Source: Methanobacteriota archaeon (GTDB lineage Archaea; Halobacteriota; Methanosarcinia; Methanosarcinales; Methanosarcinaceae). From it: a stretch of 62,028 nt of DNA. The stretch is taken from contig JASGVX010000131.1 in NCBI GenBank assembly GCA_030054735.1, positions 1-62,028 on the forward strand. The letters are read 5' to 3'. How positions within the stretch are numbered: position 1 is the stretch's first letter; each line of letters begins with the position of its first letter. This document shows positions 1 through 62,028 of this stretch, piece after piece. Made by a program: the position numbers and the translations under genes. Below the pieces are notes generated by a model. That model saw only the letters and a list, made by a program, of their open reading frames with translations. It was not told the DNA's origin and made no database searches.

Positions 1-119
1 GAATTATTACCAGAATAGAATTATTACCAGAATAGAATTATTACCAGAATAGAATTATTACCAGAATAGAATTATTACCAGAATAGAATTATTACCAGAA
101 TAGAATTATTACCAGAATA
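1..119. repeat. 17-bp tandem repeat, 7 perfect copies
   Basis: The unit GAATTATTACCAGAATA is repeated seven times head to tail without a mismatch, running off the left window edge, so the true copy number may be higher. It lies in AT-rich DNA with no gene. Function unknown. A perfect short-period repeat suggests recent slippage expansion. A second, unrelated 17-bp tandem repeat occurs at 39027-39077. Confidence 0.95.
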
Positions 120-1113
120 GAATTTCGCAGAATGACTTAATTCAATGTCACCATTACAGGGAAGGAATTATCTCCTTAAAATCATAATTTGAGATTAGCA
201 ATTCATTGTAACAACTAATGAAATTACCAGCTTATCAATTTCCTGGGACAAGAGCCTTATAAATATTAAAGGGCTTATTTTCCCTTTAAAAATATTATTA
301 AAGTCATCAATTCAAAGATTAATTCAAAGAACTGGTCCTTTAAGGAATTTATTTAAGATAAAATTCCTTAAATAATTACTCAGCATCATTTAAGGAATTG
401 ATGCATTAAAGTCACTTAAAAATCACTTCTTAAGTTCATTAAATCAGGAACTATTCACAATATCTAAAATAAGAAATCAATTTAAATGTCATTCAGCAGG
501 TAATGAAATAATTTCGTGCTGAATCGGCTGGAATCTGGAAAAATTTGATAAAGAAAGTAATTCAAAGTATAAAAATAAGTTATTGGAGTATGGAATAATA
601 AATCGCTGGAATATAGGAAATAGTTTAGTAAAGTCATTTAAAGATAGAAGCTTGCCCTTATCTGGAGCCTGTTTGGAACCAGGCTTTTTGAGAGTAGTTG
701 TAACTGAGGAAGGATACTGAAAGTACGCGTAGAGTACCCAGGACCCGTAATTCTCCCAATAGATTGGAAGTCCCGCTGGAAAAATCAGGTAATATAAAGA
801 ACGGAATAAGAGTTAGTTTCCAAAATTTCAGGCAGGTTAATATATTTGTATAATGAACAAATATATGAATATATATTTAAATATATAGTAAATTATTAGA
901 TAAGAACTGCAGCCTGGTGCATATAATCCGGAAGGGGACTTCTTCAAGGGTATAAGAACTAGCTTTTATAAGTGACTTTTCTAAAAAGATGATTCTATAT
1001 TTTTACATATTTACATTCATGCTCATTGATTTAAGACCGTCACCTGATCTATTTTTAAGGTTTCGGTTTCACAAGGAAAAGATATTCTCTAAGTTAATAC
1101 GAGGTTAAAAAAT
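120..1113. other. AT-rich gene-free region upstream of RNase J
   Basis: No convincing gene is seen in about 1 kb. It is rich in TTAA/ATTTAA words. A minus-strand frame stays open for roughly 100 codons (about 493-822) but has no ATG, GTG or TTG start and I do not recognise the peptide. A hairpin followed by a T-run lies at 66x-689 and is listed separately. The 3' end would hold the promoter and leader of the RNase J gene, whose ribosome binding site GAGGT lies about 9 bases before its ATG. Confidence 0.6.
666..689 (+). terminator. Hairpin plus T-run, no gene upstream
   Basis: AGCCTG and CAGGCT arms (666-671 and 680-685) enclose an 8-base loop and are followed by TTTTT. The shape resembles an intrinsic terminator or the 3' end of a small RNA. 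No coding gene precedes it on the plus strand, so it may end an unannotated transcript. Visible from sequence only; could be chance in AT-rich DNA. Confidence 0.3.
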
Positions 1114-2457
1114 ATGACTGATATAGGTATTGTTGCAGTCGGTGGCTATAATGAAATGGGCCGCAATATGACTGCCATCATTGTAGGTGAAGATATTGTC
1201 ATTCTTGACATGGGGCTCAGACTTGATCGAGTTCAAATTCACGAGGATGTTGAGATTGACAAAATGCATTCTCTTGAACTAATTGAGATGGGGGCAATTC
1301 CTGATGATACTATAATGAAGGAAATTAACGGGACTGTAAGGGCAATAGTCTGTACTCACGGGCACCTTGACCACATAGGTGCAATCCCGAAGCTTGCCCA
1401 CAGGTATAATGCCCCTATACTTGCCACTCCATATACTGCAACTATTATCAAGCAGCAGATTGAGGCTGAGCGCAAGTTTGATGTCTGTAACAGGGTTATT
1501 CCTCTGCAGGCAGGCGGAACCTACCAGGTCACAGAAGACATATCTATAGAATTCATCAGAGTCCAGCACAGTATCATCGACTGTGTACTTGCAGCTGTGC
1601 ACACTCCGGCAGGAGCTGTTCTTTATGCCTGCGACTTCAAACTGGACAGGACTCCGACAATGGGTGATGCACCTGACTTTGACCGTTTCAAATCCCTCGG
1701 AAAGGAAGGAGTAATTGTAATGATTGCAGAGAGCACGAATGCCGGACGCTCAGGCAAGACCCCTTCGGAACAGATCGCAAAAGACATGGTAAGGGATGTC
1801 CTGCTTGGAACTGAAGAGTCCGACGTAGGGATGATTATTACGACCTTTGCCTCTCACATTGCCAGGCTCAAAGCGATTATCGAGGCTACCGAAGAGATGG
1901 GCAGAATTCCAGTGCTTATGGGGCGCTCCATGGAACGCTATGTGGGTGCTGCCAGAGATCTCGGTTATCTTCAGCTCCCCTCCAAAGTGGAGATTTACGG
2001 CACTAGAAGAGATGTAGACAGGGCATTCAAGCGTATCATGCAGGAAGGTAAAAACAAGTATCTGCCTATCGTCACAGGACACCAGGGGGAACCGGGCTCC
2101 ATTCTTGTGCGGGTTGCAAACGGAGAAACACCTTACAGGATTGACCCTGGAGATAGGATCATTTTCTCCGCAAATGTAATCCCCAGCCCGATGACTCAAG
2201 CAAACCGCTATGCCCTTGAAACCAAACTCAAAATGAAAGGAGCAAGGATCTATGACAATGTTCACGTGTCAGGGCATGCATTCAAGGAAGACCACTGGGA
2301 GCTTCTGCGCATGGTAAATCCTGAACATGTGATTCCTGCTCATGGAAACATGGAAATGCACGGGCACTACATTGAAATGGCAGAAGATGCGGGGTATGTA
2401 CTTGGAGATACCGTACACCTTCTCAGAAACGGCGAAGTGTTATATATAGAAGAGTAA
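1114..2457 (+). CDS. RNase J-family beta-CASP ribonuclease
   Basis: A metallo-beta-lactamase/beta-CASP protein of 447 aa, expected to be a cytoplasmic exo/endoribonuclease in RNA decay and maturation. The zinc motif HGHLDH is at residues 82-87. The early GGYNEMGRN stretch (about 10-18) and the C-terminal PAHGN motif (about 408-412) are typical of archaeal RNase J. The length fits the archaeal class, which lacks the long C-terminal domain of bacterial RNase J. The ATG follows GAGGT at a good distance. GGPP synthase starts 27 bases after its stop, so the two are probably co-transcribed. In Methanocaldococcus the same pair sits beside the type 2 IPP isomerase (MJ0860-0862, from memory). Here the isomerase is about 13 kb away. 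Confidence 0.9.
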   Translation: MTDIGIVAVGGYNEMGRNMTAIIVGEDIVILDMGLRLDRVQIHEDVEIDKMHSLELIEMGAIPDDTIMKEINGTVRAIVCTHGHLDHIGAIPKLAHRYNAPILATPYTATIIKQQIEAERKFDVCNRVIPLQAGGTYQVTEDISIEFIRVQHSIIDCVLAAVHTPAGAVLYACDFKLDRTPTMGDAPDFDRFKSLGKEGVIVMIAESTNAGRSGKTPSEQIAKDMVRDVLLGTEESDVGMIITTFASHIARLKAIIEATEEMGRIPVLMGRSMERYVGAARDLGYLQLPSKVEIYGTRRDVDRAFKRIMQEGKNKYLPIVTGHQGEPGSILVRVANGETPYRIDPGDRIIFSANVIPSPMTQANRYALETKLKMKGARIYDNVHVSGHAFKEDHWELLRMVNPEHVIPAHGNMEMHGHYIEMAEDAGYVLGDTVHLLRNGEVLYIEE

Positions 2458-2484
2458 ACCTATAATGAAAACCCCCCAATTCTT

Positions 2485-3459
2485 GTGATGATCATGATAC
2501 TAATCGATGAAATTAAAAAAAGAAGTTCCTACGTTGATGCTGCAATAGAGGAACTGCTTCCGATAACCCGTCCGGAGGAACTGTACAAAGCTTCACGTTA
2601 CTACTTAGATGCCGGTGGAAAACGCCTTCGTCCGGCAGTCCTGATCCTGGCAGCAGAAGCTGTCGGTTCCGATCTCAAATCCGTTTTGCCTGCAGCAGTG
2701 GCTGTGGAGCTTGTGCATAATTTCACCCTGATCCATGACGATATCATGGACAAAGACGAGGTCCGCAGGGGAATGCCTGCAGTTCATGTAATATGGGGTG
2801 AAGCCGGAGCGATTCTTGCTGGTGACACTCTTTATTCAAAAGCCTTTGAAATCCTTTCAAGAGCCGAAAAAGATCCATCAAGGATTTTAAAATGCATGAA
2901 TATCCTCTCAAATGCCTGTACAGAGATTTGCGAAGGGCAGTGGCTTGACATGGATTTCGAAAAATGGGAGAGGGTTACGGAGCCTGAGTATATTGAAATG
3001 GTTGAAAAGAAGACTTCTGTCCTCTATTCTACTGCAGCCAAGATAGGAGCTCTTCTTGGAGGGGCTTCGGATGAAGTTGCTGATGCTTTATTCGAATATG
3101 GGCGCCTTATAGGGATCGGCTTCCAGATGTATGATGACGTCCTTGATATGATAACTCCCGAAGAAGTGCTTGGAAAGGTAAGGGGCAGTGACCTGATGGA
3201 AGGAAAGCGTACCCTCATTGTCATTGATGCTTTCAGGAAAGGCGTGAAACTGGATATCTTTGGAAAAGGGGAAGCAACTATCGAAGAAACCGAAGCGGCC
3301 GTCAGGACTCTTACCGAATGTGGGTCTCTCGATTACGTGAAAAATCTTGCAATCTCATATATCAATGAAGGAAAAGCAAAACTGGATGTACTCAGAGACA
3401 GTCCTGAAAAAACCCTTCTACTACAGATTGCCGACTATATGATCACAAGGAAATACTGA
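2485..3459 (+). CDS. idsA: Geranylgeranyl (polyprenyl) diphosphate synthase
   Basis: A trans-isoprenyl diphosphate synthase of 324 aa that condenses IPP with allylic diphosphates to give the C20 chain of archaeal lipids. The first aspartate-rich motif DDIMD is at about residues 85-89 and the second, DDVLD, at about 217-221. GGKRLRP near residues 44-50 is the conserved IPP-binding region. Chain length cannot be read with certainty, but C20 is usual in this family. The N-terminus is ambiguous: the frame opens with GTG ATG ATC ATG, and the ATG at 2494 is an alternative start; no strong ribosome binding site decides between them. Probably expressed with RNase J upstream. Confidence 0.9.
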   Translation: MMIMILIDEIKKRSSYVDAAIEELLPITRPEELYKASRYYLDAGGKRLRPAVLILAAEAVGSDLKSVLPAAVAVELVHNFTLIHDDIMDKDEVRRGMPAVHVIWGEAGAILAGDTLYSKAFEILSRAEKDPSRILKCMNILSNACTEICEGQWLDMDFEKWERVTEPEYIEMVEKKTSVLYSTAAKIGALLGGASDEVADALFEYGRLIGIGFQMYDDVLDMITPEEVLGKVRGSDLMEGKRTLIVIDAFRKGVKLDIFGKGEATIEETEAAVRTLTECGSLDYVKNLAISYINEGKAKLDVLRDSPEKTLLLQIADYMITRKY

Positions 3460-3703
3460 AGGTGAGCTCTGGCTCATCCATTTTTTAATTATTTGAGGTT
3501 TAATTTTTGTTTCCAACTTTTCTTTTGATCAAGACATATCACTCTGTAAGCAATTGATCAATACCATTTTGATAAGCAGTTGACGAAAAAATAAAATAAA
3601 TCGAGTTTTTCAAAGTTCCAGACCTGATGGGTAGATCCGCTACGCTCCGGGAAATAACTGTTCAAAAAAGAATGCTGAAGGCAGGATTTGGTCCTGCCAT
3701 AAT

Positions 3704-6367
3704 TTAATTATTTATTTTTTTTGCGTTTTTCATTTCTATTGTGCTCTGCGCAGCTACAAGTCTTGCAATCGGGACTCTGTAAGGTGAGCAGCTCACATAA
3801 TCAATGCCAATCTCATGAGCGAAGGCGATGGATCTCGGATCTCCTCCGTGTTCTCCGCAGATTCCCATCTTAAGTTTGGGTTTGGCAGAGCGGCCTTTTT
3901 GTATACCGATCTTCATGATCTCGCCTACACCTTCCTGGTCAAGGACTGCAAAGGGGTCGTGCTCAATTATGCCTGCCTTCAGATAGATAGGCACGAATTT
4001 GGACACGTCGTCCCTGCTGAACCCGAAAGCTGTCTGGGTCAGGTCATTAGTCCCAAAGGAGAAGAAATCAGCTTCCTTTGCGATCTGGTCTGCAACGATT
4101 GCGGCTCTGGGCAGTTCAATCATGGTACCAACTTTGTAGTCTATCTTCATGCCTTTTTCAGCCATTACCGCATCTGCAGTCTTGCAGACTTCCTCTCTGG
4201 TGAGGGAGAACTCTTTTAGAATGCCAACGAGTGGAATCATGATTTCAGGAACAACCTTATGTCCTTCGGCAGTAAGCTCACAGGCTGCCTCCATGATTGC
4301 ACGTACCTGCATATTATATATTTCAGGGTAGGTAATTCCAAGCCTGCAGCCTCTGTGCCCCAGCATTGGGTTAAGCTCCTTAAGGGAAACTACGCGCTTG
4401 ATAACTTTTTTTACATCTTCAATCTTTCCGCTGTCTCCCAACGCTTCAAGTTCCCTGAGTTTTGCATCAAGTTCTTCCTTGTCCGGAAGGAACTCGTGCA
4501 GAGGCGGGTCAAGGAGCCTTATGGTTACAGGCAAGCCTTCCATGCTGCAGAAGATGCCAAGGAAGTCATCTTTCTGCATTGGGAGCAGTTTCTTGAGGGC
4601 TTCCTTCCTCGACTTCTCGTCTTCGGCCATGATCATTTCCCGGACTGCAGGGATCCTGTCTTCGCCGAAGAACATGTGCTCTGTCCTGCAAAGCCCGATA
4701 CCTTCTGCACCCAGTTCGCGAGCAATGGAAGCATCTTTGGGGGTGTCGGCGTTTGTCCTTACTCCGAGAGTCCTTATATCATCAGCCCAGCCAAGGAGCT
4801 TTTTCAGGTCATCGTCTATTTTGGAATCGATAAGGTCTGCTTTCCCTAGAATGACGCTTCCTGCACTTCCATCAATCGTGATGTAGTCGTGCTCTTTAAT
4901 GGTGTAGCCGTTTACAATAAAGTGGCCATTCTTCATATCGATTGAGATTTCTCCGCACCCAACGACACAGGGCTTACCCATACCTCGACCTACGACTGCA
5001 GCATGAGAGGTCATCCCTCCGCGCACGGTAAGAACTCCCTGTGCAGCTGCCATTCCTCCTATATCTTCAGGGGAGGTCTCGGTACGGACAAGAATTGTTT
5101 TTTCGCCCTTCTCTGCCATCTCTTCAGCAGCTTCGGCAGTAAAGACTACCTTTCCAACAGCGGCTCCTGGAGATGCGGGAAGACCATTTGCAATTACTTC
5201 AAGCTTTGCTTTCGGGTCAATCCTCGGGTGAAGGAGCAGGTCAATGTGTTCCGCCGTAACCCTGTTTACAGCAGTTTCTTTGTCTATAAGTCCTTCTGCT
5301 ACCATATCAGTTGCGAGTTTCACTGCTGCAGCTGCTGTACGCTTTCCAGTTCTGGTCTGCAGCATGTAGAGTTTTCCTTCCTGGATAGTAAACTCTATGT
5401 CCTGCATGTCCCTGAAGTGGGCTTCAAGCTTCTGGCAGATATCCACAAGCTGGGCATAGGCTTCAGGGATCTTGTTCCCGAGCGTATCAATAAAGTCCGG
5501 GGTCCTTATCCCTGCGACCACATCTTCGCCCTGAGCATTGATGAGATATTCTCCAAAAAACTTCTTTTCGCCTGTGGACGGGTTTCTGGTGAAAGCAACA
5601 CCTGTACCTGAGGTGTTTCCTCTGTTCCCGTATACCATTGTTTGCACATTGACGGCTGTGCCCAAGCTGTCATCAATATTGTTAAGCTTCCTGTAGGTAA
5701 TGGCTCTATGATTATTCCATGAATCAAAAACAGCATCTATCGCCAAACGAAGCTGAACTTTAGGGTCCTGAGGAAATTCGAATCCCTTTTCGAATTTGAT
5801 TAGTTCTTTAAATCTTTCTGCCAATTCTTTTAATGCTTTTGAATCGAGGTCAGTGTCGGACTTAACCCCAAGTTCCTTTTTCTTGTCCTCAATTAAGGAA
5901 TCGAATTCTCTGAAGTCAATCCCAAGCACCACGTCCCCAAACATGGAGATAAATCTTCGGTAACAGTCGTAGGCGAATCTTTCATCATTGACTTTGTTTG
6001 AGAGCCCAATTACGGATTTGTCCGTAAGCCCCAGGTTAAGAACCGTGTCCATCATTCCCGGCATGGACACCTTGGCACCAGACCTTACAGAAACCAGCAA
6101 TGGGTCTTCGGGATCTCCCAGTTTTTTGCCGTTTAATTTTTCTAATTTATCAATTGCCTGTTCTACCTGTCTGAGCACTTCTTCTGGATATTTATTACCC
6201 TTAAGATAAAGAACACAGACTTCAGTCGTTATTGTAAAACCTGGGGGTACTGGAATTCCGAGGTTTGCCATTTCGGCAAGGCCTGTGCCCTTACCTCCAA
6301 GCAAGTTATTCATACTACCTGTGCCATCAGTTACATCCTTTCCAAAAAAATATACAAATTTGGACAA
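3704..6367 (-). CDS. ppdK: Pyruvate, phosphate dikinase
   Basis: Interconverts pyruvate, ATP and phosphate with PEP, AMP and PPi. In methanogens it probably feeds gluconeogenesis from pyruvate. The N-terminal ATP-grasp domain, the central swivelling phosphohistidine domain with GGMTSHAA (catalytic His about residue 455) and the C-terminal PEP/pyruvate barrel with the conserved CGEHGG cysteine (about 837) are all present. The 887-aa length is normal. I chose the TTG at 6367 because GGAGGAG lies directly upstream; an in-frame ATG at 6394 would add nine residues before that site. The gene is monocistronic, divergent from gar1, and a dispersed hairpin repeat lies in the shared upstream region. 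Confidence 0.95.
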   Translation of the reverse strand: MSKFVYFFGKDVTDGTGSMNNLLGGKGTGLAEMANLGIPVPPGFTITTEVCVLYLKGNKYPEEVLRQVEQAIDKLEKLNGKKLGDPEDPLLVSVRSGAKVSMPGMMDTVLNLGLTDKSVIGLSNKVNDERFAYDCYRRFISMFGDVVLGIDFREFDSLIEDKKKELGVKSDTDLDSKALKELAERFKELIKFEKGFEFPQDPKVQLRLAIDAVFDSWNNHRAITYRKLNNIDDSLGTAVNVQTMVYGNRGNTSGTGVAFTRNPSTGEKKFFGEYLINAQGEDVVAGIRTPDFIDTLGNKIPEAYAQLVDICQKLEAHFRDMQDIEFTIQEGKLYMLQTRTGKRTAAAAVKLATDMVAEGLIDKETAVNRVTAEHIDLLLHPRIDPKAKLEVIANGLPASPGAAVGKVVFTAEAAEEMAEKGEKTILVRTETSPEDIGGMAAAQGVLTVRGGMTSHAAVVGRGMGKPCVVGCGEISIDMKNGHFIVNGYTIKEHDYITIDGSAGSVILGKADLIDSKIDDDLKKLLGWADDIRTLGVRTNADTPKDASIARELGAEGIGLCRTEHMFFGEDRIPAVREMIMAEDEKSRKEALKKLLPMQKDDFLGIFCSMEGLPVTIRLLDPPLHEFLPDKEELDAKLRELEALGDSGKIEDVKKVIKRVVSLKELNPMLGHRGCRLGITYPEIYNMQVRAIMEAACELTAEGHKVVPEIMIPLVGILKEFSLTREEVCKTADAVMAEKGMKIDYKVGTMIELPRAAIVADQIAKEADFFSFGTNDLTQTAFGFSRDDVSKFVPIYLKAGIIEHDPFAVLDQEGVGEIMKIGIQKGRSAKPKLKMGICGEHGGDPRSIAFAHEIGIDYVSCSPYRVPIARLVAAQSTIEMKNAKKINN

Positions 6368-6394
6368 TGATTCTCCTCCCTGGAACGAGATCAT

Positions 6395-6770
6395 TAATCA
6401 GAGTTATAGTTGGATATTCCCAGACATAAGTCTGGTTGTTGCCAACAATACCATTTTAATATATAAGCTTGTTTCTTTGATTTAGCATGAAAGTGCTTTC
6501 CAGCACTTTCATTTCTTTGTGCCTGTTATTCGAAGAATATGCGTTTCATATCATACTCTTCGAAATTATTTGTTATGTACAGTATGTAATATTATATAAT
6601 ATATGTCTTGCGAATTCAATGTATAATATAGGTCTTGCGATATCTTTATATATCATGAATGTAGACTAAATATGCTTTTCAGTCTAGAATCTAAACCTTA
6701 TTTAAGACTGACAGTAAAAACCACTCGAAGCCAGGGTATTTTTGCCCTGAGTATAGAGGCATAACTATTC
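6395..6770. other. Divergent ppdK / gar1 intergenic region
   Basis: This AT-rich spacer carries dispersed repeat R1 (6484-6551) and the promoters of the divergent ppdK and gar1 genes. The sequence ATATTATATAATATATG (about 6588-6604) is TATA-like. The small plus-strand frame here is mostly repeat sequence and is not called as a gene. Confidence 0.5.
6484..6551 (+). repeat. Dispersed hairpin repeat R1, copy 1
   Basis: The copy begins AGCATGAAAGTGC and forms a perfect 8-bp hairpin, GAAAGTGC / GCACTTTC, at 6489-6510. It is followed by a T-rich run, then GTGCCTGTTATTCGAAGAAT. Four further full copies (20369, 25038, 49477, 59141) share this order, all on the plus strand. This copy diverges in its last 15 bases. 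Confidence 0.85.
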
Positions 6771-7040
6771 GTGGCTGATATGAAACGACTAGGTACCGTG
6801 CTGCACAGATCAGGTGTTAGAAACCTGATAATTAGAGGGGACGAGATAAAAACCAATAACGCCTCAGGTAGTCTTCCAAAGTTGAATTCGGTTGTTGTTG
6901 ACAAATCTTTGAACCGGATTGGTACTATTGCCAGTGTCTTTGGACCTGTGAACCATCCATATTTTTTAGTGAAGGGCTTTAAGCGAATTCCTGATTCAGA
7001 AACTCGGGCTCTTATCAATGAAAAAGTCTATATTCGGTGA
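6771..7040 (+). CDS. gar1: H/ACA RNP protein Gar1
   Basis: An 89-aa archaeal Gar1, a core protein of H/ACA ribonucleoproteins that guide rRNA pseudouridylation with Cbf5, Nop10 and L7Ae. The sequence has the small beta-barrel pattern of the family, including GTIASVFGPVNHPYF, a conserved region. Start GTG at 6771, with GAGG about 12 bases upstream; an internal ATG at 6780 is the alternative. It lies 183 bases before tfb on the same strand, a gene pair commonly seen in archaea. Confidence 0.88.
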   Translation: MADMKRLGTVLHRSGVRNLIIRGDEIKTNNASGSLPKLNSVVVDKSLNRIGTIASVFGPVNHPYFLVKGFKRIPDSETRALINEKVYIR

Positions 7041-7223
7041 GATCTCTGACATTCGATGAAGACTTTAATCATTTGCTATGGTTAGATTTTAACTGATTTA
7101 TAAGTTTTTCGCTTGTCATAACTGAGATTTTTCTTCGTCCTTCTTTTATATATTTTATTATGGTGCAGGCTTGAGAAATTCAGGGAAAACATATGGTCAT
7201 GTTAATTTGTAAGGTGATATAAT

Positions 7224-8237
7224 ATGGTAGAAGTCGAAAGAGTTCGCTATTCGGACACTCTTGAAAGGGAAAAAATACGTGCCCTGATTAAAGCTCGCAA
7301 AGAAAAACAAAAGGAGCAAAGCTTTGAGAAAGAAAAGGCCGTGTGTCCAGAATGCGATAGCAGGAACCTAGTCCACGACTATGAGAGAGCAGAGCTCGTG
7401 TGCGGGGACTGTGGACTTGTCATTGACGCCGACTTTGTGGATGAAGGACCGGAATGGCGAGCTTTCGATCACGATCAGCGCATGAAGCGTTCCCGTGTGG
7501 GTGCGCCCATGACATATACAATCCACGACAAAGGGCTTTCCACAATGATTGACTGGAGGAACCGCGACTCCTACGGAAAGTCTATCTCCTCCAAAAACCG
7601 TGCTCAACTCTATCGTTTAAGAAAATGGCAGCGTAGAATTCGTGTAAGTAACGCAACTGAAAGGAACCTGGCTTTTGCCCTGTCCGAACTGGATAGAATG
7701 GCTTCTGCTCTTGGTCTTCCAAGAACTGTCAGGGAAACTGCAGCAGTCGTCTACAGAAAAGCTGTGGACAAGAACCTTATCCGTGGCCGCAGTATTGAAG
7801 GTGTAGCCGCAGCTGCCCTATATGCAGCCTGCCGCCAGTGTAGTGTCCCTAGGACTCTTGATGAGATAGAAGAGGTTTCCCGGGTAAGCAGGAAAGAAAT
7901 CGGCAGGACTTACCGCTTCATTTCCAGAGAACTTGCCTTAAAGCTAATGCCTACCTCCCCTATCGACTATGTCCCGAGGTTCTGCTCAGGACTTAATCTG
8001 AAAGGAGAAGTCCAGTCAAAAAGCGTTGAGATCCTCAGACAGGCCGCAGAAAAAGAACTCACAAGCGGAAGAGGGCCCACAGGAGTTGCCGCGGCTGCAA
8101 TTTACATTGCATCCATTCTCTGCGGAGAACGCAGGACTCAGCGGGAAGTGGCAGATGTTGCAGGGGTAACAGAAGTTACAATCAGGAACAGGTATAAAGA
8201 GCTTGCAGAAGAACTGGATATTGAGATTATTCTCTAA
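7224..8237 (+). CDS. tfb: Transcription initiation factor IIB (TFB)
   Basis: A 337-aa general transcription factor that binds TBP and the BRE next to the TATA box and recruits RNA polymerase. The N-terminal zinc ribbon has cysteines at 41, 44, 60 and 63 (CPEC and CGDC). A B-finger/linker region follows, then two cyclin-like repeats (about 130-225 and 230-325). The C-terminal repeat holds a helix-turn-helix ([20 protein letters not shown]). Full length with no unusual residues. The ATG is preceded by AAGGTGATAT. Confidence 0.97.
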
Positions 8238-8593
8238 ACCTGTCTTCTTTTTTACTCGGCCAGCCTGATTGAAGGTTCTTCAGATTGGTGGAGGGTTTAA
8301 GTGTGCCCTCTTTTCCTTCCCTTCTCTTTAGAACTGTCCTTCTTAGCTGTGCTAATATACTATTTCCAAAAGTTTATTCTTTTTAAAAATATAGTTTTTA
8401 TAAAAGCCACATAGATCTCTAAAATCAAGATTTATTAGGACTTACGCACTTGAAATGTAAAATCAGACACATGCGGTCTTGTCAACATTATTTGAGTTTA
8501 TACAGATAAGTCACTTCCGCTCGTGTTTTTCAATTAAACTGTGTAAGTCCTATTTATAAAAACTATATAAATTTGTAGCAACTCAAGATTATA
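8238..8593. other. tfb - lysE intergenic region with MITE-like element
   Basis: Apart from the element at 8437-8552 no gene or RNA is seen. The first 200 bases after tfb are pyrimidine-rich and contain T-runs that may act in termination. Confidence 0.5.
8437..8552. mobile_element. MITE-like element R6, copy 1 (116 bp)
   Basis: Ends are inverted repeats: AGGACTTACGCA at the left and TGTGTAAGTCCT at the right. The interior has no coding capacity. An inverted second copy lies at 61330-61444, sharing the internal TTATTTGAGTTTATA and CACTTCCGCTCGTG words. It was probably moved by a transposase encoded elsewhere. Confidence 0.8.
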
Positions 8594-9247
8594 ATGCTGA
8601 CAATTGAGATCTTCAGAGCCCTTCTCCTGGGCTTCACTATCGGGCTTACAGGTGCCCTGGTCCCAGGACCTATGCTTTTTGCAACCATAGAACTTTCTCT
8701 CAAAAGAGGCTGGTTTGCAGGCCCAGAAGTTGTCTTCGGGCATATACTTGTCGAGCTTGTAATTGCTATGCTTATTCTCTTTGGAGCTGCTTCTCTTGTC
8801 AGTAGCGGGATAATCTCAGCTATTTCCATTATTGGCGGGTTTTCACTGGCGGTATTCGGGCTGCTTACTGTAAAGGGCGCAAAAGCTGCTGTTTCGTCAG
8901 GAGCTTCTCGGGAAGCATCAGACCCAAAATTGACTTCAAATCCAACAGCATTGGGCCTTATAACCTCAGTTTCAAATCCTTACTTCTGGATCTGGTGGCT
9001 GACTGCAGGCAGCGCGCTTGTGTTGAAGGAACATGAACTGGGAATTCTTATTTCAGTTGCCTTTATCCTCGGGCACTGGGCGGCAGACCTTAGCTGGTTT
9101 ACTGCTGTATCCGTGTCTTTTAGCCGGGGAAAAGCCCTTCTCTCGCTACGAACTCATAAAATGATCCTTTATGCCTGCGGAGCGTTTTTAGTGATTTTCG
9201 GGCTTTATTTTATGCTCAGTTATAATAATCCCATCCAGTTGTCATGA
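8594..9247 (+). CDS. LysE-family membrane transporter
   Basis: A 217-aa integral membrane protein with about six predicted hydrophobic segments and the family-typical GALVPGPM motif in the first segment (about residues 19-26). LysE/RhtB relatives export amino acids or related small molecules; the substrate here cannot be read from sequence. SNPYFWIWW near residue 132 is a conserved family element. Monocistronic by context, with a MITE-like element just upstream that may place its promoter in foreign sequence. Confidence 0.8.
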   Translation: MLTIEIFRALLLGFTIGLTGALVPGPMLFATIELSLKRGWFAGPEVVFGHILVELVIAMLILFGAASLVSSGIISAISIIGGFSLAVFGLLTVKGAKAAVSSGASREASDPKLTSNPTALGLITSVSNPYFWIWWLTAGSALVLKEHELGILISVAFILGHWAADLSWFTAVSVSFSRGKALLSLRTHKMILYACGAFLVIFGLYFMLSYNNPIQLS

Positions 9248-9305
9248 AGAAAGACCTTTGTTTTTCTGAGGGTCTCTCTTCTACTGTTTTCTTTGATTTT
9301 CTTCT

Positions 9306-9500
9306 TCAGGACAACTTCCCGATAAGGATGAGATAGATTAATAGCCCTCTACTGAAGGTAAGCAAGCATAAAATTAGCTGTATTCTCATATTTTTCCGGG
9401 TTTTCCAGCTCCATCTGTTTATAAAGAAAACAAATCCAGGGACCAGGGCTATGGCTCCAAAAAAACCGTGGATATATATATAGTAGATCGCTAAAATTTT
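9306..9500 (-). pseudogene. Small two-helix membrane protein relic
   Basis: A frame of about 60 codons reads HGFFGAIALVPGFVFF followed by a basic turn (RWSWKTRKNMR) and a second helix, ending in TGA at 9306-9308. GGTGGAGG lies upstream but no ATG, GTG or TTG sits at the right distance, only ATT/TTA codons. It looks like a small membrane-protein gene that lost its start, or a fragment of a larger multi-helix protein. No function assigned. Confidence 0.4.
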
Positions 9501-9628
9501 TCCTCCACCTTTAGTCTAGCTCCATAATCTCAGACACCATACTGCTGTCCTGACCCTCAACTTTCTTCTTAGCCATTCCCCAATTAGAAGTATAAACATT
9601 TCAAATCTGAACTTATCTTCATTATAGG

Positions 9629-9677
9629 TATCGGAAAACATCGTTTAAGGAAAAGTAAAAAATTAGTGAACTACTGA
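9629..9677. repeat. Repeat R4, copy 1 (49 bp)
   Basis: Begins TATCGGAAAACATCG and ends GTGAACTACTGA. It is identical over 49 bases to 37079-37127. Such identity between two distant intergenic sites suggests a recent duplication or a remnant of a mobile element end. It sits 20 bases before a fragment of repeat R2. Confidence 0.85.
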
Positions 9678-9697
9678 TTAACAGGTGATTTAGAAAG

Positions 9698-9729
9698 AAC
9701 CTTATGCGCTTAAAAAGGCGGAAGTTAGG
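9698..9729. repeat. Truncated copy of MITE R2
   Basis: The words CCTTATGCGCTTAAAAAGGC and GGAAGTTAGG match the right end of the copy at 38775-38933. The rest of the element is absent. Confidence 0.75.
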
Positions 9730-10022
9730 TTTAAGCTATAAAATAACTTGACCAAAATATATTTTTTGTAAAAGTATTCCCAAAAATAATAGCTTCAGAA
9801 TTTTAACACTGATCAATGAATGGAAAAAATTGTACATTATAGGGATAAGAAAGAATCAAAAGACTTTTGTCACTCGAAAGTACCTTTAATCGGAACTATT
9901 ATAGTGCACATAATCTTTATGTACTAGAAATGTTATTCAAATCATACCAATCCGACTAATCGCTTGATCTTTAATTTACTGCCCCAAGCTACGGCAGTAA
10001 TAGCGATGTTCGAACGCGATAG

Positions 10023-10890
<868 letters not shown>

Positions 10891-10897
10891 AGGGTGA

Positions 10898-11308
<411 letters not shown>

Positions 11309-11316
11309 GGAAAGTT

Positions 11317-11876
<560 letters not shown>

Positions 11877-11948
11877 AAAACGTATTTGGGATACTTTCAG
11901 ATGCTGAATGAATTTTATTGTTGATTCTATATATTATGAGGTGACTTT

Positions 11949-12689
11949 ATGGAGGAAATTGAGCAGACAGGGCAGGAGGAAGCCGGAGCACAGCCTATGC
12001 CTGAAGAAAATGTCGTGGCTGAAGCAAAACCTGCACCTGAAAAGGAAGCCGCAGAAAAGACCGGATCTCTACCTGTAGCTGAGGACGAAGCACCCTCCGC
12101 GAAAGAGGGGTCCACATCCCTTGTATCCATTGATGAATACCTGGCTGCAGGTGTTCACATTGGAACCCAGCAGAAGACTCAAAATATGATGCGCTTCGTA
12201 TACAGAGTCAGGACTGATGGATTATACGTTCTTGATATCCAGTCAACAGACGAAAGGATCAGAGCTGCATCAAAACTGCTTTCTAACTATGATACTTCCA
12301 GAATCCTTGTAGTCTCTTCAAGGCAGTATGGACAGCACCCTGCAAGAATGTTCTCAAGGGCGCTGAGTACAAAGTCAATGCTTGGAAGGTTTATTCCAGG
12401 TTCCCTTACAAACCCTCAGATCCACGGGTTCTTTGAGCCGGATGTTATAGTTGTAACAGACCCGGCTGGGGATGCCCAGGTACTGAAGGAAGCTTCAAGC
12501 ATTGGGATACCTATTGTAGCACTCTGTGACACAAACAACCTGACAACAAATGTGGACCTTGTAATCCCAACCAACAACAAGGGTAGAAAAGCTCTGTCTC
12601 TTATCTACTGGCTGCTTGCAAGGGAAGTTTCCAGACTCAATAACACCCACTTCAATTACGAGCTGACCGATTTCGAAACTCCGCTCTAA
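11949..12689 (+). CDS. rps2: Ribosomal protein S2 with acidic N-terminal extension
   Basis: Small-subunit protein of 246 aa. The core starts near residue 60 ([16 protein letters not shown]). Before it lies an Ala/Glu/Pro-rich, low-complexity segment of about 55 residues that is probably disordered. The ATG has GAGGTGAC upstream, so the extension is likely translated. The C-terminus is normal ([11 protein letters not shown]). Followed by memo 73 bases later. Confidence 0.94.
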
Positions 12690-12762
12690 TCCAAGGATAT
12701 CCGTCCTGCATACTGCAAGGGTTTATAAAATTGCCCATATCTTATATTATAGGTGATTGGAA

Positions 12763-13560
12763 ATGAGACAACCAGCAGTTGCAGGGCATTTCTATCCCCT
12801 GCATAGTGAATATCTGGAGAAAGAACTTAAACGATGTTTTGAAGGACTGGAAATCCGGGAGAGGGAAGTACTGGGGGCAGTTTGCCCGCACGCCGGATAT
12901 ATGTATTCCGGGAAAGTAGCTGCACACGTTTATGCAACTCTCCCTGAAGCTGATACCTATGTCCTTTTAGGGCCCAACCATACAGGGTACGGCTCACCAG
13001 TATCATTATCCAAGGAAACATGGAAAACACCCCTTGGGAATCTTGATGTTGACCTCGAACTTGCCGATGGATTTCTCGGGAGCATCGTTGATGCAGACGA
13101 ACTCGGGCACAGGTACGAGCATTCTATTGAAGTCCAGCTTCCTTTTCTTCAGTACCGCTTTAATCAAAACTTTAAAATTCTTCCTATCTGTATGGGCATG
13201 CAGGATGAAGAAACTGCAGTTGAGATAGGAAACCTTGTTGCTGACCTTATTTCCGAAAGCGGAAAACGTGTGCTTATCATAGCATCCAGTGATTTTACTC
13301 ATTATGAGACTGCCGAGCGTGCAAAGGAAATAGATTCCGAGGTAATAGATGCTGTCCTGAATTTTGATATCCCATCCATCTACGACCGGCTTAATAGAAG
13401 AAATGCTACGGTTTGCGGGTACGGGCCCATTGCAGCAATGCTTTCGGCTTCTCAAAAGCTTGGGGGGTCAAGAGCCACTCTGCTTAAATACGCAAACAGT
13501 GGGGATCTTAGCGGAGATATGGACGCGGTTGTCGGGTACGCTGCAATTATTGTGGAATAA
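12763..13560 (+). CDS. Memo-family (AmmeMemoRadiSam MEMO1) protein
   Basis: A 265-aa member of the Memo family, related in fold to extradiol dioxygenases, of unsettled function. Family landmarks: MRQPAVAGHFYP at the start, CPHAGYMYSG (about 43-52), LLGPNHTG and SSDFTHYE. Start ATG 12763, six bases after AGGTGA; a TTG at 12757 would touch that site. It is the gene before mevalonate kinase in this block, a neighbourhood often seen in euryarchaea. Confidence 0.9.
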   Translation: MRQPAVAGHFYPLHSEYLEKELKRCFEGLEIREREVLGAVCPHAGYMYSGKVAAHVYATLPEADTYVLLGPNHTGYGSPVSLSKETWKTPLGNLDVDLELADGFLGSIVDADELGHRYEHSIEVQLPFLQYRFNQNFKILPICMGMQDEETAVEIGNLVADLISESGKRVLIIASSDFTHYETAERAKEIDSEVIDAVLNFDIPSIYDRLNRRNATVCGYGPIAAMLSASQKLGGSRATLLKYANSGDLSGDMDAVVGYAAIIVE

Positions 13561-13758
13561 CTTTGAGCTAACAGACAAATTCTAAAAAGATATCAGGAAA
13601 AGTTTTTTTAATTGTTCTGAAAAATGCCTGGAGTAATGCCGGAACAGGGATAGGTTTTTTTATACTATTTTTACTTTACTCTTAATACTTATAAGGGTAA
13701 AGTTAATTACTCAAGATACTTAAATTCAGCAAAAATTGAAAAACTGTTGAGGAATAAT

Positions 13759-14664
13759 ATGGTTTCATGTTCTGCTCCCGGGAAAATCTATCTTTTTGGA
13801 GAACATGCGGTTGTTTACGGAGAAAACGCAATAGCATGTGCAGTTGATTTGAGAACCAGGGTGCGGGCGGAGTTAAACGACTCCATAGTTATCCAGTCGC
13901 AGATTGGCAGAACAGGCCTTGATTTTGAAAAACACCCCTATGTTTCTTCAGCGATTGAGAAAATGAGGAATTTTGCCCCTATAAAAGGTATTTTTTTAAA
14001 CGTTGACTCGGACATCCCTGTAAGTTCTGGGCTCGGTTCATCTGCTGCAGTTACGATTGCAAGTATAGGAGCCCTCAATGAACTGTTTGGATGCGGTCTG
14101 TCTCTGGAAGAGATTGCAAAACTGGGGCATGAGATTGAGATAAATGTGCAGGGTGCAGCAAGCCCTACAGACACTTATGTTTCTACTTTCGGAGGGGTTG
14201 TTACCATTCCGGAACGGAGAAAATTGAAGGTTCCTGACTGCGGAATTGTCATAGGAGATACAGGGGTTTTTTCGTCTACAAAAGAGCTTGTGTCAAATGT
14301 CAGGCAGCTTCGCGAGAGTTACCCTGAACTTATCGAGCCTCTCATGGCTTCCATTGGCAAAATCTCGAAAATAGGAGAAGACCTTGTGATTTCCGGAGAT
14401 TACGCCTCCATTGGCAGGCTTATGAACGTGAACCAGGGTCTGCTTGACGCAATTGGGGTGAACATCCTTGAGCTATCACAGCTGATCTATTCTGCAAGAG
14501 CAGCAGGAGCTTTCGGGGCAAAGATTACAGGGGCCGGAGGCGGTGGTTGTATGGTTGCGTTAACTGCGGCACAGAAATGCACCCGGGTTGCTGAAGCCAT
14601 TGCAAGAGCAGGAGGAAAAGTGACAATCACAAAACCCACTGAACAGGGGCTAAAAGTCGACTGA
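13759..14664 (+). CDS. mvk: Mevalonate kinase
   Basis: GHMP kinase of 301 aa, phosphorylating mevalonate with ATP. SAPGKIYLFGEH (about 5-16) is the substrate loop, PVSSGLGSSAA (about 87-97) the ATP loop and TGAGGGGCMVAL the third GHMP motif. ATG 13759 follows GAGGA by five bases; the frame's earlier TTG overlaps that site and is not used. First of three genes for the archaeal mevalonate pathway. Confidence 0.95.
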   Translation: MVSCSAPGKIYLFGEHAVVYGENAIACAVDLRTRVRAELNDSIVIQSQIGRTGLDFEKHPYVSSAIEKMRNFAPIKGIFLNVDSDIPVSSGLGSSAAVTIASIGALNELFGCGLSLEEIAKLGHEIEINVQGAASPTDTYVSTFGGVVTIPERRKLKVPDCGIVIGDTGVFSSTKELVSNVRQLRESYPELIEPLMASIGKISKIGEDLVISGDYASIGRLMNVNQGLLDAIGVNILELSQLIYSARAAGAFGAKITGAGGGGCMVALTAAQKCTRVAEAIARAGGKVTITKPTEQGLKVD

Positions 14665-14794
14665 TCCAGGGTGCTTCAGAGAGTTTTCCTGTAAATAAAA
14701 TCATTTTTTGTCTCATCTTTTTGTTACGATTGCTGTAATATTATGATACCTTACTCTCATTGAAAATTATTCGAAAAATGTATTAAGTGATATT

Positions 14795-15577
14795 ATGAAC
14801 GCTTCAACCGAACCTGTTATCTTAAAACTCGGAGGTAGCGCCATTACTGATAAAGGCGCAAATGAAGGGGTCGTAAAAGAGGCTGCCCTTCTCAGGATTG
14901 CGCGAGAAGTTTCAGGCTTCAAGGGAAAAATGATTATCGTACACGGAGCCGGGTCTTTCGGGCATACCTACGCTAAAAAATACGGGCTCGACAGGACATT
15001 TGACCCGGAAGGGGCAATTGTAACCCATGAATCCGTAAAGAAACTGGCTTCAAAGGTAGTGGGTGCTCTGAACAGCTTTGGAGTCAGAGCTATTGCTGTG
15101 CACCCTATGGTCTGTACGGTCTGCAGGAATGGGAGAATAGAGAGCATCTACCTTGACAGCATAAAACTCATGCTCGAAAAAGGATTTGTCCCTGTCCTGC
15201 ACGGAGATGTTGCTATGGATCTCGAACTCGGGACCTGCATCCTTTCCGGAGACCAGATTCTTCCTTATCTGGCAAAGGAACTGAGAATTACCAGGCTCGG
15301 GCTGGGATCGGCTGAGGACGGTGTTCTCGATGAATATGGAAAACCCGTACCTGAGATCACTCCTGAGAACTTTGAAGAATTCAGGCACTGTATAGGAGGT
15401 TCAGGAAGTACCGATGTTACAGGAGGAATGCTCGGGAAGGTTCTGGAACTTCTTGAACTTAGCAAAAATTCTAGTATCACCTCCTATATATTTAATGCAG
15501 GAAAAGCGGATAATATTCACAGGTTCTTAAATGGAGAATCCATAGGGACCAGAATAAGTCCGGATAAAAGGGTATGA
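14795..15577 (+). CDS. ipk: Isopentenyl phosphate kinase
   Basis: Amino-acid-kinase fold, 260 aa, converting isopentenyl phosphate to IPP in the archaeal mevalonate route. KLGGSAITDK (11-20) binds phosphate. GAGSFGH (51-57) holds the His that distinguishes this family from fosfomycin and glutamate kinases. HGDVAMD and SGDQILPYLA are further conserved blocks. IPP isomerase begins 4 bases after the stop. Confidence 0.95.
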   Translation: MNASTEPVILKLGGSAITDKGANEGVVKEAALLRIAREVSGFKGKMIIVHGAGSFGHTYAKKYGLDRTFDPEGAIVTHESVKKLASKVVGALNSFGVRAIAVHPMVCTVCRNGRIESIYLDSIKLMLEKGFVPVLHGDVAMDLELGTCILSGDQILPYLAKELRITRLGLGSAEDGVLDEYGKPVPEITPENFEEFRHCIGGSGSTDVTGGMLGKVLELLELSKNSSITSYIFNAGKADNIHRFLNGESIGTRISPDKRV

Positions 15578-15580
15578 AGC

Positions 15581-16675
15581 ATGATCAATATTACCTCCAG
15601 GCGAAAGATCGAACACCTGAAGCTCTGCGCTGAAAGCCCGGTTGAGTCCAGGAAGGTCAGGGCAGGATTTGAAGACGTAACCCTGATTCACAGGGCGCTT
15701 CCGGAATTAGACATGGATGAGCTGGATCTTTCTGTGGATTTCCTTGGAAAGCGCATTAAAGCTCCGTTTTTAATTGCATCGATTACAGGAGGTCACCCTG
15801 ATACTATTCCTGTAAATGCTGCACTTGCAGCCGCAGCCGAAGAAATGGGAATAGGAATTGGAGTAGGAAGCCAGAGAGCTGCAATTGATGACCCGGCTCA
15901 GATAGATTCTTTCAGAATTGTCAGGGATGAGGCTCCGAATGCCTTTGTCTATGGAAACGTTGGTGCTGCCCAGATCCGACAGTACGGGGTTGAAGGGATA
16001 GGAAAACTCATTGAAATGATCGATGCAGACGCCCTTGCCATTCACCTTAATTTCCTGCAGGAAGCCATACAGCCCGAAGGGGACAGGGATGCTACAGGCT
16101 GCCTGGATATGATAACTGAAATATGCTCTGAGATCAAAACCCCGGTGATCGTGAAAGAAACAGGGGCAGGCATTTCCAGGGAAGATGCTCTTCTTTTGCA
16201 GAAAGCCGGAATCTCTGCAATTGATGTCGGAGGTGTTGGGGGCACGAGCTGGGCTGGAGTTGAGGTCTACAGGGCAAAAGAAAGCGGAGATTTGGTATCT
16301 GAGCGTCTTGGAGAACTTTTCTGGGATTTCGGAATTCCGACTGTTGCCAGCCTGATCGAATCAAGGGTTTCTCTTCCTATTATCGCAACTGGCGGGATAA
16401 GAAACGGGCTTGATATTGCAAAATCCCTTGCTCTAGGGGCCAGCGCGGCAAGTGCAGCCCTGCCTTTTGTAGGGCCTTCTCTTGAAGGCAAGGAAGCGGT
16501 TGTTAATGTCCTCTCCTCTATGATTGAAGAATTCAAAGCTGCAATGTTTCTCTGCGGCTGTGCAGATATCCATGACCTGCATAATGCACCAGTTGTTATC
16601 ACCGGATGGACACGTGAATACCTTGAACAGCGCGGTTTTAATATAAAAGACCTTTCTTTGCCTAAGGAATGGTGA
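15581..16675 (+). CDS. fni: Type 2 isopentenyl-diphosphate isomerase
   Basis: FMN- and NAD(P)H-dependent enzyme of 364 aa interconverting IPP and DMAPP. SRRKIEHLKLC at the N-terminus, ASITGGHP, GSQRAA and ATGGIRNG mark the flavin TIM barrel. The last codons and the TGA stop lie inside a repeat (R3, 16663-16787) that has a second copy at 25398, so the original C-terminus may have been replaced by a few residues. Third gene of mvk-ipk-fni. RNase J and GGPP synthase, the usual next genes, are absent here. Confidence 0.93.
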   Translation: MINITSRRKIEHLKLCAESPVESRKVRAGFEDVTLIHRALPELDMDELDLSVDFLGKRIKAPFLIASITGGHPDTIPVNAALAAAAEEMGIGIGVGSQRAAIDDPAQIDSFRIVRDEAPNAFVYGNVGAAQIRQYGVEGIGKLIEMIDADALAIHLNFLQEAIQPEGDRDATGCLDMITEICSEIKTPVIVKETGAGISREDALLLQKAGISAIDVGGVGGTSWAGVEVYRAKESGDLVSERLGELFWDFGIPTVASLIESRVSLPIIATGGIRNGLDIAKSLALGASAASAALPFVGPSLEGKEAVVNVLSSMIEEFKAAMFLCGCADIHDLHNAPVVITGWTREYLEQRGFNIKDLSLPKEW

Positions 16676-16787
16676 AAATTTAATTTCAAACACTTATACC
16701 CCATATTGTCATTAATGATATTTGGAAGTGCAATAATAGAGTTATTAGCAAAGTGAAAACTTGAAGTCATATTTCGACTATTCCTAA
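16663..16787. mobile_element. MITE-like element R3, copy 1, at the fni 3' end
   Basis: The element begins TAAGGAATGGTGAAAATT inside the last codons of fni and ends GACTATTCCTAA. The reverse complement of the right end, TTAGGAATAGTC, matches the left end imperfectly, so the element has terminal inverted repeats. Copy 2 at 25398-25514 is about 85-90% alike by eye. This element appears to provide the stop codon of fni. Confidence 0.8.
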
Positions 16788-16887
16788 GAATACTCTTTAA
16801 TTAAAGGAAAGGAATGAAAATGCATATTCCTTCCTTTATTTCACATACTTGGATAACCCACAACAGATTTATTCGATCATAATTAAT

Positions 16888-17118
16888 TGAGCCTTTCCCA
16901 ATTTGGCTATCAATGCTTTAAAATTAAATTAAACGCATTTAATTCTCTTTTTTTTAAAAAATTACTTTTAGTTGCTCATATATTCATCTTTCTAAAAGCT
17001 CCTGGTGTTCAGATCATGTCATGTCTTCCAACTTTAAAAGCCGGCAGTGCCGTAAGTAACGCAGCAATATTGCTTATCGATACATATATTTTATACCATT
17101 CCCTCCCTCTTGTCGTTG
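16888..17118. repeat. Long inverted repeat R8, copy 1
   Basis: Reads as the reverse complement of about 49838-50041 with scattered substitutions and small gaps. Shared words include CTCCTGGTG, CATGTCTTCCAACT and CAATATTGCTTATCGATA. The copy at 49.9 kb can be read as a short Cys-rich peptide that is interrupted here, so R8 may derive from the 5' part of a gene. Confidence 0.75.
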
Positions 17119-17282
17119 TTTTTGATCTGTTGTATCCAACTACATCATTTGAGTTTTTTCTTTCAACAGTGGTTCTTATATTGTACAATTTAGTTGTCAA
17201 TGCCGGTGAACAATTCCTCATTTTAGCCGGATTAAAATTCCCCAATTTCCAATCCTTGAAAAAAGTTCGAGGATCGTAAATA

Positions 17283-17568
17283 ATGTTGACAATGGAGGAA
17301 TGGCTATTGATGCGAGACTTGTATTCACAAGGCTTTTGCATCAGTTAAGTCTCCATACAAACAGGTTTTGACAGAGAAACTGTGAGGAAATATCTTCAGC
17401 TGAAAACCTTGCATGAACCTTAGAAACGTCCTGGAAGAAAGAGCAAGCTTGATCCTTTCAAACTTTACATCCTTGAAAAACTCAAAGAAGGTCACTATAA
17501 TGCTATTCACCTCTATCGTCAAATATATCAAATGGAAAGTTACAGGCTGAAAGAAAGGAAAAAACAGG
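17283..17568 (+). pseudogene. IS21-family IstA transposase relic
   Basis: A single plus-strand frame from ATG 17283 reads like the N-terminal 90 residues of IstA: MLTMEEWLLMRDLYSQGF, then TGFDRETVRKYLQLK and SKLDPFKLYILEKLKEG. It is interrupted by TAA after residue 21 and TAG after about residue 46. The integrase core and IstB are missing. Clearly dead, but the frame is intact, so decay is by point mutation rather than indels. Confidence 0.8.
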
Positions 17569-17653
17569 GTATAAAAACGGTAAATATCTATCAGTAATGA
17601 TGGAGTTCTATTATCAAAAAATCTAAGGAAAAAGGACTTTCCCTTTTTGGGTT

Positions 17654-17682
17654 TGTTATTCAAAGAATATCATGTACGTTTT
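17654..17682 (+). repeat. Fragment of repeat R1
   Basis: TTGTTATTCAAAGAATATCATGTACGTTTTTT resembles the 3' third of R1; the hairpin part is missing. Confidence 0.55.
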
Positions 17683-18069
17683 TTATTAATTCTGTTTGGA
17701 GTTCAATTATCCCTTCTTTTGGTAAAATCTCAGTTAAACTTCAAGCTAAAAAACAAGAGTCTGGAATCTAATGACCTGAATAATTTTGATTGTTGTCTAA
17801 AATTTTTTTACTATGAATATTGATAAAAACCATCTATAATGTAAAAAATCTACCTGGAAAAAAAGCTTTTAATCTTTTTTTAGGGATTTTGAGATTCTTT
17901 CACTAGATTGTTATATTAATAAATCTACCATAAACTATCTAAATAATATTAGTGTAATGAGATAACTATTTATAATAAGTATAAGTTCTTTCTAATAAAG
18001 TAAAAGCACAATAATCTAAAGCACAAAATAACTTTAAAAAGAAAACAGCTTTACAGCGGGGGCAAAAAG

Positions 18070-18477
18070 ATGAGAATAAGAGTGGTTAGTTCAAGAGAAG
18101 AAATCTTTACACTTAATCCTAATGAGCGTATTGTTCATATGGCTTTCAGGCCTTCTAACAAAGACATCTTTGGCCTGATTGAAACGTGTCCGAAGATTGA
18201 GCTTATTCAGTTACCCAAATCTTATATTCGCACGGTCTCAAAGTCCATAGAGATCTTCCTTCAGATGCAGAGGGTTCAGCTCCTCGAAGGAGATGTGTGG
18301 GGACACAGGAAAGATATTGACGAATATTATAATATTCCATTCTCAGTAATTGAAAAAATTAAGGAAATGAAGACCGAAGGCAAAAGCACAGAAGAGATTG
18401 AGAAAACAGTTTCAAGGAAAAACAAACTTAACTCTGAAATGGTTGCTTATATCCTGGGCAAGGAAAATTTTTCCTGA
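18070..18477 (+). CDS. DUF1699 family protein
   Basis: A 135-aa soluble protein of DUF1699, a family known mainly from Methanosarcinales and of unknown function. MRIRVVSSREE at the N-terminus and EGDVWGHRKDIDEYY (about 77-91) are its strongest blocks. The C-terminal third is helical and charged. A close paralogue is at 27575-27985 and a decayed copy at 27101-27240. Preceded by GCGGGGGC, a usable ribosome binding site. Isolated between AT-rich spacers. Confidence 0.85.
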   Translation: MRIRVVSSREEIFTLNPNERIVHMAFRPSNKDIFGLIETCPKIELIQLPKSYIRTVSKSIEIFLQMQRVQLLEGDVWGHRKDIDEYYNIPFSVIEKIKEMKTEGKSTEEIEKTVSRKNKLNSEMVAYILGKENFS

Positions 18478-18704
18478 TTCCAGGGCCATGCTTTTAAGGA
18501 CAGCTGGAGATTGGATCGATCTCATTGCTTCTACAGCACTTTTATCTAATCTCCAGTTTAATTTTTTCAATTTAATGGAATTTTGATGTATTGATCCAGG
18601 CATACTCCTGATTTTTTTTCCTTTTTTCTCTTTAGAATGTAATATATCAGGACTGCACCGTCACTTTCCCTAAGCTTAAATATCTTAAGTGTAATCTTCT
18701 CAGC

Positions 18705-19724
18705 GTGATTTCTAAAAAACTAATTGACCTTGGAGTGCTTGCTCTCAGGCAGCGTAACTCGCGAGGTACTTTCAAACCCCACATCTCAATTCGTTTCAGG
18801 GATGATTCAGGAGATTTACGTACCTTTTCTATCGATACTACCAGGGCTCTGGGAAAACAACCCCAGCCCGATGCTTATCTTATCACCCATGCTCATTCCG
18901 ACCATAATGGAAAATCTGCTATGCTCTCACCCAGGGCTGTTTGTACAGAAAAAACAGCACTAGCTCTTGAAATCAGGCATGATAAAAAATATATGGGCAG
19001 CACGTGCAGTCTCGGAGATGATATCGACATCGAAGGGGTCAGGGTAAAGACTTATCCTACGGAACACACCGCCGGAGCGGCTTCTTTTTATTGGGAAAAC
19101 GATGTAGGGACACGAATTCTGGTCACGGGGGACGTTAAAGACGCCAGCAAACTTCCTCCCTGTGACGTCCTTATCACCGAGGCTAACTACGGAGACCCTG
19201 AGGACCCTTCCTGTCATTTTGCAGATGACCTTGACAGCATGAAATGCGCCCTTTTTGAGAGCGGCCCTCTAGCCTTTGGGGCGTATGAATTTGGAAAAGC
19301 CCAGCGTGCAGTTGAATTAATGAGAGTTTTTGGGTACAATGGTGCAATTAGGATGGATGCAAGGACAAGGGCACTTACCCGGAGCATGCTAGAGGACGCG
19401 GGAGAACTTGCAGGCCTTGATTCTGGAGGAGAAGATGATGTTTTCGTTGTGGCCCCCTGGGACCTTAACAAGCTTCCCGGGAATGTGAAAAAATACGTGC
19501 TTAGTTGCCGGGCAGATTATCCCTATCCAACTATTAAAATAAGCGATCACCTTGACGCTTGCGGGCTTGAGGCCATGGTCAGAAAACTTGACCCTGAAGT
19601 TACGCTTGTTTATCACCCCGGAGGGCAGAGACCTTCAAAATTTTCAAAACATTTAAATTCAATAGGGATTGATTCGATATCCATAGATCAGATCACTAAT
19701 GTTTTAAGTAATGAGTATATTTAA
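18705..19724 (+). CDS. Metallo-beta-lactamase fold exonuclease-like protein
   Basis: A 339-aa protein with the zinc motif THAHSDH (61-67) and later metal ligands in TEHTAGAASF and GDVKD. The layout resembles archaeal MBL proteins related to mRNA 3'-end processing nucleases, but the C-terminal half (PWDLNKLPGN, HPGGQRPSKFS) is too unlike RNase J to name a substrate. Start GTG 18705; no strong ribosome binding site is seen. Probably a hydrolase acting on nucleic acid. Confidence 0.75.
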   Translation: MISKKLIDLGVLALRQRNSRGTFKPHISIRFRDDSGDLRTFSIDTTRALGKQPQPDAYLITHAHSDHNGKSAMLSPRAVCTEKTALALEIRHDKKYMGSTCSLGDDIDIEGVRVKTYPTEHTAGAASFYWENDVGTRILVTGDVKDASKLPPCDVLITEANYGDPEDPSCHFADDLDSMKCALFESGPLAFGAYEFGKAQRAVELMRVFGYNGAIRMDARTRALTRSMLEDAGELAGLDSGGEDDVFVVAPWDLNKLPGNVKKYVLSCRADYPYPTIKISDHLDACGLEAMVRKLDPEVTLVYHPGGQRPSKFSKHLNSIGIDSISIDQITNVLSNEYI

Positions 19725-19865
19725 ATGCTGAAATTCAGCCCTAATATTTAAAATATAAAAATTTAGATAGGATGATTCAAATCTGATAATCAAGTTTTAA
19801 ATTTTTAGCTTCAGTTAACATTATATTCCCGGGAAAGATAATTGTCATTCAGGAGAGAATAGAGG

Positions 19866-20279
19866 TTGAGTAAACAATCCCCAAAGTCAAAGCCCAGAAA
19901 GGAGTCCGCAAAAATTACAGAGGCTTCCGTAGAAAGTACTGCAGTAAACGTTGAGGTTCCTGAAAAAAAGAGCTTTATCAAGCAAATGACCCCTGAAGAG
20001 AAGCAGAAAGCTTACAGGGAAGGCATTATAAAAACAATTGTTTCTGCAATACTTGGAATACTTGCCGGGTTCATAATGTTCAAGCAGTACGGTGCAGGCG
20101 AAGACAGGATCTGGTACGTTATATTCGTAATCGTTATCGGGATAACATATTACGCCCAGAAGCTTATTTATATCCCGCTTAAAATAGACACCAGGGAATT
20201 CAAGTTTAAAGACTGGTTTTATGTCGAGTTTATAGTTATCGACTTCTTCCTTGTGACATGGACTCTGCTCCTGAATTAA
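19866..20279 (+). CDS. EMC6-like membrane protein
   Basis: A 137-aa protein: about 55 hydrophilic residues, then three hydrophobic helices (about 60-76, 83-99 and 117-135). It resembles archaeal proteins described as EMC6-like, which may pair with Get1/EMC3/YidC-type insertases for membrane protein insertion. That role is inferred from the family. Start TTG 19866, after AGAGG. Confidence 0.65.
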   Translation: MSKQSPKSKPRKESAKITEASVESTAVNVEVPEKKSFIKQMTPEEKQKAYREGIIKTIVSAILGILAGFIMFKQYGAGEDRIWYVIFVIVIGITYYAQKLIYIPLKIDTREFKFKDWFYVEFIVIDFFLVTWTLLLN

Positions 20280-20368
20280 TAATTCTTTTCCCAGGATTCA
20301 AAAAAGGCTTTTTCTAAAAGGATAGCCTTTTTATCCGGGTCTTTTCCCGCTGGTTTTTACCTTTATTT

Positions 20369-20436
20369 AGCATGAAAGTGCTTTCAGGTGCTTTCATTTT
20401 TTGTGCCTGTTATTTGAAGAATTTCATATGCGTTTT
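20369..20436 (+). repeat. Dispersed hairpin repeat R1, copy 2
   Basis: AGCATGAAAGTGC, then a weakened stem (GAAAG/CTTTC with mismatches), a T-run and TTTCATATGCGTTTTA. Lies 90 bases after the EMC6-like gene. Confidence 0.8.
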
Positions 20437-20643
20437 ATTAATTCTCCTTTCCACTATGATATTTTATTCCTCTAGCATTCCAACGGTTCATATACCAGAG
20501 CGGGCATTTCATGCTAACAACTGAAACATACAAAAATAATGCTTATAATATGAGCTCAAGCAACTGAGCGCGCATATTAAACTCACGCCACTGGATCCAT
20601 TTATACTTTAAGCAATCAAAAAACGTAATTTCCGGGGACCAAT

Positions 20644-22410
20644 ATGAGAATAGCTATACTTAACAAAGACAGATGCCAGCCAAGAAGGTGCAGCAAGGAG
20701 TGCGAAAAGTACTGTCCCAGAGTCAGGACAGGAGATGAGACCATAGTTTTTGAGGCAGACGGAAAGCCGGTCATCTCCGAGGAACTCTGTGTGGGCTGTG
20801 GAATATGCATTAATAAATGTCCTTTCGATGCCATCATGATCATAGGGCTTCCTGAAGCCCTTAAAGAGCCCACGCACAGGTACGGGCCAAATGGCTTTGC
20901 CCTTTTCGGACTTCCAGTACCGAGGGCAGGGAAAGTAACCGGTATTCTGGGTCCTAACGGGATAGGAAAGAGTACATCTGTTCAGATACTTTCCGGGACC
21001 CTGGTCCCCAATTTCGGACAGGGGAAAGGAGACTGGGATACGGTACTCGAACACTATGCCGGTACAGCGCTTCATGATTATTTCAAAGATGTTGTGGATG
21101 GAAAGGTAAAGGTTTCCCAGAAGCCTCAGTACGTTGACCTGATCCCCAAGGCTTTCAAGGGCAAGACTATGGAGCTGCTTGAGAAGACCAATGAAAGGGG
21201 TGTCATGGATGAACTTATTGACTGCCTTGACCTGAGAAGCGTTGTCCATCGAAATATTACGGAATTGAGCGGTGGGGAACTGCAGAGGGTTGCAATTGCT
21301 GCCTGTGCGGCAAAGGATTCCCAGTTTTATTTCTTTGACGAAATAAGCCCTTACCTCGATATCTACCAGAGGATAAATGCAGCCCGCCTTATTCAGGAAA
21401 TCTCAAAGGACAGGGCAGTGCTTGTGGTCGAGCATGACCTTGCAGTTCTTGACATGCTCACGGACGTAATTCATATAGCCTACGGTGAGCCTGCGGGTTT
21501 CGGTGTGGTTACTCTTCCAAAAAGCGTACGCGTCGGGATCAATCAGTACCTTAAAGGCTACCTCCCTGAAGAAAACATCAGGATCAGGCCTGAAGCCATC
21601 AAGTTCGAGGTTCGCCCCCCAAGGGAAGATTCCCAGTTTGAGTCCATGATTTCTTTCAATAGCTTTTCAAAGCAGTATGGAAACGGCTTTTCCCTAAAAG
21701 CTACAGGTGGAAACCTGCGCGAAGGTGAAGTTCTCGGTATAGTTGGTCCTAACGGGATAGGAAAATCCACTTTCGTAAAAGTCCTGGCAGGAGAGATAAA
21801 ACCAGACGATGGAGACCCCGGAATCGAGGTTAAAATCTCCTACAAACCTCAGTACATTAAAGCCGATATTCCTCTGCGCGTCCAGGACTTCTTGAGAGGC
21901 ATTTCAAAGAGATTCGGGACAAGCTACTACGAGGTTGAGATCTCAAACCCTCTCCAGCTTGAGAAGATTTACGACAGCCTGCTCACAGACCTGAGCGGCG
22001 GAGAACTGCAGAGAGTAGCAATTGCGGCCTGTCTTTCCCATGATGCAGACCTCTATATCCTTGACGAGCCGAGTGCCCACCTCGATGTGGAGCAGCGTTC
22101 TATGGCCACCAAAGTCATCAGCCGCTTTGCCGAAAGCAACAAGAAAACCGCTATGGTGGTTGACCACGATATTTACATGATAGATATGCTCAGCAAGCGC
22201 CTCCTGGTTTTTGAAGGCAAACCCTCGGAATGTGGTGAAGCTCACGGGCCTTTCAGTATGGAAAGCGGCATGAACATGTTCCTGAAAAACCTCGGCATCA
22301 CCTTCCGCAGGGATGAAGAAACAAGGCGCCCTCGCGTAAACAACCTCGGCTCAAGGCTCGATAGGGAGCAGAAGGAAAGCGGAAACTATTATTATTCTGC
22401 TAAGGATTGA
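20644..22410 (+). CDS. abce1: Ribosome recycling ATPase ABCE1 (Rli1)
   Basis: A 588-aa Fe-S ABC protein that splits ribosomes after termination. The N-terminal domain has eight cysteines (11, 16, 20, 24 and 49, 52, 55, 59) for two 4Fe-4S clusters. Two nucleotide-binding domains each carry Walker A GPNGIGKST and signature LSGGELQRVAIA. Walker B appears as FFDEISPYLD and ILDEPSAHLD. The HhH-like insertion lies in the first ABC domain. Complete and typical. Confidence 0.97.
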   Translation: MRIAILNKDRCQPRRCSKECEKYCPRVRTGDETIVFEADGKPVISEELCVGCGICINKCPFDAIMIIGLPEALKEPTHRYGPNGFALFGLPVPRAGKVTGILGPNGIGKSTSVQILSGTLVPNFGQGKGDWDTVLEHYAGTALHDYFKDVVDGKVKVSQKPQYVDLIPKAFKGKTMELLEKTNERGVMDELIDCLDLRSVVHRNITELSGGELQRVAIAACAAKDSQFYFFDEISPYLDIYQRINAARLIQEISKDRAVLVVEHDLAVLDMLTDVIHIAYGEPAGFGVVTLPKSVRVGINQYLKGYLPEENIRIRPEAIKFEVRPPREDSQFESMISFNSFSKQYGNGFSLKATGGNLREGEVLGIVGPNGIGKSTFVKVLAGEIKPDDGDPGIEVKISYKPQYIKADIPLRVQDFLRGISKRFGTSYYEVEISNPLQLEKIYDSLLTDLSGGELQRVAIAACLSHDADLYILDEPSAHLDVEQRSMATKVISRFAESNKKTAMVVDHDIYMIDMLSKRLLVFEGKPSECGEAHGPFSMESGMNMFLKNLGITFRRDEETRRPRVNNLGSRLDREQKESGNYYYSAKD

Positions 22411-22604
22411 TCTGTTGAGGACTATTTCACAAAAGCCTGGGTTTTCCGGACTTTCTGACAGATGCCCAGAAAACTCCAGGGGTTTCCTTTGAAAAAAGGG
22501 TTTCCTTTGAAAGGTATCCTCAACCTTTTGTATGGAAGTAGTTCTAATGCTGGTATTGCGGTTTCAAAATAGTTTTTTATCTATGTGTGAGGTTTTGTTT
22601 TTCA

Positions 22605-24797
22605 ATGAAGATAGAAAGTCTCGACCTGCCCGATGAAGTAAAGCGCTTTTATGAAAATTCCGGGATCCTTGAACTTTATCCTCCCCAGGCAGAAGCTGTT
22701 GAAAAAGGCCTGCTTGAAGGAAAAAACCTGCTGGCTGCAATCCCTACAGCTTCTGGAAAGACTCTGCTTGCAGAACTTGCGATGTTGAAGTCCGTACTTG
22801 CAGGAGGAAAAGCACTCTATATAGTGCCCCTGAGAGCTCTGGCTTCCGAAAAGTTCAGGCGCTTCAAGGAGTTTTCTGAAATGGGCATCAGGGTTGGGAT
22901 CTCAACAGGGGATTACGACCAGCGGGACGATGGACTCGGCATAAACGATATTATTGTCGCAACTTCGGAAAAAACCGATTCTCTGCTCAGGAACGAGACT
23001 TCCTGGATGCAGGAAATATCAGTTGTTGTGGCAGATGAAGTCCACCTTATCGATTCTCCTGACAGGGGGCCCACGCTTGAAGTCACCCTTGCAAAACTCA
23101 GGAAAATGAACCCCTCCTGCCAGGTCCTTGCACTTTCGGCAACAGTAGGAAATGCCGATGAGCTTGCAGCCTGGCTTGATGCCGGACTTGTAGTAAGCGA
23201 ATGGAGGCCCACCGACCTTATGGAAGGGGTATTTTTTAATGGGACTTATTTTTGCAAGGACAAAGAGAAAACTATTGAGCAGCCCACAAAAGACGAAGCC
23301 ATAAACCTTGTGCTCGATACTATAAAGGAAGGTGGGCAGTGCCTTGTTTTCGAAAACAGCAGGAAAAACTGCATGGGTTTTGCAAAAAAAGCCGTATCCG
23401 CAGTAAAAAATACTCTTTCTAAAGAAGACAGGAAAGCCCTTGCAGGCATTGCAGACGAGATACTGGATAACAGTGAAACCGATGTTTCATCAGTTCTTGC
23501 GAACTGTGTCCGTTCAGGGACTGCTTTTCACCATGCAGGCCTTACAACGCCTCTCCGGGAACTTGTAGAAACCGGCTTCCGGGAAGGGCAGATAAAACTC
23601 ATCTCAAGCACCCCTACCCTTGCAGCAGGGCTGAACCTGCCTGCCAGGCGTGTGGTTATAAGGAGTTACCGGCGTTATTCTTCTGAAGCAGGCATGCAGC
23701 CAATCCCGGTACTCGAATACAAGCAGATGGCAGGAAGGGCAGGAAGGCCAAGGCTTGATCCCTACGGCGAAGCTGTCCTGCTTGCAAAGTCCTGCGAGGA
23801 ACTCGTTTTCCTTTTTGAAAAATATATTGAAGCCGGAGCCGAAGATATATGGTCCAAGCTGGGGACGGAAAATGCCCTGCGGACGCATGTGCTTTCAACT
23901 ATATCAAACGGGTTTGCCCGGACAAGAGAAGAGCTCATGGACTTTCTTGAAGCAAGTTTTTTCGCGTTCCAGTATTCAAATTTCGGGCTCTCTATGGTTG
24001 TGGACGAATGCCTTAACTTTTTGAGGCAGGAAGGAATGCTTGAAAAAGATCCCGATGCCCTTATTCCCACGGTTTTTGGAAAACTTGTCTCACGGCTCTA
24101 TATCGATCCCCTCTCTGCAGCTATTATCGCAAAGGGCTTAAGGGAAGCCGGAACCCTTACCGAGCTTACTCTTCTGCACCTTATTTGCAGCACGCCGGAT
24201 ATGCGCCTTATGTATATGCGGAGCCAGGACTATCAGGAGGTAAACGATTACGTAATGGCTCACGCAGGCGAGTTCTCAAAGGTCCCAAGCCCCTTCAATA
24301 TTGCCGAATACGAGTGGTTCCTTAGTGAGGTAAAGACATCTCTCCTGCTGATGGATTGGATCCACGAAAAGTCTGAAAACGATATCTGTTTAAAATTCAA
24401 CATAGGGGAAGGTGATATCCATGCAACTGCAGATATTGCCGAGTGGATTATGCATGTGACATACCAGCTTGCAAAGCTTCTTGAGCTAAAAGGTGCAAAA
24501 GAAGCCGCAGAACTTGAAAAGCGTATCAGGTACGGTGCAGGCCCTGAGCTGATGGGCCTGCTTGATATCAGAAGCGTAGGGCGTGTAAGAGCAAGGAAAC
24601 TTTATGAGGCTGGCTTTAAATCCACAGCTGACCTTGCTTGTGCTTCTCCTGAAAAGGTGGCCGCACTCGTGGGCCCTAAAATTGCTGAGCGGATCTTCAA
24701 GCAGATCGGAAGAAGAGAGGCCGAGGATGAAGTATCTGATATCAGGCTTCTGGAAAAAGAGTCTTCTGAAGTGCAGAGGACAATCAGTGATTTTTAA
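22605..24797 (+). CDS. hel308: ATP-dependent DNA helicase Hel308
   Basis: A 730-aa Ski2-like superfamily 2 helicase, 3'-5', acting on stalled or branched replication structures. Motif I PTASGKT (47-53), motif II DEVH, motif III SATVGN and motif [14 protein letters not shown] are present. A winged-helix, ratchet and helix-hairpin-helix region ([19 protein letters not shown]) follow. I use ATG 22605 ([11 protein letters not shown]); an upstream start would add six residues inside the GTGAGG ribosome binding region. Confidence 0.95.
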
Positions 24798-25037
24798 CCT
24801 ATTCATTATAGTCGTTGATCTTTTGATCTCACAATTTTATTTTTTAATTCTTTGTGGCTCTGAATAAAATGTTTTGTCTATTCCAGAACCCGGATAGAGA
24901 ATTTTTCGTTTCTTCTTCCTGGCAGGGCCGGCTGTTAGTTAGACCAAAATTAATAGATTCAAAGAACACGAAGATTGACCCTATAATAAATAAAAAGAAG
25001 TTAAAAATGGGTGCTTTGACATTGTTTTAATTCATTT

Positions 25038-25107
25038 AGCATGAAAGTGCTTTCCAGCACTTTCATTTCTTTGTGCCTGTTATTCGAAGAATTTCATATG
25101 CTTTTTA
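25038..25107 (+). repeat. Dispersed hairpin repeat R1, copy 3
   Basis: The perfect GAAAGTGC/GCACTTTC hairpin, T-rich run, GTGCCTGTTATTCGAAGAAT and TTTCATATGCTTTTT. Almost identical to copy 1 in its first 55 bases. It lies 11 bases before MITE R2. Confidence 0.85.
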
Positions 25108-25118
25108 TTTCAATAGTA

Positions 25119-25278
25119 CCCTAACTTCCGCCTTTTTAAGCGCACAAGGTTCTTCTGATATCCTATTATGTACTTAAACTTAAGCGCATGAATTATAAGT
25201 TCTAATTTAAAATAACAATCATCTGACATAATCGATTAGTGAAATTAGATTTATGCGCTTAAATTTTGGGAACTCAGG
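25119..25278. mobile_element. MITE R2, copy 1, with 5-bp target duplication
   Basis: The element begins CCTAACTTCCGCC and ends GGGAACTCAGG; the ends are imperfect inverted repeats. TAGTA flanks it on both sides (25114-25118 and 25279-25283). It is the reverse complement of 38775-38933 over its whole 160 bases with few changes. No coding capacity. Confidence 0.88.
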
Positions 25279-25397
25279 TAGTACTGGTTATTGCGGATCT
25301 GGTTCCTGGTTTTTATGCAATTTACCTTTTCTATTTTAGCTCTATCACATAGCTATTCTTTTTTCTTCTATTTTATAGCTGGATCAGGGTAAAATAT

Positions 25398-25514
25398 TAA
25401 GGAATGGTAAAAATTTAATTTCAAAGACTTATTATCATTAATGATATTGGGAAGTGCAATTATAGAGCCATTAGCAAAGTGAAAAACTTGAAGTCATATT
25501 TCAACTATTCCTAA
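25398..25514. mobile_element. MITE-like element R3, copy 2
   Basis: Begins TAAGGAATGGTAAAAATT and ends CAACTATTCCTAA. Slightly shorter than copy 1, which overlaps the fni 3' end. No gene lies here, so this copy helps to define the ends of the element. Confidence 0.8.
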
Positions 25515-25625
25515 ATGAGATCAGGGATTTAATGACAGCAGATTATATCAGATTCTAAGTTTATATCAGACTTATTCCGAACTTATAGGGATAGTTTAAT
25601 CAGGTTTTACCAGGTAATCTCAGAG

Positions 25626-26927
25626 ATGGTTATAATGCTAGTCAAAAAATTATCGGATGTTTCGGAATCTGAAATGCAGAAGTTGATTTCCCGGGGGTCC
25701 GGGCTTTCAGATGTGGGGAAAACTGTTTCCTCCGTACTTTCTGATGTGCGCGTGAAAGGAGATGCAGCTCTCAGGGAGTATACAAAGAAGTTTGATAAAG
25801 TAGAGCTTGCGGATTTTGAAGTAAGTGAGGAAGAGTTTGAAGAAGCTCTTTCAGCAACCAGTTCGGAACTGCTTGAACACCTTAAAATCGCAGCTGAAAA
25901 CATCAGGGCTTTCCACGGGGCTCAGATGCCTGAGACTACATGGTTTATGGAACTTCAACCCGGCATCATCCTTGGGCAGAAAGCAACGCCTCTTGAAAGT
26001 GTGGGAGCTTATGCTCCAGGAGGGAGGGCATCCTATCCGTCGACTGTGCTGATGACAGTAATTCCTGCAAGGGTCGCAGGAGTCGAACAGGTTATTGTGT
26101 GCACTCCTCCAAGGGCTGACGGCTCTGTACACCCTCTTACGCTTGCTGCTGCGAAGATTGCAGGGGCGGATAAAGTCTTCAAGCTCGGAGGTGTGCAGGC
26201 AATAGGAGCAATGGCTTACGGAACTGAAACTGTCCCGAAGATGGACAAAATCGTTGGGCCTGGAAATGTTTTTGTGACATCTGCCAAAATGCAGGTAAGG
26301 GATGTTGCTGAGATCGACTTCCCGGCAGGCCCGAGTGAAGTCCTTATTATAGCAGATGATTCTGCAGATGCTGCCATGGCTGCTTCGGATATTATAGCCC
26401 AGGCAGAACATGACCCAAATGCAGTCTCTGTGCTTGTAACAACTTCGGAAACTCTTGCAGAAGCTGTGAAACACGAAATACTTGTTCAGGCTGAAAATAC
26501 TGCTAGAAGTGAAATTGTAAAAATTTCTCTTGAAAATGCAGCAGTTCTAAGAGCAGACTCTCTTGATCAATGCATTGACTTTAGCAATAAATTTGCTCCT
26601 GAACACCTTGAGATTATGGTAGATGATTCCGATTTCGTGCTTGACAGGATTAAAAATGCTGGATCGATATTTGTAGGGAACTATGCTCCTGTTCCGGTTG
26701 GAGATTATGCATCCGGTACCAATCACGTGCTCCCCACAGCAGGGTATGCGAAGCTTTATTCCGGGCTGAACATCAATCACTTTCTTAAATATTCAAGTAT
26801 CCAGAAAATCAGCAAGACAGGGCTTGAAAGTCTGAAAGAAACTGTAATCGCATTAGCTGAGGAAGAAGGTCTGAAAGCACATGCTGACGCTATCAGGACT
26901 CGTTTTGGGTACAGACCCTATAAATAA
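25626..26927 (+). CDS. hisD: Histidinol dehydrogenase
   Basis: A zinc- and NAD-dependent enzyme of 433 aa making histidine from histidinol in the last two steps of the pathway. [40 protein letters not shown] and the C-terminal NHVLPTAG block are conserved. Other his genes are not in the window. ATG 25626 or the in-frame ATG 25635 may be used; no strong ribosome binding site decides. Confidence 0.95.
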
Positions 26928-26935
26928 TATTTCTG

Positions 26936-27023
26936 CTAGTGTCGCGTCAGTCATCAAGGATTATACGATTTTGAATCGTTGTAATCGATTATATGCGATA
27001 TCTTAACGCTGACGCGACATTAG
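26936..27023. mobile_element. MITE-like element R7 (88 bp)
   Basis: Left end CTAGTGTCGCGTCAG and right end CTGACGCGACATTAG are inverted repeats with one mismatch in 15. The interior contains further internal symmetry around ATCGATT. It starts only 9 bases after the hisD stop codon, so it could also form a hairpin at the hisD transcript end. Only one copy is seen in this window. Confidence 0.7.
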
Positions 27024-27574
27024 TCGATATGTATATAAAATGTAAATGCATGAACAAAATTTGATTTTTAAGTAAATATAGATTTGATCTTAAATAAAGA
27101 AGGACTGTTTCAAAGTCAATAGAGATCTTCCCGGAAATCTAGAAGATAAATCTCCTGGAAGAGAGTGTATAGGGAGGAAAAATATAAGCGAATACTACAA
27201 TGTATCTTAGAATTTTCTGGATAAGATTCCAGGGCTGAAATTTCTGTCCCTTATCAGCTTTCTCTGATTTTTTCCTATATTCTTTTCAACAGTAATTCCT
27301 GTGCTTGCCTCCTGAGAAACTGAGATTTATTTTACAACTTTCTTATTATATTCATAATTTTATTTATGCTATTTATCTAAAAAATAATGTTAAGTTTCCA
27401 ATCTCTAAATTATGTTTATTTTCTTAAGAATCTATAACTTTACTTCTTAGTATCCCTTTTTTAAATATCAATCTAGTACTGGTTAAATAAAACTTCATGA
27501 AAAAACAGAAAAATATTTAAATATTGTAGTATATTTAACATTATTCAGTACTTAATAGGGTATGGGGGAATTAT
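27024..27574. other. Spacer upstream of the second DUF1699 gene
   Basis: Holds the DUF1699 relic at 27101-27240, then about 330 bases of AT-rich DNA. ATTTAAATATTGTAGTATATTTAAC (about 27516-27540) contains TATA-like words suited to the promoter of the gene starting at 27575. Confidence 0.5.
27101..27240 (+). pseudogene. DUF1699 gene relic
   Basis: One frame reads TVSKSIEIFPEI, stop, KINLLEESV, stop, GGKNISEYYNVS, stop, NFLDKIPG. This aligns codon for codon with TVSKSIEIFLQM, VQLLEGDVWGHRKDIDEYY and FSVIEKI of the intact protein at 18070. It covers about residues 56-105; both ends are gone. It lies 335 bases upstream of an intact paralogue, suggesting an old tandem array. Confidence 0.8.
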
Positions 27575-27985
27575 ATGAAAATAAGAGTTGTAAGTTCAAG
27601 AGATGAAATCCTCTCCTTAAACCCGAACGAAAAGGTAATTCATCTTGCGTTCAGGCCTTCGAATAAAGATATTCTTCTGCTTGTTGAGACATGTCCCAAG
27701 CTCGAAATAGTCCAGCTTCCAAACTCATATCAACGAACCATTTCAAAGTCTATGCAGATGTTTTTAGAAATGCAGAAAGTTCAGCTGATTGAAGGAGATG
27801 TTTGGGGCCACAGGAAAGATATAAATGAATATTATACCGTTCCTCTTTCAGTAATGAATAAAATAAGAAATATGAAGGTAGAAGGAATCCAATATGACAA
27901 AATTGCAGAGAAAATGAGCAAAGAAAGTAAACTAAACCAGAATATGATCCTTTATATCCTTAACAAAAAACCTCTTGAGTTATAA
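27575..27985 (+). CDS. DUF1699 family protein, second paralogue
   Basis: A 136-aa paralogue of the protein at 18070. They share MKIRVVSSR/MRIRVVSSR, AFRPSNKDI, EGDVWGHRKDI and EYY; the C-terminal helices differ most. Function unknown. GGGGGAATTAT precedes the ATG. Alone between spacers, with a decayed copy upstream. Confidence 0.85.
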   Translation: MKIRVVSSRDEILSLNPNEKVIHLAFRPSNKDILLLVETCPKLEIVQLPNSYQRTISKSMQMFLEMQKVQLIEGDVWGHRKDINEYYTVPLSVMNKIRNMKVEGIQYDKIAEKMSKESKLNQNMILYILNKKPLEL

Positions 27986-28280
27986 TATCTCTAAACTTTC
28001 TTAAATATGAAGATGCCTGTAGGTATCTCTGTCTATACTCTTCAGGAAAGTAAAGGATAAACCCTGCATTTCTTCTTGCGGGATGAATCCATCACCTCTC
28101 CTAAGTTACGTTATCAATAAACGTTATTATCCTTCTTATGAAATGCCTCTATTGCTAATTTTTGCTGTTAGGAGCTGAAAAGTCTCAACAGGTCAACTAT
28201 ACTTTGCTCTGAACGCTGAGTAAAAATTCTGTAGTATGTTCCTACAGATTAAACTTTGAATGGTGTAAGCAAGATAATTC

Positions 28281-29588
28281 TTATTCAGATCTGTCAAGTT
28301 CTCCACTGAAATATTTGTCATATGAGGTCATGTCAAAGTGCCCGTGTCCGCTAAGGTTGAAGAGAATAACTTTTTCTTCCCCTGTCTCTTTGGCCGCAAG
28401 GGCTTCATCAATTGCACAGCGAATGGCATGGGATGATTCAGGTGCAGGCACTATTCCTTCCGTCCTGGTAAACTGGACAGCTGCATCAAAAACCTCTTTC
28501 TGACCATATGAAACAGCTTCAATAAGCCCTTCGGAGAAGAGTTTGCTTATGATCGGAGAGGCACCGTGATAGCGGAGCCCTCCTGCATGGATGGCAGGGG
28601 GGACATGCCTGTGCCCGAGGGTGTACATCTTAAGAAGAGGTGTCATCTCGGCAGTGTCTCCAAAGTCGTACCTGTATTCTCCTTTTGTCAGAGAAGGACA
28701 GGCTGAGGGCTCGACTGCGACCACTCTTGCACTGTGTTTTCCCTCGAGCTTATCTTTTATGAATTCAAGCCCGACCCCTCCAAGGTTGCTTCCTCCGCCA
28801 CAGCACCCGATAACAACATCAGGGTACTCATCAACCTGTTCGAGCTGTTTCTTAGATTCGGCCCCTATTATTGTCTGGTGGAGCAGAACGTGGTTTAGCA
28901 CGCTCCCAAGGGAATACTTTGTGTTTTTATGGGCTATTGCATCCTCTACAGCTTCACTAATCGCAATCCCCAGGGTCCCGGGGGTGTCAGGCTGCTCCTG
29001 CAGGATCTTTCTTCCGAACTCTGTATCCGGGCTTGGGGATGGCACGACATTTCCTCCCCAGAGGGTCATAAGGGATTTTCTGTAAGGTTTCTGGTAATAA
29101 CTGGAACGGACCATATAGACCTTGCATTCAAGGCCAAAGTACTTGCAGGCAAGAGAAAGTGCACTTCCCCACTGCCCTGCCCCGGTTTCGGTTGTGAGCC
29201 TTTCTGTGCCTTCTTTCATATTATAGTAGGCCTGGGCAATGGAGGTATTTGTTTTGTGGCTGCCTGCAGGGCTAACTCCTTCGTATTTGTAATATATCTT
29301 TGCAGGGGTCTTGAGGACCTTTTCCAGCTGGTGAGCTCTGAAGAGAGGACTTGGTCTCCATAGCCTGTAAATGTCCAGCACTTCCTCGGGGATATCAATA
29401 TACCTGTCACTGCTCATTTCCTGCCTGATCAGTGCTTTTGGGAAAATAAGTTCGAGAGCATCCGGACTTATAGGCTGCCGGGTTCTGGGGTCCAGAGGCG
29501 GGTCTATTGGGGACGGAAGGTCGGAAAGTACATTGTACCATTTCTTTGGCATCTCATTTTCGTCAAGGGTAATCTTTGTCTGCTCCAT
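28281..29588 (-). CDS. trpB2: Tryptophan synthase beta-like enzyme (TrpB2)
   Basis: PLP enzyme of 435 aa in the TrpB2 group, which makes tryptophan from indole and serine. The PLP lysine is K112 in GSHKTNTS and the phosphate loop is GGGSNLGG. The N-terminal extension (about residues 1-75) distinguishes it from TrpB1. ATG 29588 follows GGAG; a longer frame from 29618 has no such site. No trpA is nearby. Its promoter carries a TGTACA inverted repeat (separate entry), so it may be tryptophan-regulated. Confidence 0.93.
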
Positions 29589-29958
29589 GAAAATCTCCAG
29601 TACATCGTTTCTGTACAAAAATATACCTTGATGTATATAAGCGTTACCTATATCTCAAAAATGGACTATCGACACTATGATCATACTTTCTATGTCAAAA
29701 CCGTTCTGAAACTGGGAAGTATGGGAATTAAAAGGAAGCAAGGAAAAGAAAACGAAAATACAAAGAAAAACAGAAATAAAAAATTGCTAAATTTTCTACT
29801 TGCTGTTATTGAAAATCCATCCATTTGCCACAGGTTAAGGAGTTTTTTGACTGAGGCCTATTGATTTCAAAGTAAAATTAGACCCAAATTTCGGGCACTA
29901 AAATTGAAATCGGTATCCTTTCTAATTTAGAGAGGACACCTGTCATTTTACTCTTCTG
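29589..29958. other. thiDN - trpB2 intergenic region
   Basis: Holds the trpB2 promoter at the right-hand start and about 300 bases of A-rich DNA. A short plus-strand frame with KRKQGKENENTKK-like low-complexity residues is not judged a gene. Confidence 0.5.
29600..29643 (-). promoter_or_regulatory. trpB2 promoter with TGTACA-type inverted repeat
   Basis: On the minus strand CTTATATAC (about 29634-29642) is a TATA box. About 25-30 bases downstream, GTACA and TGTAC arms separated by seven bases (29600-29616) overlap the expected transcription start. TrpY of Methanothermobacter recognises TGTACA boxes in trp promoters (known). A TrpY-like repressor at this site is my inference. Confidence 0.5.
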
Positions 29959-31305
29959 TTATTTTACCCTTCTGGCAAGTTCCACTGCAACTCTTGCGAC
30001 TTCTGAAGCTTCAGCCCCTAGAAGTCTAACCATGGGTTCTTTTCCTCTTCCCCCTTTATCATAAATTACTTCAGGCACCCCTCCATAATCTTTTATCGCC
30101 TCCGAAGTCCCCCAGTCCATGCTGCTGACATTTTCAGGCTCTTTTTCCCTATCAAAAAAGGAGATGTCAAGCCCCATTTCTTTGCAGGCTTCAAGGATTT
30201 CTTCCGAGTATTTTAAATTAATAGCAGCTTTAATGTCAGGCTTCTCACAGAGAGCTGCAAAAACAACCCTTGCTACGTGTCTGCTGGCTCCAAAATTAAC
30301 ACAGCCTACAGGATTGGCTTTTCCCCTGTACCTGACTATTTTGCCTTCCACAGCCGCTATGTCTTCATAAGTTCTGGCTCCCGGGATCGCCATTCCTATG
30401 TTACATCCAAGCTCGGGAATGAGTTTTGCAAATTCAGGGCTGTCTTCAATTATTGAAACTGCTTCTTTTACGTCCTTCAAAGCCAGGTACCGCTCTTTTT
30501 CTTCAAGGGTCTTTCCCAGAGGATTTACAGGGCCTACCCCCTTTCCTGCAGGCACGCTCCTAAGAATTGCCTGCTCCACAAATGCCTTTGCCTTCCTTGC
30601 AGCGGTTTCCAGGCTGTCACCCCAGGAAAGACAGGCAGTAATTGATGCAGAACAAGTGCAGCCTGAACCATGCGTCCCTCCTTTAACAAAGGTTCCTGAA
30701 ATGCGAGTAAAAGTGCCTGATCCTGATTCGTAGAGGAGGTCAGTTGCGTCGATATGCCCTCCTGTAACAATAACGGCTTCGGCTCCAAGGTCTGAAATTT
30801 TTCTTGCTGCAATTTTTGCATCTTCATGAGTTTTGACCGGGATTCCTGCAAGCGCCCGTGCTTCTGAGGCATTTGGAGTTGTAACCTTACAGAGAGGCAG
30901 CAGTTCTTCGATAAGGGCCGAAAGGGCTTCTTTTCGAAGGAGGTCCCCCCCGGCTTCAGCAGCCATGACAGGGTCAAGCACAAGGGATAGCCTGTGTTTT
31001 TTTACCTGCTTTGCTACCTCTTTTACTATCTCTGAAGAGGCAAGCATTCCGGTCTTTGCCCACTTTATATCCATATCCGTGCAGACAGCTTCGATCTGGC
31101 TTGCAACAGCTTCGGGGGCAAGGTCAAATACCTTAAGGACTCCTTTAGTATTCTGGGCAGTTACGGAAGTAATGGCGCAGGTCCCGTGGACTCCAAATGC
31201 TGCAAAAGTCTTAAGGTCCGCAGCAATTCCGGCTCCTCCTCCTGAATCCGAACCTGCAATAGTCATTACAATAGGGGTTTTAAGCATTGTGGGCTTTCCT
31301 GTCAT
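29959..31305 (-). CDS. thiDN: Bifunctional HMP/HMP-P kinase - thiamine phosphate synthase (ThiDN)
   Basis: A 448-aa fusion. Residues 1-260 are ThiD, a ribokinase fold with [13 protein letters not shown] near the N-terminus and [10 protein letters not shown] (anion hole) near residue 232. Residues 270-448 are ThiN, the archaeal thiamine phosphate synthase, with [11 protein letters not shown] and [11 protein letters not shown]. Together they carry two successive steps in thiamine synthesis. ATG 31305 has GAGGA six bases upstream. I saw no TPP riboswitch before the gene. Confidence 0.93.
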
Positions 31306-31944
<639 letters not shown>

Positions 31945-32071
31945 TCTATATCAAGCACTTCGTCTATTATCGTTAGCCTCGGTGAGCAGAGAACCTGTAT
32001 GGCTGAGACGAATTCAGAAAAACGACGTCGCTTCGAATTATCAATATTACATGCTAAATTGATTTTTATAA

Positions 32072-32254
<183 letters not shown>

Positions 32255-32303
32255 ACCTGCCTGCTAAATTTTCTCTATTTTTTACCTGCATCGGAGGTCA
32301 AGA

Positions 32304-33761
32304 TTGAAAGAAGAATGCGGAGTCGTAGGCATAATTCTCCCTGAAGACAGACCCAGGTCAAATGCAGTCGCATTCAAGCTTTATTATGCCCTTTATGCCC
32401 TCCAGCACAGAGGACAGGAATCAACAGGTATAATGGTGCACAATGGCACACGGCCTCTCTCTATTAAAGGAATGGGGCTTGTACCTGATGTATATAATAA
32501 GGATTCCCTTGGGCATCTGGTTGGTAATGCAGGAGTAGGGCATGTCCGCTATTCCACAAATGGTGGGTCAAAGATTGAAAACTGTCAGCCTTTTGTTCTG
32601 AACTTTAAGGGCGGAACAGTTGCCATTGCCCACAATGGAAACCTGGTAAATGCCAGAGAACTTAAAGACGAGCTGGAAAACGAAGGCAGGATTTTCATCA
32701 GCGATTCCGATACCGAGGTTATAGGTCATCTGCTTGTAAAACAACTGATAAAACACAATCCTGTTGAGTCTATCAGGAATGTAATGCGTAAGCTTGTTGG
32801 TTCTTACTCTCTTGTTCTCTTTATTAACGGCAATATTTACGCTGTCAGGGACCCCCTTGGCTTCAAACCACTCTGTTTTGGAGAAGTTGATGGCGGATAT
32901 GGAGTTTTTTCCGAGAGCGTGGCTATCGACACCCTGAACGGTACTCTTATCAGGGATGTCAGACCCGGCGAGGTCATCGCCTTTACAGGCTCAGGTTTTG
33001 AAAGCCACCAGATTACAAACGAGCCCCATCCTGCACACTGTGTTTTCGAGTACATTTACTTTGCAAGGCCTGACTCTGTCATAGATGGAAAGCTTGTCTA
33101 CAAGGTCAGGGAAAAGATAGGAAGGGAACTTGCCCATGAACACCCGGTAGACGCAGATATTGTTTCTCCTGTCCCGGACTCGGGAATCACGTCTGCAATA
33201 GGCTATGCAAGGGAATCGGGTACCATGTACCTGGAAGGGCTTATGAAAAACCGTTATATAGGACGTACCTTCATTCTTCCTGGACAGGACTTGCGTGAAA
33301 CTGCAGTCCGACTTAAAATGAACGCCATTCAGGAAAACATAAAAGGCAAACGTGTAGTCCTTGTAGACGACAGCATTGTCCGCGGCACAACCTCAAGGCG
33401 TATCATAGATATGATAAAGAAGGTAGGCGCTTCAGAAGTCCATTCAAGAGTCGGAAGCCCGGCAATTATTGCTCCCTGCTATCTCGGAATCGATATGGCA
33501 ACCAGGCAGGAACTTATCGCCTCATACAAAACTGTAAAAGAGGTTAAAGAGCTCATAAGCGCTGATTCTCTTGGGTATCTCAGCATCGACGGTCTTATGA
33601 GGGCTCTTGGGTGTAATAAGAACGACATGTGTATCGGTTGCCTTACAGGTGAGTATCCTATAGAAATCCCGGGTGAGAAATGCAGAAAAAAACAGACCCG
33701 TCTGAATGATTTTAGTGAGACTGGAAGATCATCTCAGGCAGTTTCTTCAGACAGCCTTTAA
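32304..33761 (+). CDS. purF: Amidophosphoribosyltransferase
   Basis: A 485-aa enzyme of the first committed step of purine synthesis, making phosphoribosylamine from PRPP and glutamine. The Ntn glutaminase Cys is residue 5 (MKEEC) and is exposed after removal of a 4-residue propeptide. RHRGQEST, HVRYSTNGG and the PRPP loop VVLVDDSIVRGTTS are present. The C-terminal CIGCLTGEYPI cysteines suggest a 4Fe-4S site as in the Bacillus type. Start TTG 32304 after GGAGGT. Confidence 0.95.
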   Translation: MKEECGVVGIILPEDRPRSNAVAFKLYYALYALQHRGQESTGIMVHNGTRPLSIKGMGLVPDVYNKDSLGHLVGNAGVGHVRYSTNGGSKIENCQPFVLNFKGGTVAIAHNGNLVNARELKDELENEGRIFISDSDTEVIGHLLVKQLIKHNPVESIRNVMRKLVGSYSLVLFINGNIYAVRDPLGFKPLCFGEVDGGYGVFSESVAIDTLNGTLIRDVRPGEVIAFTGSGFESHQITNEPHPAHCVFEYIYFARPDSVIDGKLVYKVREKIGRELAHEHPVDADIVSPVPDSGITSAIGYARESGTMYLEGLMKNRYIGRTFILPGQDLRETAVRLKMNAIQENIKGKRVVLVDDSIVRGTTSRRIIDMIKKVGASEVHSRVGSPAIIAPCYLGIDMATRQELIASYKTVKEVKELISADSLGYLSIDGLMRALGCNKNDMCIGCLTGEYPIEIPGEKCRKKQTRLNDFSETGRSSQAVSSDSL

Positions 33762-33848
33762 GGACTTTCTTTTTTACTTTTCTTATTTTTGTCTTTTTTC
33801 TGTTGTCTAATTTCTCCAGCTTTCTGCTCTTACTTCCGTTCTCTGCCC

Positions 33849-34097
33849 TTATTCTATTTTCAAAATCGTCAAATTTACTGCCCTGTGCCCTGGAACGTCC
33901 AACTCGGCAAGAAAAATACTCTGCCAGGTGCCGAGTTTCAGTTTTCCCTGTACAACTGGCAGGGTTTTGCTTACTCCAATCAGTACGGCTTTGAGGTGTG
34001 AATCCGCGTTGTTGTCTATCCGGTCGTGATTGTAACCGGCTCCTGCAGGAAGAAACCTGTCCAGCAGGTTCAGGATATCTTCAGAATATTCTCTCAA
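33849..34097 (-). pseudogene. YjbQ/UPF0047 protein, C-terminal part only
   Basis: Reads as the last 80 residues of a YjbQ-family protein: LDRFLPAGAGYNHD, DSHLKAVLIG and KLKLGTWQSIFLAELD. The family is normally about 135 aa, and the first third with its conserved start is missing. The frame opens with TTG 17 bases after the 3' end of the MATE gene. A deletion probably removed the N-terminal part. A functional short protein is unlikely. Confidence 0.7.
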
Positions 34098-34113
34098 AGC
34101 TTATACAAAAATT

Positions 34114-35550
34114 TCAGACTCCCTGCTTGTGAGGATTATGCAGGGGTTCTGTTTTCAAAATCGTGCTCTGGTATATTCTTACCCAGACAAAGGTCACTCC
34201 GGCTCCGATCGCATTGCCTGCGACAATTCCCCACCAGGCACCTACCTGACCCATGTCCAGAGTGAATGCGAAAAAAGCCGCAAAGAGAGGAATAAAAACT
34301 ATGGTTCTCAGGAGGTTTGCAATAAGAGCGTTCAAGCCTTTTCCAGCTCCCTGGAAGAACGATGACGAGAGCATTCCAAAAGATACTGACGGGTAGAAGA
34401 TGCAGATAATACGCAGGAAGTTGATAAGGTCCGGAGCTATGTGAGCGGCTTCTTCCGTCTGCGTGAAAACAGCTGCAATCTGAGGGGCAAAGATAAAAGT
34501 AAATGCAGCAACCGCACTTTCAATTAGAAGGCCCAGTTTAATTGCATATGTATGGGCCGTTTTTGCTTTTTTGAAGTCTCTCGCCCCGAAAGAAGCTCCG
34601 GAAACCGAAACAACCGCCGTTGAAATTCCTACGAGTGGAGCAATTGCAATTGTTGCAACCCGCCAACCAGTGGAGTATACAGCAACTCCGTCGGTATTGC
34701 TCACGTTCACAATAATAAGGTTGAGGACAAGCATGGATAATGACATGGAAAGCTGCTGGGTAGAGGCGGGGATTGATATCCTGAATATGTCATTTACAAT
34801 ATCTCTTTCAAAACTGAAGCCTTTAAAATCAAAGGAAACGAAAGTATCCTTTCTAAAAAAGAACCAGTTTAGCATCATAAGCGAAGAGATCGCAAGAGAT
34901 AGCAGGGTTGCCCAGGCTGCGCCCGCTATTCCCATTTTAAAGGTGTATATGAAGATAGGGTCAAGGAAAATATTCAGGACTGCTCCAAGGATCATTGCCT
35001 GCATTGCGCGCTTTGAATCCCCTTCGGCTCTGAGGATGGAATTAGCTACATTAGTAAAAAAAACTACTATGCTCCCGAGGAATATAACTCTCGAGTAAGC
35101 TACTGCGAGACCCGCTGTCTCTCCTGCTCCTACCAGAGAGAAGATCTGGGGGGCAAAAACATAGAAAAGTATGGTGAATATAAGCCCGAGCAGAAGCATC
35201 ATTATAATCGTATGTACGGCTACGTTGTCTGCCCCTGCTTTATCCCTCGCTCCTATTTTTCGGGAGATTGCTGCTCCTCCGCCTACTCCCAGCCCATTGG
35301 ATAAAGCCATGCTTATAAAATAAAACGGAAATGAAAAGCCCATTGCTGCAAGTGCATCCGCTCCAAGCCCTGAGACCCAGAATGTATCTACCAGCTGGTA
35401 AATGGTCTGGACGGACATCGCAACAATCATTGGGACTGCAAGTTTGATAATTGCTTTTTTAGGGTCACCTTCAAGGATCTCTATTCCTTTTGTTCGCGGA
35501 TCTTTTGCAGGACTGCAGGAATTAGAATTTACGTTTGTCCTCATTTCCAT
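34114..35550 (-). CDS. MATE-family efflux transporter
   Basis: A 478-aa multidrug/toxin extrusion protein with about 12 membrane helices in two matching halves. PMIVAMSVQTIYQLVDTFWV near residue 40 is the typical first-helix region. It probably uses Na+ or H+ to export drugs or organic cations. AAGGAAG precedes the ATG. A TrmB-type and a MarR-type regulator lie upstream on the same strand, suggesting a regulated export unit. Confidence 0.9.
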   Translation of the reverse strand: MEMRTNVNSNSCSPAKDPRTKGIEILEGDPKKAIIKLAVPMIVAMSVQTIYQLVDTFWVSGLGADALAAMGFSFPFYFISMALSNGLGVGGGAAISRKIGARDKAGADNVAVHTIIMMLLLGLIFTILFYVFAPQIFSLVGAGETAGLAVAYSRVIFLGSIVVFFTNVANSILRAEGDSKRAMQAMILGAVLNIFLDPIFIYTFKMGIAGAAWATLLSLAISSLMMLNWFFFRKDTFVSFDFKGFSFERDIVNDIFRISIPASTQQLSMSLSMLVLNLIIVNVSNTDGVAVYSTGWRVATIAIAPLVGISTAVVSVSGASFGARDFKKAKTAHTYAIKLGLLIESAVAAFTFIFAPQIAAVFTQTEEAAHIAPDLINFLRIICIFYPSVSFGMLSSSFFQGAGKGLNALIANLLRTIVFIPLFAAFFAFTLDMGQVGAWWGIVAGNAIGAGVTFVWVRIYQSTILKTEPLHNPHKQGV

Positions 35551-35641
35551 TTAATTTTCTTCCTTTTTATACGTCCTTTACCCTTTTTTCTTTTTCCGGA
35601 CTGGAATCCTTTTCTGGAGCTTAGTAGGCTCAGACCCTGAA

Positions 35642-35863
35642 TTAAATGCACCTTAAATATGCCGGAGTTTCTCCGATGACTTCCACATAGTTCTTTTTTG
35701 ACATTCTTTTCAGTCTAGCATAAGTTTTTGTCCTTGGAGCGTGTGTATTCTCGTGGATTTCCCTTGCTGTCGCCTTACTCGTGCTGAGGAGCCCCAAATA
35801 GATCTTCGCCTCGTTTTCTGTGAATCCGGGTTTCTTAAGTTTTCCTATGAGCTCCGTGTACAT
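35642..35863 (-). CDS. TrmB-type winged-helix protein, short
   Basis: A 73-aa protein: LKKPGFTENEAKIYLGLL followed by a winged helix (ATAREIHENTHAPRTKTYARLKRM) and EVIGETPAYLRCI, where TrmB relatives normally continue to a sensor domain. After the stop the frame gives further stops, so the gene may be truncated. TrmB regulators without sensor domains are known in Methanosarcina (MreA, from memory). It could regulate the MATE gene 92 bases downstream. Confidence 0.6.
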   Translation of the reverse strand: MYTELIGKLKKPGFTENEAKIYLGLLSTSKATAREIHENTHAPRTKTYARLKRMSKKNYVEVIGETPAYLRCI

Positions 35864-35908
35864 TGCAGACCTCTGTATTGATTTTCAGGAATCAGGCTTT
35901 TTCTATTT

Positions 35909-36373
35909 TTACTTTTCAGACATACTTTCCAGTTTCTTCAGAGTGTCAATCAGTGTTTTCAGGCTTTCCTGGTAAACTGCAATATCTTCTTCAGCGAGCC
36001 GGTCCAAAACATTTGATGTATTTTTTTCAAGCTCTTCTGTGAACCAATCCCTGTAAGTTTTTCCTTTTTCCGTAAGTGATACCAGGATCTTTCTCCTGTC
36101 TCCTGGGTCTCCCCTCCTGCAGACAAATCCCTCTCTTTCCAGAGCATCGATTATACTGGTCAGGCTTCCTTTCTGGAGATCAAGGCATTTTCCAAGAGTT
36201 GTAGGCATTATTTCTCCGACCACTCCTATTATCATAATAGCTTTATTCTGATTTTTGTTAAGACTGCGTGGGCTGTTACCTATCTGATTAAATACTCTTG
36301 CAAAATTTTTATGAAAAAGGTGGATCATTTCAAACTGAAGGTTGATAGTCTCTTTTACTCTTTCTTCTTTCAT
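35909..36373 (-). CDS. MarR-family transcriptional regulator
   Basis: A 154-aa winged-helix regulator. The HTH covers TTLGKCLDLQKGSLTSIIDALE and the wing covers RRGDPGDRRKILVSLTEKG, both typical. MarR proteins often repress adjacent efflux genes and respond to phenolic or toxic ligands. It lies upstream of the TrmB-type gene and the MATE pump on the same strand; control of that pump is an inference. Confidence 0.87.
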   Translation of the reverse strand: MKEERVKETINLQFEMIHLFHKNFARVFNQIGNSPRSLNKNQNKAIMIIGVVGEIMPTTLGKCLDLQKGSLTSIIDALEREGFVCRRGDPGDRRKILVSLTEKGKTYRDWFTEELEKNTSNVLDRLAEEDIAVYQESLKTLIDTLKKLESMSEK

Positions 36374-36766
36374 TGCTTCTCACAGTGAGGTACTTTTTTC
36401 CGGTCTAATCCGGATGATAAAAACAGGGATAGTAGCCAGATGTCTGCTCACGAGGTGTATTTGATTCAATATTCTACTGCTTTCTGGCTGGGCCTGGTTT
36501 TTTGTCGGGTTTACTTTTTTCCTGGGTATAACCGAGGATTATAGGCTTTGATTGGGTTTTAATTCGTATATTGTCATCCGGATCATGACCGTCTGAAATC
36601 TTACTATACAATTTTCGCATTGTTCGATTTCAAACTAAATCTTAGAACAGGTTTTATTTATATTTTATGATTTTATGTCTGAAGTGCATGGGTGTATCAG
36701 ACATTCTGGAATAATCAATATATTTACATTCTCCATATGTCAACCCTATCTTGTAAATAATCCCAA

Positions 36767-36807
36767 AAAAACGCATATGATATTCAAAGAATATCATATG
36801 CGTTTTT
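36767..36807. repeat. Perfect palindrome related to repeat R1
   Basis: Two 19-base arms, left AAAAACGCATATGATATTC and its exact reverse complement, separated by AAA. The right arm matches the tail of R1 (TTCATATGCGTTTTT). It looks like two R1 tails joined head to head. As RNA it would form a long hairpin ending in a U-run, on either strand. Confidence 0.85.
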
Positions 36808-36990
36808 AAGATGCTAGAGTAGGGATTGTTCGCAAGCAACATTTTGATACTGTTTAGAGACTGAGTGGACAGAATAGTTGTTGACTGCCATATTCACAAC
36901 CATAGAAAAGATGTTTTCATTTGTAAAGGAGCCATTGATCTTGATAATTGCATGAACTTTGAGAGGTTGTTACACAGCATCAATACATTC
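36808..36990 (-). pseudogene. Transposase N-terminal relic
   Basis: The minus-strand frame reads KVHAIIKINGSFTNENIFSM, then VVNMAVNNYSVHSVSKQYQN and VACEQSLL, stop, HL. The order (helical opening, then a CE-S-LRYHL type motif) resembles the N-terminal part of archaeal IS transposases, possibly an ISH3-like family. The gene has stops on both sides and ends at the R1 palindrome. Family assignment is tentative. Confidence 0.45.
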
Positions 36991-37078
36991 TTTTGATTTT
37001 AATTCGATTTTTGAACCATATCCAGACTTAAAGGGGAAAAAGAGATATGCTGACGTTTTAACAATATATATATATAGT

Positions 37079-37127
37079 TATCGGAAAACATCGTTTAAGG
37101 AAAAGTAAAAAATTAGTGAACTACTGA
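37079..37127. repeat. Repeat R4, copy 2 (49 bp)
   Basis: Identical to 9629-9677, same orientation. Lies between a run of TA dinucleotides and tRNA-Thr. Confidence 0.85.
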
Positions 37128-37218
37128 GTTTATATATACCTGCTGTCACCCAGATACCTCCAAGTAAAAGTAGGATTTGAACATGCCAATGTATAGAAGA
37201 GATTGAAAAAAGAAAAAA

Positions 37219-37290
37219 AGCCTCGGACGGGATTTGAACCCGCGACCTCGTCCTTACCAAGGACGCGCTATACCTCTAAGCCACCAAGGC
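37219..37290 (-). tRNA. tRNA-Thr (anticodon GGT)
   Basis: A 72-nt cloverleaf. The acceptor GCCTTGG pairs with CCGAGGC with one G-U pair; discriminator T. The anticodon stem CGTCC/GGACG holds the loop TTGGTAA, giving GGT. The T arm has GGTTCAAATCC. No intron and no encoded CCA. Confidence 0.95.
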
Positions 37291-37464
37291 ACTGCTGCTC
37301 AAATAGCATCTCCAAAATATCATACCAAAGATATAAAGGTTTCGACTGAAAGAACTGCAGACCGGGAAAAATCTCCAAGCTGATAAAAATTCGGAGATTA
37401 ATTTGGAAAACTGGCAGGAAAAATTGCCAGTTTCTTTAGAGTTTGTTTTTTGAGAGTTTGGAAC

Positions 37465-37953
37465 TCAGAGTCTCCAGCGCGAATCTACCGGGAAGCGCTC
37501 GTTGATCCACATGAGGACATGGTTGTTGTGGACGATTTTGTAGGTGCGTGAAAGGATGGGAGTCCCATCAAAGGTGGGTTCGCCTTCAAGTATTTCGAGT
37601 TCTACCATGTCTCTCCTGGTTTCCAGGTTGTGAGTGCGCAGGATACGGCCTATGGGGATATCTGCCCGCATGAGCTGGTCACGCATGGTCTGAGGCATGC
37701 GTTCCAGAGGAGAGAGGGATCTTGCGTGAACGAAAACCGTGTCCCCGGCATAGAGTCTGACTGTCCTGTTGTTTAAATCGCTTCCTTCTTCTACCCCTAG
37801 CAGGTCAGCCAGTTCTTTATCGGCTTTAACTACGTATTGAGACTCGGTTTTTACGGTGACCTGCTTTCGGGACATTATTTCCAGGAGAAAGGTTACAGAA
37901 CCGTCAGTCCCACAACATACCCGGAGGCAGGTGGGAATTTCAAGGCTTTTCAA
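37465..37953 (-). CDS. DUF98 chorismate lyase-like protein
   Basis: A 162-aa protein of the DUF98/UbiC-like fold. The Methanocaldococcus homologue makes 4-hydroxybenzoate from chorismate for methanopterin synthesis (known), and the same role is expected here for tetrahydrosarcinapterin. RVCCGTDGSVTFLLE near the N-terminus and RDMVELEILEG, SRTYKIVH further on are conserved. TTG 37953 is used, but AAGGAG is 14 bases away and the frame is open further upstream, so the N-terminus is uncertain. Confidence 0.8.
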   Translation of the reverse strand: MKSLEIPTCLRVCCGTDGSVTFLLEIMSRKQVTVKTESQYVVKADKELADLLGVEEGSDLNNRTVRLYAGDTVFVHARSLSPLERMPQTMRDQLMRADIPIGRILRTHNLETRRDMVELEILEGEPTFDGTPILSRTYKIVHNNHVLMWINERFPVDSRWRL

Positions 37954-38045
37954 TTTTTCAAGAAAATCTCCTTCCAGAACGATACCTCCAGGTAAATACT
38001 GCAGGATATTATGGTAATATGAAATCAGAATGAGCAGTCAGGAAG

Positions 38046-38360
38046 TTATGCCTCTCCGACTTCTTTTTTTGCCATTTTCAGGCGCTCTTTTGCCGTGTAG
38101 CCTGTCGCCTTGAAGAGAAAATCTCTGTAGGCTTTGTTGGTCTGCAGGATCGATTCATCATCCTTTACAGTTGCATCGGAAACTGTTTCCACGCAGAGCA
38201 TTTTGTTCTCTATCCAGACTGTTATCTTCGAAATCGCCCCGTAAGAGGTCTCGAAGTGGTCCTCATTCCGGGAAATTTCTACAGGGAAGCATTCCCGCAT
38301 TGCCTGGTATATTCTGTCAGGTTCAGGTTTGAAGCCGCGTTTTAACTTGTATTTCTGCAT
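38046..38360 (-). CDS. DUF5611 family protein
   Basis: A 104-aa small protein found in methanogens, function unknown. It opens MQKYKLKRGFKP and has a predicted alpha/beta layout with a lysine-rich helical C-terminus (TAKERLKMAKKEVGEA). ATG 38360 is 6 bases after GAGGA; a longer frame from 38387 overlaps that site. 93 bases downstream, on the same strand, comes the DUF98 gene, so the two may be co-expressed. Confidence 0.75.
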   Translation of the reverse strand: MQKYKLKRGFKPEPDRIYQAMRECFPVEISRNEDHFETSYGAISKITVWIENKMLCVETVSDATVKDDESILQTNKAYRDFLFKATGYTAKERLKMAKKEVGEA

Positions 38361-38774
38361 TGATATCCTCTTATAAGATATTTTCATCTCAGATAAAGTT
38401 TGCTCAGAGCTGTTTTGCCTGGAAGCTGCAGGAATAATCCAAATAAGCTGGACAACTAACTGGTCTCATGAACTGTCTCTTTCCAGATTCTATTTCAAAT
38501 ATTTTTGCTCATGTATAATACACTAATTATCAATTTCCACTAATTATCAATTCAGCAAATCTGGTTTGTGGCCTATTGTCCCTGGTTTCGGGACAGATCA
38601 ACGCTCTTAATTTATTTTACATTAATTGCACTCATTATCAAATTAATTATACATATGTATTTTTCCCTGCTCTGAAACTTATTTATATAGCTGCAATGCC
38701 TGGTTTTAGCTTTATTCGGATTTCAGGATTGAGCACTGGGTCTCAGGTTCGAAACGTATCTTCAGCGGTTGTAA

Positions 38775-38933
38775 CCTGAGTTCCCAAAATTTAAGCGCAT
38801 AAATCTAATTTAACTAATCTACTATGTCAGATGATTGTTATTTTAAATTAGAACTTATTATTCATGCGCTTAAGTTTAAGCACATAATATGGTATCAGAA
38901 AAACCTTATACGCTTAAAAAGGCGGAAGTTAGG
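38775..38933. mobile_element. MITE R2, copy 2, with 6-bp target duplication
   Basis: Begins CCTGAGTTCCC and ends GGCGGAAGTTAGG, the reverse complement of copy 1 at 25119-25278. TTGTAA flanks it on both sides (38769-38774 and 38934-38939), consistent with insertion by a transposase. Internal TTAAGCGCATAA-like palindromes occur near both ends. Confidence 0.88.
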
Positions 38934-39026
38934 TTGTAATACTTAATTAATATTTCACAATCTGCTTACAATTAAATATCTCATCTCAGTGATTATATAT
39001 TGGTCATTATTATTGCAGACAAGCTC

Positions 39027-39077
39027 ACAAGAAGCAACCGTAAACAAGAAGCAACCGTAAACAAGAAGCAACCATAA
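39027..39077. repeat. 17-bp tandem repeat, 3 copies
   Basis: Unit ACAAGAAGCAACCGTAA, three head-to-tail copies; the third has one substitution. A partial fourth-like GACAAGCTCACAAG precedes it. The period equals that of the repeat at 1-119, though the sequence differs. Confidence 0.9.
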
Positions 39078-39347
39078 ATATGATTATACGTATCATAGAT
39101 TCATGTAAAATAGAGATGTGACTGAAAGAGGTGGGATTGGGCATCACTCCCCAGGTCACACAAAAAGGCTTAAAATTTAAAATTATACTGACATACCGAT
39201 CAATTGCTTTAATAATGTAAACAAGAATTAATCCGATTCAAGAATTAATTCGATTTAACCCGATTTGTGAATTAACTCTTTACCCTTTAACAAAAGCAGT
39301 ATAAAGCCAGCAACTTCATTCAATAAAAAAAAGAAGGTGACTCCTGG

Positions 39348-39650
39348 ATGCACAAAACACTAAATCTTGATGATTTAATCGCCAAAAAAACGAGAAAGAA
39401 TATTGAGAAAGACCCTGAAATGGGATATGAAGAGCTCTATGACCTGATTATACCTCCCGGGACGGTTGTATCCATTATCTACGATATTGTAGAAGAATTT
39501 GGGCTTGAACCGCTAACACGGAAGATGCCTTTCAGTATTGCAAACAGTGAAGAAAGGGAAATTCTTGTCCTTCGCGGTCCTCTTGAAAAGGTTCAGGCTG
39601 CAGAAGAATTCCTCTATAAAGAAATGAAGGACTGGATTGAAAATCCCTAA
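39348..39650 (+). CDS. Conserved hypothetical protein
   Basis: A 100-aa soluble protein, not recognised. It starts MHKTLNLDDLIAKKTRK. The middle (IIPPGTVVSIIYDIVEEFGL) and the C-terminal half (EILVLRGPLEKVQAAEEFLYKEM) suggest a small alpha/beta fold. The end resembles a KH- or ACT-like beta-alpha unit, but this is weak. AAGGTGA lies 8 bases before the ATG, supporting translation. Convergent with marker 2. Confidence 0.65.
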   Translation: MHKTLNLDDLIAKKTRKNIEKDPEMGYEELYDLIIPPGTVVSIIYDIVEEFGLEPLTRKMPFSIANSEEREILVLRGPLEKVQAAEEFLYKEMKDWIENP

Positions 39651-39776
39651 GCTTCACCGGTCCCTAAAAAAGAGATAAAAGCAATAGTAGAAGGTGCTGG
39701 AAAAGTGGAATAAAAACTTTTCAGCAAAGAAATATTTTTTCTTTGAGATAAGTACAAAACATGCAGAAGGTCCCGG

Positions 39777-40757
39777 TTATTCAGAACCTATTCCTGTAAT
39801 GCTATCTTTTGAAAAGTCAAAAACAGTTACTTTGCCTGTTTTATCGTATATATCGAGCTTTGCCCCTTCTTCAATTATTCCTATAACTGAAGCTGTGAGC
39901 CCTGCCTTTTCAAATACATTTACACATTCTTCGGCTTTTTCCGGGGCTGCGGTAAAGATATAACCTGTTCCGGGGTGCACTTTCAGCCACTGCTCAAAAT
40001 CAACGCCTTCCGGTCTTGGGACTTTTTCCAGGTCCACTGAGGCTCCTACTTTGCTAGTCTCGCAAAGCATTCCGAGCGTTCCTATGAGCCCGGGGTTGCT
40101 TATATCCTTGCCAGCGGTAGAAAGCTTTTTTTCTGCTATTTCCTGGGTTACAAGGTAACTTTTCCTCAGCACTGCGGGTTCTTTAAAAGAAGTCGTGTCC
40201 CAGCTGTAAGGGGAATTCGGACCGATTCTTCCGTCCATATCATAGGCTGCAATTACCAGGTCGCCGGGGTTTGCAGTATCACTCCGGATTACACAGTCCT
40301 TTTTTACAATCCCTATAATAGCAACTGAAAGGGAATTATACTGAGTATCAGGGTGGACGTGCCCTCCAACTACAGGCACTCCGAATTTTCTTACTCCTTC
40401 AGCCAGTCCTTCCATCATTTCCCTGCAGGCTTTTGGAGAATTTGAAGAGGCGATATCCACCATGGCAAGGGGTTTTCCGCCCATGGCTGCAATATCATTT
40501 ATATTCACAACAACAGCTCCATAACCTGCCCACCAGGGACTTGCGTCCAGTAGCTTGCCCCATATTCCATCCGCTGCAAAGAGGATAACGTCATCTCCTC
40601 CAAAATCAATCACAGCAGCGTCATCCCCAAAATCAACAATAGCGTTCCCGTATTCCGGGCGGACAGCTTCAAGGATAGAGACTATGTCCTCGATCTCTCT
40701 TTTTCTGGTAACTCCTTCAAAATTCTTTATATTTTCTGCTAGTTGTTCCAGGTTCAA
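39777..40757 (-). CDS. Methanogenesis marker protein 2 (PurM/ThiL-like)
   Basis: A 326-aa member of the PurM/SelD/ThiL ATP-binding superfamily, of the group restricted to methanogens (marker 2). VDFGDDAAVIDFGG (about 41-54) is the nucleotide/metal motif. VVGGHVHPDTQYNSLSVAI and NPGLIGTLGML are typical. A role in maturing a methanogenesis enzyme or cofactor is suspected but not established. Start TTG 40757 after AGGAG. Monocistronic. Confidence 0.88.
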   Translation of the reverse strand: MNLEQLAENIKNFEGVTRKREIEDIVSILEAVRPEYGNAIVDFGDDAAVIDFGGDDVILFAADGIWGKLLDASPWWAGYGAVVVNINDIAAMGGKPLAMVDIASSNSPKACREMMEGLAEGVRKFGVPVVGGHVHPDTQYNSLSVAIIGIVKKDCVIRSDTANPGDLVIAAYDMDGRIGPNSPYSWDTTSFKEPAVLRKSYLVTQEIAEKKLSTAGKDISNPGLIGTLGMLCETSKVGASVDLEKVPRPEGVDFEQWLKVHPGTGYIFTAAPEKAEECVNVFEKAGLTASVIGIIEEGAKLDIYDKTGKVTVFDFSKDSITGIGSE

Positions 40758-41026
40758 TCAAAAGCTCCTATTTGTTTTTTTAGTTATATTAAGTCGTTAA
40801 ACGTTAAGTGCTAAGACCAGATTAGCTGTAAGATCAAATTAATGGTTAAGAGCGATTTAATGCTAAGGTCACAATAAACAGATGATAACTGATATCAGAG
40901 TTGAAATAAGTTATTAAATTTAATTGCAAGGTTCTGATAAGTTAATAATAAACTTATTGCAGGTCAATGCAGACATATAAATTAATTTTGAACTGATGGC
41001 GGCAATTGCCATGTTTATATGAATAA

Positions 41027-41070
41027 GTGTAAAACCCCTGAGTCTTTAGCTGAGGGTAGTTCACAAGTTT
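41027..41070. repeat. Repeat R5, copy 1, IS200/IS605 end-like
   Basis: GTGTAAAACCCCTGAGTC, TTTAGCTGAGGGTAGTTCAC can fold into an imperfect hairpin (ACCC/GGGT). A closely similar copy lies at 52664-52707. The sequence resembles the hairpin ends of IS200/IS605-family elements (from memory). No transposase or TnpB is adjacent, so these would be solo ends. Confidence 0.6.
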
Positions 41071-41210
41071 GACTTACTCATTTTCTTATAACCAGGCAAT
41101 ATGGAAAGAAATGATATGCATAATTCAGTTTTTCATTTATCTATTTTTTCTTTGTTCAGGGGAACGGGAGCGACAGCTTTTTATTAAATAATTATCACCT
41201 GATATGCCAA

Positions 41211-41220
41211 CCTTATATAT
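41211..41220 (+). promoter_or_regulatory. TATA box of the ferredoxin gene
   Basis: CCTTATATAT fits the methanogen TATA consensus. It lies about 50 bases before the AAGGAG site, giving a short leader. A strong promoter would suit a small abundant ferredoxin. Confidence 0.6.
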
Positions 41221-41268
41221 TTTTTGACTTTTTATAAGTCTCTATTTATTAAATAAGGAGTGAAAAAC

Positions 41269-41445
41269 ATGGTTGCAAAAATCGATGCCGATGCCTGCAC
41301 AGGCTGTGGAACCTGTATAGATGAATGCCCTGCATCTGCAATTACCCTCAGTGACGATGACATTGCAGTTGTAGATGAAAACGAATGTCTTGACTGCGGT
41401 GTATGCGAAGATGCTTGCCTGAACAGGGCAATCACCCTCGAATAA
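41269..41445 (+). CDS. 2[4Fe-4S] ferredoxin
   Basis: A 58-aa low-potential electron carrier. Two cluster motifs: [12 protein letters not shown] and [12 protein letters not shown], in the usual CX2CX2CX3C spacing. Acidic overall. ATG 41269 follows AAGGAG; a GTG at 41260 overlaps that site and is not used. It is convergent with the NifB gene, 94 bases away. Partners cannot be told from sequence. Confidence 0.95.
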
Positions 41446-41539
41446 CACTTTAAAAGCAAGTCAGAGAGTCGGAGTTCCTGAACTCCGCTCTTTTAGCTCA
41501 GGATCAATAACTTTTTTAACCCTGAGCCAGAAAATAAAC

Positions 41540-42508
41540 TTATTCAGCTTTTCCGTTCTTATTCAGGACCTCTCTTGCTTTTTCCATCTCTTCCTTAGTA
41601 TGGATCTTTATGATCTTTCTGCGCTCTTCACTCATCTGCGACATATCCTGGGCAAGGAGGCCATAAGCATCAGCCCTGCACTGCCTGCAGTGGCGCATTT
41701 GCATAACATAAGGTTCACAGGCTTCCTGGACTGCTTTTCTTTCTTCTGCTGTGGGAGGCTCTAAATCTGCAAAAGCTCCCTGGTTGATCAGGGGCATAAC
41801 ATTCATGATGTAAACCCCAAGTTCGTTGAGTTTTCTGGCTATCTCGACTACGTGCCTGTCGTTTATGCCTGGGATAAGCACTGTGTTAACCTTTAAAACA
41901 AGACCTGCATCAATTGCAGCCTTAATTCCCTCAAGCTGGTTTTTGACCTGAATTTCTGCAGCTTCAACTCCCCTGTAGACTTTCCCGTGATATACTATAT
42001 GATCCACTATTTTTGCCTGAATTTCGGGGTCGATCGCGTTTACCGTTACGGTAAGTGTGGAAACTCCAACCCTCAGAATCTCCTGCAGCTTTTCAGGGAG
42101 CAAGAGCCCGTTTGTACTCATGCAGAGTGTAAGCTCCGGAAACTCATTTTTTATCAGTTCAAAGGTCTCAAATGTCGCATCATTCGCCAGAGGGTCTCCT
42201 GGGCCTGCAATCCCGACTACTTTGATGAACGGATAATCTGCCACGATCTGCCTTGTCTTCTCAAGAGCTTCCTGAGGGCTCAGGACCTTACTTGTAACTC
42301 CGGGCCTGCTCTCATTTACACAGTCAAACTCCCTGACACAGAAGTTGCACTGTATATTACACTTAGGAGCCACAGCCAGGTGGATCCTTCCATACTTGTG
42401 CTGCGCTTTCTTGTCGTAACATGGGTGCTCGGCAATCTTTCTAAGGAGTTCCTCCCCATACTCGGGGGAATTATCGGGGTTTTCTACAGTTTGGTTTTTT
42501 TCTGGCAA
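41540..42508 (-). CDS. nifB: NifB-type radical SAM protein
   Basis: A 322-aa radical SAM enzyme of the NifB type, which builds the NifB-co precursor of the nitrogenase cofactor. The SAM cluster motif CNIQCNFC has cysteines at 50, 54 and 57. HPCYDKKAQHKYGRIHLAVAP, FDCVNESRPGV and MRHCRQCRADA are NifB-specific. As in other archaea it lacks the C-terminal NifX-like domain. No other nif gene is in the window. Start TTG 42508 after GGAGGAG. Some methanogens carry NifB-like proteins without nitrogen fixation, so the role is probable only. Confidence 0.88.
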   Translation of the reverse strand: MPEKNQTVENPDNSPEYGEELLRKIAEHPCYDKKAQHKYGRIHLAVAPKCNIQCNFCVREFDCVNESRPGVTSKVLSPQEALEKTRQIVADYPFIKVVGIAGPGDPLANDATFETFELIKNEFPELTLCMSTNGLLLPEKLQEILRVGVSTLTVTVNAIDPEIQAKIVDHIVYHGKVYRGVEAAEIQVKNQLEGIKAAIDAGLVLKVNTVLIPGINDRHVVEIARKLNELGVYIMNVMPLINQGAFADLEPPTAEERKAVQEACEPYVMQMRHCRQCRADAYGLLAQDMSQMSEERRKIIKIHTKEEMEKAREVLNKNGKAE

Positions 42509-42981
42509 ATTATTCTCCTCCGTTCGGTACTTAAAAATAGCTTAAGACCTCAGTAAAAGGGATTTTCAGGATGTTTTAAGCACTTATAGCACAGCCCATT
42601 GATATACATTGTGGAATCCTTTATAAGTTATTTCATAATGCAGGTATGAAGCAAATCTGCGCCCATATTTAATTTGAAAAATTGTCCATTTCGCACCATT
42701 TGCCTTTTCCTTCCCAGTCCCTCACCAGGTTTGGCTTCGATCGCAAGCGCTTCGATGGAATTAAGCCCATTGCTCAGGAGAGTTATAGCTTTCATTCCTT
42801 CCTCACTAACTCTAATTTTATAGGAAAATCCCTATATTTAATATTCTTCCAGGATTCTTATGGTGCTCTATAGAGATTATTGAATAATACCAACAACCCT
42901 ATTTAAAAATAGCTTCTTTCCTGAGCCTCAGAGTATGTATTAAATATTCAGGGCGCCTAAAATTAAACGAGGTGGAATTGT
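42509..42981. other. nifB - phosphoesterase divergent region
   Basis: Contains the nifB promoter region, where ACTTATAAAGG (minus, about 42617-42627) is a TATA candidate, and the QueC-like relic (42628-42795). The remaining 190 bases hold the phosphoesterase promoter. Confidence 0.5.
42628..42795 (-). pseudogene. QueC-like (PP-loop) N-terminal relic
   Basis: A 55-codon frame starts at ATG 42795 after GAGGAAGGA and reads MKAITLLSNGLNSIEALAIE, very like the start MKAITLLSSGLDSVAAL of archaeal QueC, the preQ0 synthase. The PP-loop S-G-L-D-S has become SNGLNS, losing its aspartate. After about residue 20 the similarity ends. A different frame over the same DNA reads VRDWEGKGKWCEMDNFSN, so another gene fragment may be fused there. 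Not functional as QueC. Confidence 0.5.
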
Positions 42982-43482
42982 TTGATAGGAATTATTTCGG
43001 ATTCACACGATGACCTGGCATCTATCCGGAAGGCTGTGGAATTCTTCAACAAAAAGCAGGTAAAAGTAGTGCTACATGCAGGAGACATCATCTCTCCTTT
43101 TACTGTGAGGGCTTTTAAAGAACTAAATTCAAAACTCTATTTTGTCTTCGGAAATAATGATGGGGATAAAGTGACTCTCACAAAATGGTTTGAAGAAATA
43201 GGGGCTGTTTCCTGCGGGGATTTTGGTGACCTGACAATTGACGGGCTGCATATCGCACTCCTCCACGGGACAAATGAGGTTCTGGTCAACGCCCTTGCAA
43301 AATCAGGGGATTTTGATGTTGTGGTCAGAGGACATACTCACGATCCCGGGGTCAGAATGGTCAATGGGGTCCCTGTAATAAATCCCAGGGAGTGTTCAGG
43401 GGTACTTTCAGGAAAAGCTACGGTTGCAACCCTTAAGATCGCAGACCTGAACGTTGAGATTACGGAACTTGAATCTGATTGA
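42982..43482 (+). CDS. YfcE/MJ0936-type metallophosphoesterase
   Basis: A 166-aa calcineurin-like phosphoesterase. Metal motifs: DSHDD (residues 7-11), GDIISPF, GNNDGD, LLHGT and GHTHDPG. MJ0936 relatives hydrolyse phosphodiesters in vitro; the physiological substrate is unknown. TTG 42982 follows AGGTGGA. The product lacks a signal peptide and is cytoplasmic. Confidence 0.9.
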   Translation: MIGIISDSHDDLASIRKAVEFFNKKQVKVVLHAGDIISPFTVRAFKELNSKLYFVFGNNDGDKVTLTKWFEEIGAVSCGDFGDLTIDGLHIALLHGTNEVLVNALAKSGDFDVVVRGHTHDPGVRMVNGVPVINPRECSGVLSGKATVATLKIADLNVEITELESD

Positions 43483-43784
43483 CTGCTTCATATATTTTTT
43501 TATTTAGGAAAAAAGGGTATATTTTTTTAATAAGAATATCCAGTTCGGGAGGCTGCTATGGCTTCTAAAAAACCTGCCCGGAATTCCAACCTCATCTTCT
43601 TGAGGACTACGATGCCCGGATATCCCTTATTTTCCCATAACTGTTGAAGAACACCTGAAAATTGAGAGAAACATGTTTCAGGGTTGTGGAGTTATTATGA
43701 TACTCTTATATGCAGGCTGGCTTTTACTGCATTAAATAATTCTGAAGCTTTGCAGCCCTCAGAACTCTGAAAAAAGAAATAGAT
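43483..43784. other. Phosphoesterase - helicase convergent spacer
   Basis: Short frames here change phase (KPARNSNLIFL, then EDYDARI, then VEEHLKIERNMFQGCG), suggesting a decayed coding fragment of unknown identity at 43560-43732. T-runs after 43494 may end the phosphoesterase transcript. Confidence 0.35.
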
Positions 43785-45491
43785 TTAGTACGAAGAATCT
43801 CTTCTTTTCGTTGTATTTCTACTTCTTGTGTAATTTGTGCCGTTATTGCTGCGAGAATTGCCTCGATAATCGCTCCGTGAATCTCCTGAGCCTCTTGAGT
43901 TTCTTCCTCTGGATTTCTGGGCAATTTCGATAAAAGGTTTTCTTCCTCTTCTTTTATTTTTAAAGATTTCGAGCAGAGCCTGAGCCTGAGCAAATGGAAG
44001 AGTTACAAAGGAAAAGTGCGGGAAAATCTCTGCATCCTTTACTTTGAGTTCGCTGTCTCCGAGTTCTTCCTGAATGAAATATGACAGCTTGTCTGGGGTC
44101 ATGCCGTCGGTTTTACCCATGGCTATGAAGAGCCTGGTCTTGCCTTTACTGTCGACAAAGGAACTGCCACTGGAGATTTCATTATACATGCTTTCGTCGA
44201 ACTTGTCTTTGAAAGTGTACTTTAAAAGGGCAGCCAGAATCTTTTCTGCGGGGTATTCTTCAAGGAGCTTTTCGCCCATTTCAAGGCAGTCACCGTAATC
44301 TTCCGTTTTTATGGTTTCTTCAAGTTCGGCTTTTACTCTCGCTCTTCTGGCTTTAATTACATCTTTAATTTCAGGAATGTGGCCTCTCTTCATTTCGGAC
44401 TTTGATGTCTTTTTAATGTAAGTGAGCCGCCTGAATTCCGTGGATGTAACAAAAGTAATAGCAGTTCCCTGTTTGCCTGCCCTTCCTGTCCTTCCTATCC
44501 GGTGCACATAGGACTCAGGGTCCTGAGGCAGAGCATAGTTGATTACATGGGTCAGGTCCATTATATCGATACCTCTTGCTGCAACATCGGTCGCTGCGAG
44601 GATGTTAATCTTCTGCTTTCTGAATTTGTTCAGTATTTTTTCACGTTCCTGCTGGGAAAGATCTCCGTGCAGGGCATCAGCTGCATAGCCTCTGTCACTG
44701 AGCTTCTGGGCAAGCAGGCTTGTATCGGTTTTAGTCCGGCAGAATATGAGGCCATAGAATTCATCTTCAATATCGATAATCCTGCAAAGTGCTTCAAACT
44801 TATCGTTTTCATGAACCTCAAAGTAGATCTGTTCGGTCAGGCTTGCAGTGATCTCCTCTTTATCAATTTTAATGTGTTCGTAGTTCTGCATGTACTTCCT
44901 GGCAATTCCAAGGATCGGTTTTGGCATTGTGGCTGAAAAGAAGAGCATCCTTTTATCAGGACCTGTTGACTTTAAGATCTCTTTTATGTCATCAATAAAG
45001 CCCATGTTAAGCATTTCATCTGCTTCGTCAAGCACGAAATATGCGATATTTTCGAGCTTAAGGCTCTTTCTTTCAAGGTGATCGATGACCCTTCCCGGAG
45101 TCCCTACGACAATGTCCAACCCGCTCTTCAGCATACGAAGCTGCTGGGTCATGGACTGCCCGCCGTATATGGGGGCTATGTGAAGTTTTTTATCTCCTTT
45201 TATGGAGTTAAGCTCTTCAGAAACCTGAATTGCAAGTTCCCTTGTAGGAGTCAGGATTATTGCCTGGACGTGTCCTGATTGCTCAGGAATTTTCTCTATA
45301 ATGGGGGCTCCAAAGGCTGTTGTTTTTCCTGTTCCTGTCTGAGCCTGCCCTATAATGTCTGATTCTCCTTTCAAAAAAATCGGAATGACCTTTTCTTGAA
45401 TTGGGGTTGGTTCTTCGAACCCTTTATTTTTGAGGGCTTTCAATGTGCTGTCCGAGAGCCCAAGTGCTTTAAATTTTACTAATTCTTCCAT
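43785..45491 (-). CDS. DEAD-box RNA helicase with RG-rich tail
   Basis: A 568-aa DEAD-box helicase. Q motif (FEEPTPIQEKV), Walker A AQTGTGKT (50-57), DEAD (155-158), SAT, and HRIGRTGRAGK are present. Residues about 420-510 form a DbpA-like RNA-binding domain. The last 50 residues are rich in Arg, Gly, Ser and Asn (RGRNSRGSGDSR), a low-complexity RNA-binding tail. Similar helicases in methanogens are cold-induced. Long AT-rich DNA lies upstream, where a long leader could sit. Confidence 0.92.
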   Translation of the reverse strand: MEELVKFKALGLSDSTLKALKNKGFEEPTPIQEKVIPIFLKGESDIIGQAQTGTGKTTAFGAPIIEKIPEQSGHVQAIILTPTRELAIQVSEELNSIKGDKKLHIAPIYGGQSMTQQLRMLKSGLDIVVGTPGRVIDHLERKSLKLENIAYFVLDEADEMLNMGFIDDIKEILKSTGPDKRMLFFSATMPKPILGIARKYMQNYEHIKIDKEEITASLTEQIYFEVHENDKFEALCRIIDIEDEFYGLIFCRTKTDTSLLAQKLSDRGYAADALHGDLSQQEREKILNKFRKQKINILAATDVAARGIDIMDLTHVINYALPQDPESYVHRIGRTGRAGKQGTAITFVTSTEFRRLTYIKKTSKSEMKRGHIPEIKDVIKARRARVKAELEETIKTEDYGDCLEMGEKLLEEYPAEKILAALLKYTFKDKFDESMYNEISSGSSFVDSKGKTRLFIAMGKTDGMTPDKLSYFIQEELGDSELKVKDAEIFPHFSFVTLPFAQAQALLEIFKNKRRGRKPFIEIAQKSRGRNSRGSGDSRSDYRGNSRSNNGTNYTRSRNTTKRRDSSY

Positions 45492-46559
45492 ATACTCACT
45501 CTAAAATTTACAACTATTTTCTACAGGCTCTGCAGATTGCAGACCTGCTGTTTGATACTATCTGCCAAGCAGTTTCCTTTATGGAAAAGCCCACTTCTCA
45601 ACACAGGTACATAATGCCAGCTAAAGCAGGTATACATACTGCATAAATGGTTAATCTCTCCGGCACTGCGAAAATTGCCTAAAACCAGGGAAATTCAGAA
45701 TTAGTATAAATAAACTTATACAGCAAAAAATGGCTTCTTGGATAAGTTCCGGACACTTTTTGAGTTCTTCCCCGTGATACAGGCAAAAGAGTAATTAGAC
45801 CCTTGTCTATTACTCCAGTAGATACACAGTACACCCCTTTCCTGTATATATCCTTTTGCTATCTTTTAGGTAGAACCGGCCCGGAAAAGGCTGTAAATCC
45901 GGAAATTCTATGATTGGAAATCTGTTAATCGATGCATATATCTATATATATTAAATTTAGAATTATATTTTTAGTGAATTGGTTCTCTAAGTAAATCCCA
46001 CTCAACACCAGCCCTTAAGGTGAAGCTCGTCTGTTAACATTTCCTTTAAAAGGTTCAGCCTGTCAATGAAATTACGGATCTGTTCAAGCTTATCCTGCAG
46101 TTCTTCGCATCTGGTTTCTTCCTGAATGGTTGTAACCCCTGGCAAAATTCACGCACTCGTCCAGAAAGCTGTTAAATACCCTTCAGGCCTTTACAAAATA
46201 ATCCGAAGTCCTGAAATCTGGCTGAAGGGTTTTTTCATACTCTGCCCTCTGATTCATCTCTGCAGCCAACACCCTGGCTTCAACATAATCCCCGATATTC
46301 AGAAAATTTCCCAGATTCTGCAGAGTTGTCCCGATATGCTGGATAAAGTATGCAACCTCAAAAGCCCACAGTTTGTCATAGTCCGTTCTGGAGCCGGAGT
46401 TAAAAGAAATGGAGCCCATCTGCAAGGGTCATCTCTTGTAATTTATTCTATCATTCACTTTTTAGTCACTTATTCTCTGCTATTTCATTCTTCCTTTTTA
46501 TTTCTCTTTAACCTCTCCAGAACGATGAAACTTTTTGAAAGGAAAAGCAATGAATTTAA
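45492..46559. other. Helicase - ATPase spacer
   Basis: 45492-45960 has no coding signal; it may include a long leader of the helicase. TATATATCTATATATATT (about 45934-45951) is TATA-rich. 46002-46425 holds a possible broken gene on the minus strand. 46425-46559 follows the ATPase stop and contains T-rich sequence. Confidence 0.45.
46002..46425 (-). pseudogene. Possible frameshifted unknown gene
   Basis: An 80-aa frame (46183-46425) reads KLWAFEVAYFIQHIGTTLQN and VEARVLAAEMNQRAEYEKTL. After its stop, a second frame continues with FLDECVNFARGYNHSGRNQM. A third ends EQIRNFIDRLNLLKEMLTDE with stop at 46002. All three pieces look helical and protein-like, so I read one unknown helical protein broken by two frameshifts. 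Three separate small genes are less likely. Confidence 0.35.
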
Positions 46560-49388
46560 TCACTTGAGAATTCCTCTTGTTCTCTTCTCATTCGCACGTA
46601 TGAAAACTTTGCTTAATTCAGAGAGCCACAGCACAGAACTTGCCACTGTTGCACAGAGAAGCCAATCTCGAAGGCTCAAACTCATGGTTGAAAACGCCTG
46701 TTGCAGGAACGGGACGTAAATAACCATTACCTGCAGAAGAATGGACAAGAGCACCGCTCCCCACAGCCATTTGTTTGAAAATAATCCGACAAATGCGCTC
46801 TGTTTCTCAGAGCGTGCGTTGAAAACAACGAACAACGAGAAGAAAACTACCGTATTAAAGGCCATTGTCTGCGCATAACGAAGATTTCCTGAACCTTCAA
46901 TTAAACCTCCGGGTAAGCTTGCATCAAGTACCAGCAGAGTTCCGATTGCCATGATTATACCGGTAAATAAATTGCTACCCCACATGCTTCGGGTGATAAC
47001 CCCTTCTTCCCTTGGGCGCGGTGGTTCTTTCATTATTCCCGGATCCACCGGATCAACACCCAGTGCAAGTGCCGGGGGGCCGTCCGAGATCAGGTTAATC
47101 CACAGGATCTGAGTAGCCAGCAGAGGCAAAACTAACCCGTTCTCACTTTCAGCAGTCAGACCGATCAGATCTGCCAGCAGCAAGCCAAAGAACATTATCA
47201 TTACTTCACCGAGGTTTGATGAAAGCAGATAGCGCAGGAACTTACGTATATTAGAGAAGATTGCACGCCCCTCTTCAACAGCCGCAACAATGGTTGCAAA
47301 ATTATCATCAGACAGTACGACATCGGAAGCCTCTTTTGAAACATCTGTTCCAGTAATACCCATTGCCACACCGATATCTGCAGTTTTCAGGGCTGGAGCA
47401 TCATTGACTCCATCGCCTGTCATTGCTACAATCGACCCACCGCGTTGTAGCGATTTCACAATCCTGAGCTTGTGTTCGGGATTGACACGTGCATAGACAG
47501 AAACTTTCTGAACCGTCAGGTCGAGTTTTTCCTCAGGCATTTTCTCTAGTTCTGCGCCTGTAACGGCTTGACCGTGGGTTGGAATCCCAAGTTCTTCAGC
47601 AATAACTGTGGCAGTTTTAGGATGGTCACCTGTAATCATAATTGGACGGACACCCGCAGAGATAGCACGCGCAATTGCATCTTTTGCTTCCCTGCGCGGC
47701 GGGTCAATCATGCCGATCAGTCCCAGGAAAACAAGATCTTTCTCTATGTGCTCATCAAACTCTTCCTGCCTCTGCGCATCCTTTGGAAGCGTGCGGAAAG
47801 AAACGGCAAGCGTCCGTAAAGCTTCACCAGCGAGTTCTTCATTAATCTTCAAAATTTCTGCGCGGCGTTCCTCAGTAAGAGCTTTGATTTCATTTCCTAC
47901 AAGTTCCTGAGTGCAACGGGAGAGCAGTATATCGGGAGCTCCTTTGGTGAAGGCGAGAATCCGTTCCTTTTCCTCGGTATCAATATGGACCGTAGTCATC
48001 AGCTTGCGCTCTGAGGAGAAGGGGACTTCTCCTATGCGGACCAGCCGCGCATTGAGCACATCGGCTTCCAGTCCGGCTTTTCGTGCTGCAACAATTAATG
48101 CCCCTTCGGTAGGGTCCCCGTGCACCTCCCAGCGCCCATTGCGCTCATGCAGCACAGCATTGCTGGCACGGTCAGCGGCTTCAAGTGCACGAACGAATTC
48201 AAACTGGAGAGCACCATCAATATTTCCTCCTCCTTCCCTGTAAACATCACCTTCGGGAGAATAACCCGTACCTTCTAAATTAACGCGCCCAGTGGCTGTA
48301 ACAACTGCAAGTACAGTCATCTCATTCTTCGTGAGCGTACCAGTTTTATCGGAGGCAACAACATTAGCCGAGCCAAGAGTTTCTACAGCTGCGAGATGAC
48401 GTACGATGGCGTTTCTCTGCGCCATGCGTTTCACTCCAAGAGAAAGAACAACTGTCACCACCGCAGGCAGGCTTTCAGGCACCGCGGCAACCGCAAGGGC
48501 CACGCCTAAAATAAGGATGTCAAAGAGGGCAGAAAAACCTCTTACATCTTCGACTAAAAGTATTGTTGTGATTATCACGACTGCAATAGCAATGACGGCT
48601 ATTCCGAGAAGTTTGCCAACGTGGTTAAGTTCCTTTTGCAGCGGCGTAGTCTCTACAGGCGTTTCTTTGAGCATCCCTGCAATGCGTCCCATTTCTGTCT
48701 GCATTCCTGTTGCCGTAACCACCGCACGCCCGTGTCCGTAAACGGCCACAGTACCGCTAAAAACCATATTGTCACGGTCGCCCAATCCGACCTCTTCTGT
48801 AATGGGCAGTTCATCTTTTAAAACAGGAAGGCTTTCACCTGTTAGAGCTGCTTCGGCTGTTTGAAGAGCAGTTGATTGAATCACCCGGGCGTCCGCAGGG
48901 ATAGTATTTCCCTCTTCTATGATGATTATGTCACCGGGCACAATCTCGGTTGCTGGAACACTCTGCCGCTCACCATCCCGGACAACATTTGCCTGTGCCG
49001 CAGTCATCTGACGCAGTGCAGCAATTGCTTCCTCTGCTCGTGCCTCCTGAATATAGCCCATGATCGCATTGAGAATTACAACAGCAAAAATAGCAATCGC
49101 TTCATAAGGCAATGCAGAATCGCGCTCGTAAAGCCATAGTCCTGCCGAGATTAATGTTGCTATAAGTAACAGGATAACGAGAATATCTTGAAATTGTGCC
49201 AGGAATTTTCTCCATGCAGGCACAGGTTTCTCTGCCATAAGTTCATTTTTACCGTACTTATTCAGTCTTTCCCGTGCCTCCCCTCCGCTCAAACCACTCA
49301 ATGAATCCGTGTTGAATGCGGTTAATACTTCTGTAGCAGTTTGTCGATAAGGAATATTCTGGTCCGGCTGGATGACAGTGTCGCCCAT
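46560..49388 (-). CDS. P-type Ca2+-transporting ATPase
   Basis: A 942-aa P2-type cation pump with about ten membrane helices. TGES (183-186) is the actuator motif, DKTGT with the phosphorylated Asp347 is intact, and TGDGVNDAPALK is the hinge. Ion-site residues look SERCA-like: PESLP in M4, NLGEV in M5 and NLISDG in M6. The Gly-to-Ser change in PEGLP is unusual. Ca2+ is most likely, but Na+/K+ or other ions cannot be excluded. ATG 49388. Monocistronic. Confidence 0.92.
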   Translation of the reverse strand: MGDTVIQPDQNIPYRQTATEVLTAFNTDSLSGLSGGEARERLNKYGKNELMAEKPVPAWRKFLAQFQDILVILLLIATLISAGLWLYERDSALPYEAIAIFAVVILNAIMGYIQEARAEEAIAALRQMTAAQANVVRDGERQSVPATEIVPGDIIIIEEGNTIPADARVIQSTALQTAEAALTGESLPVLKDELPITEEVGLGDRDNMVFSGTVAVYGHGRAVVTATGMQTEMGRIAGMLKETPVETTPLQKELNHVGKLLGIAVIAIAVVIITTILLVEDVRGFSALFDILILGVALAVAAVPESLPAVVTVVLSLGVKRMAQRNAIVRHLAAVETLGSANVVASDKTGTLTKNEMTVLAVVTATGRVNLEGTGYSPEGDVYREGGGNIDGALQFEFVRALEAADRASNAVLHERNGRWEVHGDPTEGALIVAARKAGLEADVLNARLVRIGEVPFSSERKLMTTVHIDTEEKERILAFTKGAPDILLSRCTQELVGNEIKALTEERRAEILKINEELAGEALRTLAVSFRTLPKDAQRQEEFDEHIEKDLVFLGLIGMIDPPRREAKDAIARAISAGVRPIMITGDHPKTATVIAEELGIPTHGQAVTGAELEKMPEEKLDLTVQKVSVYARVNPEHKLRIVKSLQRGGSIVAMTGDGVNDAPALKTADIGVAMGITGTDVSKEASDVVLSDDNFATIVAAVEEGRAIFSNIRKFLRYLLSSNLGEVMIMFFGLLLADLIGLTAESENGLVLPLLATQILWINLISDGPPALALGVDPVDPGIMKEPPRPREEGVITRSMWGSNLFTGIIMAIGTLLVLDASLPGGLIEGSGNLRYAQTMAFNTVVFFSLFVVFNARSEKQSAFVGLFSNKWLWGAVLLSILLQVMVIYVPFLQQAFSTMSLSLRDWLLCATVASSVLWLSELSKVFIRANEKRTRGILK

Positions 49389-49476
49389 CTATTTATCTTA
49401 CTCCTGGATCCTTATACCCGGTCTTTACATAAAGTTGTGATTTGAGCCTTTGCCATTTTCTTTAAATTATTTATTT

Positions 49477-49545
49477 AGCATGAAAGTGCTCCCAGCTACT
49501 TTCATTTTTTGTGCCTGTTATTCGAAGAATTTCATATGCGTTTTT
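49477..49545 (+). repeat. Dispersed hairpin repeat R1, copy 4
   Basis: AGCATGAAAGTGCTCCC, then ACTTTCATTTTTTGTGCC and TTCGAAGAATTTCATATGCG. The hairpin stem is imperfect; the tail is canonical. It lies just upstream of the Ca2+-ATPase on the opposite strand. Confidence 0.8.
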
Positions 49546-49837
49546 CCTAAATAACTGTCTAAGAAAGTCTTTTTGCAAAAATATTTAAAATTTTTTATAA
49601 ATATAATTTGAAGACTAATAATAAAGATTGTACCTAATTAAAGCTATTTTAGGTTAGCAATCTAAAAACAAACCATAAAAAGGTATAATCCATGATGAAA
49701 ATATTGGTAAGGGATATAAGTATTTTTTGCTATAACTGGGTGATTTTATAGAGATTACAAAAACAATAGTTTAAGCCTGAAAAGTGTTGAAGGTAGAAAA
49801 AACATGAAAATATATTTGGAAAAGAGGGAGAAAATGA

Positions 49838-50041
49838 GCTAAAATATATATCGATAAGCAATATTACTGCATTACTACGGCACTTACAGTTTTTACAGTT
49901 GGAAGACATGACCTGACAAGAGCACCAGGAGTTATTATAAAGTTGAATATCTGAGTAAGTAAAAGTATTTTTTTAAAAAAAAGAATTTAATGCGTTTAAT
50001 TTAATTTTAAAGCATTAATAGCCAAAATGGCAAAGGTTCAC
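49838..50041. repeat. Long inverted repeat R8, copy 2
   Basis: The reverse complement of this stretch matches 16888-17118. On the minus strand it can be read as MSSNCKNCKCRSNAVILLID, a Cys-rich start that is broken in copy 1. The element is probably an old insertion or the 5' end of a degraded gene. Confidence 0.75.
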
Positions 50042-50119
50042 ATCATTCGTTTTTAAATCAGTGACTCTTATCTAGTCAGAGACGGGATTAGTGTAAGTAG
50101 TTTTCTGGAGATGTTTGTA

Positions 50120-50671
50120 ATGAACAAAAAAATACTGATACTTACTGGTAGTCCTCGAAAGAATGGAAATAGCGATATGCTGGCAGATGCCTTTACGAAA
50201 GGAGCGCAGGAAAAAGGACATACGGTAAATAAAATTGAAGTGGCAAAGCTCAATATTAGTGGATGTACGGCATGTGAGATGTGCTGGACAAAGGACGGAG
50301 CCTGCGTTCAGTGCGACGACATGGCAGAAATTGAACCATGGCTCGAAAGTGCGGATGTGTTTGTACTGGTTTCTCCTTTATACTTTTATGGAATTTCTGC
50401 ACAGTTGAAGGCCGCAGTTGACAGACTTTGTGCTTACTGTGTGGATAATTGTAAAAAGCCGCTAAAAATAAAAGAATCTGCTTTAATTATGTGTGGAGAG
50501 GGTGATGAAGAACGATTTTTCAGTGGCGCCATAGATACTTACAGGCAGACGGCAGAATATATGAAATGGAAAGACAGAGGTATCTTAATAGCCACCAGTG
50601 TAACAGCAAAAGGAGATGTTTTACAGGGGGATTGGCTGGCTAAATCACAAGCTTTTGGAGCAAGTATTTAA
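50120..50671 (+). CDS. Iron-sulfur flavoprotein / NADPH-dependent FMN reductase
   Basis: A 183-aa flavodoxin-like protein. LTGSPRKNGNSDML (8-21) is the FMN phosphate loop. Cysteines 49, 52, 55, 62 and 65 give a compact CX2CX2CX6CX2C motif, which in Methanosarcina Isf proteins binds a 4Fe-4S cluster. A redox role in oxidative stress or electron transfer is expected. ATG 50120 is nine bases after GGAG; ATG 50111 directly abuts that site. Confidence 0.85.
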   Translation: MNKKILILTGSPRKNGNSDMLADAFTKGAQEKGHTVNKIEVAKLNISGCTACEMCWTKDGACVQCDDMAEIEPWLESADVFVLVSPLYFYGISAQLKAAVDRLCAYCVDNCKKPLKIKESALIMCGEGDEERFFSGAIDTYRQTAEYMKWKDRGILIATSVTAKGDVLQGDWLAKSQAFGASI

Positions 50672-51268
50672 ATAGTTAATCTTTTTCACGCCAGAGTTGC
50701 ATTTCGGGATCACAGAACCTACATTCGGCAGGTCGACATTTAATTTTTCATAATTTCTGTTGATGGCGATTTTGAAATAAGACATAGTATTTGTACGTAA
50801 CTTTTAGGTTTACATATGATCAATTAATAATATCTCATACTAAACTTTTCTGAAAAAACGATCCAATATTTATACATGTGGTGATAGTCGAGACACACGT
50901 TAACCAACTTTCAATCTCGTTTCTAGCCAGGGGTAGCATAAAACGACATCAGGAAAAATGTTCCGATTTTTAATGTCGACCTGCCGAATGCAGGACAGAA
51001 AATCGAAGAATTTCTGGGAGTTGCGATGTAATCGCAACAGCCCGCGGTCTTTTTCGCTTCGCTCAAGAGGACAAATTTATAAATTATGTATAATCCGAAC
51101 TCGCTTAGGGCTTGTTGTAATTAGAATCTCAGGGTGGAAAAAATAGTTTCCAAATATGAGATAAGAAACAGGTCATATCTATTCTCTCATATTTGATTTG
51201 AATTCATCCAGTTAATGGGCTTGAACATGGAGGAATTTGTATCTTTAATTGTGATGCAGGTATTATAT
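50672..51268. other. Flavoprotein - DUF169 convergent region
   Basis: Holds an inverted-repeat element (50722-50990). After it a small hairpin GTTGCGAT / ATCGCAAC (51022-51040) and TTCGCTTCGC sequences occur. No gene is called; a plus-strand frame at 50958-51146 spans the element end and is not believed. Confidence 0.55.
50722..50990. mobile_element. Inverted-repeat element (269 bp)
   Basis: The left end CATTCGGCAGGTCGACATT and its exact reverse complement at 50972-50990 are perfect 19-bp inverted repeats. The 231-base interior is AT-rich and has no open frame. The form is that of a MITE or a degraded IS with its transposase deleted. Only one copy is in the window. Confidence 0.75.
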
Positions 51269-51958
51269 TTATTTGGGGCAGATTCCCTTGAGCCCGGCTG
51301 CAAGGTCGGGAAGGAGCTTAATAGGGATGCCCATAATCATTTCTTCGTCTAATATTTTGGCATAAGATCTGCTGCCGCTGCAGCCTACCGTGACTTCTAT
51401 TTTTCCTTCTTTATATGGCTGCACAACACCATCGGAACACAGGCTCTGCTTGCCTGCGAAACCGGTTTCAATTCTGCCTCCCACACTATACATATAAGCC
51501 TGAGTGAGTAGCATTATTTGTTTTGGGTTGCAAATGACCAGTATAACATCCGGCATGAAAGAGGTCTTTTCCAGGGGTGCATACAGGACAGCTTCTGTAG
51601 AGTTGGGGGCAAGTTTCGGCACCATATCAATTGTACGCTTTGCAGCTTCCAGGGTGCTGAACTGTTTTAAATTCGCATAATAAAACTCTCCACTGGCGAC
51701 TTTGGGGGGAATTGCTCCAAGACCCATAGCACCTGCACCACCTTTACACATCTCGTCTTCACCCAAAGCGTAGAATTCCTCTCCGGTCCTTCTCACTCTG
51801 TCAACCAGCTGGCAGTGTCTCATAGACTCATCTACTTTTTTGATCCCTTCCGGAACTTTTTCTCCTTTCAGAATCAGTTTCACTGCAACTGGGGATGTTT
51901 TGAGTTTAAGGCATTCGATCATTTCATTTCCGTAGTTATTGATATCTTTTAGTTCCAT
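51269..51958 (-). CDS. DUF169 family protein
   Basis: A 229-aa member of DUF169, found across methanogens and anaerobic bacteria; function unknown. Family points are SPVAVKLILKGEK near the start, MRHCQLVDRVRRTG, DEMCKGGAGAMGL and CSDGVVQPYKEGKIEVTVGC-like cysteines. Several conserved Cys suggest metal or redox chemistry. ATG 51958 has GGAG-like CGGAGTGATAT upstream. The next gene on this strand, at 52547, is 262 bases upstream. Confidence 0.85.
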   Translation of the reverse strand: MELKDINNYGNEMIECLKLKTSPVAVKLILKGEKVPEGIKKVDESMRHCQLVDRVRRTGEEFYALGEDEMCKGGAGAMGLGAIPPKVASGEFYYANLKQFSTLEAAKRTIDMVPKLAPNSTEAVLYAPLEKTSFMPDVILVICNPKQIMLLTQAYMYSVGGRIETGFAGKQSLCSDGVVQPYKEGKIEVTVGCSGSRSYAKILDEEMIMGIPIKLLPDLAAGLKGICPK

Positions 51959-52220
51959 TTATATCACTCCGGATATTAGTTCAATTAGTTGATTTAGGTA
52001 AAATAATATATTCTCTATCTTTTATATGATTTCACTTGCAAAGTTTTGACTAAATAATACACAACCAAATTCAATATAAATATTCTTAAGTTCTGATTCT
52101 CAATAATATTTTTTCACAGTACTATTAATTTTTTAAGAGTATCATTTTCTCAACTTCCTGCTTCAAACAGCCTTTTATCTTATACAGAAAGTAAATCGGA
52201 AGGACTTAACGGAGATATCC

Positions 52221-52547
52221 TCACTCAAGTTTGTCAAAAATAATTTCCATTTTTCCCATTTCCCGTGCAAGGTTTTTGGAGATCATGCCGTTTTCGAGCC
52301 AGCAGGCATTCATTATCGCAGCCGGGACAAGACATGTGGGGGTAAGAGGGGCTTCAGCCATTTTCTGGGCAAGCACTGTCTCAGGGCCTCCCATGATGTC
52401 CTTCATGCCCATATCGAATTGTGTGCCCCATTTCCTGAGTTTTTCGCAGGTGGTTTTGATATGTATATGGGTGTTTTTGCCTTCTTTTGTAGCAATGACT
52501 TTTGTTGTATGTCCGCATATAGTGTTAAGTGATATTTCAGTGACCAT
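52221..52547 (-). CDS. Conserved small Cys-containing protein
   Basis: A 108-aa protein of unknown function. It opens MVTEISLNTICGHTTKVIAT. Cysteines near 11, 36, 73 and 83, with TPTCLVPAAIMNACWLENGM, could bind metal. ATG 52547 is seven bases after GGAGG; the longer frame from 52649 adds 34 residues before this site and is not used. It lies upstream of the DUF169 gene on the same strand, possibly related in function. Confidence 0.7.
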   Translation of the reverse strand: MVTEISLNTICGHTTKVIATKEGKNTHIHIKTTCEKLRKWGTQFDMGMKDIMGGPETVLAQKMAEAPLTPTCLVPAAIMNACWLENGMISKNLAREMGKMEIIFDKLE

Positions 52548-53026
52548 TATTTTATCCTCCAGTGTTATATTTTTCCGGAGTCCAAAGGGCTTTTTAATAA
52601 ACCTATCCAAGACTTCCTTTACGGTATGTACCTGGTTTCTCCTCTCCATTTTAATATGAAAAAGCGTAAAACCCCTGAGTCTTTACCTTATGGGTAGTTC
52701 ACTAAATTTCACATATATGTTTTTCTGTGACGATTTTTTTAATTCCGTTTTTATTCCGATAACTTTATAGGTTTCAAATACTACTTTTTCAGCTACAGTT
52801 ACCTGTATAAGGATCTGGTTAGAAGTTCGGATTTTTCCGGTGGGATGATCGCAAAGTTCATATACAATTCTATTCGTATTGCTAAGTCCATAGCAAATAT
52901 GCTAGTCAAAGTACTCCTGTTTAATACATTAATATAGTTCCGTTAAAAATAGGTTTGAATAGCACTATAAATAAAGTTGAATACAAATCTTGAATTTAAT
53001 TTCAAAAAAATAATGAGGTTTTTATA
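52548..53026. other. Divergent region upstream of rps8e
   Basis: Contains R5 copy 2 (52664-52707) and AT-rich DNA. The minus-strand frame in the first 100 bases (RRNQVHTVKEVLDRFIKK) is open but may be leader. Promoter of rps8e expected near 52960-52990. Confidence 0.45.
52664..52707. repeat. Repeat R5, copy 2, IS200/IS605 end-like
   Basis: CGTAAAACCCCTGAGTC, then TTTACCTTATGGGTAGTTCAC. Same orientation as copy 1 at 41027, about 80% identical. Confidence 0.6.
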
Positions 53027-53404
53027 ATGAGATGGCAAGGTAACTCCAAAAGAAAAGCTACCGGCGGGAAGATTATTACTGCTCGTGGAAAGCGCAAGTT
53101 TGAAATGGGCCGCGAATCTGCAGAAACCCGCATAAATGAAGTAAAAAGAAAGAACGTTCATACCATGGGCGGTAACAGGAAAGTAAGACTTCTCCAGTCC
53201 AATATTGCAAATGTAACAAACCCTAAAGACGGAAAGACAGTTACCGCAACAATTGAGAACGTAATTGACAATGCTGCCAACAAACACTATGTAAGGCGTA
53301 ATATTCTGACAAAAGGTTCTGTTATAGAGACTCCTGTGGGCACTGCCAGAATTACAAGCAGACCCGGACAGAGTGGGGTTATAAACGCTGTATTAATCGA
53401 ATAA
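53027..53404 (+). CDS. rps8e: Ribosomal protein S8e
   Basis: Small-subunit protein of 125 aa, archaeal/eukaryotic type. It opens [16 protein letters not shown], has the basic [16 protein letters not shown] region, and ends with a conserved [23 protein letters not shown] lies 11 bases upstream of ATG. Alone here; an Lrp regulator follows 63 bases later. Confidence 0.96.
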
Positions 53405-53467
53405 TTAAAAAGAACCCGAACCTGAGGTTCTGTATCAATTTTCCTAAGTTTTGTACCGGTGGTCAAC

Positions 53468-53959
53468 ATGGATGAAATGATTCAACATATATTGGAAATT
53501 CTTGAAAATGATGCTCGAACAAGTCCGGAAGAAATCGCAGCCCTAACAGGAATGTCTGCACAGGATGTTTCCCAGGCGATTGCAAAGCTTGAAGAAACAG
53601 GAGTTATCCGGCACTACAAAACCATAGTTGATTGGGATCTGGTTGGGGAAAATTATGTTTACGCAGTTATTGAGTTGAAGGTCACCCTCGAGCGTAATCA
53701 GGGCTATCAGGTAATTGCAGAAAGGATTTATAAGTTCCCGGAAGTCAGGTCTGTCAGGCTTCTGTCCGGGGATTATGACATCTCCCTTACTGTCCGGGGG
53801 AAGTCAATGAAGGATGTGGCCTTTTTTGTGGCAGAGAAAATAGCCACCCTTGATCAGGTCCAGAGCACGTCCACGCGTTTCGTGCTGAAGACCTATAAAG
53901 AAGACGGGGTAATCCTTCACGAACCGGAATCGATTCAGAGGCTTCCTGTCTCGTTTTAA
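53468..53959 (+). CDS. Lrp/AsnC-family transcriptional regulator
   Basis: A 163-aa feast/famine regulator. The N-terminal HTH covers SPEEIAALTGMSAQDVSQAI and the C-terminal RAM domain covers about residues 65-150 (LSGDYDISLTVRGKSMKDVA). ATG 53468 follows GGTGGT. Its stop overlaps the start of the extended frame of the aminotransferase, so the two genes are closely linked and the regulator may sense an amino acid handled by that enzyme. Confidence 0.9.
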   Translation: MDEMIQHILEILENDARTSPEEIAALTGMSAQDVSQAIAKLEETGVIRHYKTIVDWDLVGENYVYAVIELKVTLERNQGYQVIAERIYKFPEVRSVRLLSGDYDISLTVRGKSMKDVAFFVAEKIATLDQVQSTSTRFVLKTYKEDGVILHEPESIQRLPVSF

Positions 53960-54039
53960 TGCGGGACAACTTAAACCTTATTCCTCTTTCCCGTTTTATA
54001 TTCCACTCAACTCATATAGCTTATTATAGAGGTGTTTGC

Positions 54040-55221
54040 TTGAGACCTGCATGCGATCCTTCAAAATTCGTTTCGGAAGCTGTAAAGAGTATCCCTTCAT
54101 CAGGAATACGCCGTTTTTTTGATCTTGTTTCCGGACTTGAAGATGTAGTTTCTCTTGGTGTAGGGGAACCTGATTTCATTACTCCATGGCACATCCGTGA
54201 GATGTGCATACACTCTCTTGAAAAAGGGCAGACATCATATACCTCGAACTACGGACTTCCGGAACTCAGAGAAGAACTTACAAGAACCTATTACAGGCGC
54301 TACGGCCTTGACTACAATCCTGCATCCGAAATCCTGATTACTACAGGAGTAAGCGAAGCTCTTGATATAGCAATCAGGGCAGTGGTAAATCCAGGAGATG
54401 AGGTTATTGTTGTTCAGCCTTCCTATGTGGCATATGTCCCTTCAGTGATTCTGGCAGGAGGCAAGCCTATTATTGTTTCCACACACAGGGACGATGATTT
54501 CAGCCTTACTGCAGAAGCTCTTAAGCCTGCAATCACCAGCAAAACAAAGGCAATAGTCCTGAATTTCCCTAATAACCCTACAGGCGCAATTATGCAAGAG
54601 GAAGGTATGGAAGATATTGCGGACCTTGTTGTTGAGAATGATTTATTTGTGATTTCAGACGAGGTTTATGAGTGCCTGACTTACGAGGGTACCCATATTC
54701 CATTCTCTTCGCTTGAAGGCATGAAGGACCGGACTGTAATGCTGAACGGCTTTTCCAAAGCCTATGCCATGACAGGTCTAAGGCTAGGTTTTGCCATGGG
54801 AGCTCCTGACATCATCCATTCTATGATGATGATCCACCAGTATTGCATGCTCTGTGCTCCCATCACTGCCCAGGTCGGGGCAATCGAGGCTCTGCGCAAT
54901 GGTAAAGGAGAAATGGAGAGGATGGTCAGGGAATATGACAGGCGCAGACACTTTATTATAAAGGGATTTAACGGTATCGGGCTTGAGTGCTGCAACCCTA
55001 AAGGTGCTTTTTATGCTTTCCCTTACATCGGAGACATGGGACTTTCCTCTTCTGATTTTGCAGAGCGCCTCCTGAATGAAAAGAAGGTTGTTACAATACC
55101 CGGAGATGTATTTGGGGAAGCAGGTGAAGGTTTCCTGCGCTGTGCATATGCAGCGTCTCTGGACGATATTAAAAAGGCAATAGAGAGAATGGGAGATTTT
55201 GTAGACAATTTAAAACAATAA
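54040..55221 (+). CDS. Class I/II aminotransferase (aspartate-type)
   Basis: PLP-dependent aminotransferase of 393 aa. SLGVGEPDF and TSYTSNYGLPELR are N-terminal family motifs; the PLP lysine is K240 in GFSKAYAMTGLRLGF; the C-terminal FLRCAYA holds the substrate-carboxylate Arg. The TTG at 54040 follows GAGGTG by five bases and GTTTTATATT (about 53993-54002) is a TATA candidate, so this start is preferred over ATG 53959. Substrate likely aspartate, aromatic or another amino acid; not settled. Confidence 0.9.
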   Translation: MRPACDPSKFVSEAVKSIPSSGIRRFFDLVSGLEDVVSLGVGEPDFITPWHIREMCIHSLEKGQTSYTSNYGLPELREELTRTYYRRYGLDYNPASEILITTGVSEALDIAIRAVVNPGDEVIVVQPSYVAYVPSVILAGGKPIIVSTHRDDDFSLTAEALKPAITSKTKAIVLNFPNNPTGAIMQEEGMEDIADLVVENDLFVISDEVYECLTYEGTHIPFSSLEGMKDRTVMLNGFSKAYAMTGLRLGFAMGAPDIIHSMMMIHQYCMLCAPITAQVGAIEALRNGKGEMERMVREYDRRRHFIIKGFNGIGLECCNPKGAFYAFPYIGDMGLSSSDFAERLLNEKKVVTIPGDVFGEAGEGFLRCAYAASLDDIKKAIERMGDFVDNLKQ

Positions 55222-55559
55222 GTATGGCCGAATTTTTATTCGGTCTGCCTTCTTGCTTTTTTTGCTTCTCTTTCAAAATTGATTTTTGGGGAATGTAAAC
55301 TCCATCCTCTGAGATTATCAGCTGACTTTCCGCAGATGTCTACAAAAAAATAGCATTTTTCTTGTTGTCGTTTTTGGAATTATTTAAAAAACTGCGTTAA
55401 TTGTCTCAGTTGAAGCTTTGGGAATGAAAATAGAAAGCATTTCAATGAAGAGAAAAGGTCAAAAATTCGGAAATTTTGAAAATACATTTTTGAGTAACCC
55501 GGATGTATTTCAGAAAAACGATAGCAAGAGAATTTGTGAAAAATTGAAGGACATCTGAG

Positions 55560-55777
55560 GAAAGCCGACTGAAGATATGCTGAGAATTTCAATATGTCAA
55601 CTCCTCCGCCTTCGTGCATCTCCTAATAGATGAGGGCAATGGACATTATTCGGTCCTGGCTTTCCCTGAAAGCTTCAAAGATATCTGAATTTACTACACA
55701 CTTTTTGCTGCTTAATTTTTCAATCTAAAGGTCTAAAGAGACAAGATCACCAGCAGCTTATAATTTTACATAGTATA
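55560..55777 (-). pseudogene. Sensory histidine kinase relic (HisKA_2 domain)
   Basis: The minus strand reads YKLLVILSL, a frameshift, then LDL, stop, IEKLSSKKCVVNSDIFEAFR, ESQDRIMSIALIY, stop, EMHEGGGVDILKFSAYLQ. This matches the dimerisation/phosphoacceptor helix region of Methanosarcina HisKA_2 kinases (NLQVISSLLDLQ, EAFRESQDRVISMALIHEEL). Neither the ATPase domain nor the sensor part is recognisable. One frameshift and two nonsense codons show it is dead. The ABC promoter now overlaps its upstream edge. Confidence 0.7.
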
Positions 55778-55787
55778 TATAACCTCA
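55774..55787 (+). promoter_or_regulatory. TATA box of the ABC operon
   Basis: TAGTATATATAACC fits the archaeal TATA consensus. With initiation about 25 bases downstream, the leader would begin near 55810. This favours ATG 55894 over the in-frame TTG 55822 as the start of the binding protein. Confidence 0.5.
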
Positions 55788-55893
55788 TAAATATTAATAT
55801 AATTTAAACTATTTGTAATTATTGAAAACAATTCGCTACTTTTATGTAGTAAAGAGTAATACAAACAACTTATTTATTACCACAGGGATTGTT

Positions 55894-57186
55894 ATGAACG
55901 GTAAGCCCAGTAATATAGATAAAATCGGCAAGTTTTGGAGCTTTTTTAATTCTAAAAAAAGCCTTGTGTTGTGTGTACTTTTTACTCTTCTTATCGTATC
56001 GATGGGAGGGTGCACTGAACAAACAACTGACACAAACTCGCCGACGGTAACAGAATCGTCTGATGAACAGTACAAGTATGTAACGGATATGCGTGGCGTG
56101 CAGGTAAAAGTGCCAGAGGATATCAAACGCGTAGCTACTATTGACGATGGGTTCGTTGAAGGCGTCCTGACCAATCTCGGCGAGATAGATAAAGTCGTAG
56201 CTATCGGATCATGGTCTCTTAAACGAGATTACAAATATACATATCCGACGATAAATGGTACTAATTATACGTACACACATGGATGGAATACAATGAAATA
56301 CCTGCATCCATGGTTGAACGATACCCCCTGTATTAACTCTCCTCAGGGCAACATAATCAGCTATGAGACACTTGCAGATGTAAACCCCGATGTTGTCATC
56401 ATGCGAGTGGGGGACTGTACAGTTGGTGCCAAAGACCCGGAAAAAATAACGAAGACCATATCAACGATCGAGTCTCTGGATATACCGACAGTGGTATTGT
56501 ATTCACCTACATATTACGAAAATTCTGACCTGAGCACTATGAGAGATGAAATGCGTGTGATAGGCCAGTTGTTCGAGAAAGAACAGAAGGCGATGGATCT
56601 GGCTGATTACCTGGAAAGCAGCGAGAAGATGATCCGTGAGCGTACCAAAGATATACCTGAAGAAAAAAAGAGTACTGTACTCTATATTGGTCTCTCTCCC
56701 AATGCCAGAAGTTCTGGAGGGGCAGGGACAGTATCTGGTATTGACACGCCTGAATCTTACATTATTGAAAATATCTGTAATGCTAGAAATGTATACCGTG
56801 ACACAGGCTCAGGCAAACTTTTGAATGCTGAGCAGATAATGGCTTTAGATCCTGATGTCATACTTTTACCCACGGCAAACGGGTTCCACCCACCTCGTGA
56901 ACTGTACGAAGCACCGTATTATCAGAATCTGCAGAACCTGCGTGCGGTCCTGAACAAACGGGTGTATGCTATGCCATGGACGCCAATGAACTGTGCCCGA
57001 CGGACAGAATACCCGATTGATATGATGATAGTTGCTAAGGCTAGCTATCCTGACCTGTTCAGCGATGTCAAGGTTCATGAGTTCGCTGTTGATTTTTATC
57101 AGGACGTATACGGTGTAAACAGAACGACCGCAGAGGAGCTTCGTTCAAATCAGTGGCTGGACTGGACGGTGGAGTCTGATTTCTAG
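55894..57186 (+). CDS. ABC transporter substrate-binding lipoprotein (FecB/BtuF type)
   Basis: A 430-aa periplasmic-binding-like protein. Residues 22-40 form a signal helix ending in a lipobox (VSMGGC, Cys40), so it is anchored outside the membrane. The family core includes VATIDDGFVEGVLTNLG, ETLADVNPDVVIM and DPDVILLPT. Substrate may be an iron chelate, corrinoid or another metal complex; a Trp/Tyr-rich insert (residues about 115-160) is a hint of an unusual ligand. First of three genes. Confidence 0.87.
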   Translation: MNGKPSNIDKIGKFWSFFNSKKSLVLCVLFTLLIVSMGGCTEQTTDTNSPTVTESSDEQYKYVTDMRGVQVKVPEDIKRVATIDDGFVEGVLTNLGEIDKVVAIGSWSLKRDYKYTYPTINGTNYTYTHGWNTMKYLHPWLNDTPCINSPQGNIISYETLADVNPDVVIMRVGDCTVGAKDPEKITKTISTIESLDIPTVVLYSPTYYENSDLSTMRDEMRVIGQLFEKEQKAMDLADYLESSEKMIRERTKDIPEEKKSTVLYIGLSPNARSSGGAGTVSGIDTPESYIIENICNARNVYRDTGSGKLLNAEQIMALDPDVILLPTANGFHPPRELYEAPYYQNLQNLRAVLNKRVYAMPWTPMNCARRTEYPIDMMIVAKASYPDLFSDVKVHEFAVDFYQDVYGVNRTTAEELRSNQWLDWTVESDF

Positions 57187-57194
57187 GTGTAAAT

Positions 57195-58265
57195 ATGGAA
57201 GAATTATCTACTGGCGTGAACGTTTCTACCCCTACTACCCTCAATTTTTTTGAAGCAAGAAAGTTATCTATCATTTTCTTTCTCGCTATTGTTATGGTAG
57301 CAGGCGGAATGGTCACGATTTGTTTGGGAACATATCAGATTTCTATAGTGGAAGTGTACTCTATCATTTCCACTCATATATTTTCACCTGATATGGTAGA
57401 TTCACTGGACAAACTTAAAAATACGATCGTCTGGAACATCCGCTTCCCAAGGATCATTATGGCTATAACCGTTGGCATCGGCCTTTCTGTTGCCGGAACG
57501 ATTTATCAGGGATGTTTTCGCAATCCTCTTGTAGAGCCATACATTCTTGGAGTATCTTCGGGAGCGGCATTCGGTGCAGCGCTTGGGATTGTTTATCCTC
57601 ACATCTTTATTTCTATACAGCTAGGTGCTTTCTTGTTTGCTTTACTCTCTGTATTCCTGGCATATTCGCTGGCAAGGAGCAGGGGGCAAACCCCCGTGGT
57701 CACGCTGATACTTGCTGGTATTATCATAGGCTCGATATTTTCCGCATGTGTTTCCATCATGAAATACATTTCAAATGATACACAACTGCGGGAGATTGTC
57801 TTCTGGATGATGGGCGGCTTCTACTATACTCAGTGGGATGACGTGAGGCTGACTGTGCCCATTGTGTTGATATCTGTAGCTATTATGTGGTTTTTCGGGT
57901 GGAAACTGAATGTCCTCTCCATGGGCGACGAGGAAGCCCGGGCATTAGGCGTGAACCCGGAAGTTTTTAAATTTATTTTCATTATACTGGCCACCCTGGT
58001 AACTGCCACCTGCGTATCTTCGGTAGGAATTATCGCATGGGTAGGACTGATGATGCCCCATGCAGCCCGTCTCATCCAGGGCCCCGACAACCGTTTTGTA
58101 ATTCCCACAGCAGCGTTGATGGGTGGAGTTTACATCATCTTTTGTGATACTATCGCACGTACTCTTACCACGGCAGAAATCCCGATAGGAATCATCACAG
58201 CTATCGTCGGCGCACCTTACCTCATATATCTGCTGCGTAGCAAAGAAAAGGAGATATTCGGGTGA
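57195..58265 (+). CDS. FecCD-family ABC permease
   Basis: A 356-aa permease with about ten membrane helices. NIRFPRIIMAITVGIGLSVAG, GAAFGAALGIVYPH and GLMMPHAARLIQGPDN (the ATPase-contacting loop) are typical of BtuC/FecCD. The start lies 9 bases after the binding protein stop and its own stop is 5 bases before the ATPase gene, so translation is coupled. Confidence 0.93.
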   Translation: MEELSTGVNVSTPTTLNFFEARKLSIIFFLAIVMVAGGMVTICLGTYQISIVEVYSIISTHIFSPDMVDSLDKLKNTIVWNIRFPRIIMAITVGIGLSVAGTIYQGCFRNPLVEPYILGVSSGAAFGAALGIVYPHIFISIQLGAFLFALLSVFLAYSLARSRGQTPVVTLILAGIIIGSIFSACVSIMKYISNDTQLREIVFWMMGGFYYTQWDDVRLTVPIVLISVAIMWFFGWKLNVLSMGDEEARALGVNPEVFKFIFIILATLVTATCVSSVGIIAWVGLMMPHAARLIQGPDNRFVIPTAALMGGVYIIFCDTIARTLTTAEIPIGIITAIVGAPYLIYLLRSKEKEIFG

Positions 58266-58269
58266 TTAT

Positions 58270-59076
58270 ATGTTAAAAGTCGATAATCTGAGCTTCGGGT
58301 ACAAAAACGTTTCCGTTTTCAAAAATATTTCATTCAGGGTAGAAAAAGGTTCTTTATGCGGGCTTTTCGGGCCAAATGGGTCCGGGAAAACAACCCTGTT
58401 CAAGTGCTGCATGAGCTTCCTTAAGTATAATAGTGGCAGCGTATTCATCGATGGTAATAATGTCAAGAGAAAAAAGATCGAGGAACTGGCAAAACTTGTC
58501 GCCTACGTACCCCAGGAACACAAGCCGCCTTTCCCGTACCTTGTCAAGGAAGTTGTGCTTATGGGAAGGACTCCTCACATGGGTGGTATCTTTGGCATAT
58601 CCAAAGATGATAGGAGGAAAGTCGAGGAAGCTATGGAAATGCTTGAGATTTCCCACCTCGCTGATAGGCCTTACAACCAGCTCAGCGGCGGTCAACGCCA
58701 GCTTGCGCTCATCGCAAGGGCTATGGCACAAGAAACACCGTTAATGCTGCTGGATGAACCAACATCCGCCCTGGATTTCTGCAACCAGATACGGATCTGG
58801 AATATTTTGAAAAAGATCTCCGCGAGAGGGACGACTATACTGGCCTGTAGCCATGACCCAAACCACATCTCGTGGTTCTGTGACGATGTCATTGTCATGT
58901 ATAGGGGAGGTCTGGTCGCAAAGGGAAATCCAAAAAGCGTAGTATCAGAGCAATTACTTGGCACTATATTTAATGATATTTGCAGTGTAGGCTATATGGA
59001 TCATCTGATGATGGTGTATCCGAAAAACATTCAAGCTGGGTGTACAGTAGCTGCGGTAAATAATAGTTCGCCATAA
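58270..59076 (+). CDS. ABC transporter ATP-binding protein (FecE/BtuD type)
   Basis: A 268-aa ATPase. Walker A GPNGSGKTT (about 37-45), Q-loop VPQEH, signature QLSGGQRQLALIARA, Walker B LMLLDEPTSALD and switch His in CSHDPNH are present. It powers the FecCD-type permease upstream. A dispersed R1 hairpin follows 65 bases after its stop. Confidence 0.95.
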   Translation: MLKVDNLSFGYKNVSVFKNISFRVEKGSLCGLFGPNGSGKTTLFKCCMSFLKYNSGSVFIDGNNVKRKKIEELAKLVAYVPQEHKPPFPYLVKEVVLMGRTPHMGGIFGISKDDRRKVEEAMEMLEISHLADRPYNQLSGGQRQLALIARAMAQETPLMLLDEPTSALDFCNQIRIWNILKKISARGTTILACSHDPNHISWFCDDVIVMYRGGLVAKGNPKSVVSEQLLGTIFNDICSVGYMDHLMMVYPKNIQAGCTVAAVNNSSP

Positions 59077-59140
59077 TATCATTTTTCTGCTTTATCATCT
59101 TCTAATCGCATAACGAGGGCACTTACTTTTCCATCCATTT

Positions 59141-59210
59141 GGCATGAAAGTGCCTTCAAGCACTTTCATTTTTTGTGCCTGTTATTTAGAAAATTTCATG
59201 TGCGTTTTTT
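59141..59210 (+). repeat. Dispersed hairpin repeat R1, copy 5
   Basis: GGCATGAAAGTGC, loop CTTCAA, GCACTTTC (perfect 8-bp stem with a different loop from copy 1), T-run, GTGCCTGTTATTTAGAAAAT and TTTCATGTGCGTTTTTT. The stem is kept while the loop varies, as expected if the fold matters. It follows the ABC operon and could serve as its terminator. Confidence 0.85.
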
Positions 59211-59225
59211 CAATAAGCTCATTCA

Positions 59226-59551
59226 TCTGATCGTACCACTAACAACATTTTTCTTAACCATCTGTTTCATTTCCCGAGGTTCGATGACTACGTATTCCTA
59301 ATAGTATCCTCTGCCGTCATGGACCTTGTTTCCCTTTAAGCAATTCCACATGCTATAAGGTTCTGGAGAGAACGATATGCAGTGCTCCTTTCCCTGTTAA
59401 GAATCTCTCCCATTTTTTCTGCTGTTAGGAGCCCATGAATAAGCAGAACCTTGTATGCGTCGATTTTGAGGGACTTAAAACCGAGCACACATTTTACCAT
59501 GTCCTCGCATCTGAAGCTTGCTCTGATCATCTCATAAATAGAATTTGTCAT
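59226..59551 (-). pseudogene. Winged-helix regulator pseudogene
   Basis: Begins MTNSIYEMIRASFRCEDMVK at ATG 59551 and has an HTH (LTAEKMGEILNRERSTAYRS, then LQNLIACGIA). A TAA replaces what looks like a Tyr codon, followed by RETRSM. A frameshift leads to RGYY, a second nonsense (TAG), and EYVVIEPREMKQMVKKNV. The pieces match the layout of a Methanosarcina regulator of about 120 aa (from memory). Two nonsense changes and a frameshift leave it inactive, unless the 71-aa front part still binds DNA. Confidence 0.7.
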
Positions 59552-59653
59552 AAAACCACTATAGTTGTTTCCAATAAAAAATAACATGTCCGGAAGTATC
59601 CCTATTAGTTAAATTTATATATAAATCACAGGCTCAATAAGCTTTGAAGTCCT

Positions 59654-60337
59654 ATGCAGCCCATTATCCCTGAAGATGAACGTTCCAAAGAGCCTCTTGA
59701 CACAGAGAGAATAATACATCATCCTGATATGGTAAAAGCCAACGATTGGGTTATCAATAAATATGAAGCCCCTTTCAGGGAAGTATGTATTTTCGTTCCC
59801 TGTGCTAAGAGAAAGCCTTACCATGAAAGTCCATCCCATAAAAAATTTGACCGGATTATTTTTGGGATTTTAAAACCCGAGGATGTACACATAGTGACCT
59901 TTGGGACCTGTGGGATTGCTCCAAGGGAACTTGATACTCAGTATCCTTTCATGAACTATACTTTCATGATGGGTAAATGTAACGTGACAAAAATTAAAAG
60001 AGAATTTATAAAAATAGAAAGCGAAAGGATTGCCGCTTACCTTGAAAAAACAAGGGAAAACTACAGGCACAGGATAGCCTATTGTATTGGAGATTTCCGG
60101 ACTGCAATGGAAAAAGCCCTTGAAATGGTTGATGTAAAAGTGGATCTTGTCCCCAGGGAAGCTACAATTCAAAAGATGATTCAGCCTGATAAAAACTTCA
60201 TTTACAACAGCCTTTCATCCAGAGACTACCTTCAGGACTTCTCTGATGCGATTACCGATGCTTTCGGGCTTTCCAGAAGGGAAGTCGGCTTAAAGGAAGA
60301 CATTTCTGTGGACGATACCGACTGGTATGTTTTGTAA
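59654..60337 (+). CDS. DUF5591 domain protein (ArcS-like)
   Basis: A 227-aa protein with VPCAKRKPYHESPSHKKFDR near residues 49-68, the hallmark of DUF5591, the central domain of archaeosine synthase ArcS. CGIAPRELDTQYPF and HRIAYCIGDFRTAMEKALE are further family blocks. The TGT-like and PUA domains of true ArcS are absent, so a stand-alone accessory role in tRNA modification, or an unrelated one, is possible. Start ATG 59654. Confidence 0.75.
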   Translation: MQPIIPEDERSKEPLDTERIIHHPDMVKANDWVINKYEAPFREVCIFVPCAKRKPYHESPSHKKFDRIIFGILKPEDVHIVTFGTCGIAPRELDTQYPFMNYTFMMGKCNVTKIKREFIKIESERIAAYLEKTRENYRHRIAYCIGDFRTAMEKALEMVDVKVDLVPREATIQKMIQPDKNFIYNSLSSRDYLQDFSDAITDAFGLSRREVGLKEDISVDDTDWYVL

Positions 60338-60520
60338 TGTAATTCTATTTTGATGGACACAATCATCTAATTCTTACACAAAAGATTGAAGCACACAGGA
60401 CGTTAGAAGGGTAATCTATCATCAAATATAGTTTGGCAAAACTTTGAGTTCAATACTTTCACCCAGCTCAGCTACTCTTTTTAGCCTAATACTCTATATT
60501 TCATATTAAGGTTGGTTGAA

Positions 60521-60982
60521 ATGGATACATCCGATAAATATATCAAAATGTGCTCACTCGCGAAAGAAATTCAGAGGAAATGGGTATTCCAGTCCGGTGA
60601 TTTTGTTTATAACCCTGTTTTTGAAAAAGTTGAGATTTTACTCTGTCCCGGAAATGATTCTATTAATTATATATGGCTTCCGAGACAGGATCAACTGCAA
60701 GAAATCTGTATCGAATTTTATGTGCAGAGTATGAGGATATCTAAATTTGAAGCATTCTTAAAATTCTTGGAATGGTACTCTGGACGCCTTAGATATGCTT
60801 TCGAACATGGGCTCAAATATGGAAATGATTTCGTTGACTCGGGAGAAGAACTTTTGTTAAGCCGTTCAATGATAATGATGCACTGGAAAAAATGGGACGG
60901 GAAAAACTGGGTAAAGGCTCTGGATAAGTATGCGCCGAAGCTGCAGGAATCTTCATCTGGAAATTACGAAATAAAAGTATAA
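60521..60982 (+). CDS. Hypothetical protein, phage-like
   Basis: A 153-aa protein starting MDTSDKYIKMCSLAKEIQ. WLPRQDQLQE (about 50-59) and the opening motif resemble small proteins of bacterial phages and prophages, as I remember them. No membrane segment or signal. ATG 60521 follows AAGGTTGG; no other phage gene is nearby. It sits in the mobile-element-rich right end, so acquisition by transfer is likely. Confidence 0.55.
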   Translation: MDTSDKYIKMCSLAKEIQRKWVFQSGDFVYNPVFEKVEILLCPGNDSINYIWLPRQDQLQEICIEFYVQSMRISKFEAFLKFLEWYSGRLRYAFEHGLKYGNDFVDSGEELLLSRSMIMMHWKKWDGKNWVKALDKYAPKLQESSSGNYEIKV

Positions 60983-61028
60983 AGTGTTGAATGGATGGCT
61001 CGAGGGAGCTGCAAAAAATAGGATTACA

Positions 61029-61185
61029 GGTTGTCTCAAAACTCAAACCATTTCTACAATTGGATAATAAGAACCGTTAGCCTTAAAAACATGACTACTT
61101 AAAACAGAGAAATTTAGATCTGAATTAACCTTATAGTAGAAAATATTGACACAATTGTAGAATTAGCTTTAGTTTTGAGACGGCC
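61029..61185. mobile_element. MITE-like element with GGYYGTCTCAAAACT ends
   Basis: Left GGTTGTCTCAAAACT and right AGTTTTGAGACGGCC are inverted repeats with 13 of 15 matches. The interior is AT-rich. One copy only in the window. Confidence 0.7.
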
Positions 61186-61236
61186 TGATTAGATAATTAG
61201 CCGTTTTTAGAGATGAATTGTAATTGTAGGTAATTC

Positions 61237-61293
61237 TAGCGTGCCAATCGCTCTTCTCTTAAAGTTCTTCGTTTTTATGTGATTGGCATGCTA
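61237..61293. repeat. Short inverted repeat (57 bp)
   Basis: Left TAGCGTGCCAATCGC and right GTGATTGGCATGCTA pair with two mismatches around a 27-base centre. It could be a tiny MITE or a terminator-like hairpin. Confidence 0.55.
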
Positions 61294-61329
61294 CTATTAT
61301 ATGCACATTAATCATGGTGAAAGAAATAG

Positions 61330-61444
61330 AACTTACGCAGTTGAATTGAAAACCACGAGCGGAAGTGATTTAGCTGTATAAACTCAAATAATGCTGATGA
61401 GCCCGCATGTATCTGATTTTACATTTCAAGTGTGTAAGTCCTAA
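61330..61444. mobile_element. MITE-like element R6, copy 2
   Basis: Inverted relative to copy 1 at 8437-8552. Left GAACTTACGCAG, right GTGTGTAAGTCCTA. The left end has one base changed from AGGACTTACGCA. Confidence 0.8.
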
Positions 61445-61478
61445 AAATATTTTATATAAAAACAATTTAAAAACATTT

Positions 61479-61740
61479 TAATACATCCTATCCAAATTTT
61501 CACCTAAACGAGAATCGTCTTTGCAGTAGACGATACGCGTTTTGGTCGGATGTAGCTCAAGACCAAATTTAGTTAAACGCTTTTCCAACTCAGTCCACAG
61601 CTTTTCTGCCTCTTCTTTGCTTCGCAGTGTACAACTGCATCATCAGCGTAACGAGCAAAAGGCTTGTTACGATGATAAGTAGCCATCCAAATGTCAAAAA
61701 CATAATGTAGGAACAGATTAGCTAGTGTCTCACCAATATA
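61479..61740 (-). pseudogene. Group II intron reverse transcriptase fragment
   Basis: The minus strand reads LANLFLHYVFDIWMATYHRN, KPFARYADDAVVHC, a one-base frameshift near 61625, then RSKEEAEKLWTELEKRLTKF and GLELHPTKTRIVYC. YADD is the reverse transcriptase catalytic motif. About 85 residues of a 400-600 aa protein remain. The 5' side is cut at the boundary with the IS630 element; the 3' side ends in KDDSRLGENLDRMY and a stop. No intron RNA domain is visible. Confidence 0.85.
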
Positions 61741-62028
61741 AATTTAGTGCGTTTTTTATACATTAAATGATATATCATTTTTCATGGTGTTAATAAAACT
61801 TAAAGATGATGAGGAACAATACCTCCAGGACTTTGTCAAAAAGGGAGAGAAAAATGCTCGAGAACTGAAAAGAGCACTAATTCTGTTACTTGCAAACAAG
61901 AAAAAAAAGAATATCGAAATCGCTGAAATACTGAATGTTGGCAGGAATACTGTTGGTAGAATCAAGAAGAGATATTTGGAGGAAGGTCTTCAAAGCGCTC
62001 TCGAGGATAAACCAAGAACTGGTCAACC
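61741..62028 (+). mobile_element. IS630-family insertion sequence, left part
   Basis: The element seems to begin near 61735-61741, directly where the reverse transcriptase fragment stops, at AATATA, fitting the TA target preference of IS630. AATTTAGTGCGTTTTTTATA would be its left end. The right end is outside the window. Confidence 0.6.
61784..62028 (+). CDS. IS630-family transposase, N-terminal part (cut by window end)
   Basis: The first 81 codons of a transposase. MVLIKLKDDEEQYLQDFVKK, then a helix-turn-helix (NIEIAEILNVGRNTVGRIKK, RYLEEGLQSAL) and EDKPRTGQ, the usual N-terminal pattern of IS630 enzymes. The DDE catalytic domain would follow to the right. No frame disruption so far, so the element may be intact. 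Confidence 0.85.
   Translation, partial: MVLIKLKDDEEQYLQDFVKKGEKNARELKRALILLLANKKKKNIEIAEILNVGRNTVGRIKKRYLEEGLQSALEDKPRTGQ

Follow-up and report, generated by a model that had tools for sequence, protein, structure and literature searches.

Precedents for MITEs reaching into the very end of functional genes come from Coxiella burnetii, where the overlap of QMITE1 and QMITE2 with functional genes (ruvB, recN, ogt and others) extends from a few terminal bases to a few terminal codons; the length of the proteins is little changed and all the affected functional genes are struck at their 3' ends (PMC5896051). Direct repeats of 7-9 bp were reported for QMITE2 (PMC5896051). The in-frame extreme is that of the Rickettsia palindromic elements, which are inserted in frame within ORFs and translated through (reviewed in PMC10969869). 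Here we describe a MITE at the 3' end of fni in a Methanosarcina genome. Like the Coxiella QMITEs, it overlaps the last codons of its gene and leaves the protein length nearly the same, but it is unrelated to them in sequence, its host is an archaeon, its probable parent is ISAzo13-like and its target duplication consists of 3 bp, TNA. Like the Rickettsia elements it is a small repeat that alters a host protein; unlike them it terminates the ORF after two codons. In the open-licence literature, we found no paper on an ISAzo13-derived Methanosarcina MITE.

The stretch of DNA analysed (hereafter the window, 62,028 nucleotides) is contig C131 of a genome of 2.88 Mb (149 contigs, 99.4% complete), assigned to Methanosarcina by the named relatives of its fni, a gene present in a single copy. 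The features of the locus, and the second MITE copy of the window, are as follows:

15581-16675, + strand: fni, encoding a type 2 isopentenyl-diphosphate isomerase of 364 aa with the end LPKEW-stop (TIGR02151, 432 bits; C-termini of 110 loci)
16663-16665, + strand: left target-site duplication TAA (ancestral fni sequence)
16666-16784, + strand: MITE core in fni, 119 bp, with 5 differences relative to the consensus of the family
16666-16689, + strand: left terminal inverted repeat of this copy, holding the new fni codons GAA TGG and the stop TGA (16673-16675)
16703-16760 (approximate span), + strand: transposase remnant, ISAzo13-family C-terminus and stop (family consensus IVINDIGKCNYRAISKVKT, then stop), from alignment with IS 3' ends
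16761-16784, + strand: right terminal inverted repeat of this copy (end-pattern search)
16785-16787, + strand: right target-site duplication TAA (flank comparison)
16788-16800, + strand: displaced ancestral fni end, (AA)G AAT ACT CTT TAA, which reads K-N-T-L-stop once the element is removed
16802-16838, + strand: predicted fni 3'UTR hairpin (fold z = -3.45; sequence homologous to the 3'UTR of relatives)
25398-25514, + strand: second MITE copy, made up of TAA, a 111-bp core (25401-25511) and TAA, intergenic, before hisD

We examined how the end of fni is built. In CC-TAA, the TAA forms the left duplication; the fni frame runs on through it as AAG GAA TGG TGA, and the element opens with GGAATGGTGA. 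Of these codons, only the AA of AAG comes from the target duplication; the remaining bases (G, GAA, TGG and TGA) are element sequence. This confirms the proposal of the initial annotation that the final two codons of fni, and its stop, come from a MITE. Directly 3' of the right duplication the sequence is GAATACTCTTTAATTAAAGG. When the flanks are joined with one TAA, they read CCT AAG AAT ACT CTT TAA, that is P-K-N-T-L-stop, then the ancestral 3'UTR, and this joined sequence gives a gap-free alignment with the coding end of relatives that lack the element, these being used for the comparison rather than a second genome of the same species. The protein, formerly of 365 aa and ending ...PKNTL, now has 364 aa and ends ...PKEW, and the ancestral end was moved 122 bp downstream.

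From these data we propose that a non-autonomous MITE, produced by internal deletion of an ISAzo13-family IS of about 1.3 kb, almost certainly inserted into the end of fni, that the old end is still intact, and that the change of neighbour is a separate matter. As the joined flanks and the duplications across the family show, the element transposed into CC-TAA-GAATAC near the end of the gene, duplicating the 3-bp target TAA. Because its start reads ..G GAA TGG TGA in the fni frame, translation now finishes with K-E-W-stop instead of K-N-T-L-stop, and the ancestral codons, stop and 3'UTR are kept just downstream as untranslated sequence.

Among the 110 fni loci compared, the element and the KEW-stop end are each found at the window's locus only (KEW-stop in 0 of the 109 others), and no orthologue ended in LPKEW without the repeat. 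The fni genes of the nearest relatives end with LPKNAL, LPGNAL or LPKNTL and have a comparable AT-rich 3'UTR behind them, and more widely the final residues vary (PKNAL, AGDAF, SREIL). The match to the family model stops at residue 341, and the alignment of solved isomerases reaches no further than residues 356-359. As judged from these alignments, the KEW-stop end is element-derived and lies beyond the conserved enzyme core. Since the C-terminal residues vary and the conserved sequence stops at 341-359, a neutral change is expected; the enzyme should be unaffected, conservation stopping near residue 356.

The effect on the mRNA was considered by folding predictions. The sense strand of the MITE folds at -25.4 kcal/mol (z = -2.8 against shuffles) with the fni stop codon within the stem, so that the fni mRNA would gain a stem-loop of 119 nt, with the new stop codon in the 5' side of its stem, followed by a second hairpin, in the ancestral 3'UTR. 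It could be imagined that this stem-loop alters mRNA stability, termination or translation and that the insertion was selected as adaptive. The strand does fold better than shuffled sequences with the stop codon in the stem, and the fni copy is the sole one found in a conserved gene, but any inverted-repeat element folds likewise, one insertion in one genome carries no signature of selection, and the last residues vary so freely among orthologues that neutrality suffices. We therefore regard an adaptive insertion as very improbable. We hold the same low opinion of a broader idea, in which the MITE would serve as a portable 3' end, closing all three frames within about 17 codons and bringing a stem-loop, so that insertions at gene ends would be tolerated and the 3' processing of the host mRNA altered.

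According to the initial annotation, the element had replaced the original 3' end of fni, and the original downstream neighbour was missing. In favour of such a loss, the end of fni is indeed made of element sequence and rnj is no longer the next gene. However, AAT ACT CTT TAA and the 3'UTR follow the right target duplication directly and are intact: BLAST homology to the relative G009 runs past the MITE to about 16888, and this remnant (16788-16888), comprising the last codons, the stop and some 100 bp of the 3'UTR, contradicts replacement. As for the neighbour, the claim is correct insofar as rnj no longer lies 3' of fni, but the gene was not lost, being located elsewhere in the window, and the breakpoint lies beyond the MITE. 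A replacement of the fni end, deleted together with its neighbour, is thus extremely unlikely. The relevant features are the following:

1114-2457, + strand: rnj (RNase J), located 3' of fni in relatives
2485-3459, + strand: prenyl diphosphate synthase, part of the block that follows fni in relatives
3704-6394, - strand: pyruvate phosphate dikinase, part of the same block
16889-17680, no strand: gene-order breakpoint interval, between the end of fni-3'UTR homology (near 16888) and the start of DUF1699-locus homology (near 17681)

In four relatives (G007, G009, G024 and G001), the genes 3' of fni are rnj, those for prenyl diphosphate synthase and pyruvate phosphate dikinase, and that for TFIIB. 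In the window this block is found at 1114-8237, before rpsB-mvk-ipk-fni, and downstream of fni there are DUF1699 and a gene of the metallo-beta-lactamase fold, the latter being far from fni in relatives. Gene order at 1114-16888 and 17681-20300 is unlike that of the four relatives. The MITE was considered as the cause of the change and rejected: the breakpoint lies about 100-890 bp past it, and since ancestral sequence continues for about 100 bp beyond the element, we infer that the rearrangement is an event separate from the MITE insertion. Our own reading of the translation, rather than a family match, gives broken transposase-like pieces for 16889-17680. Conceivably, the change of gene order is an assembly join.

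The initial annotation was right in describing the repeat at 16663-16787 as a MITE that recurs without a gene, as the copy at 25401-25511 does, and whose terminal inverted repeats are imperfect. Its coordinates are exactly those of TAA, the 119-bp core and TAA, and its recurrence is far beyond chance. A repeat search in the window's own genome gave 91 candidates, with 40 copies scored and E values down to 6e-56 excluding the query itself. With at most 3 mismatches, 67 left ends and 65 right ends were counted in this genome, versus 0 for reversed control patterns, and at least 62 distinct copies were extracted with both ends. The core of the family is GGAAT..ATTCC, most commonly 119 bp long, and its terminal inverted repeats, of about 24 bp, are GGAATGGTGAAAATTTAATTTCAA and GGAATAGTTGAAATATGACTTCAA. 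The 119-bp core contains stops in all frames and no transposase gene, and it falls under the MITE size limit of about 600 bp; together with the terminal inverted repeats, a target-site duplication of fixed length and the many dispersed copies, these are the characters of a MITE. The second copy of the window has a 9-bp internal deletion, and the two are 91-97% alike across ungapped blocks. That this second copy (25398-25514) would be a duplicate of the fni tail and not a mobile element is virtually impossible: AAGGAATGG is common to both, but at least 62 copies have defined ends and target duplications, no orthologue has KEW, and fni homology stops at the border of the element.

We then analysed the flanks of the 62 copies, which are T-N-A on either side (TAA/TAA in 27, TTA/TTA in 19, others mixed). 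The 3-bp duplication is exact in 46 of them, when 26.5 would be expected with the right flanks shuffled, and not one of 20000 such shuffles reached 46. No fourth shared base was detected in the 62 copies. This excess of exact flanks and the lack of a fourth base indicate that the MITE makes a 3-bp TNA duplication, which is established statistically since the TNA flanks are unequal in 16 of the 62 copies.

ORFs open over at least 90 codons adjoin just 3 of the 62 copies: fni, an ORF at locus L231 and a 97-codon ORF; among the three, fni alone was shown to have orthologues. The remaining copies look intergenic, a placement that fits selection against insertions in genes. At L231 (G000:C3, 1098-2082), a 177-aa ORF lies between MITE ends and its stop is supplied by the adjoining MITE. 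This 985-bp unit was considered and discarded, the DNA_binding_1 match of its ORF being weak (23.5 bits for a cut-off of 27) and not that of a transposase; within the genus the ORF is without relatives. Two other loci, L120 and L122, show near-matches to MITE ends next to fni; these lack a partner end and differ at 5 of 20 bases, and we attribute them to chance. At L271 (G000:C47), near 1469-1708, two MITE copies in the same orientation are about 240 bp or less apart. Another dispersed hairpin repeat (ATGAAAGTGCTTTCAGGTGCTTTCAT) occurs in the window at 17643-17685, 20362-20439 and 25031-25109. Elsewhere, several MITE copies stop right at TTAGCATGAA; this sequence is like the start of the hairpin repeat and suggests nested insertions. 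An Rfam scan of the window returned tRNA only. The MITE family is most abundant in genome G000, and a diverged form of it in G012.

We finally compared the MITE with IS of Methanosarcina genomes. These genomes contain IS of about 1.32 kb with similar ends (GGAA..TTCC) and TNA duplications, TTA/TTA for the full-length copy at L325 and TAA/TAA for those at L305 and L338. They encode an ISAzo13-family transposase (PF07592) of about 400 aa, and some genomes have it as an intact frame of 405-414 codons; the MITE, by contrast, is 119 bp long and non-coding. A target duplication of 3 bp is typical of the ISAzo13 family. Positions 40-119 of the MITE, its right 80 bp or so, match the 3' ends of the IS with the transposase C-terminus in frame, so that this part still encodes that C-terminus and its stop (NDIGKCNYRAISKVKT, then stop); the consensus of the MITE is IVINDIGKCNYRAISKVKT before the stop where the IS read IVFNDYLGKWNYRAIPEVKT. 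The left end of the IS at L338, GGAATGACAAAAATATAAATTCAA, resembles the left repeat of the MITE over a short similarity. Given the match to IS 3' ends, C-terminus of the transposase included, the MITE appears to be an internal-deletion derivative, and an ISAzo13-family IS is the probable parent of this Methanosarcina family, its exact parent having not been found among the Methanosarcina IS compared. In its own genome we detected no intact ISAzo13 transposase but only fragments with stops, which makes present mobility of the MITE doubtful. IS copies can drop out at contig breaks.

IS66 was rejected as a parent: in G000:C20 (L232) half of the MITE is fused to an IS66 transposase fragment, but the matches in other genomes start at about residue 20, past the MITE-derived part, so that the junction is a chance one. 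At this locus (330-919), an ATG in the right half of the MITE opens a frame of 191 aa. IS66-type transposases across Methanosarcina (L275, L279, L281 and others) have one in-frame TAG in an otherwise long open frame, possibly a pyrrolysine codon.

General understanding is left unchanged by the fni insertion, which is a clean but ordinary transposon insertion. For annotation, it gives this Methanosarcina MITE family a probable parent, an ISAzo13-family IS, and a defined target, TNA. It also offers a readable case in which a transposable element has rewritten the C-terminus encoded by a gene central to lipid biosynthesis, with no apparent damage and with the ancestral end still alongside.
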